This document shows, piece after piece, positions 1-64,000 of a stretch of 64,000 bases of DNA. The position numbers and the translations under genes were made by a program. Numbering within the stretch: the first letter of the stretch is position 1; each line of letters begins with the position of its first letter. Location: NCBI GenBank assembly GCA_964019135.1, contig OZ025253.1, forward strand, positions 5,027,059 through 5,091,058. The letters are read 5' to 3'. Origin of the DNA: Arenicola marina. Its lineage: Eukaryota; Annelida; Polychaeta; Arenicolidae. The notes under the pieces are model-generated. The model was not told where the DNA came from. It searched no databases and saw only the letters and a list, made by a program, of their open reading frames with translations.

Positions 1-2330
1 GGGCCAACGTAAATTCCAAGGCATTTAATAGGAAACTCACCAATGGTTATTCCATTTACTGTGATTTCTTTGTGTTTGTGCCGACCTAGGTAGATGCATA
101 TCGTTTTACTTTTGTTTAAGTATGGACCCGCTACTTTACTGAAATTATCTATCTCTTCTAAGGCATATTTTATCTGATTGACATCGTTTAGTAGTAGAGT
201 GCCATCGTCAGCGAATTGAGTTATTTTAGCTGATCGGCTATTTCTATGTGCGGTTATATGAAAACCTTTAATATTATCATTACTTTTGATGCGAACAGAC
301 AAAATTTCTACCACAATGATAAACAGCAGCGCAGAGAGCGGACATCCCTGTTTAACGCCACGGCTAACCTGAAAACTCTGCGACACATGGCCATTGTTTT
401 TCACGCAAACATTTGGGTTACTATAGAGGGTTTTGACCCATTGTACAAAGGTGTCTCCGAAATTGAACTTTTTTAAAGCTTTGACGAGGAATAACCACTC
501 GACCGAGTCAAACGCTTTTTCAAAGTCTAAGAATAGAAGGATACCACTTTTGTTTCTGGTGTAAGCATAATCTATGGTATCTTGAATCTGACGTATATTA
601 GTTCCGATAAAGCGTTTTTTTATGTATGCTGTTTGGTCTGAGCTGATTATGTTGTCTAATACATTTTGCATTCGACCGGATAGTACGAAAGCTAAAATTT
701 TGTAATCAGTATTAGCCAAACTAATTGGACGATAGTTTTTAAGCTCTTCCCGGGCTCCTTTTTTATGTATCAATCAGAGTACAGAATGTCGTTGGGAATA
801 GCTTAATTCACCTCGAGTGTGTGACTCACTGAAAACATTCAAGAGGATGGGACTAATGCTATTTATAAACGCCTGGTAGAACTCTGAACTGAGACCGTCA
901 GTTCCTGGGCTTTTATTCTTCTTCAGCCCACAGATCGCATCTTGTACTTCCTGTAGAGTTAGTAAACCTTCACATTTGGCTTTCTCTGCATCATTTAAGA
1001 CATTTGGAAGATTTGCCTGACTTAAGTACTCATCAACTTCTATTTCATTTGGACTTCTTGTCTTATATAGATTTTTATAAAAGTTTGCGCTTTCCTCAAG
1101 TATTTCTTGATCAGTTGATAGATTTGTGCCTGTTTCAGAAACCAAGCCGTCGATTCTGGAGTTAGCTTGTCGCTGCTTTTCTAATCGCACGAAATAACCG
1201 GTGTTTCGCTCTCCCTTTTCGATCCATTCTGCCCGTGAGCGGATTTGGGCCCCACGGGCCTTGTAAAGGGTTAGATTATCTAATTCTGTCTTAAGCTGTT
1301 TCCTCGTAATTTGTAGATGTTCACTAGAGCATTGAACCATTTTTTTATCTATATCTTTAATTTTGCATTCAAGATTTTTCAATTCTTTGTTTGTCTGTTG
1401 TTTTTCTCTTATTCCAAACGAAATAGAATATTCTTTTATTCTAATTTTACACATATCCCACAATGTACGATAGTCGACTACGCCCTCGTATTCCTCAGTT
1501 GTCTCAAAGATTATATCTCGGATAGATTTGGTGTACTTCTCTTTTTCTAAGTATGTTGAATTTAGCTTCCAGTAACCTCTTCCTCGCTTGCGTTTGCTAT
1601 CGCTCATTGTGCACATGACGGCTTTGTGGTCTGGGACAGGCGCTACTTCAATTTTACTTGACAGTATTTTGGAATTAAGTGATTGCGATGCCAATAGATA
1701 GTCTATACGAGACCTTATACCATTCGTAGATGCATGTATATACGTAAAATCCTGGTCTGTTGGATGTCCATACCTCCAAATGTCTTTTACGTCTAATGTA
1801 GATTTCATCTTTTTAAATTGCGATGAACTATAATCGAGATTTCCTGTTGACCTATCTAAAGAACTTTCGACTGAATTCAGGTCCGCGCCGATCATCAGGT
1901 TATCTAAGCTATCGGCATGATGCATAATCCAGTTAGATAGTTTTTTAAAGAAGTTGACCCTGTCTTTGTCGGGTGCATATGCAGCAACGATGCTGTAAGT
2001 GTTGCTTTCATCTATAATATTTAGAAGTAATCTTCTTCCGTCGTTACTTCTGTGACATGATGTGATAGTTGGCTTGTATTCGCTATGAAAAAGGATAGAT
2101 ACACCTCGACTATGAGACGAATCGCTTACACAGTGAATTGCTGTACCAGTCCATTGTTTGTTAAATTCGTCCACTGTACTGTCTGTCAGGAATGTTTCTT
2201 GAAGAAATGTGATGTGAATTTTTTTCTCGTTAATGAAATGTAGCACTGCAGAGCGTTTTTTACGGTCCCGTAGGCCTCTGCAATTTAAAGTTAATACATT
2301 TAGTTTATCCATCATATTATTTGCCCTCAA
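1..2330 (-). CDS. LINE ORF2: endonuclease and reverse transcriptase, 3' end outside window
   Basis: This encodes the EN-RT polyprotein needed for target-primed reverse transcription. The N-terminal 230 residues are an exonuclease-endonuclease-phosphatase fold: LNVLTLNCRGLRD, FLQETF, RGVSILF, IGADLNSVE, a SRIDYLL block and PDHKAV. RT begins near KNKSPGTDGLSSEFY. The open frame from 2330 closes with TGA at 774-776, but conserved RT continues in the same frame directly after it (LIHKKGA, NYRPISLANTDYKILA, FLDFEKAFDS, GVKQGCPLSALLF), so this is an internal nonsense codon. The catalytic FADD motif lies near 205-225. Sequence continues in RT to position 1, so the C-terminus is not visible. Start was taken at the first Met ahead of the endonuclease. 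Confidence 0.85.
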
Positions 2331-2565
2331 TTATTTATCACATGAGTATTTGACCCTTAATATATAGATGGCATGAATCAATTGTATACTCACGATTCGC
2401 CAATGTTTGATTGCAATTCAGCTATATAGTCATAATATAGGCATACTTTGGGTAATTATCCTTTGGTAATTCGACATATTAATAATGTCTTCCGATTATC
2501 TAATTCGTAGTCCGCTGACATATCCTTAAAACGTCATCGTTATGGCGCCGCGGCCGTCAGGATAA

Positions 2566-4128
2566 TCAAGTGTCGTCTGCTGGTTCGGCTCCGCCACAGG
2601 TCCGCCCCTGTTTGGCTGTTCCCGATGGCGAGTTGCCGGAGTGCTTTCGTTTACTGGAGATTGATCTATTGTGGCTCGAGTCTCGATGAAGGTAGCTTGC
2701 GATCGAAGCCTGTGATTTGTTTGCAGCGCCCCCGGTCTGTCGATGGTGGGCTGGACGGTGTTGACTGCTACTGGCATCATGTCGTGTCCTCGTGGAGGCT
2801 CGTGTCCGCTGCCTGCTGCGTGTCTCGGCGCAGTCTTCAGGGTTGGGGGTCTCGTCACCGCCTTGTGACTGTGTCGTCGTGTCGGACATATGGTCATTGT
2901 CGTTGTTTGATTCGGTGTTCGATGTTTCCTTGGGCTCAGTCTCCGCTCCTGACCGAGTGGACGCCTGCGCGTCGCCGTCGCTGCGGCATGTGGTCTCAGT
3001 TTGGGCTTCGTCGGGCTGGGCCACAAGTTCTTTCCTAACGCGCATCATGATGGCACCTAGGAGGTTCATTCCGGGCCAGAAATCTTTTTTCGTCATGAGA
3101 GTGTGGTCGGCCCGCAGACCGGTGCCCCACACTCGGTCGGTTGTTGCCTCCGCTATGCTGGATTTACAATCGAGCAGAGCGCGTGTGAAGCTTTCGTTTT
3201 GTTGCGCTTTAAGACGTATCAGGTGTTCCATAACGCCTTCTCGTTTGTCGTCCCATGATACAGCCAGCTCCTTCGGGAGTTCTTGGCTGTGCTTCTTTGC
3301 TTCACCTGCGTGAGAGGCCTCTTTTATTTTCGTCGCTAGCTCCGTTTGACCCAAATCACTGGCACGTTTCCATTGGTATGCGTGTTCCACGCTGTCAAAC
3401 TCACATCCAAACGCGACGATCTTCGCATGGTGAAAGTTTGACAGGATGTTGTGGTGTCCTTTGAATGCTGTGACATCGTCAGCCTCATTTAGTGCAGGGC
3501 ATGATTTGTTGCCGGCTTTGTGACCGCTCTGGTCACAAGCTTTGCAGGGTACGGAAAATTGTCCTTGGTGAAAAGTCTTGCACCTCATCCCCACTACTCG
3601 TATCTGGCGTGGAAGCAGTGGATAGATCGGCGCCTCGGCGTAGCAGAATCTATCTCCGTTTTTGTAGTTCGTTAACATTCCGTCTGGGTTTCTCGCGTTG
3701 GCGTATTTAATCGCTGTCGTTACCTTAACGCCTTTCTCCTCTAGAATTTTCACCACCTCATCACTGCTGACGGACATGGGTAAATATCGGATTGTAATTT
3801 TTTCCCGTTGCTCTCTGGGAGTGTCCTGTCTCGTTACATTGGGGTTTTTGTCGTACAACGTCACCTTCACCTCCTTGATGCGTAGTTCACGACGAATTAG
3901 CAGATCTGCCCGGGCGGCCTTGCTGGCCAGGTAGATCCGCCAGCACTCCCGTCTGCCATATTCCGGAGCTTGTGCGCCCTCCGGGGTGTGACCTATCGCC
4001 TTCCGAACAGCTTCGCATACTTCGAAGATTGAGGGTTTATCGGTTGCGATGGTGTTTTCGGTGTTCACGGCCAGGTCTGAGTCCTTGAAGAACACCGGCT
4101 CAACCATAACAGGTGCTGAGTTATCCAT
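2566..4128 (-). CDS. LINE ORF1 protein: RRM-like region, zinc knuckle, NADAR/YbiA-like domain
   Basis: The product is a 520-residue ORF1 protein, expected to bind the element's own RNA. Residues about 60-185 resemble the RNA-binding region of L1/Tx1 ORF1 proteins (ITIRYLP near 111). A zinc knuckle follows with Cys195, Cys198, His203 and Cys210 (CX2CX4HX6C, a slightly long last spacing). Residues about 220-366 match the NADAR/YbiA (DUF1768) pattern: LSNF (229-232), SVEHAYQ (246-252), GEAKK, KREGVM (295-300), an AQQN run, IAEATTDRVWGTG (325-337) and GMNLLG (353-358). NADAR family enzymes act on ADP-ribose derivatives; YbiA/RibX members are linked to riboflavin intermediates. The last 150 residues are low-complexity and polar. 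The frame is uninterrupted. Whether the NADAR fold is active here is unknown. Confidence 0.8.
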   Translation of the reverse strand: MDNSAPVMVEPVFFKDSDLAVNTENTIATDKPSIFEVCEAVRKAIGHTPEGAQAPEYGRRECWRIYLASKAARADLLIRRELRIKEVKVTLYDKNPNVTRQDTPREQREKITIRYLPMSVSSDEVVKILEEKGVKVTTAIKYANARNPDGMLTNYKNGDRFCYAEAPIYPLLPRQIRVVGMRCKTFHQGQFSVPCKACDQSGHKAGNKSCPALNEADDVTAFKGHHNILSNFHHAKIVAFGCEFDSVEHAYQWKRASDLGQTELATKIKEASHAGEAKKHSQELPKELAVSWDDKREGVMEHLIRLKAQQNESFTRALLDCKSSIAEATTDRVWGTGLRADHTLMTKKDFWPGMNLLGAIMMRVRKELVAQPDEAQTETTCRSDGDAQASTRSGAETEPKETSNTESNNDNDHMSDTTTQSQGGDETPNPEDCAETRSRQRTRASTRTRHDASSSQHRPAHHRQTGGAANKSQASIASYLHRDSSHNRSISSKRKHSGNSPSGTAKQGRTCGGAEPADDT

Positions 4129-4200
4129 GGTTCAGTGGTCACAACTTGTATATTTCAAGTCTGGTGAAATGTACAACGCCTGGCGTTTTGATGAAGCCTT

Positions 4201-4637
4201 CGAGACCAAAATGGCTGTGCATGTAATGGTAAACAAACAGGTGCATATGGCTAACATTCAAATAGCCTAGAACTGTGTAATATGAACTTACAGTGCTTAA
4301 AGAAAAGTCCAGATTGGTCCATGCATCGCGTTATCACAAATATCCAAGATATTGTCGCATTCCGCGCCAGCAGACGTGTAATATTGGTAGAAAACCCAGA
4401 GCAATGTTGGAAGCAATGTTCACTTTGCTGGGTCGCCCTAGATTTTCTGGTACTGATGTTACAACAATGGCAGCTGACACACGTACAGAAATCACAACAC
4501 ATTCAGCCCGTGTGACCGGAATGTTGCATTCATCGCGACTCCCCCCCCCCCGCCCCCCCATACCTCCATCGTGTTACAGGTGAATACATCGGTTACTGAG
4601 CTAGGTTTTTTCACTCAAGAACAGTTCGTTATGTACT
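4201..4637. other. No gene seen; poly-C run
   Basis: No coding signal supported. It holds a run of cytosines at about 4541-4558. The LINE 5' boundary may lie in the first part. Confidence 0.4.
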
Positions 4638-6583
4638 AGTTAAAGAACGAGCTGGAGTGCATTCGCTAAAATAAAGCACGAGACACGATAGCGTCGAGTA
4701 CTTTATTTGGGGAATGCACGACTGCGAGTTCTTTAACGTACTTATAAAATTGTTATAACAAGGCATGACATGTGCTCACGTTTGGACACATGAATTGAAT
4801 ATTGTGTCAATTGCACTGCCCAACGAATACATGAGGCACATTGTGGAAACAACGGTTCGTCATTGTGAAGCCCCAGGGGGGAGGGTAGGGGTGGGAAGGC
4901 GTGGATGAAGTAGACATTTTGGAAGTCATTGCTTCTCAGTTTCGTGAAAACATCGCCCCCTGAAAAGCGATATGACGAATATAATGAGAAATGTATGTAA
5001 TAGACAACTGTAGAATTTCCATATATTTTGAGATTTCTGATTTTAGCCCCGCCCCTTTGGTGCTTAACGTTGACTTATGCATTCCATTGTTTGTCTTGAA
5101 ATTGGCAAGTTCTGTCAACACCAGCCAACTCGGCTCCGCTCAGCTCAGCACGACAGATTATACCGTGACACTTGACGAGTCAATATTAACAACTGTTCTT
5201 TATCTAGATAATGCACAGTTTTTCCGTTCATTATTAAAATAAAGCACTGTTTTACCGTTCTTTATTTGAATAACGCACACTTACATTAATGCAACACGGC
5301 TAGGTCTGTTTTTCGATCCATTATTCAAGATAATGAACACTTAAGACAAAGGCGTGACGTCACACAATTTTTTAAGTGTTAGCTAAATAACGAGCTGGAG
5401 TGCTTTATTTGGGGAATGCACAATAGCGAGTTCTGTAACGTACTTATAAATTTGTTGTAACAAGGCATTAGTTCTGCTCATGGTTTGCGTGGTTCATTTT
5501 CTAGGATGGACACAAGAAATCGACAGCGTTAGGGAAGCAGCGGTTTGCTCTAAAATAAGAGAACTACCGATCAACTAATGCACCAGTTAATGTGAAGCCC
5601 CAGGGTGGAGGGTGAGAAGGCATGGGTGTAGTAGATACAAGTTTTAAAATCTTTTTTTAAATCCCTTCAATGAGAGCTTAACGGCACGTGGGTCGGTGGT
5701 TCGAGCCCTGCTGTGGTCATTCATTTCTATGTGGTCGCAAGATAGAGATCCCATGTCTTTCTTCGCAAAGAGTAGGGTGCTATTCTCGGGGAAATGGCTC
5801 CAATATCCATTCCTTCTCCCATTGACGCGATATGACCAAAAGTGGTTAAAGCGTCCTGAATAACCAACCAACCAACCATCTGGCATGTGGCACCTTTAGT
5901 ATCAATGGCATGACCAATGTCATACGGCCCCCCTTTCATAAGCGGCACCGGATATATATGCCATCGAAAACGGTCGAATTTACATATATTTCATGCTTTC
6001 TGATCTAATCCAGCCCCCCCCCCCGCCTGGAGCTTAACGGTGACATTTCATTGTCTTGAAATTTGCAAGTTCTGACAAGATCAGACCAGCTAGCTCGGCT
6101 CAGCTTAGCTCATATAGATTGATTGCACTTCGCGGAGTCAATATTAACAACTGTTCATTATCCAGATAATGCACAGTTTTTTGTTCTTTATTTAAAAAAA
6201 AAAATAAATAAATAAATAAAGAACATTTACGTTGATAAAACACGGCTAGGTCAGTTTTCCGGGTCATTCTTTGTGTTCTTTTTGTTCAAATTGTGTGACG
6301 TCACGCCTTTGTCTTAAGTGTTCATTATCTTGAAGAATGGATCGAAAAACAGACCTAGCCGTGTTGTATTAACGTAAGTGTGCGTTATTCAAATAAAGAA
6401 CGGTAAAACAGTGCTTTATTTTAATATTGAACGGAAAAACTGTGCATTATCTAGATAAAGAACAGTTATTAATATTGACTCGTCAAGTGTCACGGTATAA
6501 TCAGTCGAGCTGAGCTGAGCGGAGCCGAGTTGGCTGGTGTTGACAAAACTTGCCAATTTCAAGAAAAACAATGGAATGCATGT
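4638..6583. repeat. Tandemly duplicated and inverted repeat block
   Basis: Copy A (about 4638-5380) and copy B (about 5382-6300) share the same order of landmarks: an AACGAGCTGGAGTGC block with TTTATTTGGGGAATGCAC (4649 and 5390), TGAAGCCCCAGG (4866 and 5592), the TTGAAATTTGCAAG type motif (5096 and 6056), and a GTGACGTCAC-containing end (5355 and 6295). A third, partial copy lies inverted: 6290-6583 is the reverse complement of about 5077-5375 with few mismatches. The arms are about 295 bp and separated by about 915 bp, so the DNA could form a foldback. Copy B carries a SINE at about 5650-5880. No coding capacity is seen. Confidence 0.8.
5650..5880 (+). mobile_element. tRNA-derived SINE with AACC tail
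   Basis: A pol III B-box match, GGTTCGAGCCC, lies at 5698-5708, preceded by a degenerate tRNA-like head (GAGAGCTTAACGGCAC). The body is homologous to the minus-strand copy at 45436-45657, for example GATCCCATGTCTTTCTTC, CTTCTCCCATTGACGCG and AAAGTGGTTAAAGCGTC. It ends in a short AACC repeat at 5861-5877. It interrupts copy B of the surrounding duplication, so it is younger than that duplication. Confidence 0.8.
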
Positions 6584-6718
6584 TTTCCGATGGATTCTTC
6601 TAGATACTGAACACTTAAGGAACACAAAAGGCGTGACCTCAAACAAGTTTTAATGATGGATGGAACATCTAAATACCTCAGCGGATACTACGGCTTCTGG
6701 GGAATAGTCACCCAGCAA

Positions 6719-6830
6719 ACACGGAACATTCGCGTAATATTCGCTCAATGTTACTTCTGTGTTATGTTACAGACGAACATTCGCGTAATATTCGCTCAAT
6801 GTTACTTCTGTGTTATGTTACTCTGAACAA
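6719..6830. repeat. Short direct duplication, about 51-bp period
   Basis: A block starting GAACATTCGCGTAATATTCG is present twice (about 6725-6772 and 6776-6823). It is preceded by CACCCAGCAAACA, which resembles the CACCCAACAAACA end of the element at 24947, so it may be a transposon-end fragment. Confidence 0.6.
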
Positions 6831-7705
6831 AATTGCGACCGGGTTCACCAATGTTTCTTAAAATTTCATCATATAGAGCGGGTTTGTCGAAAAAAAAACC
6901 GTGCGGGTGTCTGCACGGTACTGCGAAATAGAGCGGGTCAACGTACGGAAAAAATGCCCTTTCCGAGCGGATTTTGGCGGTGAAAGAGGGAGGGGGCTTT
7001 ACCGTGGAACACCCCCCCCCCCATCCCCCCAACCCTGCAATGTATTAAGCCCCCCCCCCCCCCACCGGCGCCGGCGGCTGATTGACTGCACTCCCAACAG
7101 AGGGAGCTCGCGCAACTCACTCAAAGCCCTAGCGAGCGCCCTCTGTCGGAGAGTGGAAGTTGAAGCCGGCGGAAGTTGAAAGCATATTTTTTTTTCGAAG
7201 AGAGCCGCAATTCGCAGAAACTTAAAACTGAAGGTAAGTTAGAAGATACACACATCAGCGATACGATCACATTTTAAATAATATGATCAGTGGCTTATGA
7301 AGTAGGCAGGATAAGAGATGTGTAACTTTTGCAGCCCTTGACGATTTGAAAATGTAAGCTTTACTGATCATGCACAGTCACACTCACAGTGATCAGACGG
7401 TACAGTCTTGACACGTGTTCTTGTGACAGTACGCATCAGACTGTCAAACTGTAACGTCTGAACATTCAGGCTAGCACAGAACAGTGTTCTGTGCATGATC
7501 AAATAATCTGGCACTCCACGGCACTGGCACTGGCTCACTGGCACTGGCGCACTGCCACCAGGCCACTGGTGGCAGTTTTGATGTCAGAGCTAGCACTGGA
7601 CCCAGACCCTAGACCTGTTGCATGCGCTCCCCCCCCCCCCCCCCCTGGCTTCTCTCTTTCTTGGAGCGGGCTGGAGGGCCATGAAGTAAATATTGACATG
7701 GAGCG
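6831..7705. other. No gene seen; several poly-C runs
   Basis: I find no supported coding region. Cytosine runs lie at about 7012-7021, 7050-7063 and 7629-7645, with smaller C-rich stretches between them. Confidence 0.4.
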
Positions 7706-7709
7706 TTAA

Positions 7710-8810
7710 AGCAATATGTTCTGTAAGTTTTATATTACCAATCTCTTCTCTGTGTCAAATAAGTATATTCTGTATTGAATTTAAATCCTGAAAGCCTGTG
7801 GGCTATCCGGAGTGAAGCAAATTTATGCACTTAAGCAGAATTTGGTAGCCGGCTTTATATCCCTGCGTGCCTGTTCGGTATTCTGTGTGATATTGTCACC
7901 CTCTTGCTCAGACGTCCACAAGCGAACTAGTTTGCAAGTAAACAGTTTTATGTTAAAATTGTTATTTTACAGATGTAAGGAGATATCATATATATATGCA
8001 TCATAATTTTGAGATACTTTTAGTCTTGGCGCAAGTGCCCCCAGACAAGCCGGCTTCTTTAAGGGCACAACGATGTCAATGGTGAAACCCTTAGACTTTA
8101 GACGGGAATCGACTATAGCTTTTTTTAGAATGTGGGCGCGTACAATTCTAGTGCTTACATATTCTATATACCTTGTTCTATCTTCTGACATCAAGAAAGT
8201 GTCAACGCTAGATTGTTTTAGTCATATTTCCGTGAATAAATGTTGGAATATGCGACTTTCCCAACCAACTGCCATGCGTATGCAGTGCCACCTGGCGAAT
8301 CCCTCCACCATTTGAACCATTTGTAGCCTGGATCCTAAACTTTGTAACAGTCAATTACCTGTAACAGAGGGCGCTGCTTTTGTCTTAAAGTTCAAAGTGA
8401 GCGTCTGACAAGGCCCTCTAGCGGAGAGTCATATGCTAATGGAGAGGCGGACCCAAGTCGCATTCACAGCTATCGGGATCTGCCCAAAACAAATATAGTA
8501 GACAGTTGGTCAGGAAAAGTTGTGTGCTCTAATATTTCTTCTCAAAAATATAACCTAAACAACCTAGTGTCGACACACTTTCTTGGCGTTAGATGATGGA
8601 ACAAGGTATATAGAATACGTAAACACTATGATTGTTTGCGCATACATTATAATAAAACTTACAGTTGATTCCCTACTAACGTCTAAGGATTTTAACATGG
8701 ACACTGTTGTGCCCTTCGAGAAGCGGACTTGCCTGGGGGTACTTGCGCCAACTTTTAGTCTTGATTTTAAAATGTAAATAACATAAGATGGCGCATGTGA
8801 GTACGCTGCT
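7710..8810 (+). mobile_element. TTAA-flanked MITE, copy 1, interrupted by a nested MITE
   Basis: The element lies between TTAA at 7706-7709 and TTAA at 8811-8814. Its ends are short inverted repeats (AGCAATATG on the left, CGCTGCT on the right; the intact relative at 41423 shows AGCAATATA against TATATTGCT). The inner sequence is homologous to 19248-19604 and 41423-41769, with shared blocks such as GTCAAATAAGTAT, CTGAAAGCC and GGGCTATCCG, AGTTTTATGTT and ATGGCGCATGT. Without the nested insertion it is about 370 bp. It has no coding capacity, so it is a non-autonomous DNA transposon. TTAA targets are known for piggyBac and Kolobok types; which applies here is not settled. Confidence 0.75.
8026..8751 (+). 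mobile_element. Mutator-like MITE nested in the TTAA MITE
   Basis: This 726-bp element begins TTGGCGCAAGT and ends ACTTGCGCCAA. The terminal inverted repeats extend about 165 bp with mismatches (GCGCAAGTGCCCCCAG against GCGCAAGTACCCCCAG, then GGGCACAAC on both arms, continuing to a shared ACAAGGTATATAGAATA block). It is flanked by a perfect 9-bp target duplication CTTTTAGTC at 8017-8025 and 8752-8760. Long inverted repeats with a 9-bp duplication are typical of Mutator-like elements. The related copy at 41423-41769 has the uninterrupted site (CTTTTAGTCTTGATT), which confirms both edges. No transposase is encoded. Confidence 0.8.
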
Positions 8811-8814
8811 TTAA

Positions 8815-9605
8815 TTTAAAAATTAGTACTCTGTGTATATGTTGATTGCAGAATGTATGCAAATAAATGCACCTTGTTAATCCGTTCAAGTTGTTCTTCA
8901 TACCTTTATAGTTCCAAAGATTTCAAATCAAGGTGAGCAACTGACATTCACTTCATGGCTCTCTCTCGTCTCTGTATGGTGCAAGGTCAGCGACGCATGT
9001 TTCAGGGCTACCCAGTCTCAGTATGACACATACAGTAACACTGTACTGGTGTACATGTACAGTGGCCATGTTTCAATCATCAAATTCTGTATGTTTTTCT
9101 TGCTTATCATCGGTTTCTGTAGCATATTAAATGCTGAGCTGTGTACTTGCACCTAAAAATCATTTATCGGTTAACTCGATTCCCGTTTTCTTATTCTAAT
9201 AGTGTCTTCAGGTAGGATGCTAATTCATGTTCAATCTATTTTGCAGAAGCAATATATGTCAAATTGCAAGCCGAATGATATGCGTTGTGTCAATGAGCTC
9301 CGGGCAGAGATGATGCGGTTTGCCCCAGACAGGGAGTAAAAAAATGGAGGTAATTGAAGCTGCTTACAAAGTGCAATGATTGTGAGTTCACATGCTGCAG
9401 AAATTATACCCTTAAATGTGTGCTTGTGAATAAAGGATTTAATGATAGCTCACATGTATGCCACTAACTGTAACTGACCACTGCTTGCCTTTCTTTAATA
9501 GGTGCCGTCGATGGAGAAACCTGAACCTGAATGAGAGTTGAAGTTGATGTTGAAGCTGAAGTTGACAAAAAGCTTGTAATACAGAAGAATGGTGATGAAA
9601 AGCCT
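8815..9605. other. No gene seen
   Basis: AT-rich sequence with no supported ORF, RNA gene or repeat family that I could recognise. Confidence 0.4.
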
Positions 9606-9609
9606 AATT

Positions 9610-10030
9610 CTGCCCTCTAGTCTCCCGTCCCCAAATTTGAGGTGCCTCCCCTTCCCTAACTCGGGGTTTCTCCCCTCCTTTAACTTAGGTGTCCCCCCCC
9701 CCACCTGTAACTTGGGTGTCTTCTCTGCCGAGCTTGGGAGTCTTTCTCGTCATTAAACTTGGGGTACCACCCCAAACTTGGGTACCATCACAACTTGGGA
9801 TCGCTCCCCTCCCCAAACTTGGGGTGTCTCCCCTCCCCTAACTTAGGGTCTCTGTCCTCCCATAACTTGGGGTACCACCCTAACCTTTGGGTACCACCTC
9901 AATCTTGCGGTACTACCCCGAAGTTGGTGTACCACCCCCAACTTAGCATGTCTCCCATCCGCAAATTGGGGTGTCTCCCCTCCCCTAACATAGGGGGTCT
10001 CCCCTCCCCAAAAACTGTTTTTCTTCCTTC
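9610..10030. repeat. Degenerate C-rich minisatellite
   Basis: About 15 imperfect copies of a unit of 24-30 bp built from AACTTGGGGT and a CTCCCCTCCCC-type stretch. Unit length varies, which marks it as an old or poorly homogenised array. Confidence 0.75.
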
Positions 10031-10056
10031 AAACTAAAAGGGCTCTTCTCTCTCTG

Positions 10057-10345
10057 TAGTAGCGCAATGGCCTGTGAATCACGCCGTAACGTCAGTATAA
10101 GGACGAGTAACACTTGTTATACGGTATGTATTGTTGCAATGGCTTGTCAACCACGCGGTAATGTAATTATAAGGACCCCGTTAAAGTTGTTACACAGTTT
10201 GTATTGGTGCCATGGCCTGTTAACCAAGCGGTAATGTAATTATAAAGACTACGTTAAGCCTGTTATGCGGTTTGTATTGGCGTAATGGCCTGTCAACCAG
10301 CCGGTAATATAATAATAAAGACGTTAACAATGTTAAGCACTTGTC
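10057..10345. repeat. Four copies of a roughly 72-bp tandem repeat
   Basis: The block AATGGCCTGTCAACCA recurs at about 10067, 10138, 10211 and 10284, each followed by CGGTAATGTAATTATAA and GTTATACGGTTTGTATTG-like sequence. Copies differ at several positions. Confidence 0.75.
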
Positions 10346-10369
10346 TGCTTCATTTCTGTGAGTGCACCA

Positions 10370-10600
10370 TCATGTTCGTTTAACGTTCTGGGGAGGTTCG
10401 CTCGTAATATTAAAAAACATTCTCCGAATATTCTTCGAATATTCTCAAAATATTTTATCGAATATTCTCCAAATATTACTAAAAAATATTCCCTGAATGT
10501 TTTTCAGGAAAGTTTTACGGAATATTTTTTGGTAATATTTCCGTAACATGGCGGAATATTCGGAGAATATTCGGAGAATATTATTTTGTTACCTGGGCAT
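10370..10600. repeat. AATATTC-rich inverted repeat
   Basis: TTCTCCGAATATTC-type words near 10420-10470 are mirrored by GGAATATTCGGAGAATATT at about 10551-10586. The right edge (TTGTTACCTGGGCA) looks like a transposon terminus, but I could not pair it with a left terminus. Confidence 0.5.
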
Positions 10601-10693
10601 AATTAAAGTATATGGGAAACTCTTTAGACTTGGACTGTCACTAAAATCCCGAACGTTGTGAAAGCTACACAACATGGGCAAGGAGTATAAATA

Positions 10694-10920
10694 TGGGTCT
10701 GGAAGGGGGGCTCCAGTGTCCAATGTCGATTTGTCAAACTTCTTAGTGTCGAATTTTGCGCGACGTTCTCACTTTTTGGTTCAGTGTCGTTTTTCTCTCA
10801 AAAATTTGTATCGATGTCGCTTTTTCATATCCTCAGTGTCGGAATTTGGTGGTCAATGTCGAATGTCGAATTTTTAAATATGCCTGCGTCGCGTGTCGCC
10901 ATTTACCCGTTTCCGACCCC
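10694..10920 (+). repeat. Dispersed GTGTCGA-rich repeat, copy 1
   Basis: The hexamer GTGTCG/ATGTCG recurs every 15-35 bp (CAGTGTCGTTTTTC, TCGATGTCGCTTTTTC, CAGTGTCGGAATTTG, GTGTCGCCATTTA). Two further copies lie in opposite orientation at about 56985-57210 and 62195-62345. All three have a GGAAGG or CTTCCA element at the edge. No coding capacity is seen. Confidence 0.65.
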
Positions 10921-11021
10921 TATAAACAATATAAAAGTGGGAAAACAATAAGAGAGATACAATAATCTTGCAGTGTTACGTACGTCTTGCTAATGCATTT
11001 TGTCTTCCAACTCCAATCTAG

Positions 11022-11971
11022 AACATGACGTACAACCACCGGACGTTGGTTTCTGCACGTTTGAAGATAGACGTATGTGGATCAGGGCCGAGTGTGAAGC
11101 CAACAACTGGACCGATCCAGGGGTCGAGCGCGACATGAACTTCCGGTGGTTACTGGTGGACGACGTTAATAAGGTCATGTACTGCCCAATCTCCAAGGTC
11201 GGCTGTACGACCTTCAAGGCCGTAATGATGGCCGGCATCACAAGGACACCGATTAAAGAACTTCTCGAGCAGGTCCGGCGTCGCAATAATAAATTAAAAA
11301 ACCCCGGCTATATGGCTGAGGTCGGACTGAAATGGTTGAGAGATATGACCCCCGCCGAGAAGGACCTCCGACTGAAGACCTACTACAAGTTTGTGGTGGT
11401 ACGACACCCGTTGGATCGACTGATCTCGGCCTACCATGACAAGGTGATCCATACTCCTGTCAAAACATCCAATATGTTCCAAATGTTCCGCCAAAATCGC
11501 GAGGCGATCGAAAATTTTCCCAATATCAGCCGACCTCTTTACTCCGGTGACTCCTTCACGCCCAATCTGACGGAGTTCCTCACGCTGCTGGCCGCGGGGT
11601 ATGACAGTTGGTTCTGGAACCAACATTGGCGCACCTACTACGATCAGTGTCGACCCTGCGAAGTCCATTATGATGGCGTCATTAAAATGGAGGCAATCGA
11701 GGACGAGATCTCAGAGATATTTAAGAGCTATCCCGGACAAAATATGAGCCTTCCGTCCTTGCACCAGACCAGAGTGATAACTGTCGCAGAAAAAATGGCG
11801 GCTATGCAATCAGCCTTGGCTGACATCGACATGTTGACTCTTGAACGCCTGATGAGAAAAATTGAAAAGGATTTGAAAATCTTTGGCTATAGAATCGACA
11901 CACAGCAGTCCACTGCTAGTTGTGGATATTCAAATGAAAAGAGGACAAACTTGTTACAGCAATGCTGTTAA
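11022..11971 (+). CDS. Carbohydrate sulfotransferase (HNK-1ST/CHST8-14 type), terminal exon
   Basis: The product transfers sulfate from PAPS to a glycan, normally in the Golgi lumen. The open frame from 11000 gives 323 residues (numbering from that Met). The 5'-phosphosulfate site is ISKVGCTTFK (64-73) and the 3'-phosphate site is VVRHPLDRLISAYHDK (133-148), both typical of Sulfotransfer_2. The C-terminal part (HQTRVITVAEK, then LERLMRKIEKDLKIFGY) also fits the family. Family members are type II membrane proteins, yet no membrane anchor is visible here. A pyrimidine-rich tract ending CTAG at about 11017-11021 could be a 3' splice site joining in phase 1, so I take this as the last exon of a gene whose 5' exons were not found. 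Stop is TAA. A possible ATTAAA polyadenylation signal is near 12593. The less likely alternative is an intronless copy. Confidence 0.85.
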
Positions 11972-12682
11972 TAACGTAGAGAACTGTATTTTTGACATCT
12001 GAGGCCGTATCCGTTTCACTGTGATTCCACCGTGAACAGTAGGAGAGACTTATAGTTTTTTTAAGTACAAAGATGCCGGTCTGTCCAGCGTCAATGCACT
12101 ACTGATTCGGCGGCCATCCATTAACTGTAAAAATATTTCAATATTGAATAGAAAAATAGAAAAGTATTTAAATATTTATATAATAATATCACGTATTGAA
12201 AAATTTAATTTCTTGACAAGTATTTCGCCTTCCTACTTGTCTGATATGCTACGGTTTCTCTAAAGCTGATCTCAACCATCTTGTGGTGTAATGACCAGCG
12301 AGAGTAGACCCAGAGACTAAACGCCGTTAAACGTAGCTCGGTGACGGGAAATGTGAACTGCGAGGTTATCAGGAGACGACAGCGCTTTACACGCCAGTCA
12401 TTGACAAATCAAACCCAAATTCTCCAGGTATGGACAGCCACCTCCGCCAAAACTGTCGTCAACCCCTATTTGACCTGTGACCACACACGATATTTATTGC
12501 GCAATTTCTTACTGTCGTATCGAGTTCTCCGCTACCCCGATCCACTAGGTACCTCTCTCCCTTGTTAAAAGTAGAAAAGTTGCATAATACCATTAAAATA
12601 TTAGACTTCCATTAAGTCATCAATGCCAAACAAAAAAGTGGCTTTACAAACTGTGTCGATGAAGCTGTAGGCGAACCGGCTA
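11972..12682. other. Probable sulfotransferase 3' UTR, then unassigned
   Basis: No further coding is supported. AT-rich sequence at 12120-12220 carries nothing recognisable. Confidence 0.35.
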
Positions 12683-14336
12683 TTGGCCAGGTTATTTAGT
12701 ATAAAATTCCACGAACTGTACAATTCTGTCTCATACAAAAAATCTGATATGACTAGAGTAATCACTGAGATTGATAGCAATCTTAAGCAGAAATGCTGCA
12801 ACGGTCTATGCAAAGCAAAGCATAGTATATCTCTTCAAGATGTTCATAGCATTATCAAACTATTAAAAGCTGGTAAAGGGGATGGTAATCAAGGACACTC
12901 TACGGATCATGTCATTCATGGGACAGATAGGTTGTATGCGTATATATCATTGCTTTTTAGTAGGATTCTCGCCCGCAGGTACGCTGCTAGCGACAATATA
13001 AGACAGCGGTATTGCTATTAGTAGTGTGCTAGGGAAGGTACTAGACCATGCCATTCTCAAGAGCAATGAACATATTTTCAAATCCTGCGAGCAACAATTT
13101 GGTTTTAAAAAGGGGCACTCAACCACCCAGTGCACCTTTGTATACAAAGAAGTTATCCAATATTACATGAACGGCGGAGGTGATGTGTATACCGTATTAT
13201 TAGACGCAAGTAAAGCGTTTGACTGTCAATTACGTCAAGTTGTTTCACACACTTCTTCAAAGAAATATATGCTCCGTTTTAGCAAGATTTCTCCTATTAC
13301 TTTACACAAACCGGAAGGTAAGGGTGCGTTGGGCAAATTTCTTAAGTCCACCATTCGCGGTTAACAACGGAGTGAAGCAAGGTGGTGTTATGTCGCCCAT
13401 ACTGTATTGTGTTTATAATGACGCACTGATAACCCGTTTGCAACGTTCAGGATTTGGTTGCCACGTGGGTCAGGTATTTGTCGGGGCATTGGGATACGCT
13501 GATGATTTGGTGATACTAGCCCCAAGCCGATCTGCTCTTGGTTGTATGCTAAACATTGCTAGCGAATACGCTAAAGAATATGACATCAAATTCAATCCGC
13601 AGAAGAGTCAGTTGTTGATATTCCGTCTGGATGATCTGGCTGAAACCCAAATCCAGTTCGAGACCTTAAGGCACAACAAACCGCCATACACTTAGGCAAC
13701 TTGGTAGGCGGCGCATCAGGGAATAAGGCTATAGTCGGCCACTGCTTAAATGCATTTATGAGAAAGGTGAATGTTTTTCACGCTCAATTTAAACACGTGT
13801 CCCTCCAAATTAAATACAATCTTTTCACGACATTTTGTATGTCTGCCTATGGTAATCAGCTATGGGACTTCTCAAACGCGGCGTGTCGTTGTTACTACAC
13901 TGCCTGGCGGAAAACAGTGCGTATGCTGTTCAATCTTCCGTATCGAACTCATTCCCCGCTACTACCTGTTATATGTAATGATCATTCGGTAGAACTACAA
14001 CTACACTTAAGGCTCATGACATTTGTTCGTAGTATCTTGACCAGTGAAAATATGTATACAAAGACCTGTGACAGACTCGCTTTTAACGGAAGTGAGTCGA
14101 ATATCAGTAAAAGTATTAACTACATATGTGATCAATATAAAATCAGTAAATATAACATTAAGACGTTTACCATCTCGGAAATTAAGTCACTCATGATTAA
14201 TCACACCGCCTCTGTCTCTATTGAATACGAAATGCGCGCTGGTGCGATATTAGATATGGATATCGTGACAGCGTCAACCTGGAAAGGTGTCATCGTCTGG
14301 GTTACAAAGTTAGCCATACTCGCCCGCGAGCCATAG
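12683..14336 (+). pseudogene. Decayed LINE reverse transcriptase
   Basis: Three pieces of one RT lie in order in different frames. 12683-13021 carries the region before the palm (LYNSVSYKKSD, LLKAGKGDG, DHVIHGTDRL). 13026-13225 carries VLGKVLDHAI, QFGFKKGHSTTQCTF and LLDASKAFDC. 13225-13695 carries VNNGVKQGGVMSPILY and the catalytic YADDLVIL. 13701-14336 carries the thumb and C-terminal region (NLPYRTHSPLLP). Frameshifts lie near 13015, 13225 and 13690. No endonuclease is visible upstream, so the copy is 5'-truncated. The pattern fits a jockey-superfamily-like non-LTR element, but I did not assign the clade. Confidence 0.8.
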
Positions 14337-15025
14337 TGGCAAGGCTCACATCCCAAAAAGACGTAGATCATTTATTGGAATTCTCTCGAAAGAAACTTCC
14401 AAGGGGTAAATCCCTCATTAAGATCACCCCGCATTACCCCACGGATATCTATGAGAGGCGGCGAGAGTACGTCGAACGTGCGCAGGCGGCCAGGGATAAG
14501 GCTGCCCCCCACCGTATTCAGACCCGGGTGACCAATGACGCGTTATACATCAATAACGAACGACAAAAGCCTGATTTGACCACAATATCGGCCAACGATC
14601 TGATGAGCCTCTCACCTCAGCAAAGGGAAGAAGAAGCATCTGATGCACCGGAGCAAATTCTGGGAGAACTAATCACGCAAAAAGGAGCTACAGCCTGCGC
14701 AACGATCGCCCCAGTCGAGACGCTCCAGGATGTGAGGAAGACTCAGCACCGCCTGCTGCTGGACCCGAAGCGGGCCATGGCGATGCATAACGTCGTAGCC
14801 TACCGCCTCGCCAACAACCAGGAGGGAAGGAATGACGATGGCGACCATGGGACCGGCCGCCACGTGCGATACATTCTGAGGCGCCATAACATCGACAACG
14901 TCATCATCGTTATCACCAGGCGCTTCGCAGAGAAAACATCAAAGAGGGACAGCTTCAAGCTGCTGGAAGCGGCGGTCGAATCGGCGCTGCGAGAACATAA
15001 ACACCGAGCCATCCTGGGCACTTAA
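14225..15025 (+). CDS. L1 ORF1-like fragment fused to an IMPACT/YigZ-like domain
   Basis: The frame is open from 14225; the first Met is 14336 and lies inside the conserved part, so the true start is upstream or lost. Just before it the frame reads VNLERCHRLG and then HTRPRAIVARL, typical of L1-type ORF1 proteins. From the Met, residues 1-80 continue that domain (ITPHYPTDIYERRREYV at 30-46, VTNDALYINNERQ at 65-77). Residues about 128-212 match the IMPACT N-terminal (UPF0029/YigZ) pattern: MHNVVAYRL (150-158), NDDGDHGTGRHV (166-177) and NVIIVITRRF (188-197). The usual RWYGG loop reads RRFAE. IMPACT proteins act on translational control through GCN1 in eukaryotes; no such role is shown for this protein. 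It overlaps the end of the RT above in another frame, so it may belong to a different element. Base composition is more GC-rich than the RT. Confidence 0.65.
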   Translation: MRNARWCDIRYGYRDSVNLERCHRLGYKVSHTRPRAIVARLTSQKDVDHLLEFSRKKLPRGKSLIKITPHYPTDIYERRREYVERAQAARDKAAPHRIQTRVTNDALYINNERQKPDLTTISANDLMSLSPQQREEEASDAPEQILGELITQKGATACATIAPVETLQDVRKTQHRLLLDPKRAMAMHNVVAYRLANNQEGRNDDGDHGTGRHVRYILRRHNIDNVIIVITRRFAEKTSKRDSFKLLEAAVESALREHKHRAILGT

Positions 15026-15544
15026 ACTCCCAAAACCTAAGGGTTCTGCACCCATTTGGTAGGTTAAACTAAAGACAATGTATGGTATGTTACTGTATAC
15101 TGTATATTGTATGATGTATAATATAAGACGCCCGCGTTGTTTACGCCCACCCCCACCCCCAAATACACTAAGTCAATCCATATGTGACGCCCATTACCGC
15201 CCCCCCCCCCCCACCCACCTCGAGCATTCCAGGCCGGACGTAACATGAGTGCCTAGTCTCGGGGTAGGTTCTGGGTCCTCTCCCACCCATTATCGTTCTA
15301 TGACATAATTCAATACCACCGAACCCTCATGTATTGACTGTGATTGTGGTACTTCGCGTTCACACTCTTTGTAAATATGTTTTGTGTTTGTCTGCTTTGA
15401 GCTGTTGTATTTTGTGCTCCATGAATGTTTACGGACTGAGATTCTCAGGTGGTTCAAACTCAATTATATTCATCTTCATGGTATGAAATGTATTTCTCAA
15501 ATGGCATATCTTGAGTCAATATTATTGGACGAAGAGTTAATAGT
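15026..15544. other. No gene seen; poly-C run at about 15199-15212
   Basis: Possibly untranslated parts of the flanking LINEs. No boundary motif or coding region was recognised. Confidence 0.35.
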
Positions 15545-15739
15545 ATGGGTAAAATGTCCTTAGAGGAGTCCATGCTAAGACAGTTTGGCGGCGTGACGCC
15601 AAACTCTTTATGCTCGGTTCTCCAGACTGATAATGATGAAGAAGGCAGCGATGGACCAGATCTCATTAGGCACTCTCCATATTGCTCAGACGATAATTTC
15701 ATAATTACTTTTGTAAGGGACGGTTCACTGTACTACGTC

Positions 15740-16656
15740 TTAATTGTTGCTCTATCTCGGCTAAATTTGAGGAAATTAAAATATTTACAGAAAGTATGCA
15801 AAGTAAAGGTCAATATTTTTCGGTTATATGTATTCAAGAGAGCTGGCTGTCGGAGGATTGTGATACATCTCGCTTTAAGCTCAATGGCTATACCACAATA
15901 TCACAGGGTAAAGCACGCACTGCGCATGGGGGCCTTATTATATATATACGTGAAGATCTTAATTATAATATTGTGGCAAATGTTGTCGATAAAACAACAT
16001 GGGAAGGATTATTTATAGAAATATCTAGTTTTTGTTGGAACAAAAAGATTATTATTGGAAATATATATAGACCCCCATGTGAACTAATTAGTAATTACAA
16101 ACAGTTTACTGAAGAGTTCAGCCAAGCTCTCAATTCTGTAGAGAAGCACAACAAGGAGTTTGTCATAGCCGGTGATTTCAATATTGATCTCCTTAAGATC
16201 CATGAAAAACAATGCATTAGCGATTTTTTTGATATGATAACAACTCACAGTTTTTTCCCAAGAATTACGCTGCCAACACGCATATCAAGACATAGAGCAT
16301 CTCTCATTGACAATCTGTTTTGTAAAATATCATCACACACGCTTCAAGCCAATGCTGGTATACTAGTAAAAGCAATCGCGGACCATCTACAGTACTTTAT
16401 CAGTATACCACATCCTCAAGTTAAACAAATGGTTCCGAAAATGATTTTAATCAAAACCTACGACCATGATTCTGTAATGAAATTCAGAGAGGAGATAAAA
16501 TCACATGAGATCTACCACAGACTAGATAAAAATGTTAGCTCGAATCCAAATAGTAATTATGATATTGTTGAAAATCTTGTTCGAACATCCAAAGAAAATT
16601 GCCTTCCGACAGAATTAGTGAAATTCTCTAAATATAAGCATAAAAAATCAAATTGA
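15740..16656 (+). pseudogene. LINE endonuclease domain
   Basis: An exonuclease-endonuclease-phosphatase fold of LINE type: LNCCSISAKFEEI (LNCRSL motif, with the usual Arg as Cys), VICIQESWL, GGLIIYIRED, NIYRPP, AGDFNIDLL and DNLFC, followed by ADHLQYFI in place of SDH. The frame ends at TGA 16654-16656 in the linker before RT. Confidence 0.8.
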
Positions 16657-16669
16657 ATTTCCAGTGGGA

Positions 16670-18645
16670 TTCTAAAGTCGATCAACTTTAGGGATTAGCT
16701 ATATAAAAGATTAAAGAAAACTCCACAAACATCGCCTTTATTTAACGCCCTCAAAGTAAACCTACAAACTTATAATGGAATATTGCGTCGCATGATTGCT
16801 GAAGCCAAAAGACATTACTATCATGCAGTTTTTTCTAAATGTAAAAGCGATATCAAACAAACTTGGGCAGCACTTACAGAGGTGTTAAATCGCAAAAAGA
16901 CAAAAGGGAATGGCCTAGGTATATTTAAGGTAGATGGCAGAACAATCTCTGATAAGCAAGACAGAGCTACTAAATTTAATGATTTTTTTGCCAACATTGG
17001 TCCCAACCTTGCTGAAGAACTTACTAACTCAGGTGACCAGTTTAAGGCATACTTAAAAAACCCAAGCCCAGATACCTTGCAATTTACGTTAACCGATCCA
17101 AACGAAATAGGAGATATAATTGATAAACTGAAACCCAAACCCAGCTGTGGTCATGACGGCATCTCGGTTAAACTTCTCAAAGTGATTAAGTCAGAATTAA
17201 CTCGAACCTTATCGCTGATAATTAATCAAACACTCACAACTGGGACTCTTCCTGATAAGTTAAAGATAGCCAAAGTAACTCCCGTTTATAAAACTGGCGA
17301 CGTAACTTCATTCAACAACTGTAGACCAATATCATTATTACCAGCAATATCCAAGGTATTTGAAAAGGCATTAGCAAATAAAATTCTTAAACACTTCCAG
17401 CAACATAATCTCTTCAATAATAGTCAATACGGATTTAGATTAAAACATTCTACAGAATTAGCTAATCTTGAACTAATTGATCGTACTATGCAATATATGG
17501 ATAATGGACAAACTCAATATTTTCCTAGACCTATCTTTTGACACAATATATCACAAAATATTGATTTATAAATTGAGCCATTATGGCATACGTGGCATGG
17601 CTCTAGAAGTGCTAAAGAATTATTTAACCGATCGTAAACAATATGTTGAAATTGATAACTATGGCTCCGAGTTAGCCCATTTAACAACAGGAGTCCCCCA
17701 AGATTCAATACTGGGTCCGCTTCTTTTTATCATTTACATGAATGATATCACGTCGGCCAGCGACCTCTTTCATTTTATATTGTATGCAGATGACACTACT
17801 CTGATAGGTACCTCAAGCCCAGTACAAACTGAAACATCAGCATCCTCCAGTGCCTTATTAAACGATGAGCTAAGTAATATAAGCAAATGGTTAAATGCCA
17901 GTAGACTGTCATTAAATCCTAGTAAGAGTAAATTCATGGTCTTCCATATGCCTGGCAAGAAACTGCAGTTGCCAGATATTGTAATAAATGATGTAAAAGT
18001 TGAATGCGTAGATGAATTCAACATGCTGGGTTTAACAATTACCAAGAATATGACAAGATCTGCATTAAAATCTCAAAGGTCCTGGGAATATTGAATAGAC
18101 TCAAATATACTCTGCCCAAATACACTCTTTTAACTATATACAATTCCCTCATTATCCCGTACATAAACTACGGCATACTAGCTTGGGGTTACTTTGGGGA
18201 ACGAATATATAAACTACAGAAAAGGGCAGTAAGAATTATATCGCTGAGCAATTTTAAGGCTCACAGCGAGCCCCTTTTCAAACAGCTAAACCTACTAAAA
18301 CTGGAAGATATTCACCGTTTACAAAAATTAAAGTTCTATCACAAATTAAAAAATAATAATCTCCCCACGTACATCTCACAGATCCCCATAACACGTGCCT
18401 ACGAAATACACTAACATAATACAAGATATAAGGATTATGCTCCTACAAGTAGAGTTTACCATGATTATGCGAAGAAATGCATTAGACATTGCCTAATTGA
18501 AATTGTAACTACCGAACCTGCAATAATTTTAGATAAGATCAATACGCACAGCCTGATAGGATTCTCAAAGTATATCAAAGATAATATCATAAGCAATTAT
18601 TCTGACCATTGTGGTCTTTTGAATTGCCATACATGTCAGAAATAA
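16670..18645 (+). pseudogene. LINE reverse transcriptase and C-terminal region
   Basis: RT blocks in order: KPSCGHDGISVKLL, KIAKVTPVYKTGD, NNCRPISLLPAISKVFEK, YGFRLKHSTELA, FLDLS-FDTIYHKIL (the usual KA pair after LDLS is absent), GVPQDSILGPLLFIIYMND, YADDTTLIG and LNPSKSKFMVF. The C-terminal part has NSLIIPYINYGILAWG and LQKRAVRII. It needs two frame changes and has a stop after 18411, with homology going on to LLNCHTCQK near 18640. Confidence 0.8.
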
Positions 18646-19247
18646 CATTAGCCCCTCCGCCTCGCCCCTCCCCTCCACCGCTCCCCCGCCCCCCCCCCCC
18701 ACCCGCAACGTCAGCCCTCTCACAACTCACAATTTGTAAGTAACATATAATAGAAAATCTCGTGCTTTTCTCACTGTTTGAGTTCCAATTATATCATTCG
18801 TCTATGTTAGAACAACTCCAGGTGGCTCAGACGAGAGCGGTGTTCAACCTTAGTCTGAGTCTCCTGTGTTAAAGTGATGTTTATCTTTCATCTATGATCA
18901 TTTATGTATTAAATATTATCGCTTTGACGAATAAATGATTTTGAATCTGAAGCTGAATCTAGACTTCCTGCAATTTAAGATGAATGCCACTGACCCAGTT
19001 GAAGTGCATAATTTGAACGAGATTATCGAATATTTATGCATAACATAGGCCCCCAATGCAACGTTGACGTTTAATTCAGTTGATTGTCATTTACTCTTTA
19101 AGTTTATCTCGTTTAATTCCCATTCTTTGTGTTGTATTTATTCTGTGTGTTTATGTCTGGTGAACTACAAGTTCAAATTAAAATATATATATTAAAATAT
19201 TAGCTACATTTGGTTTTTGTTCTGTTATTATGTTGCCTTATTATTAA

Positions 19248-19604
19248 AGTTATCCTGCTGTAATTGTTTATATTACCAACCTCTTCTCCATGTCAAATAA
19301 GTATAATCGATCTGTCTTGAATACTGAAAGCCTGTGGGCTATCCGGAGAGGAACACTTTCATCACCGGAGCAGAAGTTGGTTGCCGGCTTTATATTCCTG
19401 CGCGCCTGTTCGCTGTTATGGTATTCTGTGTGATGTCGACCCCGGCTCACTATCACGTCCGCGCGCAATATAAATAAACCGCGCAGTTTTATGTTGAAAT
19501 TGTTTTTTACGGACTCAAAGACATATAAAACATATGCATCATATATTGGAGATACTTTCAGTCTTAGTTCTAGGACGTAAAAAATTAGGATGGCGTAGGA
19601 TGCT
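19248..19604 (+). mobile_element. TTAA MITE, copy 2
   Basis: Flanked by TTAA at 19244-19247 and 19605-19608. It shares the full block order of copies 1 and 3 (GTCAAATAAGTATAAT, CTGAAAGCCTGTGGGCTAT, CCGGCTTTATATTCCTGCG, GCAGTTTTATGTTGAAATTG). It is more diverged at its ends. It abuts the 41-bp minisatellite. Confidence 0.7.
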
Positions 19605-19639
19605 TTAAAGGAAAGCTCATGAATATGATGTAATTATGT

Positions 19640-20875
19640 CGCAGTCACACCTGGTGATGGCGCGTGAACCTGTACAGCCGTCACCAATGGCCGTTGATGG
19701 CGCGTGGACCGGCACAGTCCGTCACCAATGGCCGGTGATGGCGCCTGGCTCTGTACAGCCCGTCACCAATTGCCGGTGATGGCGCCTGGACCTGTACAGC
19801 CCGTCACCAATGACCGGTAATGGCGCGTGGACCTGTACAGTCAGTCACCAATGGCCGGTGATGGAGCGTGGACCTGTAAAGCCCGTCAACAATGGCCGGT
19901 GATGGCGCGTGGACCTGTACAAGATTCAAGATTCAAGATTCGTTTATTTGAACAAGTATGACGTAGATACAAACGAGAAGTGAAACAAATAGTGTCGATT
20001 TGGCCGGGAGACTCCAACTAAGACCTTAAACTTAAGGTCGCTGGCGCTAGAGCCACCCACGTACAACCCGTCACCAATAGCCGGCAGCGAGTCACCAATG
20101 ACCGGTGATAGTGCGTGGACCTGTACAGCCAGTCACCAATGGCCGGTGATGGCGCGTGGACCTGTACAGCCCGTCATCAATGGCCGGTGATGGCGCGTGG
20201 ACCTGTACAGCCAGTCACCAATGGCCGGTGATGGTGCGTGGACCTGTACAGCCCGTCACCAATGGCCGGTGATGGCGTGTGGACCTGCTCAGCCCGTCAC
20301 CAATGGCCGGTGATGGCGCGTGGACCTGTACAGCCCGTCACCAATGGCCGGTGATGGTGCGTGGACCTGTACAGCCCGTCACCAATGGCCGGTGATGGCG
20401 CGTGGACCTGCTCAGCCCGTCACCAATGGCCGGTGATGGCGCGTGGACCTGTACAGCCCGTCACCAATGGCCGGTGATGGCGCGTGGACCTGCTCAGCCC
20501 GTCACCAATGGCCGGTGATGGCGCGTGGACCTGTACAGCCCGTCACCAATGGCCGGTGATGGCGCGTGGACCTGTACAGCCGTCACCAATGGCCGGTGAT
20601 GGCGCGTGGACCTGTACAGCCCGTCACTAGTGGCCGGTGATGGCGCGTGGACCTGTACAGCCAGTCACCAATGGCCGGTGATGGCGCGTGGACCTGTACA
20701 GCCCGTCACCAATGGCCGGTGATGGCGCGTGGACCCGTACAGCCCGTCACTAGTGGCCGGTGATGGCGCGTGGACCTGTACAGCCAGTCACCAATGGCCG
20801 GTGATGGCGCGTGGACCTGTAGAGCCCGTCACCAATGACCGGTGATGGCGCGTCGACCTGTACAACCCGTATGCT
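19640..20875. repeat. 41-bp minisatellite, interrupted once
   Basis: About 27 copies of a 41-bp unit containing GTCACCAATGGCCGGTGATG and GCGTGGACCTGTACAGCC. TCACC and GGTGA within the unit are inverted, so each copy can form a small hairpin. Copies are mostly over 90% alike. A LINE tail interrupts the array at about 19923-20060. Confidence 0.9.
19923..20060 (-). mobile_element. LINE 3' tail inserted into the minisatellite
   Basis: On the minus strand the segment ends with AAATAAACGAATCTTGAATC and further short GAATCTT repeats, the 3' tail style of CR1/L2-group LINEs. GTACAA occurs at both edges (19917-19922 and about 20061-20066) and may be a target duplication. It is strongly 5'-truncated (about 138 bp). 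Confidence 0.65.
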
Positions 20876-23800
20876 CCTATGATCATTAATAAAACGAACG
20901 TAGCATGCAAAAACTACATATGGTCAATAGCAGATTGTGTGATATACTTCATATGTTAACAATATGGAATTCATAACAGTATTTTTGCTAAATGGTTACA
21001 TTATATCATAATGCCCCATAATTGAACGATCAAGATAATATTTAACTTGATCCAAATTAGACTAACTTAGACTAAAACGATGAAACCTTGAAAGTAAGAA
21101 ATAAGGTAAATGTCTGCATTTTCATGGAGAATAGATATCTCACATCTTTCTAGGATATGACATATCCTTTACATGGTAGAAGTATAACCCTATGATTTGG
21201 GGGCATGACTTTGCACACACAAAAAAATTGAGTGACATAGATACAGTATGACAATGTTTATGTTCCATAAAACACCAATTAACTACATATGTATGTGGCC
21301 CTGATTACCAGATATGTGTCAAATTTGAGTCTAAAATAGTCAATTTGACAAAATTTTAAACAGTGTTTTTGTGTCAAGCAATTGTTGATTAAACATCTTG
21401 AATATATTATATGGACAATGAATGTCAATCTTGATACAAAGTCAGATCAAATATATATATATATAAAAACAGTTATTAAGTGCCTTACATATAACATGCT
21501 TAATATATAACACATAATTTCTTAATACCTATATGCATGAATTATAATAAGCCTAAGGAGTATTATAAATATATATATTAAAATAAACTGCCTCTAACTT
21601 AAGCTACTGAGTGATACTGATGGTATGCATAAAAACGGTGATTTTCAGTCAAAAGTAATTTTTCAGGAACTTTTATTGACTTTTGTTAATGTTTGTGATT
21701 GTGCAGGTACCAGTGATGGTGACCTAAAGTAAATTTGCCTTGATGACTTTAACATAGTCATATATATAGTCATATATATATATTCATATAAATTGGACAA
21801 AACCTGTACCGAAAGGTTGTATAAATGGATAACTTTTTTGCAAGATTCTAAGCAAACTAATATTACAAGCTTTTTCCGCTTGTGTAATCAGTCTATCAAA
21901 TAATTGACAATTTGTTATGGAAATGGTTTTTGGCATATCAATTGCCAATAGCGTTATTTTTGTGTCACTCTTAGACTATGCATAGTAATTATCCCACTGT
22001 TATTCATCTATCTATCAGCGCTGAAGAAATTAAAAAAAACCACATACATTTTAGCCTTGGATTTTGCGAACGAAATTATGATTAATATTTTTCATCTGAT
22101 TGTGAGTAGTGGCTGGTCCAGAGAGATCGAAGAGGCCTTGGGTCATGGGGCACGTCTGCCTGCAGCCCCCCATCCCACATTTGTGTTGTCCTTTTTCTTT
22201 TGCAAATTAAGACTTATAGTTCATAGGCAGGGCATAACATTTTAAAGGAAGTGGATGATTCCGCCCACCCCGCTGGTCAGCCTGAAATTGAAATTTCTAG
22301 TCATGCGGCTAAGCATGCTAAGCTAGCCTAAAATTAGGTGACAGTAAAATTGCTAGGGTCAACTGTCACTGGCACTGACGCAGTGACTATATATATGTGT
22401 GTGTCTGACACAGCGATGGTGTGTGTTTGACACAGTGACGGTGTGTGTTTGACACAGTGACAGCCCGACACAGTAAAAATGAGTCACACTGACCACACCG
22501 ACGGCGATGGGTGGCAGTGCAGCCAATTCAACAGCTCAGGCTCAGCTGTCAGAACGACAGACATACAGACAGTTGCCAGAGTGCGAAAGCAGGTCAACAA
22601 ACTGGCGAATGGCGCAGAATTACACGCAGTGTGCGCAATAAATTAAGTAACACTTGTCTGTGATCGTTTTTTCATCACATTATCAGTTTCTGATCTGTTT
22701 TCCATTTTCTTCGCGAAATGGCGATTTCAAGCAGTTTAAGTTAGCAGGTGAGCAAAGCTAGCAGACGACCAGCCATTTTGTTAACGGAGACGCTCATAGT
22801 TTGCGATGCCGGTAGGTGGCGTTCCGTTTACGGGAGCGACTGTGCATGTGAACGCTAACCAGTCAGTGGAAGCGGAAACAGACAGTTGCAGGTCGGGCAC
22901 CAGTCTAACTTAGTAGAACGCCCAAGCGCCCTCTGCCGGGAGTGTGGCAAGGAATATTTAGCGCGGCGCGGATCGTTGACCTCCTAAATGTGTTGTAATT
23001 TAAAGCGTGAATAAAGTGTCAGCGTTTCAATAATTTGTCAGTTACCTTTTTGATGTAGATAATTTAATTGTTAAAGACTTGATATAACACATTTCGACCA
23101 GTGTTTAGGGGATAATTTTTGTCGTTCCGCGGAAATTTGCTCCTTATTCAGGAAGGTCTCATGGGGGCTGTTACGCGACATGAAAGTCCTAAGCCTATGC
23201 TTGAAATGAACTTTGATTATGCATGCATGTTACCTTAGGAGCTAAACTTCTTAACCTTAACCAGGCGGCAGCCCTTTTTGGAGGTGTTTCCGCGATTGAC
23301 CAATCTGGAGGCGATACTCTACTTATATTCAAACTGGAAATGACTCCTATTGTGTGAGCAAAACAAGAGCGTGTGATCATCGCAAACATAACTCCGATTA
23401 TGGCCTTGTTACGAATAGTTGCAAGAGATTTATCAATATGTTAGGATGCTATTTTTCCATTATACTAAGATCATGGTCTACTGCGCGGCTTGGAACTGCC
23501 ACAATTCATCCGTAAATCACGCCCTGATCTCTTGTTTCACGCGTATCACGGAAGGGTTCATCCACTGTGAAGAGTTTACCCCGCTAGAAAAAAAAGAGTT
23601 CTAACGTAAGGCGGCGCCACATGAATATGCGTCACCTGCTCCTGCAAAATGGCGCGCTGCTCGACATTGAAGGGGGCGGGTTGGTTTAATTTTGTTCTCC
23701 TTACGCGTGGGCCGAAACGAAACGTTGAGACTCGCCAAATTAATGTTAAAACGTAAACTTTCGGTAGACTTTTAACGAAGTCCCCGCTCTGTGCGCGCCA

Positions 23801-24946
23801 GCCTTACATGACTACGGGGTGTAAAGTTTCGTATGTTTTAATATTAATGCCGTTCTAATTTGGTGTCTAATTAGGATCGTTAGCCGACGACATGTCCCGT
23901 CGAGTGCCCCCTCCTCCACCCCCCCCCCCCCCCAAACACACCTCTCTCCAACAGCTCATTTGTATTGTGCAACTTAATGTCAAACAAATAGAAGACACCA
24001 TGTCTCATCCCAGCTGTCGCTTCTGAGTTAATTACTGGTAAGGTTAATGATATGTTACATCCCGATAAACAAAAAAAAAACAAATTTTTAAGCCAATAAG
24101 GACCTAATTGGCTCTATATCGACTGTATATACGTCGGCTCAAAATCGAATACACATCAGCTTGACGTCGGTTCCTATCGGCAGTATATTTAATGTCGGCT
24201 GTATATCAGATTTACGTCGGCTCAGTATCGGCAAGAGACGTCAGACCGACACTGGTTGTCAATAACACGGTGCAAATGACGATGTGAATTTTGTGAAAAA
24301 TTGATTTACTGAAAAATGCGTTTCGCTGCTTTTTTCCATTAGCATGTCCTCTTGAGCAAATTTTGACAATGCCGTTTCAAGTCCCATATGTAAGTCACCA
24401 CATGCGTCATAATGATGTAATGTCAGTTCTATTAGAAAGGTACGTTACAATTAAGGACTTCCAGCGCAGCTATAGACTTATGGTTCTCTGGCCTAATGAA
24501 TTCCGTTTTCAGCATTGTAATTTCCGGTAGGAACCTAATATTTTTGCAGTCAGCATTTGCAGGCTGCCTAACCAGATTACATTTTGTGACTTAAGTGCCA
24601 CAAACATGACAAACTGATTTAAAATAAACATATGAACCGGACTTTTTACTGTCTATTGAACGTGTCAAGGTAAGTGACCATGAAATACAATTTTTTCCTC
24701 GGATTGTAGTGGGTGTGTGAAACGACCTTGGAAAGTGGGAGACTCTCAGGTAACGTACATTGCGTGGTACGCTGAATAATTGTACAATGTTACGTTTTGC
24801 AACAATAGGCCAATACACTTAGACCTATACCTATCGAATGATGTAATATGGAGGCTCAATTCTTGTAACTCTCTGATTGTAAACGAGTTTGCATGAACCG
24901 AAATGTACGTTACCACTGGGGACGTACATTTCAAATGATATAGTCA
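20876..24946. other. No gene seen; AT-rich spacer with minor repeats
   Basis: About 4 kb without supported coding or RNA genes. Short features only: AT dinucleotide runs near 21455 and 21765, three copies of a TGTGTTTGACACAGTGAC-type repeat at about 22391-22470, a poly-C run near 23920-23934, and a cluster of ACGTCGGCT words at 24130-24240. Confidence 0.45.
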
Positions 24947-25814
24947 CCCAACAAACATGACGGAATCGGACCAGTACTGGCCCGAGGCAGGCTGTCCCAT
25001 ACTGCTGGTGCCCGCCCGATGCTGGCACCCGGTACCGGGCCAGTAACACCGTGCACAGCGGCGCAGTAATGGGCGGATGCTGGCAGGTACTGAGCCGGCA
25101 AGCGACCAATGCTGGCCCGATTGCGGCTCGCCAGCAGTATATGCACTTAGCTCGGGTTAGGGTTATTATACATAGTCTTATTGTGGTAATATAAATGATA
25201 AAAAGAAACATTTCATTATTTATTTCAACCGTAAGCAGCAGCGCACAGAGATTCACAGCAAAGACGTCTCAGCATGGCAATCACCTCATCCCTATTATCG
25301 CCCACACAAGAATAAATTTGGTAAATACCCCTATCATGAAGGCTTGAACGATAATAGGGATAAGGCCACCAACTGCAGGATCACCGATTATCTAGCTACT
25401 TTCCAGCTAGATCTCTAATTAATTAGAATATAGAGTGCTAATCCAAATAAGCTCGAGAAGCTATTCAGAGAAGAACCGCCGCTGTTCAAACAGTCGTGCA
25501 TCCCATAATAAACAAGTCTTATTCGCTAGGTGGCGCTGAGAGATACAGCCTCAAACGGAATGAAAGTGCTGCCCTCTACTGGGTCTTTTCTGCCGCTACC
25601 CCGCCGATATCGGGCCTGCACTGGCCTTTGCCAATCGGGCCAATAGCGGCTTGCCGATACCGGCGTACAACAGTGGTATAGCGGCAAATCGGTATTAAAT
25701 TAGCCTTAACTGGCCCAGCTATGGGCCGTTACTGGCCGGCCATGATACCAGCATCTCCGTAATAAGCCGGACCGCTGCCAGTGCTGGCCCGTTACCGTCA
25801 TGTTTGTTGGGCAC
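24947..25814. mobile_element. Non-autonomous TIR element, CCCAACAAACATGACGG ends
   Basis: The left end CCCAACAAACATGACGG and the right end CCGTCATGTTTGTTGGG are perfect inverted repeats of 17 bp, with looser inverted homology inside (GGGCCAGTACTGGC-like words on both arms). It encodes nothing. Possible 2-bp CA flanks are too short to prove a target duplication. Its interior near 25630-25690 (GCCAATAGCGGCTTGCCGAT, ACCGGCG, TATAGCGGC) resembles the unit of the neighbouring 30-bp minisatellite. Confidence 0.7.
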
Positions 25815-26292
25815 GTTCATTTCACAAGTTATGAACAGCGCCTGAACGATAATCAGTAGAATATGACGATGCTTACATGACTTATACAGAAATTTGGTAT
25901 ATTATGTGGAATGTTCAGATTGATTTAGCGTCGTCTTTATTTTCCTGGCAGATTATACTGAGCTCATTGAATGAATACCCAATGTTAACAAGGTTCAAGT
26001 ATCTCTATAAAGTATGTATAATTAACCGACAAAGAGGAGAAGAGTGTACTTTCCCGCCCAGCAGAACGGTGTTGGGCAGTAGATGTCACTTTGTTCAGTG
26101 AAAGCGAAGTTGGCTAATGTTTACACGGTAGTTTCGAATAATGTAGTAACGGACATTTCGATAAAGAACATTTCATTTTTGCAATAAAGATGCCTGCAAA
26201 TTGTTGCGGTGCGTTCACCGCGTTCAATTACATGATATCTCCTTTCGCCCAAAAGGGCAGATCGTCATCACTACCAAACAAACATTGTCGCA

Positions 26293-28065
26293 TTGGGCCA
26301 ATACCGGCGTTATAGCGGCTTATTGTGGCAATACCGGCGTTATAGCGGCTTATTGTGGCAATACCGGCGTTATAGCGGCTTATTGTGGCAATACCGGCGT
26401 TATAGCGGCTTATTTTGGCAATACCGGCGTTATAGCGGCTTATTGTGGCAATACCGGCGTTGTAGCGGCTTATTGTGGCAATACCGGCGTTATAGCGGCT
26501 TATTGTGGCAATACCGGCGTTATAGCGGCTTATTGTGGCAATACCGGCGTTATAGCGGCTTATTGGGCCAATACCGGCGTTGTAGCGGCTTATTGTGGCA
26601 ATACCGGCGTTGTAGCGGCTTATTGTGGCAATACCGGCGTTATAGCGGCTTATTGTGGCAATACCGGCGTTGTAGCGGCTTATTGTGGCAATACCGGCGT
26701 TATAGCGGCTTATTGTGGCAATATCGGCGTTATAGCGGCTTATTGTGGCAATACCGGCGTTATAGCGGCTTATTGTGGCAATACCGGCGTTGTAGCGGCT
26801 TATTGTGGCAATACCGGCGTCATAGCGGCTTATTGTGGCAATATCGGCGTTATAGCGGCTTATTGTGGCAATATCGGCGTTATAGCGGCTTATTGTGGCA
26901 ATACCGGCGTTATAGCGGCTTATTGTGGCAATACCGGCGTTATAGCGGCTTATTGTGGCAATACCGGCGTTGTAGCGGCTTATTGTGGCAATACCGGCGT
27001 TATAGCGGCTTATTGTGGCAATACCGGCGTTATAGCGGCTTATTGTGGCAATACCGGCGTTATAGCGGCTTATTGTGGCAATACCGGCGTTGTAGCGGCT
27101 TATTGTGGCAATACCGGCGTTATAGCGGCTTATTGTGGCAATACCGGCGTTATAGCGGCTTATTGTGGCAATACCGGCGTTATAGCGGCTTATTGTGGCA
27201 ATACCGGCGTTATAGCGGCTTATTGTGGCAATATCGGCGTTATAGCGGCTTATTGTAGCAATATCGGCGTTATAGCGGCTTATTGTGGCAATACCGGCGT
27301 TATAGCGGCTTATTGTGGCAATATCGGCGTTATAGCGGCTTATTGTGGCAATACCGGCGTTATAGCGGCTTATTGTGGCAATATCGGCGTTATAGCGGCT
27401 AATTGTGGCAATACCGGCGTTATAGCGGCTTATTGTGGCAATACCGGCGTTATAGCGGCTTATTGTGGCAATACCGGCGTTATAGCGGCTTATTGTGGCA
27501 ATATCGGCGTTATAGCGGCTAATTGTGGCAATACCGGCGTTATAGCGGCTTATTGTGGCAATATCGGCGTTATAGCGGCTAATTGTGGCAATACCGGCGT
27601 TATAGCGGCTTTTTGTGGCAATACCGGCGTTATAGCGGCTTATTGTGGCAATACCGGCGTTATAGCGGCTAATTGTGGCAATACCGGCGTTATAGCGGTT
27701 ATTGTGGCAATACCGGCGTTATAGCGGCTAGTTGTGGCAATACCGGCGTTATAGCGGCTTTTTGTGGCAATACCGGCGTTATAGCGGCTTATTGTGGTAA
27801 TACCGGCGTTATAGCGGCTTATTGTGGCAATACCGGCGTTATAGCGGCTAATTGTGGCAATACCGGCGTTATAGCGGCTTATTGTGGCAATATCGGCGTT
27901 ATAGCGGCTTATTGTGGCAATACCGGCATTATCGCGGCTTTTTGTGGCAATACCGGCGTTATAGCGGCTTATTGTGGCAATACCGGCGTTATAGCGGCTA
28001 ATTGTGGCAATACCGGCGTTATAGCGGCTCATTGTGGCAATAGCGGCCTTCCGGATTTACAACAT
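26293..28065. repeat. 30-bp minisatellite with a long open frame
   Basis: About 58 copies of a 30-bp unit (ATACCGGCGTTATAGCGGCT plus TATTGTGGCA). Because 30 is a multiple of 3, the plus strand stays open over more than 1.4 kb and would read NTGVIAAYCG repeatedly. Similar open frames exist in other frames and on the minus strand, so I do not call it a gene. One 29-bp unit at about 27697 shifts the frame. Substitutions are few and clustered (TAC to TAT, TAT to AAT in the later half). Confidence 0.95.
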
Positions 28066-28489
28066 CGGCCCGATTCTAGCATGCCTGAATGAGCGTAGGT
28101 GAATAAAGTGGGGTATGCAGTCCTATCATACGTACCCTCGAACGAATAGTTGGTAGCTTTATTGATATTCCGATTAAGGTCATCTTCATAAAAAAAAATT
28201 GTACTTGTTTTCTGATTTCAGCAGCGATCCTGAAAGCCAACCAGGCGTCCACTTTGCAGAAGTTGGGGCAATGATATCAAGCTATACCTGCTCAACCCGA
28301 CAGGCCGCTGTGGGGCCTCAAGAGAGTGCCGGCGATCTTATTCCGCGCATACTGAGCGAGTTGTCACACTCGTTGGATCGATGTCAGTAGCCCGAAATAG
28401 TCACTGTAATCAATCAGTCATCCGATCATGATGTGCATTGTTTTGGTTTTTACAGCGAATCCGAGAGCCAGCATTAGGGCTATATGGGC

Positions 28490-29040
28490 CCGGTATGGTG
28501 CTACTTAGAAAGTCAGCATTGGCCCAGCAGTGGGCCAGTAGTGGGCCAGTATAGGGCTAACAGACAGCATGGGCCCTGCATTCGGCTAGTATATGGCTAA
28601 CAGCCGGCATTGAGCAGCTTTGGGCCACTATAGGGCTGAAAGCCAGCATTGGCCCAGTATTGGGTCGGTATAAGGCTAACAGTCAGCATTGACCCAGCAT
28701 TGGGCCAGTATTGGGCCGGTATAGGGCTAACAGCCAGCATTGGCCAGCTTCTGGGCCAGTATAGGGCTGAAAGTCAGCATTGGCCCAGCATTGGGCCAGC
28801 ATTGGGCCAGCATTGGGCCAGCATTGGGCCAGTATTGGGTCGGTATTAGGCCAACATGGTACCCGGCCTTGGTCGTTGTATGAGCCCAATGTGCAAACGG
28901 TGAGGGCCGGGCAATGGCCCGGCAATGGCCCAATGCCGGTTAGGATAGTGATTGTGGCATGCCGGTGTCGGCCCAATTCTGAGTTACCGGATTGCAGTGA
29001 CTGGGCCAATGCTGGCCCAATAAATGAATGTTTGTTGGGT
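28490..29040. repeat. GGGCCAGCATT repeat block ending in a TIR-like terminus
   Basis: Irregular repeats of CAGCATTGGCCCAGCATTGG and AGTATAGGGCTAACAGCC-like words. The right edge, AATGTTTGTTGGG at about 29027-29039, matches the right terminus of the element at 24947-25814. I read 26293-29039 as a second member of that family with an expanded interior; the left terminus was not found. Confidence 0.6.
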
Positions 29041-29199
29041 ATATGACGGTCATAGTATGGTAATGGACATTACACTGCGAAATATACGCTTTCGGAGACG
29101 AACCGGTTTCGACCGCAGTGTTATTTATTTAAAGTCTAGAGGAAGACACTTTGTATATGTTTCCTTTACAATTTACCATGACAGAAGGCCTCTACACGA

Positions 29200-32100
29200 C
29201 CGGTTAGCTACGAGAGAACTCGGAGAAGTGAGCTAGGAAGGCCTCGCCAGGACTCGTTAGCTACGAAAGTTAACTTGGCCAAGTGAGTTAGGAAGGCCTC
29301 GCCAGGACCGGTTAGCTACGAGAGTTAGCTCGGAGAAGTGAGCTAGAAAGGCCTCACCAGGACTGCTTAGCTACGCGAGTTAACTCGGATACGTGCGTTA
29401 GGAAGGCCTCGACAGGACCGGTTAGCTACGAAAGTTTAATTCGGAGAAGTGCGTTAGGAAGGCCTCGCCAGGACCGGTTAGCTACGAGTGCCAGTTCGGA
29501 TAAGTAAGTTAGGAAGGCCTCGCCAGGACCGGTTAGCTACGAGAGTTAGCTCGAAGAAGTGAGTTAGGAAGGCCTCGCCAGGACTGGTTAGCTACGAGAG
29601 TTAACTCGGATAAGTGAGTTAGGAAGGCCTCGCCAGGACCGGTTAGCTACGAAAGTGTAATTCGGAGAAGTGCGTTAGGAAGGCCTCGCCAGGACCGGTT
29701 AGCTACGTTAGTTAGCTCGGAGAAGAGAGTTAGGAAGGCCTCGTCAGGACCGGTTAGCTACGAGTGTTAGCTCGAAGAAGTGAGTTAGGAAGGCCTTGCC
29801 AGGACCGGTTAGCTACGAGAGTAAGCTCGAAGAAGTGAGTTAAGAAGGCCTTGCCAGGACTGATTAGCTACGAAAGTTTAATTCGGAGAAGTGCGCTAGG
29901 AAGGCCACGCAAGGACCGGTTAGCTACGAGAGTTAGCTCGAAGAAGTGAGCTAGGAAGGCCTCGCCAGGACTGATTAGTCACGAGAGTTAACTCGGAGAA
30001 GTGAGTTAGGAAGGCCTCGCCAGGACCGGTTAGCTACGAACGTTTAATTCGGAGAAGTGCGTTAGGAAGGCCTCGCCAGGACCGGTTAGCTACGAGTGCT
30101 AGTTCGGATAAGTAAGTTAGGAAGGCCTCGCCAGGACCGGTTAGCTACGAGAGTTAGCTCGAAGAAGTGAGTTAGGAAGGCCTCGCCAGGACTGCTTAGC
30201 TACGAGAGTTAACTCGGATAAGTGAGTTAGGAAGGCCTCGCCAGGACCGGTTAGCTACGAAAGTGTAATTCGGAGAAGTGCGTTAGGAAGGCCTCGACGG
30301 GACCGGTTAGCTACGAGAGTTAGCTCGAAGAAGTGAGTTAGGAAGGCCTTGCCAGGACTGGTTAGCTGCGAAAATTTGATTCGGAGAAGTGCGTTAGGAA
30401 GGCCTCGCCAGGACCGGTTAGCTACGTTAGTTAGCTCGGAGAAGATAGTTAGGAAGGCCTCGTCAGGACCGGTTAGCTACGAGTGTTAGCTCGAAGAAGT
30501 GAGTTAGGAAGGCCTCGCCAGGACTGGTTAGCTACGAGAGTTAACTCGGATAAGTGAGTTAGGAAGGCCTCGCCAGGACCGGTTAACTACGAGAGTTAGC
30601 TTGGAGAAACGAGCTAGAAAGGCCTCGCCAGAACCGGTTAGCTACGAGAATTAATCGGAGAAGTGAGCTAGGAAGGCCTCGCCAGGACCGGTTAGCTACG
30701 AAAGTTTATTTCCTAGAAGTGCGTTAGGAAGGCCACGACGGGAGCGGTTAGCTACGAGTGTTAGCTCGAAGAAGTGAGTTAGGAAAGCCTCGACAGGACC
30801 GGTTAGCTACGAAAGTTTAATTCGGAGAAGTGCGTTAGGAAGGCCTCGCCAGGACCGGTTAGCTACGAGTGCCAGTTCGGATAAGTAAGTTAGGAAGGCC
30901 TCGCCAGGACCGGTTAGCTACGAGAGTTAGCTCGAAGAAGTGAGTTAGGAAGGCCTCGCCAGGACCGGTTAGCTACGAAAGTGTAATTCGGAGAAGTGCG
31001 TTAGGAAGGCCTCGACGGGACCGGTTAGCTACGAGAGTTAGCTCGAAGAAGTGAGTTAGGAAGGCCTTGCCAGGACTGGTTAGCTACGAGAGTTAACTCG
31101 GAGAAGTGAGTTAGGAAGGCCTCGACAGGACTGGTTAGCTACGAAAGTTTAATTCGGAGAAGTGCGTTAGGAAGGCCTCGCCAGGACCGGTTAGCTACGT
31201 TAGTTAGCTCGGAGAAGAGAGTTAGGAAGGCCTCGTCAGAACCGGTTAGCTACGAGTGTTAGCTCGAAGAAGTGAGTTAGGAAGGCCTTGCCAGGACCGG
31301 TTAGCTACGAGAGTAAGCTCGAAGAAGTGAGTTAAGAAGGCCTTGCCAGGACTGATTAGCTACGAAAGTTTAATTCGGAGAAGTGCGCTAGGAAAGCCAC
31401 GCAAGGACCGGTTAGCTACGAGAGTTAGCTCGAAGAAGTGAGCTAGGAAGGCCTCGCCAGGACTGATTAGTCACGAGAGTTAACTCGGAGAAGTGAGTTA
31501 GGAAGGCCTCGCCAGGACCGGTTAGCTACGAACGTTTAATTCGGAGAAGTGCGTTAGGAAGGCCTCGCCAGGACCGGTTAGCTACGAGTGCTAGTTCGGA
31601 TAAGTAAGTTAGGAAGGCCTCGCCAGGACCGGTTAGCTACGAGAGTTAGCTCGAAGAAGTGAGTTAGGAAGGCCTCGCCAGGACTGCTTAGCTACGAGAG
31701 TTAACTCGGATAAGTGAGTTAGGAAGGCCTCGCCAGGACCGGTTAGCTACGAAAGTGTAATTCGGAGAAGTGCGTTAGGAAGGCCTCGACGGGACCGGTT
31801 AGCTACGAGAGTTAGCTCGAAGAAGTGAGTTAGGAAGGCCTTGCCAGGACTGGTTAGCTGCGAAAGTTTAATTCGGAGAAGTGCGTTAGGAAGGCCTCGC
31901 CAGGACCGGTTAGCTACGTTAGTTAGCTCGGAGAAGATAGTTACGAAGGCCTCGTCAGGACCGGTTAGCTACGAGTGTTAGCTCGAAGAAGTGAGTTAGG
32001 AAGGCCTCGCCAGGACTGGTTAGCTACGAGAGTTAACTCGGATAAGTGAGTTAGGAAGGCCTCGCCAGGACCGGTTAACTACGAGAGTTAGCTTGGAGAA

Positions 32101-35100
32101 GTGAGCTAGAAAGGCCTCGCCAGAACCGGTTAGCTACGAGAATTAATCGGAGAAGTGAGCTAGGAAGGCCTCGCCAGGACCGGTTAGCTACGAAAGTTTA
32201 TTTCCTAGAAGTGCGTTAGGAAGGCCACGACGGGAGCGGTTAGCTACGAGTGTTAGCTCGAAGAAGTGAGTTAGGAAAGCCTCGACAGGACCGGTTAGCT
32301 ACGAAAGTTTAATTCGGAGAAGTGTGTTAGGAAGGCCTCGCCAGGACCGGTTAGCTACGAAAGTTTAATTCATAGAAGTGCGTTAGGAAGGCCTCGACGG
32401 GACCGGTTAGCTACGAGAGTTAGCTCGAAGAAGTGAGTCAGGAAGGCCTTGCCAGGACTGGTTAGCTACGAAAGTTTAATTCATAGAAGTGCGTTAGGAA
32501 AGCCTCGACGGGACCGGTTAGCTACGAGAGTTAGCTCGAAGAAGTGAGTTAGGAAGGCCTCGACAGGACCGGTTAGCTACGAAAGTTTAATTCGGAGAAG
32601 TGCGTTAGGAAGGCCTCGCCAGGACCGGTTAGCTACGTTAGTTAGCTCGGAGAAGATAGTTAGGAAGGCCTCGTCAGGACCGGTTAGCTACGAGTGTTAG
32701 CTCGAAGAAGTGAGTTAGGAAGGCCTCGCCAGGACTGGTTAGCTACGAGAGTTAACTCGAATAAGTGAGTTAGGAAGGCCTCGCCAGGACCGGTTAGCTA
32801 CGAAAGTGTAATTCGGAGAAGTGCGTTAGGAAGGCCTCACCAGGACCGGTTAGCTACGAGAGTTAGTTTGGAGAAGTGAGCTAGAAAGGCCTCGCCAGAA
32901 CCGGTTAGCTGCGAGAGGTAATCGGAGAAGTGAGCTAGGAAGGCCTTGCCAGGACCGGTTAGCTACGAAAGTTTAATTCATAGAAGTGCGTTAGGAAGGC
33001 CTCGACGGGACCGGTTAGCTACGAGAGTTAGCTCGAAGAAGTGAGTTAGGAAGGCCTTGCCAGGACTGGTTAGCTACGAGAGTTAACTCGGAGAAGTGAG
33101 CCAGAAAGGCCTCGCCAGAACCGGTTAGCTACGAGAGTTAATCGGAGAAGTGAGCTAGGAAGGTCTTGCCAGGACCGGTTAGCTACGAAAGTTTAATTCA
33201 TAGAAGTGCGTTAGGAAGGCCTCGACGGGACCGCTTAGCTACGAGAGTTAGCTCGAAGAAGTGAGTTAGGAAAGCCTCGACAGGACCGGTTAGCTACGAA
33301 AGTTTAATTCGGAGAAGTGCGTTAGGAAGGCCTCGCCAGGACCGGTTAGCTACGGAAGTTTAATTCATAGAAGTGCGTTAGGAAGGCCTCGACGGGACCC
33401 GGTTAGCTACGAAAGTTTAATTCGGAGAAGATAGTTAGGAAGGCCTCGTCAGGACCGGTTAGCTACGAGTGTTAGCTCGAAGAAGTGAGTTAGGAAGGCC
33501 TCGCCAGGACTGGTTAGCTACGAGAGTTAACTCGGATAAGTGAGTTAGGAAGGCCTCGCCAGGACCGGTTAGCTACGAAAGTGTAATTCGGAGAAGTGCG
33601 TTAGGAAGGCCTCACCAGGCCCGGTTAGCTACGAAAGTTTAATTCATAGAAGTGCATTAGGAAGGCCTCGACGGGACCGGTTAGCTACGAGAGTTAGCTC
33701 GAAGAAGTGAGTTAGGAAGGCCTTGCCAGGACTGGTTAGCTACGAGAGTTAACTCGGAGAAGTGAGTTAGGAAGGCCTCGACAGGACCGGTTAGCTACTA
33801 AAGTTTAATTCGGAGAAGTGCGTTAGGAAGGCCTCGCCAGGACAGGTTAGCTACGTTAGTTAGCTCGGAGAAGAGAGTTAGGAAGGCCTCGTCAGGACCG
33901 GTTAGCTACGAGTGTTAGCTGGAAGAAGTGAGTTAGGAAGGCCTCGCCAGGACCGGTTAGCTACGCAAGGTAACTCGGAGAAGAGAGTTAGGAAGGCCTC
34001 GTCAGGACCGGTTAGCTACGAAGTTTAATTCGGAGAAGTGAGCTAGGAAGGCCTCGACAGGACCGGTTAGGTACTAAAGTTTAATTCGGAGAAGTGCGTT
34101 AGGAAGGCCTCGCCAGGACCGGTAAGCTACGTTAGTTAGCTCGGAGAAGAGAGTTAGGAAGGCCTCGTCAGGACCGGCTAGCTACGAGTGTTAGCTGGAA
34201 GAAGTGAGTTAGGAAGGCCTCGCCAGGACCGGTTAGCTACGTAAGGTAACTCGGAGAAGAAAGTTAGGAAGGCCTCGTCAGGACCGGTTAGCTACGAAAG
34301 TTTAATTCGGAGAAGTGAGCTCCGAAGGCCTCGCCAGGACCGGTTAACTACGAAAGTTTAATTCGGAGAAGTGCGTTAGGAAGGCCTCGCCAGGACCGGT
34401 TAGCTACGAGAGTTAGCTCGGAGAAGTGAGGTAGGAAGGCCTCGCCAGAACCGGTTAGCTACGAGAGTAAATCGGAGAAGTGAGCTAGAAAGGCCTCGCC
34501 AGGACTGGTTAGCTAGGAAAGTGTAATGCGGAGATGTGCGTTAGGAAGGCCTTGCCAGGACCGGTTAGCTACGAAAGTTTAATTCGGCGAAGTGTGTTAG
34601 GAAGGCCTCGACGGGACCGCTTAGCTACGAGAGTTAGCTCGAAGAAGTGAGTTAGGAAAGCCTCGACAGGACCGGTTAGCTACGAAAGTTTAATTCGGAG
34701 AAGTGCGTTAGGAAGGCCTCGCCAGGACCGGTTAGCTACGAAAGTTTAATTCATAGAAGTGCGTTAGGAAGGCCTCGACGGGACCGGTTAGCTACGAGAG
34801 TTAGCTCGAAGAAGTGAGTCAGGAAGGCCTTGCCAGGACTGGTTAGCTACGAAAGTTTAATTCATAGAAGTGCGTTAGGAAAGCCTCGACGGGACCGGTT
34901 AGCTACGAGAGTTAGCTCGAAGAAGTGAGTTAGGAAGGCCTCGACAGGACCGGTTAGCTACGAAAGTTTAATTCATAGAAGTGCGTTAGGAAGGCCTCGC
35001 CAGGACCGGTTAGCTACGTTAGTTAGCTCGGAGAAGATAGTTAGGAAGGCCTCGTCAGGACCGGTTAGCTACGAGTGTTAGCTCGAAGAAGTGAGTTAGG

Positions 35101-37535
35101 AAGGCCTCGCCAGGACTGGTTAGCTACGAGAGTTAACTCGGATAAGTGAGTTAGGAAGACCTCGCCAGGACCGGTTAGCTACGAAAGTGTAATTCGGAGA
35201 AGTGCGTTAGGAAGGCCTCACCAGGACCGGTTAGCTACGAAAGTTTAATTCATAGAAGTGCGTTAGGAAGGCCTCGACGGGACCGGTTAGCTACGAGAGT
35301 TAGCTCGAAGAAGTGAGTTAGGAAGGCCTTGCCAGGACTGGTTAGCTACGAGAGTTAACTCGGAGAAGTGAGTTAGGAAGGCCTCGACAGGACCGGTTAG
35401 CTACTAAAGTTTAATTCGGAGAAGTGCGTTAGGAAGGCCTCGCCAGGACCGGTTAGCTACGTTAGTTAGCTCGGAGAAGAGAGTTAGGAAGGCCTCGTCA
35501 GGACCGGTTAGCTACGAGTGTTAGCTGGAAGAAGTGAGTTAGGAAGGCGTCGCCAGGACCGGTTAGCTACGTAAGGTAACTCGGAGAAGAGAGTTAGGAA
35601 GGCCTCGTCAGGACCGGTTAGCTACGAAAGTTTAATTCGGAGAAGTGAGCTGGGAAGGCCTCGCCAGGACCGGTTAACTACGAAAGTGTAATGCGGAGAT
35701 GTGCGTTAGGAAGGCCTTGCCAGGACCGGTTAGCTACGAAAGTTTAATTCGGCGAAGTGTGTTAGGAAGGCCTCGCCGGGACCGGTTAGCTACGAGAGTT
35801 AACTCGGAGATGTGAGTTAGGAAGGCCTTGCCAGGACTGGTTAGCTAGGAAAGTGTAATGCGGAGATGTGCGTTAGGAAGGCCTTGCCAGGACCGGTTAG
35901 CTATGAGAGTAAATCGGAGAAGTGAGATAGGAAGGCCTTGCCAGGACCGGTTAGCTACGAGAGTTAACTCGGAGATGTGAGTTGGGAAGGCCTCGCCAGG
36001 ACCGGTTAGCTACGAGAGTTTAATTCGGCGAAGTGTGTTAGGGAGGCCTCGCCGGGACCGGTTAGCTACGAGAGTTAACTCGGAGATGTGAGTTGGGAAG
36101 GCCTCGCCAGGACCGGTTAGCTACGAGAGTTAACTCGGAGATGTGAGTTGGGAAGACCTCGCCAGGACTGGTTAGCTACGAGAGTAAATCGGAGAAGTGA
36201 GCTAGGAAGGCCTCGCCAGGACTGGTTAGCTAGGAAAGTGTAAGGCGGAGATGTGCGTTAGGAAGGCCTTGCCAGGACCGGTTAGCTACGAAAGTTTAAT
36301 TCGGCGAAGTGTGTTAGGAAGGCCTCGCCGGGACCGGTTAGCTACGAGAGTTAACTCGGAGATGTGAGTTAGGAAGGCCTTGCCAGGACTGGTTAGCTAG
36401 GAAAGTGTAATGCGGAGATGTGAGTTAGGAAGGCCTTGCCAGGACCGGTTAGCTACGAGAGTAAATCGGAGAAGTGAGCTAGGAAGGCCTCGCCAGGACT
36501 GGTTAGCTAGGAAAGTGTAAGGCGGAGATGTGCGTTAGGAAGGCCTTGCCAGGACCGGTTAGCTACGAAAGTTTAATTCGGCGAAGTGTGTTAGGAAGGC
36601 CTCGCCGGGACCGGTTAGCTACGAGAGTTAACTCGGAGATGTGAGTTAGGAAGGCCTCGCCAGGACCGGTTAGCTACGAGAGTTAACTCGGAGATGTGAG
36701 TTAGGAATGCCTTGCCAGGACCGGTTAGCTACGAGAGTTAACTCGGAGATGTGAGCTAGGAAGGCCTCGCCAGGACCGGTTAGCTACGAAAGTTTAATTC
36801 GGAGAAGTGCGTTAGGAAGGCCTCACCAGGACCCGTTAGCTACGAGAGTTAACTCGGAGATGTGAGCTAGGAAGGCCTCGCCAGGACCGGTTAGCTACGA
36901 AAGTTTAATTCGGAGAAGTGCGTTAGGAAGGCCTCACCAGGACCGGTTAGCTACGAGAGTTAACTCGGAGATGTGAGCTAGGAAGGCCTCGCCAGGACCG
37001 GTTAGCTACGAAAGTTTAATTCGGAGAAGTGAGTTAGGAAGGCCTCACCAGGACCGGTTAGCTACGAGAGTTAACTCGGAGAAGTGCGTTAGGAGGGCCT
37101 CGCCAGGAAAGGTTAGCTACGAGAATTAGCTCGGAGAAGTGAGTTAGGAAGGCTTCGCCAGGACCGGTTAGCTACGAGGGTAAATCGGAGAAGTGAGCTA
37201 GGAAGGCCTCGCCAGGACCGGTTAGCTACGAGAGTTTAATTCGGAGATGTGAGCTAGGAAGGCCTCGCCAGGACCGGTTAGCTAGGAGAGTTAGCTCGGA
37301 GAAGTGAGGTAGGAAGGCCTCGCCAGGACTGGTTAGCTACGAGAGTAAATCGGAGAAGTGAGCTAGGAAGGCCTCGCCAGGACCGGTTAGCTACGAGAGT
37401 TTAATTCGGAGATGTGAGCTAGGAAGGCCTCGCCAGGACCGGTTAGCTAGGAGAGTTAGCTCGGAGAAGTGAGGTAGGAAGGCCTCGCCGGGACCGGTTA
37501 GCTACGAGAGTTTACTCGGAGAAGTGATGTACCAA
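29200..37535. repeat. 8.3-kb minisatellite with a roughly 55-bp unit
   Basis: About 150 copies of a 54-56 bp unit containing GGACCGGTTAGCTACGA, then GTTAGCTCGAAGAAGTGAG and TTAGGAAGGCCTCGCCA. Variant units (AAAGTTTAATTCGG, GAGAGTTAACTCGG, TTAGTTAGCTCGG) recur in the same order, giving higher-order structure: blocks repeat at about 1.49 kb (29743 and 31235) and at about 1.6 kb (33796 and 35401). Stop codons occur in all frames, so it is non-coding. Confidence 0.95.
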
Positions 37536-37639
37536 ATCGGGAGGCGAGTGGCGTCCCACTGCATCTCCCTCACAGCGATCCACTTGCTGGAAATAAATTC
37601 AACTGGTGTATTAGGACGATTTTGTCCACACAAGGGCTA

Positions 37640-37890
37640 AAGTGGGTCATAAGAAACCTCCCGGGACGATGAAGGATGAAGGATGAATGGATGAAACGGA
37701 CCCCAGAATAGGTGCCCGAGTGCAGATTCTAACCCAGGACTTGTTAATCTCCGGTCTAGTGCGCTAACCACTACACCAGAGAGGTCCCCAGGAGCTATTG
37801 ATCTGCGGTCTAGTGCGCTAACCACCACACCAGGGAGGCCCCCAGGACCTATTGATCTGCGGTCTAGTGCGCTTACCACTACACCAGACA
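37640..37890 (-). mobile_element. tRNA-derived SINE with triplicated head
   Basis: On the minus strand the head reads CTGGTGTAGTGGTTAGCGC, which holds a perfect pol III A-box (TGGTGTAGTGG). About 35 bp on lies GGTTAGAATCT, close to the B-box consensus. The A-box segment is present three times at about 55-60 bp spacing (ending near 37887, 37828 and 37772). The tail has TTCATCC repeats. It is a different family from the SINE at 5650. Confidence 0.65.
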
Positions 37891-39890
37891 TATAAGTGGT
37901 GGGCCCGCCCTGAGTAGGCGACCTATAAGTCGTGGCACCGCCCTAAGTAGACGACCTATAAGTGGTGCCCCATATGCCCGCCCCTAGTAGACGACCTATA
38001 AGTGGTGGCCCCGCCCTAAGTAGACGACCTATAAGTGGTGGCCCCGCCCTAAGTAGACGACCTATAAGTGGTGGCCCCGCCCTAAGTAGACGACCTATAA
38101 GTGGTGCCCCATATGCCCGCCCCTAGTAGACGACCTATAAGTGGTGGCCCGCCCTAAGTAGACGACCTATAAGTGGTGGCCCCGCCCTAAGTAGACGACC
38201 TATAAGTGGTGGCCCCGCCCTAAGTAGACGACCTATAAGTGATGGCCCCGCCCTAAGTAGACGACATATAAGTGGTGGCCCCGCTCTAAGTAGACGACCT
38301 ATAATTGGTGGCCCCGCCCCAAGTAGACGACCTATAAGTGGTGGCCCCGCCCTAAGTAGACGACCTATAAGTGGTGCCCCCGCCCCAAATAGACGACCTA
38401 TAAGTGGTGGCCCTGCCCTAAGTAGACGACCTATAAGTGGTGGCCCCGCCCCAAGTAGACGACCTATAAGTGGTGGCCCCGCCCTAAGTAGACGACATAT
38501 AAGTGGAGGCCCTGCCCTAAGTAGACGACCTATAATTGGTGGCCCCGCCCCAAGTAGACGACCTATAAGTGGTGGCCCCGCCCTAAGTAGACGACCTATA
38601 AGTGTTGGCCCCGCACTAAGTAGACGACCTATAAGTGTTGGCCCCGCGCTAACTAGATGACCTATAATTGGTGGCCCCGCCCCAAGTAGACGACCTATAA
38701 GTGGTGGCCCCGCCCTAAGTAGACGACCTATAAGTGGTGGCCCCGCCCTAAGTAGACGACCTATAAGTGTTGGCCCCGCGCTAACTAGACGACCTATAAT
38801 TGGTGGCCCCGCCCCAAGTAGACGACCTATAAGTGGTGGCCCCGCCCCAAGTAGACGACCTATAAGTGGTGGCCCCGCTCTAAGTAGACGACCTATAAGT
38901 GTTGGCCCCGCGCTAACTAGACGACCTATAAGTGGTGGCCCCGCACTAAGTAGACGACCTATAAGTGTTGGCCCCGCGCTAACTAGACGACCTATAATTG
39001 GTGGCCCCGCCCCAAGTAGACGACCTATAAGTGGTGGCCCCGCCCTAAGTAGACGACCTATAAGTGGTGCCCCCGCCCCAAATAGACGACCTATAAGTGG
39101 TGGCCCCGCCCTAAGTAGACGACCTATAAGTGGTGGCCCCGCCCCAAGTAGACGACCTATAAGTGGTGGCCCCGCCCTAAGTAGACGACATATAAGTGGA
39201 GGCCCTGCCCTAAGTAGACGACCTATAATTGGTGGCCCCGCCCCAAGTAGACGACCTATAAGTGGTGGCCCCGCCCTAAGTAGACGACCTATAAGTGTTT
39301 GCCCCGCACTAAGTAGACGACATATAAGTGGTGGCCCCGCGCTAACTATACGACCTATAATTGGTGGCCCCGCCCCAAGTAGACGACCTATAAGTGGTGG
39401 CCCCGCCCTAAGTAGACGACCTATAAGTGTTGGCCCCGCCCTAAGTAGACGACATATAAGTGGTGGCCCCGCCCCAAGTAGACGACCTATAAGTGATGGC
39501 CCCGCCCTAAGTAGACGACCTATAAGTGGTGGCCCCGCCCCAAGTAGACGAACTATAAGTGGTGGCCCAGCCCCAAGTAGACGACATATAAGTGGTGGCC
39601 CCGCCCTAAGTAGACGACCTATAAGTGGTGGCCCCGCCCCAAGTAGACGACCTATAAGTGGTGGCCCCGCCCTAAGTGGACAACATATAAATGGTGGCCC
39701 CGCACTAAGTAGACGACCTATAAGTGGTGGCCCCACTCTAAGTAGACGACCTATAAGTGGTGGCCCCGCCCTAAATAGACCACCTATAAGTGGTGGCCCC
39801 GCCCTTAGGAAACCGTCTATAAGTGGTGCCCCCGTCTCGAGTAGACGACCAATAAATAGTGCCATCGCCCCAAGTAGACGACATATAAAT
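37891..39890. repeat. 33-bp minisatellite with a long minus-strand open frame
   Basis: About 60 copies of a 33-bp unit (GTAGACGACCTATAAGTGGT plus GGCCCCGCCCTAA). The minus strand is open from 39865 to 38135 (576 codons, repeat RLLRAGPPLIG) only because 33 is divisible by 3. There is no start context or flanking exon, so I do not call a gene. Confidence 0.95.
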
Positions 39891-40665
39891 GATCCCTCCG
39901 CCTCAATTAGACAATCTATAAATGGTGCCCCCGCCCCTATGGTAGACCGCCTATAAGTGGTCCCACTCCCCTATGATAGACCGCCTATAAGTGGTCCCCG
40001 GCCTCTATGGTATACCGCCTATAACTGGCCCCGCCCCTATCGTAGGCTGCCTATAAGTGGTCCCCCGCCCCTATCGTAGGCTGCCTATAAGTGGTCCCCC
40101 GCCCCTATGGTAGACCGCCTATAAGTGGTGGCCCCGCCCCTATGGTAGACCGCCTATAAGTGGCGCCACACTCTTATGGTAGACCGCCTATAAGTGGTCC
40201 CACACTCCTATGGTAGACCGCCTATAAGTGGTCCCCCGCCCCTATGGTAGACTGCCTATAAGTGGTCCCAGGGCCCCTATGGTAGACCGCCTAAAGGTGT
40301 TGCCCCGCCCATATGGTAGACCGCCTATAAGTGGTCCCCCGCCCCTATGGTAGACCGCTTATAAGTGGCCCCCTCCTTATGCTAGACCGTCTGTAAGCGA
40401 TTCCCCGCCCCTATGGTAGACCGCATATAAGTGGTCCCCCGCCCCTAGGGTAGGCCGCCTGTAATTCGTCCCAAGCCCCTATCGTAGACCGCCTATAAGT
40501 GGTCCCCTGCCCCTATGGTAGACTGCCTATATGTGGTCCCCCGCCCCTATGGTAGACCGCCTAAAGGTGCTCCCCCGCCCATATGGTAGACCGCCTATAA
40601 GTGGTCCCCTGCCTCTATGGTAGACCGCCTATAAATGGTCCCCCGCCCCTATGGTAGACCGCACC
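39891..40665. repeat. 34-bp array related to the 33-bp array
   Basis: About 22 copies of a unit with CTATGGTAGACCGCCTATAA and GTGGTCCCCCGCCC. It shares GTAGAC, CCTATAAGTGG and the GCCCC segment with the preceding array, so the two arose from one ancestor. Confidence 0.9.
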
Positions 40666-41011
40666 GGTATTATTTGTCAAGGAAAGATTTCATTCTCGGG
40701 CTTGGCGTCGTCTATCGTACGCCTGAAGACCACATCCCATGGAGCGATGTGCTCCATGGCGAGTCATGGGTAACAGGCAAGCTGGACGATTCAGATTGAA
40801 GGACGTTTGCAAACGTATGGACTCTGGACTTGATGACTTTGTTAATGATAATAACACAAAGAGGATATTATTTTCAGGCTACAGTATTGACGCTCAACTC
40901 GCACTAGCTGCTTCACGCCTCTTGCCAGTCCTTGACCCTGTGTGCAGCTGCTTGCAGCTGACAGGGTTACACGTAACTAATGATGTATGTGCCGTAATTA
41001 ACATCGACTAA
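40666..41011 (+). pseudogene. Possible remnant of a LINE ORF2 C-terminus
   Basis: Two adjacent short stretches in different frames, DVLHGESWVTGKL and then AGRFRLKDVCKRM, resemble the GEL-GKR and RFKDVCKRDL segments near the ORF2 C-terminus of some LINEs. The match is short and out of frame, so this is a weak call. Confidence 0.3.
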
Positions 41012-41422
41012 ACCATTCAAATATGTTCAACGTGTTTGATGAGTGCTGGGCAAGATTGATCGATTTTATTCAAATGTCATTTCAAAGCGACGCCAATACA
41101 TATCGATCACTATGGGCTATATAGATGGTGTAAACTAACCGGAACTTTATCATTTCGTCAGACAGCCGAGCAGCAAAACAGGCAGGTAGAGCGACAGGTA
41201 GCATTGAAATAGACACGTTGGTAAAGGAGGCAATGAGCGCCAAGCATAGGAGAGTAGTAGTTACGGCACTTCTCTGCGGAGCTGCTGTGGGCGCCATGAT
41301 GGCCTACCGATATCTCCCTGACAACGGCCATCATCGCCAAGTCCACCCTCGCGCGTGTTTTTTCAGCACGGGGAAATGGACGCACCGGACAAGGTGAGTG
41401 ATGCTATGGCGCGCTCGTTTAA
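41012..41422. other. No gene seen
   Basis: No supported coding region, RNA gene or repeat family. Confidence 0.4.
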
Positions 41423-41769
41423 CAGCAATATATTCCGTAATGTTTTGTATTACCAACCGCTTCCCAATGTCAAATAAGTATATGCTGTCTTAAATTTAAA
41501 TCCTGAAAGCCGGTGGGCTATCCGAAGTTGGTGGCCGGCTTCATATTCCTGCGCGCCAGTTCGCTGTTTGGTAATTTGTGTGTGATGTCGACCGCGGCTC
41601 GCTATCACGTCTGCGTGGGATAAAAAATAAACCGTGCAGTTTTATGTTGAAATTGTTGTTTTACAGACTCTTAGAAATATGAAACATATATGCATCATCA
41701 CTTTTAGTTACTTTTAGTCTTGATTCTAAAATGTAAAAAATCTAAGATGGCGCATGTAAGTATATTGCT
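41423..41769 (+). mobile_element. TTAA MITE, copy 3, uninterrupted
   Basis: Flanked by TTAA at 41419-41422 and 41770-41773. Termini are CAGCAATATA and TATATTGCT. It contains the intact CTTTTAGTCTTGATT site that is split by the nested element in copy 1, so it serves as the reference for the family. Confidence 0.8.
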
Positions 41770-41879
41770 TTAACAGCAAAGCAAACATGGTATTATTACC
41801 TTTTGACAAAAGAGTAACGAAATTTGGTTTCCTCAAGTACAGAAACGCGGAATGGCCCAATGACGTGCCTCCCTCCAAC

Positions 41880-42658
41880 AATCGTTTCAGGGTCTCCCTG
41901 AGGTAGTGGTGTCAGGGCCCCCCTGGTGTAGTGGTGTCAGGGCCTCCCTGGTGTAGTGGTGTCAGGGCCTCCCTGGTGTAGTGGTGTCAGGGCCTCCTTG
42001 GTGTAGTGGTGTCAGGGCCTCCCTGGTGTAGTGGTTTCAGGTCATCCCTGGTGTAGTGGTGTCAGGGCCTCCCTGGTGTAGTGGTGTCAGGGCCTCCTTG
42101 GTGTAGTGGTGTCAGGGCCTCCCTGGTGTAGTGGTGTCAGGGCCTCCCTGGTGTAGTGGTGGCAGGGCCTCCCTGGTGTAGTGGTGTCAGGTCCTCCCTG
42201 GTGTAGTGGTGTCAGGGCCTCCCTGGCGTAGTGGTGTCAGGGCCTCCCTGGTGTAGTGGTGTCGGGGCCTCCCTGGTGTAGTGGTGTCAGGTCATCCCTG
42301 GTGTAGTGGTGTCAGGGCCTCCCTGGTGTAGTGGTGTCAGGGCCTCCCTGGTGTAGTGGTGTCAGCGCATCCCTGGTGTAGTGGTGTCAGGGCCTCCCTG
42401 GTGTAGTGGTGTCAGGGCCTCCCTGGTGTAGTGGTGTTAGGGCCTCCCTGGTGTAGTGGTGTCAGGGCCTCCCTGGTGTAGTGGTGTCAGGGTCTCCCTG
42501 AGGTAGTGGTGTCAGGGTCTCCCTGGTGTAGTTGGGTCAGGGCCTTCCTGGTGTAGTGGTGTGAGGGTCTCCCTGGTGTAGTGGTGTCAGGGCCTCCCTG
42601 GTGTAGTGGTGTCAGGGCCTCCCTGGTGTAGTGGTGTCAGGGCCTCCCTGGTTTAGGT
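41880..42658. repeat. 25-bp minisatellite made of a pol III A-box-like motif
   Basis: About 31 copies of a 25-bp unit (GGCCTCCCTGGTGTAGTGGT plus GTCAG). Each unit contains TGGTGTAGTGG, which fits the A-box consensus TRGYNNANNNG exactly, and matches the head of the SINE at 37640-37890 on its minus strand. No B-box occurs in the unit. Confidence 0.95.
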
Positions 42659-44869
42659 TCTATGTAGGCGGTGCGCACCCCCCCCCCCTCCCGGCCTGTG
42701 TCGGTCGATCTGCGGCTCGTGTACACGTGTTGCTCGTGTAACTCGATGAGGACAGATAGACGTGTCAGAAATCATTCATAGTGACTTAATCACCGATAAT
42801 GCTAACAATCAAATGGAGCGATGTTTCATGGTCACCAATAAATGTCCTATTCGAAGAAACACTGACAAGTCATGAATCTTAATAAACGTCCAGATGGCAG
42901 ATTTAAGACTTACAGACGAGGCTCGAGGCAACCAAGTGGGCGCATTTCTTTGGGCCAGGTTCGGTATCCCGCCCGGGGCCCGCAATACGTGACGTGACAC
43001 GTTCCGAGTTTGCCGATAGGGATACGCCTATTCCAATGAAATGCACACACCGTTCACATCCGGTGCATGTTACGGCACTGGAACCAACCTTCTCTCATCA
43101 CATTTCAATCAGACGCCATCTCCTCCCGAATGTCCAGTGCTGTTTTGAACGGGGCTTTTGGCATACCGAATGGATGCGCGCGCACCCATACCCGGGCGAA
43201 AGAAGTGTCGGGCGGTGAACCGATGCGTAATGTGCGTATTCGGTCCACCGTAGGGATACACCCGGGTTGACAAAGAAATGCGCCTAGTATTTTACCCCTG
43301 AATGCCTTGGGTTGCCGTCTAACAGAAGCTCTGTAGCAACACACTAAGCAACACTCACCGCCAAATCTCGTATTTTTGAACTCCATAGATGTTATGTTCC
43401 TAGGTAGCACCGTTGATATCTTACGACAGTCCTCGATGTTTCACGACGTTTCCATCTTTTCCCACACAACAAATTTCGAATCGCCCGCCTCTCGCCGCTC
43501 GTCTGGGTCGAAGTTATAAACTGCTCGCGTCGCACGCAGTCAGAGCGAATGTTTGTCAACAATCACACGTGGACCGGCATCTCAACCAGATTCCGCAGCG
43601 TTAATTTTTTGGAGACAGCCAAAAAAGTGGGGGGCGAGGGCAGATGTCCCTACTGCCGCCTGCTTCTGACGGCCCTGCTGCCCCCGCGCCCCCCCCCCCC
43701 CACCCCAATATAATATGCTGAATGTTGGCATATGGGGAGGTATTGGATGGGATGGGTCTGCACGATAGTGAAGTCGCCACGCTCAAGCAACTTTTCTGCC
43801 ATCCGTAATGATTTCGTCTATTGCCGGTGTGTCCGAGAGAGATCTTGCTGCCTTCCCGTCGCCTGGCGTCAAACGGCACGTCTGGATGTTTGTATGTTGT
43901 GCTCTTCGTTTCTTTTTTGCGGAAATCCATTTGCAGTGGAAGTGGCTGATGTGCAGCAGCATTGCCTTCGTCCATACATTCTTAAGGGGACTCATGTTGT
44001 ACATGCCCGCCAGAGGCTGGGTGGTTATTTGGCATGCCACTTGAGGCATGACTCATGCAAGGTCTTCTCGTGCCAGTTTATGTTAGCAATGGAAAACTGG
44101 ATGAAACGTTTGTGTCGTGTTTTGAAGTACACATACGCAGTGTCCTTTTCTCAAACCTGTTTAAGGACACCATCGTACACTGTTGTGAGGTCGCCATGGA
44201 AGGTATCGGTGTTGATACGTTGGCTTAGTCTGTTCCTTACGGTCATATGGGTCATGCTGCCACTCGCGTTGTCTGTATCAAATGCTATCCCAACCGACAG
44301 TGGGGTTTCACACCACACATGCTGTGATGGAGTTGGTGTGACACAATCAGTCCCTCGACACTGCAATGCTATATCTAACAGTTATTATTGGCCAGAACAT
44401 TGAAAAAGATGTCTTATTAATGACTAGAAAGGAAAGGAATTGTGGTGTTTTAGGCCATTTTGGTGCACATAAGCGCCTAGCGGGATTATCACCAGAGTCG
44501 GAACTCTCGCCGTTTGGGTTTGATCTTAACAACTTGCGAACTCCCATCATGCGAAAGCCGCTCCTAATAGGCAAGAATTGCGGCGTGGTTTCTGGCATAT
44601 TCTCGCTTTCACATGCCTGAATTTAATGTCTTATTTGTTACCCATGTTTCAGTGCTTCAAAGGTAAGGTGGGGGGCCGGGAGTGTGGAAGCCTGGAGGTT
44701 TCACAGAACCATTTGGTGGCCACTGAACGCGGGAATGTTATCGATGTTTCTTGCGGCGCATGCGCTGTCGCTCGCCTGGTGATAGGATTTATTACACATC
44801 TTGAATTAATCACTGAACTGTCCGTCATGGAACAACTTGCATTTTAAGCCAGTACTCTTGATCTTCCCT
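42659..44869. other. Unassigned spacer
   Basis: Poly-C runs lie at about 42679-42687 and 43689-43701. Open frames exist on both strands near 43732-44403 (223 codons on the plus strand; shorter pieces on the minus strand), but I recognise no domain and see no supporting splice or start context. Nothing is called as a gene. Confidence 0.35.
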
Positions 44870-44980
44870 AACCCTTTTGAGCGTATAGGTTACATCCAAA
44901 AGGATGCGAAGGCTCACATCTACAAGGATGTAAACGGTTGCACCCAGAAGGGTGTAAAGGCTTGCATCTAAAAGGTGGGA
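44870..44980. repeat. Short degenerate tandem repeat
   Basis: Four imperfect copies of a unit of about 27 bp with ACATCTACAAGGATGTAAA and TGCATCTAAAAGG variants. Confidence 0.55.
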
Positions 44981-45230
44981 GGGGAATGATTTCCCACGTT
45001 CGTTCCGGACTATGCCTGAATTAGGTAAGCACGAAGCAGGGTTTGTCCCACAATAAGACAACTGCGTAGCAGAACAATTTTTATTTATTTTTCGTTCATT
45101 TCTTTTCGAAAAATTTACATCGAAATCAACTCCATTTTTAACAATTATGGTAACCATGCTAATGACAAAAAGGGTTAACCGGATTATTCTGTGACTTGAC
45201 AAAACGGCGACATATCTGTGACGTCATCAC

Positions 45231-45401
45231 TCAGGTGCGCTCGCTAGCCGGAATCAAGCCGTCGATCCACGTGTGGTACCTGGTGACCCTGGCGTAGACT
45301 CCGGGTAAACCGGACGCGCATCCGTACCCCCCGGACACAGCGCCCACTAGGTGGAACTTGTCGTCCCGATCCTGGATCACCAGGGGTCCGCCGGAGTCTC
45401 C
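45231..45401 (-). CDS. Protease exon: catalytic Ser and C-terminus
   Basis: 171 nt including TGA. It encodes [10 protein letters not shown] (Ser195), then [20 protein letters not shown] and [14 protein letters not shown], ending ASERT. Trp215 of the usual SWG reads Gly, and Cys201 reads Ile, matching the loss of Cys136 in the earlier exon. The acceptor GATCCAG lies about 30 bp from a SINE insertion. Confidence 0.9.
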
Positions 45402-48400
45402 CTGGATCGCGAGAAACAGATACATGGCAACGGTTGGTTGGTTATGTACGACGCTTTAACCACTTTTAGTAATATCGTGTCAATGGGAGAAGGCGAAGGA
45501 AGGGAGAGTGGAGCCATGTCCCCCGGGGGCAACCCCCTAATCGTTACGAAAAAAGACATGGGATCTGTATTCTGCGACCACACAGCCATGACCACAGTGG
45601 GGCTCGAACCACCGATCCAAGTGCCCTTAGGCTCTCAGGTGACCAGAACACTCAATGCATGGCAACGGTTCTGAGGTTCTAAGGGTTCATTTGGCAGATG
45701 AAAGGGGGTGGGGGGGCAAGGGTATTTCCGTTCCTCGGGAATGGGCTTTTCATTTCACCGTAGGAACGAGGACAATATTTCTTCGTGAACTGGGAATGAG
45801 ATATCAACCGGCCTTCGTGATCAAGGCTTTTCATTATTCGTGGACCGATAATGTTTACCATGTATTCGCCCCTTCCATTGTATACATTTAATTCATCTTG
45901 ACCTGGGAATAAAGACATGAAATTTATTCTTCGTGGCTTGGGAACACCCTTGATCTGCCTAGATGGCGAGATGCTCGTCTTGGTCTGGCCAGATGGTGAG
46001 AGGTCCACCCTTGTTCGGCCTAAGTAGTGAGAGACCAGCCCTTGTTCTGGCTAGATGGTGAGAGACCGAGCCTTTATATAGCTAGATGGTGAGAGACCCG
46101 CCCTTGGTCTGGCAAGATGCTGAGAGACCGGGCCTTCGTATGGCTAGATAGTGGAGACCCGCCCTTGGTATGGTTAGATGATGAGAGACCCGACCTTGGT
46201 CTGGCTAGATAGTGAGAGGCCCGCCCTTGGTCAGGTTAGATGGTGAGAGGCCCGCCCTTGGTCTGGCTATATAGTGAGAGGCCCGCCCTTGGTCTGGTTA
46301 GATGGTGAGAGATCCACCCTTGGTCTGGTTAGATGGTGAGAGGCCCGCCCTTGGTCTGGCTATATAGTGAGAGGCCCGCCCTTGGTCTGGTTAGATGGTG
46401 AGAGATCCACCCTAGGTCTGGCTATATAGTGAGAGGCCCGCCCTTGGTCTGGCTATATAGTGAGAGACCCGCCCTAGGTCTGGCTAGATGGTGAGAGGCC
46501 CGCCCTTGGTATGGCTAGATGGTGAGAGGCCCGCCCTTGGTATGGCTAGATGGTGTTAGACCCGCCCCTGGTGCGGCTAAATTGTGCGAGACCCACCCCT
46601 GGTCCGACGTTTCCATTAGTCACGTACCATGAAGAAAACACCGATACGTTTCACGTAGCTGACGGGCATACATTTGCACAAGTGGGTATCGAACCACGTA
46701 CGTGATATACGCCTCCATGAGTCACGTACCTGACATACGTCTCCATGAGTCACGTACCTGACATACGTATCCATGAGTCACGTACCTGACATACGTCTCC
46801 ATGAGTCACGTACCTGACATACGTCTCCATGAGTCACGTACCTGACATACGTCTCCACGAGTCACGTACCTGACATACGTCTCCATGAGTAACGTACCTG
46901 ACATACGTCTCCATGAGTCACGTACCTGACATACGCCTCCATGAGTCACGTACCTGATATACGTCTCCATGAGTCACGTACCTGACATACGTCTCCATGA
47001 GTCACGTACCTGACATACGTCTCCATGAGTCACGTACCTGACATACGTCTCCATGAGTCACGTACTTGACATACGCCTCCATGAGTCACGTACCTGACAT
47101 ACGTCTCCACGAGTCACGTACCTGACATACGTCTCCATGAGTCACGTACTTGACATACGTTTCCACGAGTCACGTACCTGACATACGTCTCCATGAGTCA
47201 CGTACCTGACATACGTCTCCATGAGTCACGTACTTGACATACGTCTCCATGAGTCACGTACCTGACATACGTCTCTATGAGTCACGTACCTGACATACGT
47301 CTCCATGGGTCACGTACCTGACATACGTCTCCATGAGTCACGTACCTGACATACGTCTCCATGAGTCACGTACTTGACATACGTCTCCACGAGTCACGTA
47401 CCTGACATACGTCTCCATGAGTCACGTACCTGACATACGTCTCCACGAGTCACGTACTTGACATACGTCTCCATGAGTCACGTACCTGACATACGTCTCC
47501 ACGAGTCACGTACCTGACATACGTCTCCATGAGTCACGTACTTGACATACGTCTCCATGAGTCACGTACCTGACATACGTCTCCATGAGTCACGTACCTG
47601 ACATATGTCTCCATGAGTCACGTACCTGACATACGTCTCCATGAGTCACGTACTTGACATACGTCTCCATGAGTCACGTACCTGACATACGTCTCCATGA
47701 GTCACGTACCTGACATACGTCTCCATGAGTCACGTACCTGACATACGTCTCCCATGAGTCACTGTGAGCCACCTACCTGAAACACGTCTTCATGAGTCAA
47801 GTACTTGACGAGGGCTGACGATGTCGCCCTCGCGTTCAGTGAGTCACGTATCTGGCCATGTCACCCTGGTTGTCGCCGGTGCACACCATGTTGGCGGTGA
47901 TGGGTCTGGGGGTCACGCACCTGACAGGCGTCCCTGACGACGTCGCCCTGGTTGTCCTCGGCAAACACCATGTTGGCGGTGACGGGTCTGGGGGTCACGT
48001 ACCTGGCATGAGTCCCTGACGACGTCACCCTGGTTGTCCCCGGCACACATCATGTTGGCGGTGATGGGCGTGGTGACGAGAGCGGCATAGCCTGTGGCGC
48101 AGTCAGCGTTGGTGGTGATATTCAGCGACGTGTAGAGCAGGACGTCCGGCGAAGAGCCCCCTGTGGACATGACACGCACCGATCACTATAGAGACATCGG
48201 CGTCATGTAACTGACTATGTGTGTGAACTAGCCCGGCGGCTGACCTGCCAACTGGTATCATTGTTGTCAGTAATCCGCGAAAGAAGACAATACAGATATG
48301 AAATGCACAATCTTAGCAATGATGACGATTACTCATCATGTGGCTCCCTCTTGATCGTTGTAAAATTGTATATAGAACACATGGTGTCATCCAAGTTACT

Positions 48401-51400
48401 CGGTTCCTGAAAGGATACGTGGTTTTCCGACCACTGTTTGTCATTTGTATCATTGTATTTTGACGCCAAAAAGGAAGCGAGGGAAGAGCGAATAGAACAT
48501 TTGGTCATTTCTTTTAAAACATAGTGTATGCACTATTTGCTCTATAATCGTAAATGCTAATATGTTCTATAACCAAAGGAGAATTTACTATAGCAATAAC
48601 GCAGTCCACGTCTACTAATTTGTCTAGGCGGCGTGCCTGGCGCCACCCCATAAGCAGCTTGCTTTTCTCACAGGCAAAGAGGAACGTAGTACGTCATATT
48701 TCCAGTACCATATCGTGCCGTTTTCCCGTTCACTGTCATCTTCATAGCATGTAACATTTGTAATATAATTCATGAATTTTAAAGGCAAATAATTCATATA
48801 GTCGGTGTCATCTTCTTTTTGAACCTTCAAGCGGACATTATGATGTTGAGGTGCCGTATTCTCTAACGTGTCTTCATACATAATATACATAAAAACAACA
48901 GGCATTTCATTAAATATGGAACTCGTTAAGAAAGGATATATTTGCATGTTCTAACCAATATTCCCAGAAGGAATCCCCCGCCCTGCAATATGAACTACTC
49001 CATAGCACCCTACACATGAATCTGGGTATGATCTGCCGTAGTCCGAAGTCCTCAAGAAGACAAGAATTGTTTTGCGTATGAGAAACTTCCTATAATTTTT
49101 ATAGTTCATATATCTGTGTTATTGTGCCAGTTCTGGTAAGCGCAGTCCAATAGCCGTTGAATCTGTGTAGAGACCAAGCTAGTTTGGTGAGGCGCAATTT
49201 TGTTTGTGGTCACGGGGAGGTCACAATGTTTTTATTAGTTCCTGCGATGGACTTGATTTCTTTTCTATTTCTTGATCTGCAAAACGTTTAATAGTACGAG
49301 GGTCTGATTACGAGATAGAAAACATTGATCCTCTTTCTATAACATGCAAGGTAATATTTTTTTCTAAACTAATTCAGAGCCAGCTTTGTGTTTTACAAAA
49401 AAAAACATCCACACACCCTGGATATACAATGGTCCTTCCCTAACTACCATTGTTACCAGCCCCGTGATTGGTGGAACGCCGACTCAGGAACCGGGCGTTA
49501 AGCTTGTTGCCAGCCTAGCGTGTTTCGCCCATAATTTATTACAAACCCGTTTAGCTCCATCTCGTGGTCGGAACCAGACAGGCAGTTATATACTTGTATA
49601 CTGTTCTCACCTAAAATAAGCTACAGTTTCCCAGAAACATATGCGATTAGTTATCAAATAAAATATCTAGATGAATAATGCTTTTCTATGTGACAAGGAA
49701 AAGACAAATGAAAAAAACTCCAAGGTTTCTACAACATTGGTCAGTATTGCTGCAGCCCGTTCCTTGACGGATGGCGGGCTCACAGGAAAGGAGTAGTGCA
49801 TGGGTTGCCCAGTTACCTGTGTCCCTGTTCTCACTGAGAACTGAGAATGGCATCTGAAAAATGTTACCTCAAGTCTGCTTCTTAGTCACGGGCAGAAGAA
49901 ATTCTAATTATAACGACTCGGGTCAGTCTCGCCTTAATTAAAAACTTCCTTAATAAATAAAATAAAAGCATATACAATATCCCTATCACCTGACAGCGTG
50001 ACTAATTTGTTGGCGACGTTTGTATCTTAGACCTTATACTGTAAATCGGGTACACTGAGCGACACCCCCCGCCCCCACACACACACACCTCCCCCCCCCC
50101 TCCCCCCCAAAAAAGCGGCCACAACAGAAGACCAAACTCACCGAAAGAGGTTGCTCCCCACCCACTAGCGACAGCTCTCTGATGGGCATAGTCCTCGTCA
50201 AAACACGGGGCGCAGACGGGGAAGACCTGAGGTGACAAAGTAATTGGCGCCTGAAGGCGGATGAGAGCGATGTCGTTGTTAGTGTTGGCTGCATCGTAAT
50301 CAGAATGCACGTAGATGTTGCTGATGAAATGAAAGGCCTCCGTGCCCTCGGAGGTGGGCCAGTGGTGCTCGCCGAGCCACAGTGCCCGGGGTTGGTCCGT
50401 GAAGGCCACGGCGCAGTGAGCCGCCGTCACCGCCCAATAACGGTTAATGATGGACGCTCCACAGAAGTGATAGACGTACTGGTCGTCATATGTGACGAAG
50501 GACGCCTGCAAATAACGGAATTGTGCACTGTTCTTCACTGTACATATCTAATACCAAATCTTATCACTGTATGTCATTACTTGTAATATGTATATATATA
50601 TATAGTGTCATTAATTGTAACGTATATATATATATATATATACCAATGCAGGCTTCCATAAAATATATGCTACAGAATCCTCTTCACAATGAAAGCTGTT
50701 GTACACAGTTCATGTGACGGATTTCATTACATCATGAGAAATCTGAATATGATTTAGCTTGATTTGTTTGGCGTCGAAATCGCTAATGTCATTGCTTAAC
50801 TAATCCTACTTTCACAGAGCCACTTTCTCCAAGACTTTTCTCCAAAATACATTGAAACTAATGAACATGGAAAATGGTTGTATGAGCAGAGTTAAAGAAC
50901 GTTTTCAAGCATTCATATCAGTTAAACGACTTAGCAAACTGAGCCAATTTTATGTCTTTTCCTTTTCTATAAATGGTATTGCATTGCCTGATGGTAACTA
51001 ATATTTCTACTAGTCCTGCAAATAATTAGGACCGCAACCCCTCGTTTGGTTATATATTCACCCCCCCCCCCCCCACGCCCTCCACACCCACACACAGACC
51101 CCTTACCTGCCAGGGGAATTCATTGGGTCTGGCCTGCTGTCCTCCCACAATGCGGGCGGCCGGGAGTTCCATGTTACCAGCGTCCGGGTAGGCGCTGACA
51201 CCGCAGTCTCCGCCAGCTGAGGAAGAACATGACATACAGCACATTGTGTGGATGAGGGGGGACAGATAGGGTCGCAGAGTTGGATAGCATCCACTTCTCC
51301 ATCCTTTGTCGTCCATTGGTTAGATTTGCTCCAGATTGCTTCTTTTAATACTAAAGTTTGAGACATGAGACCGGGTCACCGTTTGGGAACAATGATCTTG

Positions 51401-54400
51401 ACAAGAGGCCGGGCCACTGATTGGTAACAATGACCTTGACATGGAACCGGGCCACTGATTGGGAACAATGACCTTGACATGGAACCGGGCCACAGATTAG
51501 GAACAATGGCCTTGCCATGGCACCGGGCCACTGATTGGCAACTTTGACCTTGCCATGGGACCGGGCCACTGTTTGGGAACAATGACTTTTACATGGGACC
51601 GGGCCACTGATTGTTAACCTTGACCTCGACCTTGACATTTGATGGCGGATTGTTTACTTTGGCCAGAAATAAGGCCCCCTTTAACAAACCTTCTCCTGAC
51701 TTTAATACTTCACCGATCCAGAGTTATGACTTTCTTAGCGCCGAGTTGCTTTCCCACTCCTAATCACGACCATCCGTTTCCTCTAACCATACCAACTCGT
51801 TCTTACGAAAGTCACGCTACGGACCTGCATTGATCACAAACGTCAGATTGACAAGCCGTATAGGCTTCGTTATGTTGGATTATCATCACTATTATATTAA
51901 GGTATTTCTTCAACATATACTTGCACAGTAGGTCAACGGTGTAACTATGACGACGGATGATATCATAGTCTCGCAAACACAGTGCACCGAACATATCTTG
52001 AGGCAATGATCTGTAACTGACGTCACAGACAGCGCGAGCTCTCCTCTAGAAACAAGCATTCTGGGTACACTCGCGTCGGCGGGTCCATTTGATGTTACTT
52101 ACAACCCATATTGCCTGACAATATAGAGATTTGTAATATTTTACTTACTGTACCAAATGGGGAAAGTACCTGGAAAACAGAAATGATGCAACAATATTAA
52201 TACATATGGTCTCTAATGTTCGATTTCATTTCATGTGAACACTTTTAGGTGAACCCGAAATATGTCGATAGGAAATTCAGAAAGAACAAGAATTTTAACT
52301 ACATATTTTATATTTGCGAGAGAAGTATGATTTGCTCATCGAGTTCCGCTTTACGTTATATCACTGGGCTAAAGCTGCTATAACAGTCATGTTTCGCCTA
52401 AAAACTTAATCACGATAATTTCTGCAGATATTTTCTGGACCCATTGTCTAAACTTTGCAGGAAAATATTGACGAAATATAGAAAATTGTCATATCTATAT
52501 TGGTCATAACACGGCGGCGATGGCCACCTTTTAATGACGTAGGGCGCCAACACGAAAATACATTGATCCATGTTCCTGCTATACTCTGCATCACTTTATA
52601 TGACCAGCTTTAAGTAGCATAACAAATTACATGTTTAACCCTTGCAGTATAAATGAGCGAAATGGTGCAGTCGTTTCATATCATAGCTCGATCTATTTGG
52701 TTAGCAGTGGGATCATACAGCAATGCAATATGATTTTCATTATGCAACCTCCTTCATAAAGTGGGTTTGGCATTCACGAAAAAAAGTATTATATCAACCG
52801 AGCACTAACATATATGATTGATAATTATTTGCAGTACAGTAGCGTTATACAGGTAGGTATCCGAGGCCATGAAACAGTCAAACTTACATTCTTCTTGCGT
52901 AGTGGTTGGCTGTGTCGTGGTGGTGGTAGGTTGGGGTGTGGTGGTGGTGGTAGGTTGGGGTGTGGTGGTGGTTGGCTGTGGTGTGGTGGTGGTAGGTTGG
53001 GGTGTGGTGGTGGTTGTCCCGAAGTCAATAGGTGCAGATGTGGTTCCACCCAGCAAGTTATCGACTGAAGCATCAACAAGAACGCAAAAGGTTGAGCAAG
53101 CAATGATTGGAACTCAATATCCGAGTCGCCACCGTTCTCACACGGTAGATCAGCGTCCGAACCAAGGTAAGACAAGGATTTATATGTTTCAACGAATTAT
53201 CTCGAATGCAAAACGGTATATTACAACGATATGTAAACATGCAAACCGGCGAAATGGCATTAACTATAATTCCGATTATAACTGTCGTAAAATTACTGAT
53301 TAAGATCTTCATAAACTGCCCAACGTAGGAAGAACCCTATCTAAACAGTTGTTACGATCCGTAAACCGAAATAAAAAAAAATGGCATGTTCTGGAAGTGG
53401 TCACACATCCCCATGAACCTAACAGCTCGACACTACTGGCTGAGCTGAGCGGACTCAGAGCGATCGGCCACGTGTAAATGCGCCGCCCTTTGAACCCTGC
53501 AAACCCTGCCCCCAAAAAATGGTTCCTTTTACACTTTGAAGCGATGATCCGAGCTTACAGTTGTGATAACTCTCTTCACCCGCAAGTATATTATTCAGCT
53601 TATCAGGTTCTTACAAAATCAATCTTATATGGACATTTTGGGAATACACGCCGTTGTGTGGTCATGCGATGTGCATGTGCAGGCCCCAGGAATCCGCCCT
53701 TTGGCTATTTATAGAGACGCTGTCGCACGCACTGGCGGTTCTACGGTACTCCTGCGGCCGACCTTGCATGGCTTGAAAGTGTACACCGCTGAAACACGCA
53801 ACAGCGGTTCCAGGATTCTCCGGCGGCTGGTCGGTCCACAGGGGCCTACATAGCGCTACTGACAACAACATCCTGCTTACTCTTTAGGGGCATATTTGTT
53901 GTAATTATGACCTTTGCCTTAACATACGTATCAGCTGGATGTTGGCGAAGATCCACTCGATGAAGGCCTGGGCACACGCGGCTGGAATGTCGGCGATGAA
54001 GACCAGGATGATATAGGCGGGCGGCTGAGACGGTCCAATTACTATGATGACGAAGACGACGATGACGCTGCCCTCCCTGTGGCAACCATCATTATTAATT
54101 AGTTATTGAATTATTAGAATTATTAATCAGTTATTGTATTATTGTAATTATTAATCAGTTATTGTATTATTATAATTATTAATCAGTTATTGTATTATTA
54201 TAATTATTAATCAACACAATCATTAAAGGCCGTAGACTGCCTTCGTGGGTGTCACATATAAAGAAACTGTATGTGAGAAGCTGCAATAGGGTTAGGGATG
54301 GGTGAAGGGGTCAGTCCATGGGTGTGTGGCCCCGCCGCCTCGTGTGAGACATGCCCCCACCCCCCATAGCAGCGCCATAGATATCTTGTTCAAGCCTTAC

Positions 54401-57400
54401 AAATCCATCTTTTAGTAATATGGTTGAATGCATTATGCAATTTATCCTTACAATTGAATTTTCAAAATTGTGTATTAGGCGAACGTAAGATCTTATACAG
54501 CTAACTCATTAATGATGTATTTGTAATAACCAAATATATATATATAGATGTAAATGGATGAATATAGTTCCCAATTTTTTCTTTATTAAGAACACGATTA
54601 TATATCATTATAAATTGGAAAAGTACACGTCGAAAATCTCCACCTTTGCAAAGAAATGGGATCCCCTCTCAAACTCTTTAATGCTTAGCAAAACTGTAAT
54701 GTGAATTGACGAACTTGTTGTAAGTCTGGATGTTGTTATACATGGAAATAGAAATAAAAACTTACAAGACTCAACCGATTCCATGAATAGACAACAAATA
54801 TTCACCACTTGTCCTTGGGAGAAAACATGCTTCGACGAATGGGTGTGGTATTGGGAATACTGCTCAATTGCATAAGAAAACCATCCACCAAGAAAGCGAG
54901 GCTGACGTCCAGCCTAATTCATGTCTGGGGCATGACACATAAGCAGTATTTGGAAATGACTATATGATGTCAGCTGCAAGGGGTTAGGATTCAATTGAGT
55001 ACCCGGGAACCCGGACGATCAAGTGTGCAATAAATAATCCACGGAAGGGGGGTTTACCATGTAAGGATCGGCGGCAAACTGTTGGCAGTTCATTACCTGA
55101 TGTCTTCAACCTCAACCACCATGTTGGTATCCGGGAAGTGTTCGTCGATGACGCCTTGCACCTGTTGGATAGACATATGTACAGCGTCATCATTGCTTAT
55201 CTTATGATATATACTTTATTTCCAGGATAAATAGTATCGCATTATAAATGTACAGTTGTATACGGGATCTCAAACTTTGTTTAGTCCAATGCAAGTTACA
55301 AGCACAAATAAACGCATTATGCGTTAATTCGTCTCCATATATTGATCAATGTGGCAAATTCATATGCAAATAATGCACTTGCACATCAGGTGTCTGGTTT
55401 GGTATTGTGAATTAACTTCCGTTGTACTAGCATCAGCTTTATCACTATATAAGACAGTTGTATTGCATAATTCATCTTATGAATCTGTTGACACTAAGTA
55501 CCTTCGTATGAAACTTTGTCTTTCATCTACCGAATAATGTACTGTAATATCATGCTTTCATTCTGTATCTGAAATCTTGTTTTTGATGTACCGTGTTCTG
55601 TAACATTATTATGGAAAAAAAATCAAGTATCTTTGGGAATCGATTTTGCTTTTTTTTTTCACCGCTAGGACGCCAACACACTCATCGATTATCAACACGG
55701 TGAAAGTTACAATGTAATGAACCCACCGCCGCAATGAATCTGTTCTCGATGTCCTCCCTGACAGCGGGGTCGCTCAGGTCTGGCGCGTTGTCCCCGACGT
55801 CAAAGTGAACCTCACCCCTGAATCTCATCTCTGAAGAAAGGACAAGAATTAACACTTCCAGCTCTGATCGTCACCGTTAGCCAACTGTTTTGCCATGCAT
55901 GCGAAATCCCGAGAAGCGAGTCCCGCGACAAACTTCTCTTGTGAGTGACGCTCATACTACTGTGGTTGGCAGGGAGAAAATGTCAAAAAAAATTTAAAGT
56001 GCATCATAATTTCTATCGATAATGGGATATCGATTGACTGGAATTAAAGATAAGACATATGACAAGTGCAACGCCGAACATTTCATTCACGCTATATTTT
56101 GAAGTAGGGAAAACTGACAGATTCCCTTCGTTTTCCGGATAAACATTAGCCTACTGTTATCTACTCATATATAGATTGTTTGCACTTAAGATTTATAAAC
56201 ACGCGCTAGATACACTGTCCAAATTTTTTAATGTGTTACCTCTTTAAGAAGTGTATATTTTATTAATGTTACGTGATGGAATATTGGTTTATGCAGAAAT
56301 AAAACAACAAGGCCAAAGAAAGAAAAGCGTATGTTTGTCCATTTTCAGCGGTTGTTAAAACCGATGAAAGTGTACTACACACGAAAGTGTCACTTCCCCA
56401 CGTGAGTGGCACTGGACAAAATATTTGGAACTTTAACTATTGCAAATGTTTTCCATCCATACAAAACGGTTGTAAGTGCAGCACTGTGCAGTTGATACCA
56501 ATTGGTACCAGCACCAATGTTCCCACATTCAAGGATACATCGACATCTGGCACGGTCCTCCCTCTTAGTCGCACCATCATGCAAGGGTCACTAGCGGTCG
56601 CTACTTTTGTTGAGGGTGGTGCCTTGGGGGAGGGATGGTGCGGGGGGGGGGGGGGTGGAGGGGAGGGGGAAATACATCACCTGATTCATTTTCGCAGAGG
56701 TCCCCCTCGTAGCCATTTGGACACGCGCACTGGACGTCGCCCGGTCCGGTGGAGCTGCAGGTACCTCCGTTCTGACATGGGTTGTCCCAGCAGTTATCTG
56801 GAATAGCCAGTGCGATAATAGACGTGGTTTATTATATATAGTTATAATTGATAATTGAGAATAGCATATGTGATCGTATTTATAGCTTGCATACCTTTCG
56901 TAGCATAACAATACGGGGGTGATAAAACCGTTGTTTTGTGTACGGTATTATTATTATATGTTTCTTCTTCTTTTGAAAGGGATAATTCGACACAGTCTCG
57001 ACACAGACATATTAATGAAATCAACATTCGGCATTGACCCCCACATTCCGACACGAAATCGGAAAGAGGGACATCGACACGGTATTTTGGAAAAAACGAC
57101 ACTGAATTTAGCCGAAAAGCGACACAGAACGTCGTAAAAAATCGACACTCGACACTGAGAATTTGTAATAATCGACACGGGACACTGCCACCCCCCCCCC
57201 CCTTCCAGACTCATATCTTTTGCTTTGTCATACTTTGTGATACATTCCTGATTATAATAAAACATGGCAAACATTCAACTGAGTGCCGACGTGTTCTCTC
57301 CAATTTTTCATTTATTCAGGATTGATGTGTTTTGCAGCGGAATAAAGCCCCGAAACTGTCACATGGCTTCCCATAGCATCCGCGCAGGGGTTTCCCACTA

Positions 57401-60400
57401 CATGACTTCCCATAGCATCCGCGCAGGGGTTCCCCACTACATGACTTCCCATAGCATCCGCGCAGGGGTTCCCCACTACATGACTTCCCATAGCATCCGC
57501 GCAGGGGTTCCCCACTACATGACTTCCCATAGCATCCGCGAAGGGGGCCCCACTACATGGCTTCCCATAGCATCCGCGCAGGGGTTCCCCACTACATGGC
57601 TTCCCATAGCATCCGCGCAGGGGTTCCCCACTACATGGCTTCCCATAGCATCCGCCCAGGGGTTCCCCACTACATGACTTCCCATAGCATCCGCGCAGGG
57701 GGCCCCACTACATGGCTTCCCATAGCATCCACGCAGGGGTTCCCCACTACATGACTTCCCATAGCATCCGCGAAGGGGGCCCCACTACATGGCTTCCCAT
57801 AGCATCCGCGCAGGGGTTCCCCACTACATGGCTTCCCATAGCATCCGAGCAGGGGTTCCCCACTACATGGCTTCCCATAGCATCCGCGCAGGGGTTCCCC
57901 ACTACAAGACTTCCCATAGCATCCGCGCAGGGGTTCCCCACTACATGACTTCCCATAGCATCCGGGAAGGGGGCCCCACTACATGGCTTCCCATAGCATC
58001 CGCGCAGGGGTTCCCCACTACATGGCTTCCCATAGCATCCGCGCAGGGGTTCCCCACTACATGGCTTCCCATAGCATCCGCCCAGGGGTTCCCCACTACA
58101 TGACTTCCCATAGCATCCGCGCAGGGGGCCCCACTACATGGCTTCCCATAGCATCCACGCAGGGGTTCCCCACTACATGACTTCCCATAGCATCCGCGAA
58201 GGGGGCCCCACTACATGGCTTCCCATAGCATCCGCGCAGGGGTTCCCCACTACATGGCTTCCCATAGCATCCGAGCAGGGGTTCCCCACTACATGGCTTC
58301 CCATAGCATCCGCGCAGGGGTTCCCCACTACAAGACTTCCCATAGCATCCGCGCAGGGGTTCCCCACTACATGACTTCCCATAGCATCCGCGCAGGGGGC
58401 CCCACTACATGGCTTCCCATAGCATCCGCGCAGGGGTTCCCCACTAGATGGCTTCCCATAGCATCCGCGCAGGGGTTCCCCACTACATGGTTTCCCATAG
58501 CATCCGCGCAGGGGTTCCCCACTACATGACTTCCCATAGCATCCGCGCAGGGGTTCCCCACTACATGACTTCCCATAGCATCCGCGAAGGGGGCCCCACT
58601 ACATGGCTTCCCATAGCATCCGCGCAGGGGTTCCCCACTACATGACTTCCCATAGCATCCGCGCAGGGGTTCCCCACTACATGGCTTCCCATAGCATCCG
58701 CGAAGGGGGCCCCACTACATGGCTTCCCATAGCATCCGCGCAGGGGTTCCCCACTACATGGCTTCCCATAGCATCCGCAAAGGGGGCCCCACTACATGGC
58801 TTCCCATAGCATCCGCGAAGGGGGCCCCACTACATGGCTTCCAATGGCATCCGCGAAGGGGGCCCCACTACATGGCTTCCCATAGCATCCGCGCAGGGGT
58901 TCCCCACTACATGGCTTCCCATAGCATCCGCGAAGGGGGCCCCACTACATGGCTTCCCATAGCATCCGCGCAGGGGTTCCCCACTACATGGCTTCCCATA
59001 GCATCCGCGAAGGGGGCCCCACTACATGGCTTCCAATGGCATCCGCGAAGGGGGCCCCACTACATGGCTTCCCATAGCATCCGCGAAGGGGGCCCCACTA
59101 CATGGCTTCCCATAGCATCCGCGAAGGGGGCCCCACTACATGGCTTCCCATAGCATCCCCGCAGGGGTTCCCCACTACATGGCTTCCCATAGCATCCGCG
59201 AAGGGGGCCCCACTACATGGCTTCCCATAGCATCCGCGAAGGGTTCCCCATTATATGGTATCCCATAGCATCTGCGAAGGGGGCCCCACTACATGGCTTC
59301 CCATGGCATCCGCGAAGGGGGCCCCACTACATGGCTTCCCATGGCATCCGCGAAGGGGGCCCCACAACATGGCTTCCCATAGCATCCGCGAAGGGGGCCC
59401 CACTACATGGCTTCCCATAGCATCCGCGAAGGGATTCCCCACTACATGACTTCCCATAGCATCCGCGAAGGGGTTCCCCACTACATGGCTTACCATAGCA
59501 TCCGCGAAGGGGGCCCCACTACATGGCTTCCCATAGCATCCGCGAAGGGGTTCTCCACTACATGACTTCCCATAGCATCCGCGCAGGGGTTCACCACTAC
59601 ATGACTTCCCATAGCATCCGCGCAGGGGTTCCCCACTACATGACTTCCCATAGCATCCGCGAAGGGGGCCCCACTACATAGCTTCCCATAGCATCCGCGA
59701 TGGGATTCCCCACTACATGACTTCCCATAGCATCCGCGAAGGGGTTCCCCACTAGATGGCTTCCCATAGCATCCGCGAAGAGGGCCCCACTACATGGCTT
59801 CCCATAGCATCCGCGCAGGGGTTCCCCACTACATGACTTCCCATAGCATCCGCGAAGGGATTCCCCACTACATGACTTCCCATAGCATCCGCGAAGGGGT
59901 TCCCCACTACATGGCTTACCATAGCATCCGCGAAGGGGGCCCCACTACATGGCCTCCCATAGCATCCGCGAAGGGGTTCCCCACTACATGACTTCCCATA
60001 GCATCCGCGCAGGGGTTCCCCACTACATGGCTTCCCATAGCATCCGCGAAGAGGGCCCCACTACATGGCTTCCCATAGCATCCGCGCAGGGGTTCCCCAC
60101 TACATGACTTCCCATAGCATCCGCGAAGGGGGCCCCACTACATGGCTTCCCATAGCATCCGCGAACAGATTCCCCACTACATGACTTCCCATAGCATCCG
60201 CGAAGGGGTTCCCCACTACATGGCTTCCCATAGCATCCGCGAAGGGGGCCCCACTACATGGCTTCCCATAGCATCTGCGCAGGGGTTCCCCACTACATGA
60301 CTTCCCATAGCATCCGCGCAGGGATTCCCCACTACATGGCTTCCCGTAGCATCCGCGAATGGGGCCCCACTACATGGCTTCCTATAGCATCCGCGAAGGG

Positions 60401-63400
60401 ATTCCCCACTACATGACTTCCCATAGCATCCGCGAAGGGGTTCCCCACTACATGGCTTACCATAGCATCCGCGAAGGGGGCCCCACTACATGGCTTCCCA
60501 TAGCATCCGCGAAGGGGTTCTCCACTACATGACTTCCCATAGCATCCGCGCAGGGGTTCACAACTACATGACTTCCCATAGCATCCGCGCAGGGGTTCCC
60601 CACTACATGACTTCCCATAGCATCCGCGAAGGGGGCCCCACTACATAGCTTCCCATAGCATCCGCGAAGGGATTCCCCACTACATGACTTCCCATAGCAT
60701 CCGCGAAGGGTTCCCCACTACATGGCTTCCCATAGCATCCGCGAAGGGGGCCCCACTACATGGCTTAACATAGCATCCGCGAAGGGGGCCCCACTACATG
60801 GCTTCCCATAGCATCCGCGAAGGGGTTCCCCACTACATGGCTTACCATAGCATCCGCGAAGGGGTTCCCCACTACATGGCTTCCCATAGCATCCGCGCAG
60901 GGGTTCCCCACTACATGACTTCCCATAGCATCCGCGCAGGGGTTCCCCACTACATGACTTCCCATAGCATCCGCGAAGGGGGCCCCACTACATAGTTTCC
61001 CATAGCATCCGCGATGGGATTCCCCACTACATGACTTCCCATAGCATCCGCGAAGGGGTTCCCCACTACATGGCTTCCCATAGCATCCGCGAAGGGGGCC
61101 CCACTACATGGCTTCCCATAGCATCCGCGCAGGGGTTCCCCACTACATGACTTCCCATAGCATCCGCGAAGGGATTCCCCACTACATGACTTCCCATAGC
61201 ATCCGCGAAGGGGTTCCCCACTACATGGCTTACCATAGCATCCGCGAAGGGGGCCCCACTACATGGCTTCCCATAGCATCCGCGAAGGGGTTCCCCACTA
61301 CATGACTTCCCATAACATCCGCGCAGGGGTTCCCCACTACATGGCTTCCCATAGCATCCGCGAAGAGGGCCCCACTACATGGCTTCCCATAGCATCCGCG
61401 CAGGGGTTCCCCACTACATGACTTCCCATAGCATCCGCGAAGGGGGCCCCACTACATGGCTTCCCATAGCATCCGCGAAGGGATTCCCCACTACATGACT
61501 TCCCATAGCATCCGCGAAGGGGTTCCCCACTACATGGCTTCCCATAGCATCCGCGAAGGGGGCCCCACTACATGGCTTCCCATAGCATCTGCGCAGGGGT
61601 TCCCCACTACATGACTTCCCATAGCATCCGCGCAGGGATTCCCCACTACATGACTTTCCATAGCATCCGCGCAGGGGTTCCCCACTACATGACTTCCCAT
61701 AGCATCTGCGAAGGAGTTCCCCACTACATGGCTTCCCATAGCATCCGCGAAGGGGGTCCCCACTACATGGCTTCCCATAGCATCTGCGAAGGGGTTCCCC
61801 ACTACATGGCTTCCCATAGCATCTCCGAAGGGGGTCCCCACTACATGGCTTCTCATAGCATCCGCGAAGGGGTTCCCCACTACAAGGCTTCCCATAGTAT
61901 CTGCGAAGGGGTTCCCCACTACATGGCTTCTCATAGCATCTGCGAAGGGGGTCCCCACTACATGGCTTCTCATAGCATCCGCGAAGGGGTTCCCCACTAC
62001 ATGGCTTCCCATAGCATCCGCGAAGGGGTTCCCCACTACATGGCTTCCCATAGCATCCGCGAAGGGGTTCCCCACTACATGGTTTTGCCATTGAGAAACC
62101 GTCGGCCGATACTGGACTTGTCTGTAGAGACGGGTTAAATTTATTTCAACCTATGCACCGAGGCGGCAGCTAAGGGGCCTGGAAGGGATAAATGGCTAGG
62201 GGCCTGGAAGGGATAAATGGCGACACGCGACACGGGCATATTTGAATAATCGACACAGAACGCCGTTCAAAATAGACAGTCGACACTGAGAATTTAGAAA
62301 AATCGACAAAAACCGCCCCCCCCCCTCCCACCCCATCCAGACACCTGTCAATACGTTATAACCGACAGTTGAGAGACGAAGGATCAGAACATGACATGTG
62401 CGCCCTAGGATGACATGCAACCTTCTAAAGTGTCGTGTATGTGATACAGATTGTCCGTAATCATCCTTGTTAACGCGGTGAATAGTATTTATGTATGTGC
62501 TATGTTACATTGTGGTGTCCTAGTGATGCTGGTGTGGTGGAAGTGAGCAAGCGCGTGTCTGCGCAAACATCAACTTTACATATACATTATGAACTCTTGT
62601 ATTATTTCCTGGCATTTGCTGGACGCATCATTGGACTTATGTACAATATATATATATGTCATCACATTTAAAAGGGCCCGAAAATTCGGCGATATCCATT
62701 TTTGTATGAAATTGTATTGACGAAGATTCATCAGCTCGGCCAAACAATGTGTCTTAAGAACATACCCTCTTATGTGTTATGTACAATAGATGTGTTGTTA
62801 TACACTACTAACCTATAGACATTATATCCATTCAACACATTTAAAACGTTTCTCAGAAAAAAAACCAATTGCTGTATATAACATTAAACGGTAACGTCCA
62901 TTGCGTTTTCGTTTTAGATCACTGATCAGCCTCACCGACTGTTCATATCGTTCTCCGCACAGCTATGGCTGTTATTTTTGATACTGCATGTTTATTCATT
63001 ACAACATTGCTCTACTATCAATTTCCCCCCACAATCTTCTCTTATTGCCTTACCTACGAAATTCTTCACATCTTCACCATCGACGTTACATAAGTCACCA
63101 CTGTCGCAGCAACTCTTGCACTTCTGCTTGGTTCCCACGCACGTGATGTCGCCCGAGGCGTCGCACTTCTTGGGGTAGCAGCCCTTGGTGTAGAGGTAAC
63201 CGCCGTTTTTGGCAGTCACAGACGTCTTGCAGGTCTCGCCAGGCGCGCACGTAATCGTCGGGCGGCCGTCGCAATCAGCCTCCGATGAGTCCTTCCTGCA
63301 GTTGTGGCACTGCAGTACTGCCAGTGCAACCATAGGCGGCCATTTGATCCATCGATATAACCATAAATTCTTACCCCATATGTTATTCACCCATCCACCC

Positions 63401-63844
63401 CCCCCCCTCCCCGCCAAAACACACACACACAGACATGGATTCCTTAAGCTAGCCTTTGCCCATTTTCCTTTTTTTTCCAAATCGTTTAATGGTTTATGAG
63501 TTTTTGTGTCAGTGGAGTAGCTACCATTGACGCAGAGTACACAGTGTATGGTCACGTATACAGGCTTAGATGGCCACGTTTTAAGGAGGATAGGCTTATT
63601 TAGTCATAAGGGCAAATGCCGCGCAACAGTTCTTACTACTTAAACCAAAACAAAAGCTGCAAATCCATCGTCTTTCGCACACGGTCGGATGCCAAACCAT
63701 GTAACGTATATTGTAGATACTTACCAACAAGTGTTTCACAGTCCGGGCCGGTGAATCCTGCCCGACACGTACAGGCGTATCCCGCGGCATTGGCCGCCGG
63801 GGTACAGGTGCCGCCATTCTGACAGGGCTTTTCCCAACAGTGGT
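45231..63844 (-). CDS. Mosaic secreted serine protease: EGF-LU-EGF-SEA-Thr/Pro-trypsin
   Basis: Eleven exons on the minus strand join with matching phases at every junction: 63844-63725, 63317-63054, 56797-56681, 55830-55727, 55161-55097, 54076-53928, 53064-52888, 51216-51107, 50505-50142, 48160-48003 and 45401-45231. The coding total is 1799 nt, entered in phase 1, so 599 residues and a stop. The order is EGF, Ly6/uPAR, EGF, SEA with a GSVI self-cleavage-type site, a TTTTPQP linker, and a trypsin domain with RIVGG activation site, TAAHC, NNDIAL and DSCQGDSGGP. Asp189 predicts cleavage after Arg/Lys. It should act outside the cell. Further 5' exons probably lie past the window. The chain was built by eye from splice consensus and domain homology; no transcript was seen. 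Confidence 0.85.
45436..45657 (-). mobile_element. tRNA-derived SINE in the last protease intron
   Basis: Homologous over its length to the SINE at 5650-5880. On the minus strand it has GGTCGGTGGTTCGAGCC-like head sequence with a perfect B-box (GGTTCGAGCCCC) and an AACC tail. Both sides carry a 13-bp duplication CATGGCAACGGTT (45423-45435 and 45658-45670). The element has the same orientation as the gene, with its tail towards the 3' splice site. Confidence 0.9.
45945..46610. repeat. 31-bp minisatellite in the last protease intron
   Basis: About 21 copies of a unit with CCCTTGGTCTGGCTAGATGG and TGAGAGGCCCG. Copies are moderately diverged. Non-coding. Confidence 0.9.
46690..47760 (-). repeat. 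28-bp minisatellite of 5' splice site copies
   Basis: About 38 copies of a 28-bp unit. In the sense of the protease gene each unit has GACTCATGGAGACGTATGT followed by CAGGTACGTGA. The real donor of exon 48160-48003 reads GACTCATGC, then CAG/GTACGTGAC, so the array repeats both the exon end and the donor. Copies are highly alike; variants include CATACG to CATATG and CATGAG to CACGAG. Confidence 0.9.
47830..48002 (-). pseudogene. Two partial copies of the end of the protease exon
   Basis: In gene sense, about 47993-47912 reads [20 protein letters not shown] then Q/GTGCGTGAC, and about 47911-47843 repeats the block up to DNQGD and then breaks. Each copy is about 70-82 bp, preceded by CCCCCAG, which could act as an acceptor. 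The conserved Cys182 is Phe in the first copy. Confidence 0.75.
48003..48160 (-). CDS. Protease exon: domain up to DSCQ
   Basis: 158 nt, phase 1 to 0. It encodes [20 protein letters not shown], then [29 protein letters not shown] and Q. The Cys168-Cys182 pair is present. Asp189 is the D of DSCQ. The donor is CAG/GTACGTGAC. Partial copies of the end of this exon lie just downstream in the intron. Confidence 0.9.
48164..50141. other. Protease intron; nothing else recognised
   Basis: No further exon with matching phase is seen. A dinucleotide and poly-C tract lies at about 50081-50108, close to the donor at 50141. Confidence 0.4.
50142..50505 (-). CDS. Protease exon: catalytic His and Asp
   Basis: 364 nt, phase 0 to 1. 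It encodes [20 protein letters not shown] (His57), [11 protein letters not shown] (Asp102) and the start of the GWGATS block. Cys136 of classical trypsins, usually just before this block, is replaced (AVASGWG). VFPVCAPC has one extra Cys. Confidence 0.9.
50580..50642. repeat. TA microsatellite
   Basis: Two TA runs at about 50590-50602 and 50624-50641 in a protease intron. Confidence 0.8.
51107..51216 (-). CDS. Protease exon: pro-peptide and activation site
   Basis: 110 nt, phase 1 to 0. It encodes [20 protein letters not shown], then [17 protein letters not shown]. Cleavage at R/IVGG would activate the zymogen. The Cys in DCGVSA probably pairs with the Cys of VFPVC in the next exon and keeps the chains linked after activation. 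Confidence 0.85.
51363..51640. repeat. 38-bp minisatellite in a protease intron
   Basis: About seven copies of a unit with GGAACCGGGCCACTGATTGG and GAACAATGACCTTGACAT. Confidence 0.85.
51641..52887. other. Protease intron; nothing recognised
   Basis: No supported exon, RNA gene or repeat family. Confidence 0.4.
52888..53064 (-). CDS. Protease exon: Thr/Pro-rich linker
   Basis: 177 nt, phase 1 to 1. After [16 protein letters not shown] it is built of TTTTPQP repeats, a mucin-like stretch expected to be heavily O-glycosylated. It separates SEA and protease domains. The DNA is a short internal minisatellite, so length may vary between alleles. Confidence 0.75.
53928..54076 (-). CDS. Protease exon: SEA domain, part 3, with GSVI site
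   Basis: 149 nt, phase 2 to 1. It encodes [13 protein letters not shown], where the GSVI corresponds to the GSVVV self-cleavage motif of SEA domains, followed by an unusually hydrophobic stretch ([20 protein letters not shown]) and [12 protein letters not shown]. The hydrophobic run is long enough that a membrane contact is worth considering, but the SEA assignment is favoured. Confidence 0.7.
54088..54215. repeat. AT-rich tandem repeat
   Basis: About four copies of a TTATTAATCAGTTATTGTAT-type unit of roughly 31 bp in the intron upstream of the third SEA exon. Confidence 0.75.
55097..55161 (-). CDS. Protease exon: SEA domain, part 2
   Basis: 65 nt, phase 0 to 2. It encodes [20 protein letters not shown] followed by I. 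The short exon is supported by exact phase fit on both sides and by the polar SEA middle strand. Confidence 0.7.
55727..55830 (-). CDS. Protease exon: SEA domain, part 1
   Basis: 104 nt, phase 1 to 0. It encodes [12 protein letters not shown], then [15 protein letters not shown], the first strand and helix of a SEA domain. SEA domains are common between the stalk and catalytic domain of membrane-bound serine proteases. Confidence 0.75.
56681..56797 (-). CDS. Protease exon: EGF domain 2
   Basis: A 117-nt phase 1-1 exon encoding [14 protein letters not shown], then [18 protein letters not shown]. Six cysteines are present. It is closely related to EGF domain 1 and probably arose by duplication of that exon. 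The donor CAG/GTGATG is weak compared with the others. Confidence 0.85.
56985..57210 (-). repeat. Dispersed GTGTCGA-rich repeat, copy 2
   Basis: The reverse complement has the same regularly spaced GTGTCG words and edge sequence as 10694-10920. A poly-C run sits at its right edge. It lies in the intron between the LU exon and EGF domain 2. Confidence 0.65.
57360..62080. repeat. 4.7-kb minisatellite with 38/39-bp units in a protease intron
   Basis: About 121 copies of a unit with ACATGGCTTCCCATAGCATC then CGCGCAGGGGTTCCCCACT. Units with GCGCAGGGGTTCCCC are 39 bp and those with GCGAAGGGGGCCCC are 38 bp. Higher-order copies are clear: an 11-unit block repeats at 426 bp (57557 and 57983), and a longer block repeats at 1314 bp (59794 and 61108). 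The mixed unit lengths break every open frame, so it is non-coding. Confidence 0.95.
62195..62345 (-). repeat. Dispersed GTGTCGA-rich repeat, copy 3 (partial)
   Basis: Shares CGACACTGAGAATTT and GCGACACG words with copy 2 and the same orientation. It follows directly on the 38/39-bp array. Confidence 0.6.
62346..63053. other. Protease intron; nothing recognised
   Basis: AT-rich with a short TA run near 62647; no exon with matching phase seen. Confidence 0.4.
63054..63317 (-). CDS. Protease exon: Ly6/uPAR (three-finger) domain
   Basis: A 264-nt phase 1-1 exon. It encodes LQCHNC at the start, ten further cysteines in LU-type spacing and the closing CCDSGDLCN signature. The LU family is a small disulfide-rich fold used for protein binding; a whole-domain symmetric exon is a typical shuffling unit. 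I chose the acceptor GGCAG at 63318-63322 over the nearer CTGCAG at about 63310 because only the former gives matching phase with the EGF exon upstream. Confidence 0.8.
63725..63844 (-). CDS. Protease exon: EGF domain 1
   Basis: This 120-nt, phase 1-1 exon encodes [12 protein letters not shown], then [18 protein letters not shown], a complete EGF domain with six cysteines. The donor is GTAAGT. The acceptor is TTGTCTGTTTCAG. Reading through the acceptor would give an ATG at 63888-63890 followed by [16 protein letters not shown], which looks like a signal peptide but is probably the translated pyrimidine tract, because the second EGF exon begins at exactly the homologous position. A true first exon here cannot be excluded. 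Confidence 0.8.
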
Positions 63845-64000
63845 CTGAAACAGACAACAACAACAACAACGCAACTAAAGTCAAAGTCATAAATGCCTTG
63901 GAGTGATCTTTCCGCCCATATTTTCGGCAATTTTGCCGTGATCGCCCTCAAAATCACTGAGGTGAATGAATAAGCAATACAGGGCAATTTTAATGATACC
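63845..64000. other. Sequence upstream of the first visible protease exon
   Basis: Holds the GTT-rich pyrimidine tract of the acceptor (or, less likely, a signal-peptide coding start at 63890). No promoter element is evident. Confidence 0.4.

Follow-up and report, generated by a model that had tools for sequence, protein, structure and literature searches.

Junction-spanning minisatellites of the mirage type in a protease gene of the annelid Arenicola marina and in other genes of its genome

The window analyzed here, a stretch of 64,000 nucleotides of Arenicola marina DNA (C6:5027059-5091058 in a genome of 867 Mb), carries three exons of a trypsin-like serine protease gene on its reverse strand. 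In the genome at large, an annelid affinity is suggested by a match to the erythrocruorin linker family, seen in 0 of 14 controls (perhaps all prokaryotic), and by the mitochondrial gene order, read partly by eye and set beside known orders. The penultimate exon, translated, matches serine proteases (best PDB match E 4.3e-06), and the three exons combined by manual joining match Pfam Trypsin at 2.7e-52. At its 3′ end the penultimate exon reads GACTCATGCCAG, followed by the authentic donor and intron start GTACGTGA, and behind it lies an intron of 2601 bp that is host to several tandem repeats. In window coordinates and in the order in which the gene is read, the features are as follows (a slash marks an exon–intron junction here and below):
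50142..50547, reverse strand: upstream exon region of the same protease gene, containing ..TAAHC..
48003..48160, reverse strand: penultimate exon of the trypsin-like serine protease gene, ending ..DSCQ/GTACGTGA (authentic donor)
47860..48068, reverse strand: 82-bp repeat, 2.5 copies, holding the exon 3′ end, the donor and the intron start
47763..47859, reverse strand: bridging units of ~47 and ~39 bp with donor-like words, between the 82-bp and 28-bp repeats (by eye)
46695..47762, reverse strand: 28-bp junction-derived array, 38.1 copies, unit GTACGTGACTCATGGAGACGTATGTCAG in the sense direction (Tandem Repeats Finder)
45947..46604, reverse strand: second array, 31 bp x 21.3 copies (Tandem Repeats Finder)
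45231..45401, reverse strand: last exon with stop and GDSGGPL active site, after the acceptor GATCCAG

No junction origin was seen for the 31-bp array at 45947..46604, and the upstream exon, whose donor is TCG/GTGAGT at 50141, has no array within the 340 bp that follow. The window holds other repeats besides: minisatellites of 55 bp x 151 (29184-37527) and 39 bp x 122 (57361-62082), and a 25-bp array at 41887-42656 with the unit CCTGGTGTAGTGGTG, presumably resembling a tRNA A-box region and perhaps the head of a SINE. By eye, frames at 774-2330 (reverse strand) and 12671-18414 (forward strand) look like pieces of LINE-type endonuclease and reverse transcriptase, and one open frame of 325 aa at 10994-11971 (forward strand) is carbohydrate sulfotransferase-like.

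The 28-bp array had drawn attention in the initial annotation as some 38 units sharing an 11-nt stretch with the gene's own donor, and this description holds. Tandem Repeats Finder gives 95% matches among its units (46695-47762). Of the 30 occurrences of the 11-mer CAGGTACGTGA in the window, 29 fall in the array and one is the real donor (47995-48005), whereas shuffles predict a count of 0.02; on that expectation a chance origin of the donor word is rejected. Walking the array in fixed steps yields 37 units, all of which keep the GT (37/37): 29 carry the exact 11-mer, 7 carry CAAGTACGTGA and 1 carries CAGGTACGTTA.

The same annotation proposed that the exon–intron junction had been captured and amplified. 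In outline, the sequence comparisons support this: 82-bp intermediates, paralogues and unrelated genes all point the same way. The detail differs, in that the 28-bp unit is, judged by its letters, a shortened derivative of the 82-bp junction-spanning repeat that still adjoins the exon. The first 82-bp unit is the exon end itself, so that the array begins at the authentic junction, in the window and likewise in the paralogues. The 28-bp unit corresponds to the two ends of an 82-bp unit, namely the intron start GTACGTGACTCATG and the exon end GAGACGTATGTCAG; its exon-derived half reads GAGACGTATGTCAG where the 82-bp units have GGGACGCCTGTCAG. When it is set against the ends of three family units, two of 82 bp and one of 50 bp, 21, 23 and 21 of its 28 letters agree, a level that 0 of 2000 shuffles reached in each of the three comparisons (best of 28 rotations each). 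Given this agreement, the word GACTCATG, which had been taken for a captured piece of the exon end, is more likely intron than exon: within the unit it sits 3′ of the donor, and it matches the intron start GTACGTGACTCA of the paralogues. Its capture from the exon end is accordingly rejected. The 82-bp units in the gene cluster described below mostly share GACGCCTGTCAG with the paralogues. At the end of the real exon, GACTCATGCCAG or GACGCATGCCAG now stands instead; the array therefore probably predates the present exon end.

The window gene is one of ten near-identical copies at C6 4.92-5.46 Mb, all ten of which carry the array (10/10) and the last exon (10/10). The copies lie in one orientation across C6:4.915-5.465 Mb, spaced roughly 39 to 112 kb apart, and the cluster is a recent segmental amplification. 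In these copies, from a single individual, the 28-mer arrays range from 27.1 to 38.1 copies by Tandem Repeats Finder; for the 82-mer the same program counts 4.7 and 8.7 copies in two genes, and a word count finds 2 units in each of the remaining eight, with three of the ten introns covered without their 3′ ends. Across the cluster, 331 of 332 28-bp units retain the GT and 252 of 332 the exact 11-mer. Three diverged paralogues, located by a protein search that is blind to splice words, have their own junction repeats (82, 82 and 50 bp) at the same intron. A further set of repeats emerged among relatives traced by their last exon, of which 4 of 6 carry arrays belonging to another junction, the one that closes the SGWG-containing exon:
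C6:2404607: paralogue with 18 donors, all CAG/GTATGTGA, in 82-bp steps; last exon intact
C6:1954960: paralogue with 41 donors in 50-bp steps; last exon intact
C6:14.68 Mb (C6:14677000-14679800): paralogue with 6 donors at intervals of about 82 bp; last exon EDYGGP
C6:3.59, 3.73, 3.76 and 7.10 Mb: SGWG-junction arrays, two with 57-bp units (2.3 and 6.8 copies), two with 36-bp units (34.3 and 17.6 copies), the sequence examined at 3.59 Mb beginning inside the array

In the paralogue at 14.68 Mb (locus L069), EDYGGP stands at about 1840-2015 where GDSGGP is expected. The catalytic serine would thus be gone, and the product is probably a pseudoenzyme. Six relatives matched by their penultimate exon (four on C2, one each on C11 and C18) show no array within 420 bp behind the donor; the comparison took in these six and left out seven other matches. 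Among the last-exon relatives, the SGWG-junction array was not found in the stretch examined of L094 and L095. L090 and L095 have 40-bp arrays (about 1782-2408 and 1598-2421, respectively) that stop 12 to 15 bp short of the last protease exon's acceptor; in sequence they are similar to the acceptor side of an intron, but lack the AG. It is possible that these represent a counterpart of the junction arrays at the 3′ end.

Junction arrays are not confined to proteases. Ten arrays on C1, being those among the matches listed by two donor-word searches (four, plus six new), were inspected: six begin exactly where an apparent coding exon has its donor, one probably does, two are ambiguous (57.18 and 76.37 Mb) and one does not. 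No exon was seen at the C1 array at 31.54 Mb. The cases assigned to genes or reading frames, together with one array drawn by a control word, are:
C1:605000-613800: aldehyde dehydrogenase, 39-bp junction array of about 6.3 kb, read in part
C1: antistasin-family gene, 34-bp junction array, Pfam domain in the preceding exon
C1: kinase-like gene, 68-bp junction array, Pfam 26.0 bits, below the curated cut-off of 31.7
C1: transmembrane exon, 44-bp junction array
C1: rapsyn, 46-bp junction array
C1: HUWE1, 53-bp junction array, the PDB match being to an upstream exon
C1: probable case, 27-bp array at a transmembrane-like reading frame, then a 42-bp array (the search target)
C1:13748900-13750300: axonemal dynein heavy chain, 42-bp array beginning at the donor (backwards control word)

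A second junction array, of 28 bp, lies in the same aldehyde dehydrogenase gene two exons further on. No solved structure matched the kinase-like exons, and the transmembrane exon with the 44-bp array has no family match in Pfam. In the dynein case, an array picked by a word without splice content is thus a junction array as well. In all, arrays are found at 14 junctions in 8 kinds of gene, counting cluster copies and SGWG locus pairs once.

How common such arrays are across the genome depends on how one looks. Surveyed with donor-side words, a narrow pattern (gap 22-23, GTAAGT) gives 1 match and its backwards control 6, whereas two wider patterns give 4975 against 1409 and 3331 against 794, these totals being matches inside arrays rather than numbers of arrays. 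The enrichment is therefore dependent on the pattern. On C1, the forward word leads to at least 7 arrays (up to 76.37 of 77.0 Mb) and the backwards word to 1. By extrapolation, the genome should hold tens of such arrays with the strict word, and perhaps hundreds with all forms of the donor. A bolder generalization, that donor junctions in this annelid lineage are favored birthplaces of minisatellites through a duplication process tied to transcription or splicing, in tens to hundreds of genes, with a strict exon-proximal rule making the rows harmless, is conceivable, but we hold it only tentatively and would sooner bet against it.

The reading that best accommodates these observations, to which we assign a probability of roughly 0.77, is that the array is a junction-spanning, mirage-type minisatellite whose exon-proximal donor is most likely the one used, the arrays being neutral passengers. 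The order of events and the manner of duplication would be as follows. In what was probably a shared ancestor of several of the paralogues, a tandem duplication of 82 bp would have taken in the exon end, the donor and the intron start. With splicing still directed to the copy adjoining the exon body, the extra copies would have become intronic immediately. Thus relegated to the intron, they could expand through slippage or unequal exchange, become homogenized and lose pieces, with the unit shortening from 82 to about 50 and then to 28 bp. The array would have no function of its own, and the same process would have operated at many junctions of this genome.

Use of the first donor is what we infer from reading frame, homology and constraint. 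As the initial annotation foresaw, use of a decoy shifts the frame or meets a stop: in the window gene, 38 of 39 decoys lead to a stop and 1 of 39 to a frameshift. In three protease genes the toll is complete (39/39, 17/17 and 40/40), leaving 0 of 96 decoys with an open in-frame reading. Yet the protease exons evolve under constraint: over two exons in three protease paralogues, dN/dS is 0.238/0.69, 0.327/1.24 and 0.328/1.13 (104-108 codons), or about 0.3. With decoys ruinous and exons constrained, correct splicing should prevail. The most likely reason for the first donor to win is exon definition, which the long introns here fit. In a database study of human events with near-equal donors, exon definition is reported to favor the upstream site and intron definition the downstream one; shorter exons are favored, and the upstream preference is mild, 60% overall (PMC9225289). 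A preference of 60% is too mild against dozens of competitors, and an extra factor must therefore be assumed; exonic enhancers or the order of transcription may supply it.

An alternative is that the decoys act: donors in the array could bind U1 snRNP, compete with the true site or slow removal of the intron, and so lower or tune expression via nonsense-mediated decay of mis-spliced RNA. The computed energies are compatible with this, as the duplex with U1 comes out at -8.7 kcal/mol for the true donor and for full-11-mer decoys alike (compared with -14.0 for the consensus and -2.8 for the CAA variant), and both the near-universal retention of GT and the ruinous outcome of every decoy in three protease genes speak for it. 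Conservation within the arrays speaks against it. In a circular-shift comparison on four arrays, a weak test on homogenized repeats, nine-letter blocks as invariant as the donor or more numbered 10 of 28 in the window, 16 of 50 at C6:1954960, 18 of 82 at C6:2404607 and 49 of 82 in two cluster copies. Strong conservation of the donor within arrays is rejected by these counts, and it is because the donor letters display no excess conservation, with the same caveat, that neutrality is favored. Array length, moreover, differs among near-identical copies, and RT-PCR in amphioxus, as reported, suggests no interference of comparable repeats with regular splicing (PMC3087553, PMC3902484). A decoy role is thus not supported at the level of sequence, and we consider it unlikely.

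Less likely still is that the arrays create alternative exon ends and hence protein variants. Unit length is a multiple of three in 4 of 14 array types (57, 36, 39 and 42), and over the donor words of these the frame, read on from the exon through the sequenced parts examined of each array, is open in 10/10 cases (39-bp), 5/5 (42-bp), 2/2 and 6/7 (57-bp, two copies) and 5/11 (36-bp), so inner donors there could give longer proteins. Against a general role of this kind, the other 10 of 14 types (82, 82, 50, 28, 28, 34, 68, 44, 46 and 53) are not multiples of three, which is about chance, and the three protease genes, the window's included, offer no decoy that would extend the protein. The converse notion, that unit lengths avoid multiples of three, is rejected by the same 4 of 14.

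A splice ratchet, in which units ending YAG/GT would let a second splice, made from the first donor, undo a wrong inner one, gains some appeal from the CAG directly before GT in most 28-bp units and in the 50-bp and 82-bp units, but by eye no clear polypyrimidine tract precedes the unit CAG and some 28-bp units end in CAA, which leaves it highly improbable. Least credible is an ordinary intronic minisatellite with donor likeness by chance, for although the window is rich in minisatellites, most without a junction known here, the 30 matches far exceed the shuffle expectation, and intermediates, paralogues and unrelated genes share the anchoring at a junction.

The junction-spanning minisatellite of the window is a firmly anchored example of a kind already known, though little studied, and one far more widespread in this genome than a single gene. 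Choice among identical competing 5′ splice sites has mostly been studied with two sites in a reporter. The three protease genes, each with 17 to 40 additional donors that equal or nearly equal the true one, amount to a natural experiment on splice-site choice, to which arrays elsewhere add other kinds of gene, units of 28 to 82 bp and varied intron lengths. The findings suggest that mirages are not peculiar to amphioxus and can outlast both gene duplication and protein divergence. In genomes that bear them, gene prediction may be misled.

Repeats of this architecture were reportedly named mirages in a 2002 paper. The initial annotation knew of no named class, a view that does not survive comparison with the mirages of amphioxus (PMC3087553, PMC3902484) and the 31-bp VNTR of human CBS (PMC2630376), which, as described, share the architecture. 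Amphioxus mirages are repeats across exon–intron boundaries, described in Adh3, the globins BflGb6 and BflGb9, PGBD5 and troponin C; like the arrays here they have boundary-spanning units, with AG/GT signals in many. Their units measure 10 to 160 bp, and their length varies (PMC3087553, PMC3902484). Splicing is reported to be undisturbed by them, with which the reading frame and dN/dS found here would agree. Units in the window and the paralogues hold both exon and intron sequence of their own junction, as in mirages. The differences lie in host and scale: mirages, in these reports, were described in cephalochordates, whereas here they occur at 14 junctions of 8 gene kinds in an annelid genome, with 41 donors in one array, about 6.3 kb in another, and one array kept through the divergence of paralogues.

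The CBS VNTR has been tied to altered splicing, and is said to be associated with lower CBS activity. Its name, c.1444_1467+7(16_21), implies 24 nt of coding and 7 nt of intron sequence; it is likewise boundary-spanning, with 16-21 copies that vary between people (PMC2630376), but it is one human locus set against many junctions here. Recent duplicates among human segmental-duplication paralogues likewise contain minisatellites, some at exon–intron boundaries; half of those repeats are reported to alter coding sequence, and intron gain has been proposed (PMC2812944). In the genes described here no new introns came to notice. Within annelids, no report of mirages was found among the matches listed from the open-licence literature. 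The nearest case among them is intron 1 of earthworm metallothionein, likewise with large intronic minisatellites, though with a mean unit of about 180 bp and no junction-spanning origin stated in the account available; duplications of the fourth exon are described there as absent from the transcript (PMC12783039). In essence, the class itself is already known, and what is new is its presence in an annelid genome, the number of genes involved, the size of the arrays and their persistence through gene divergence.
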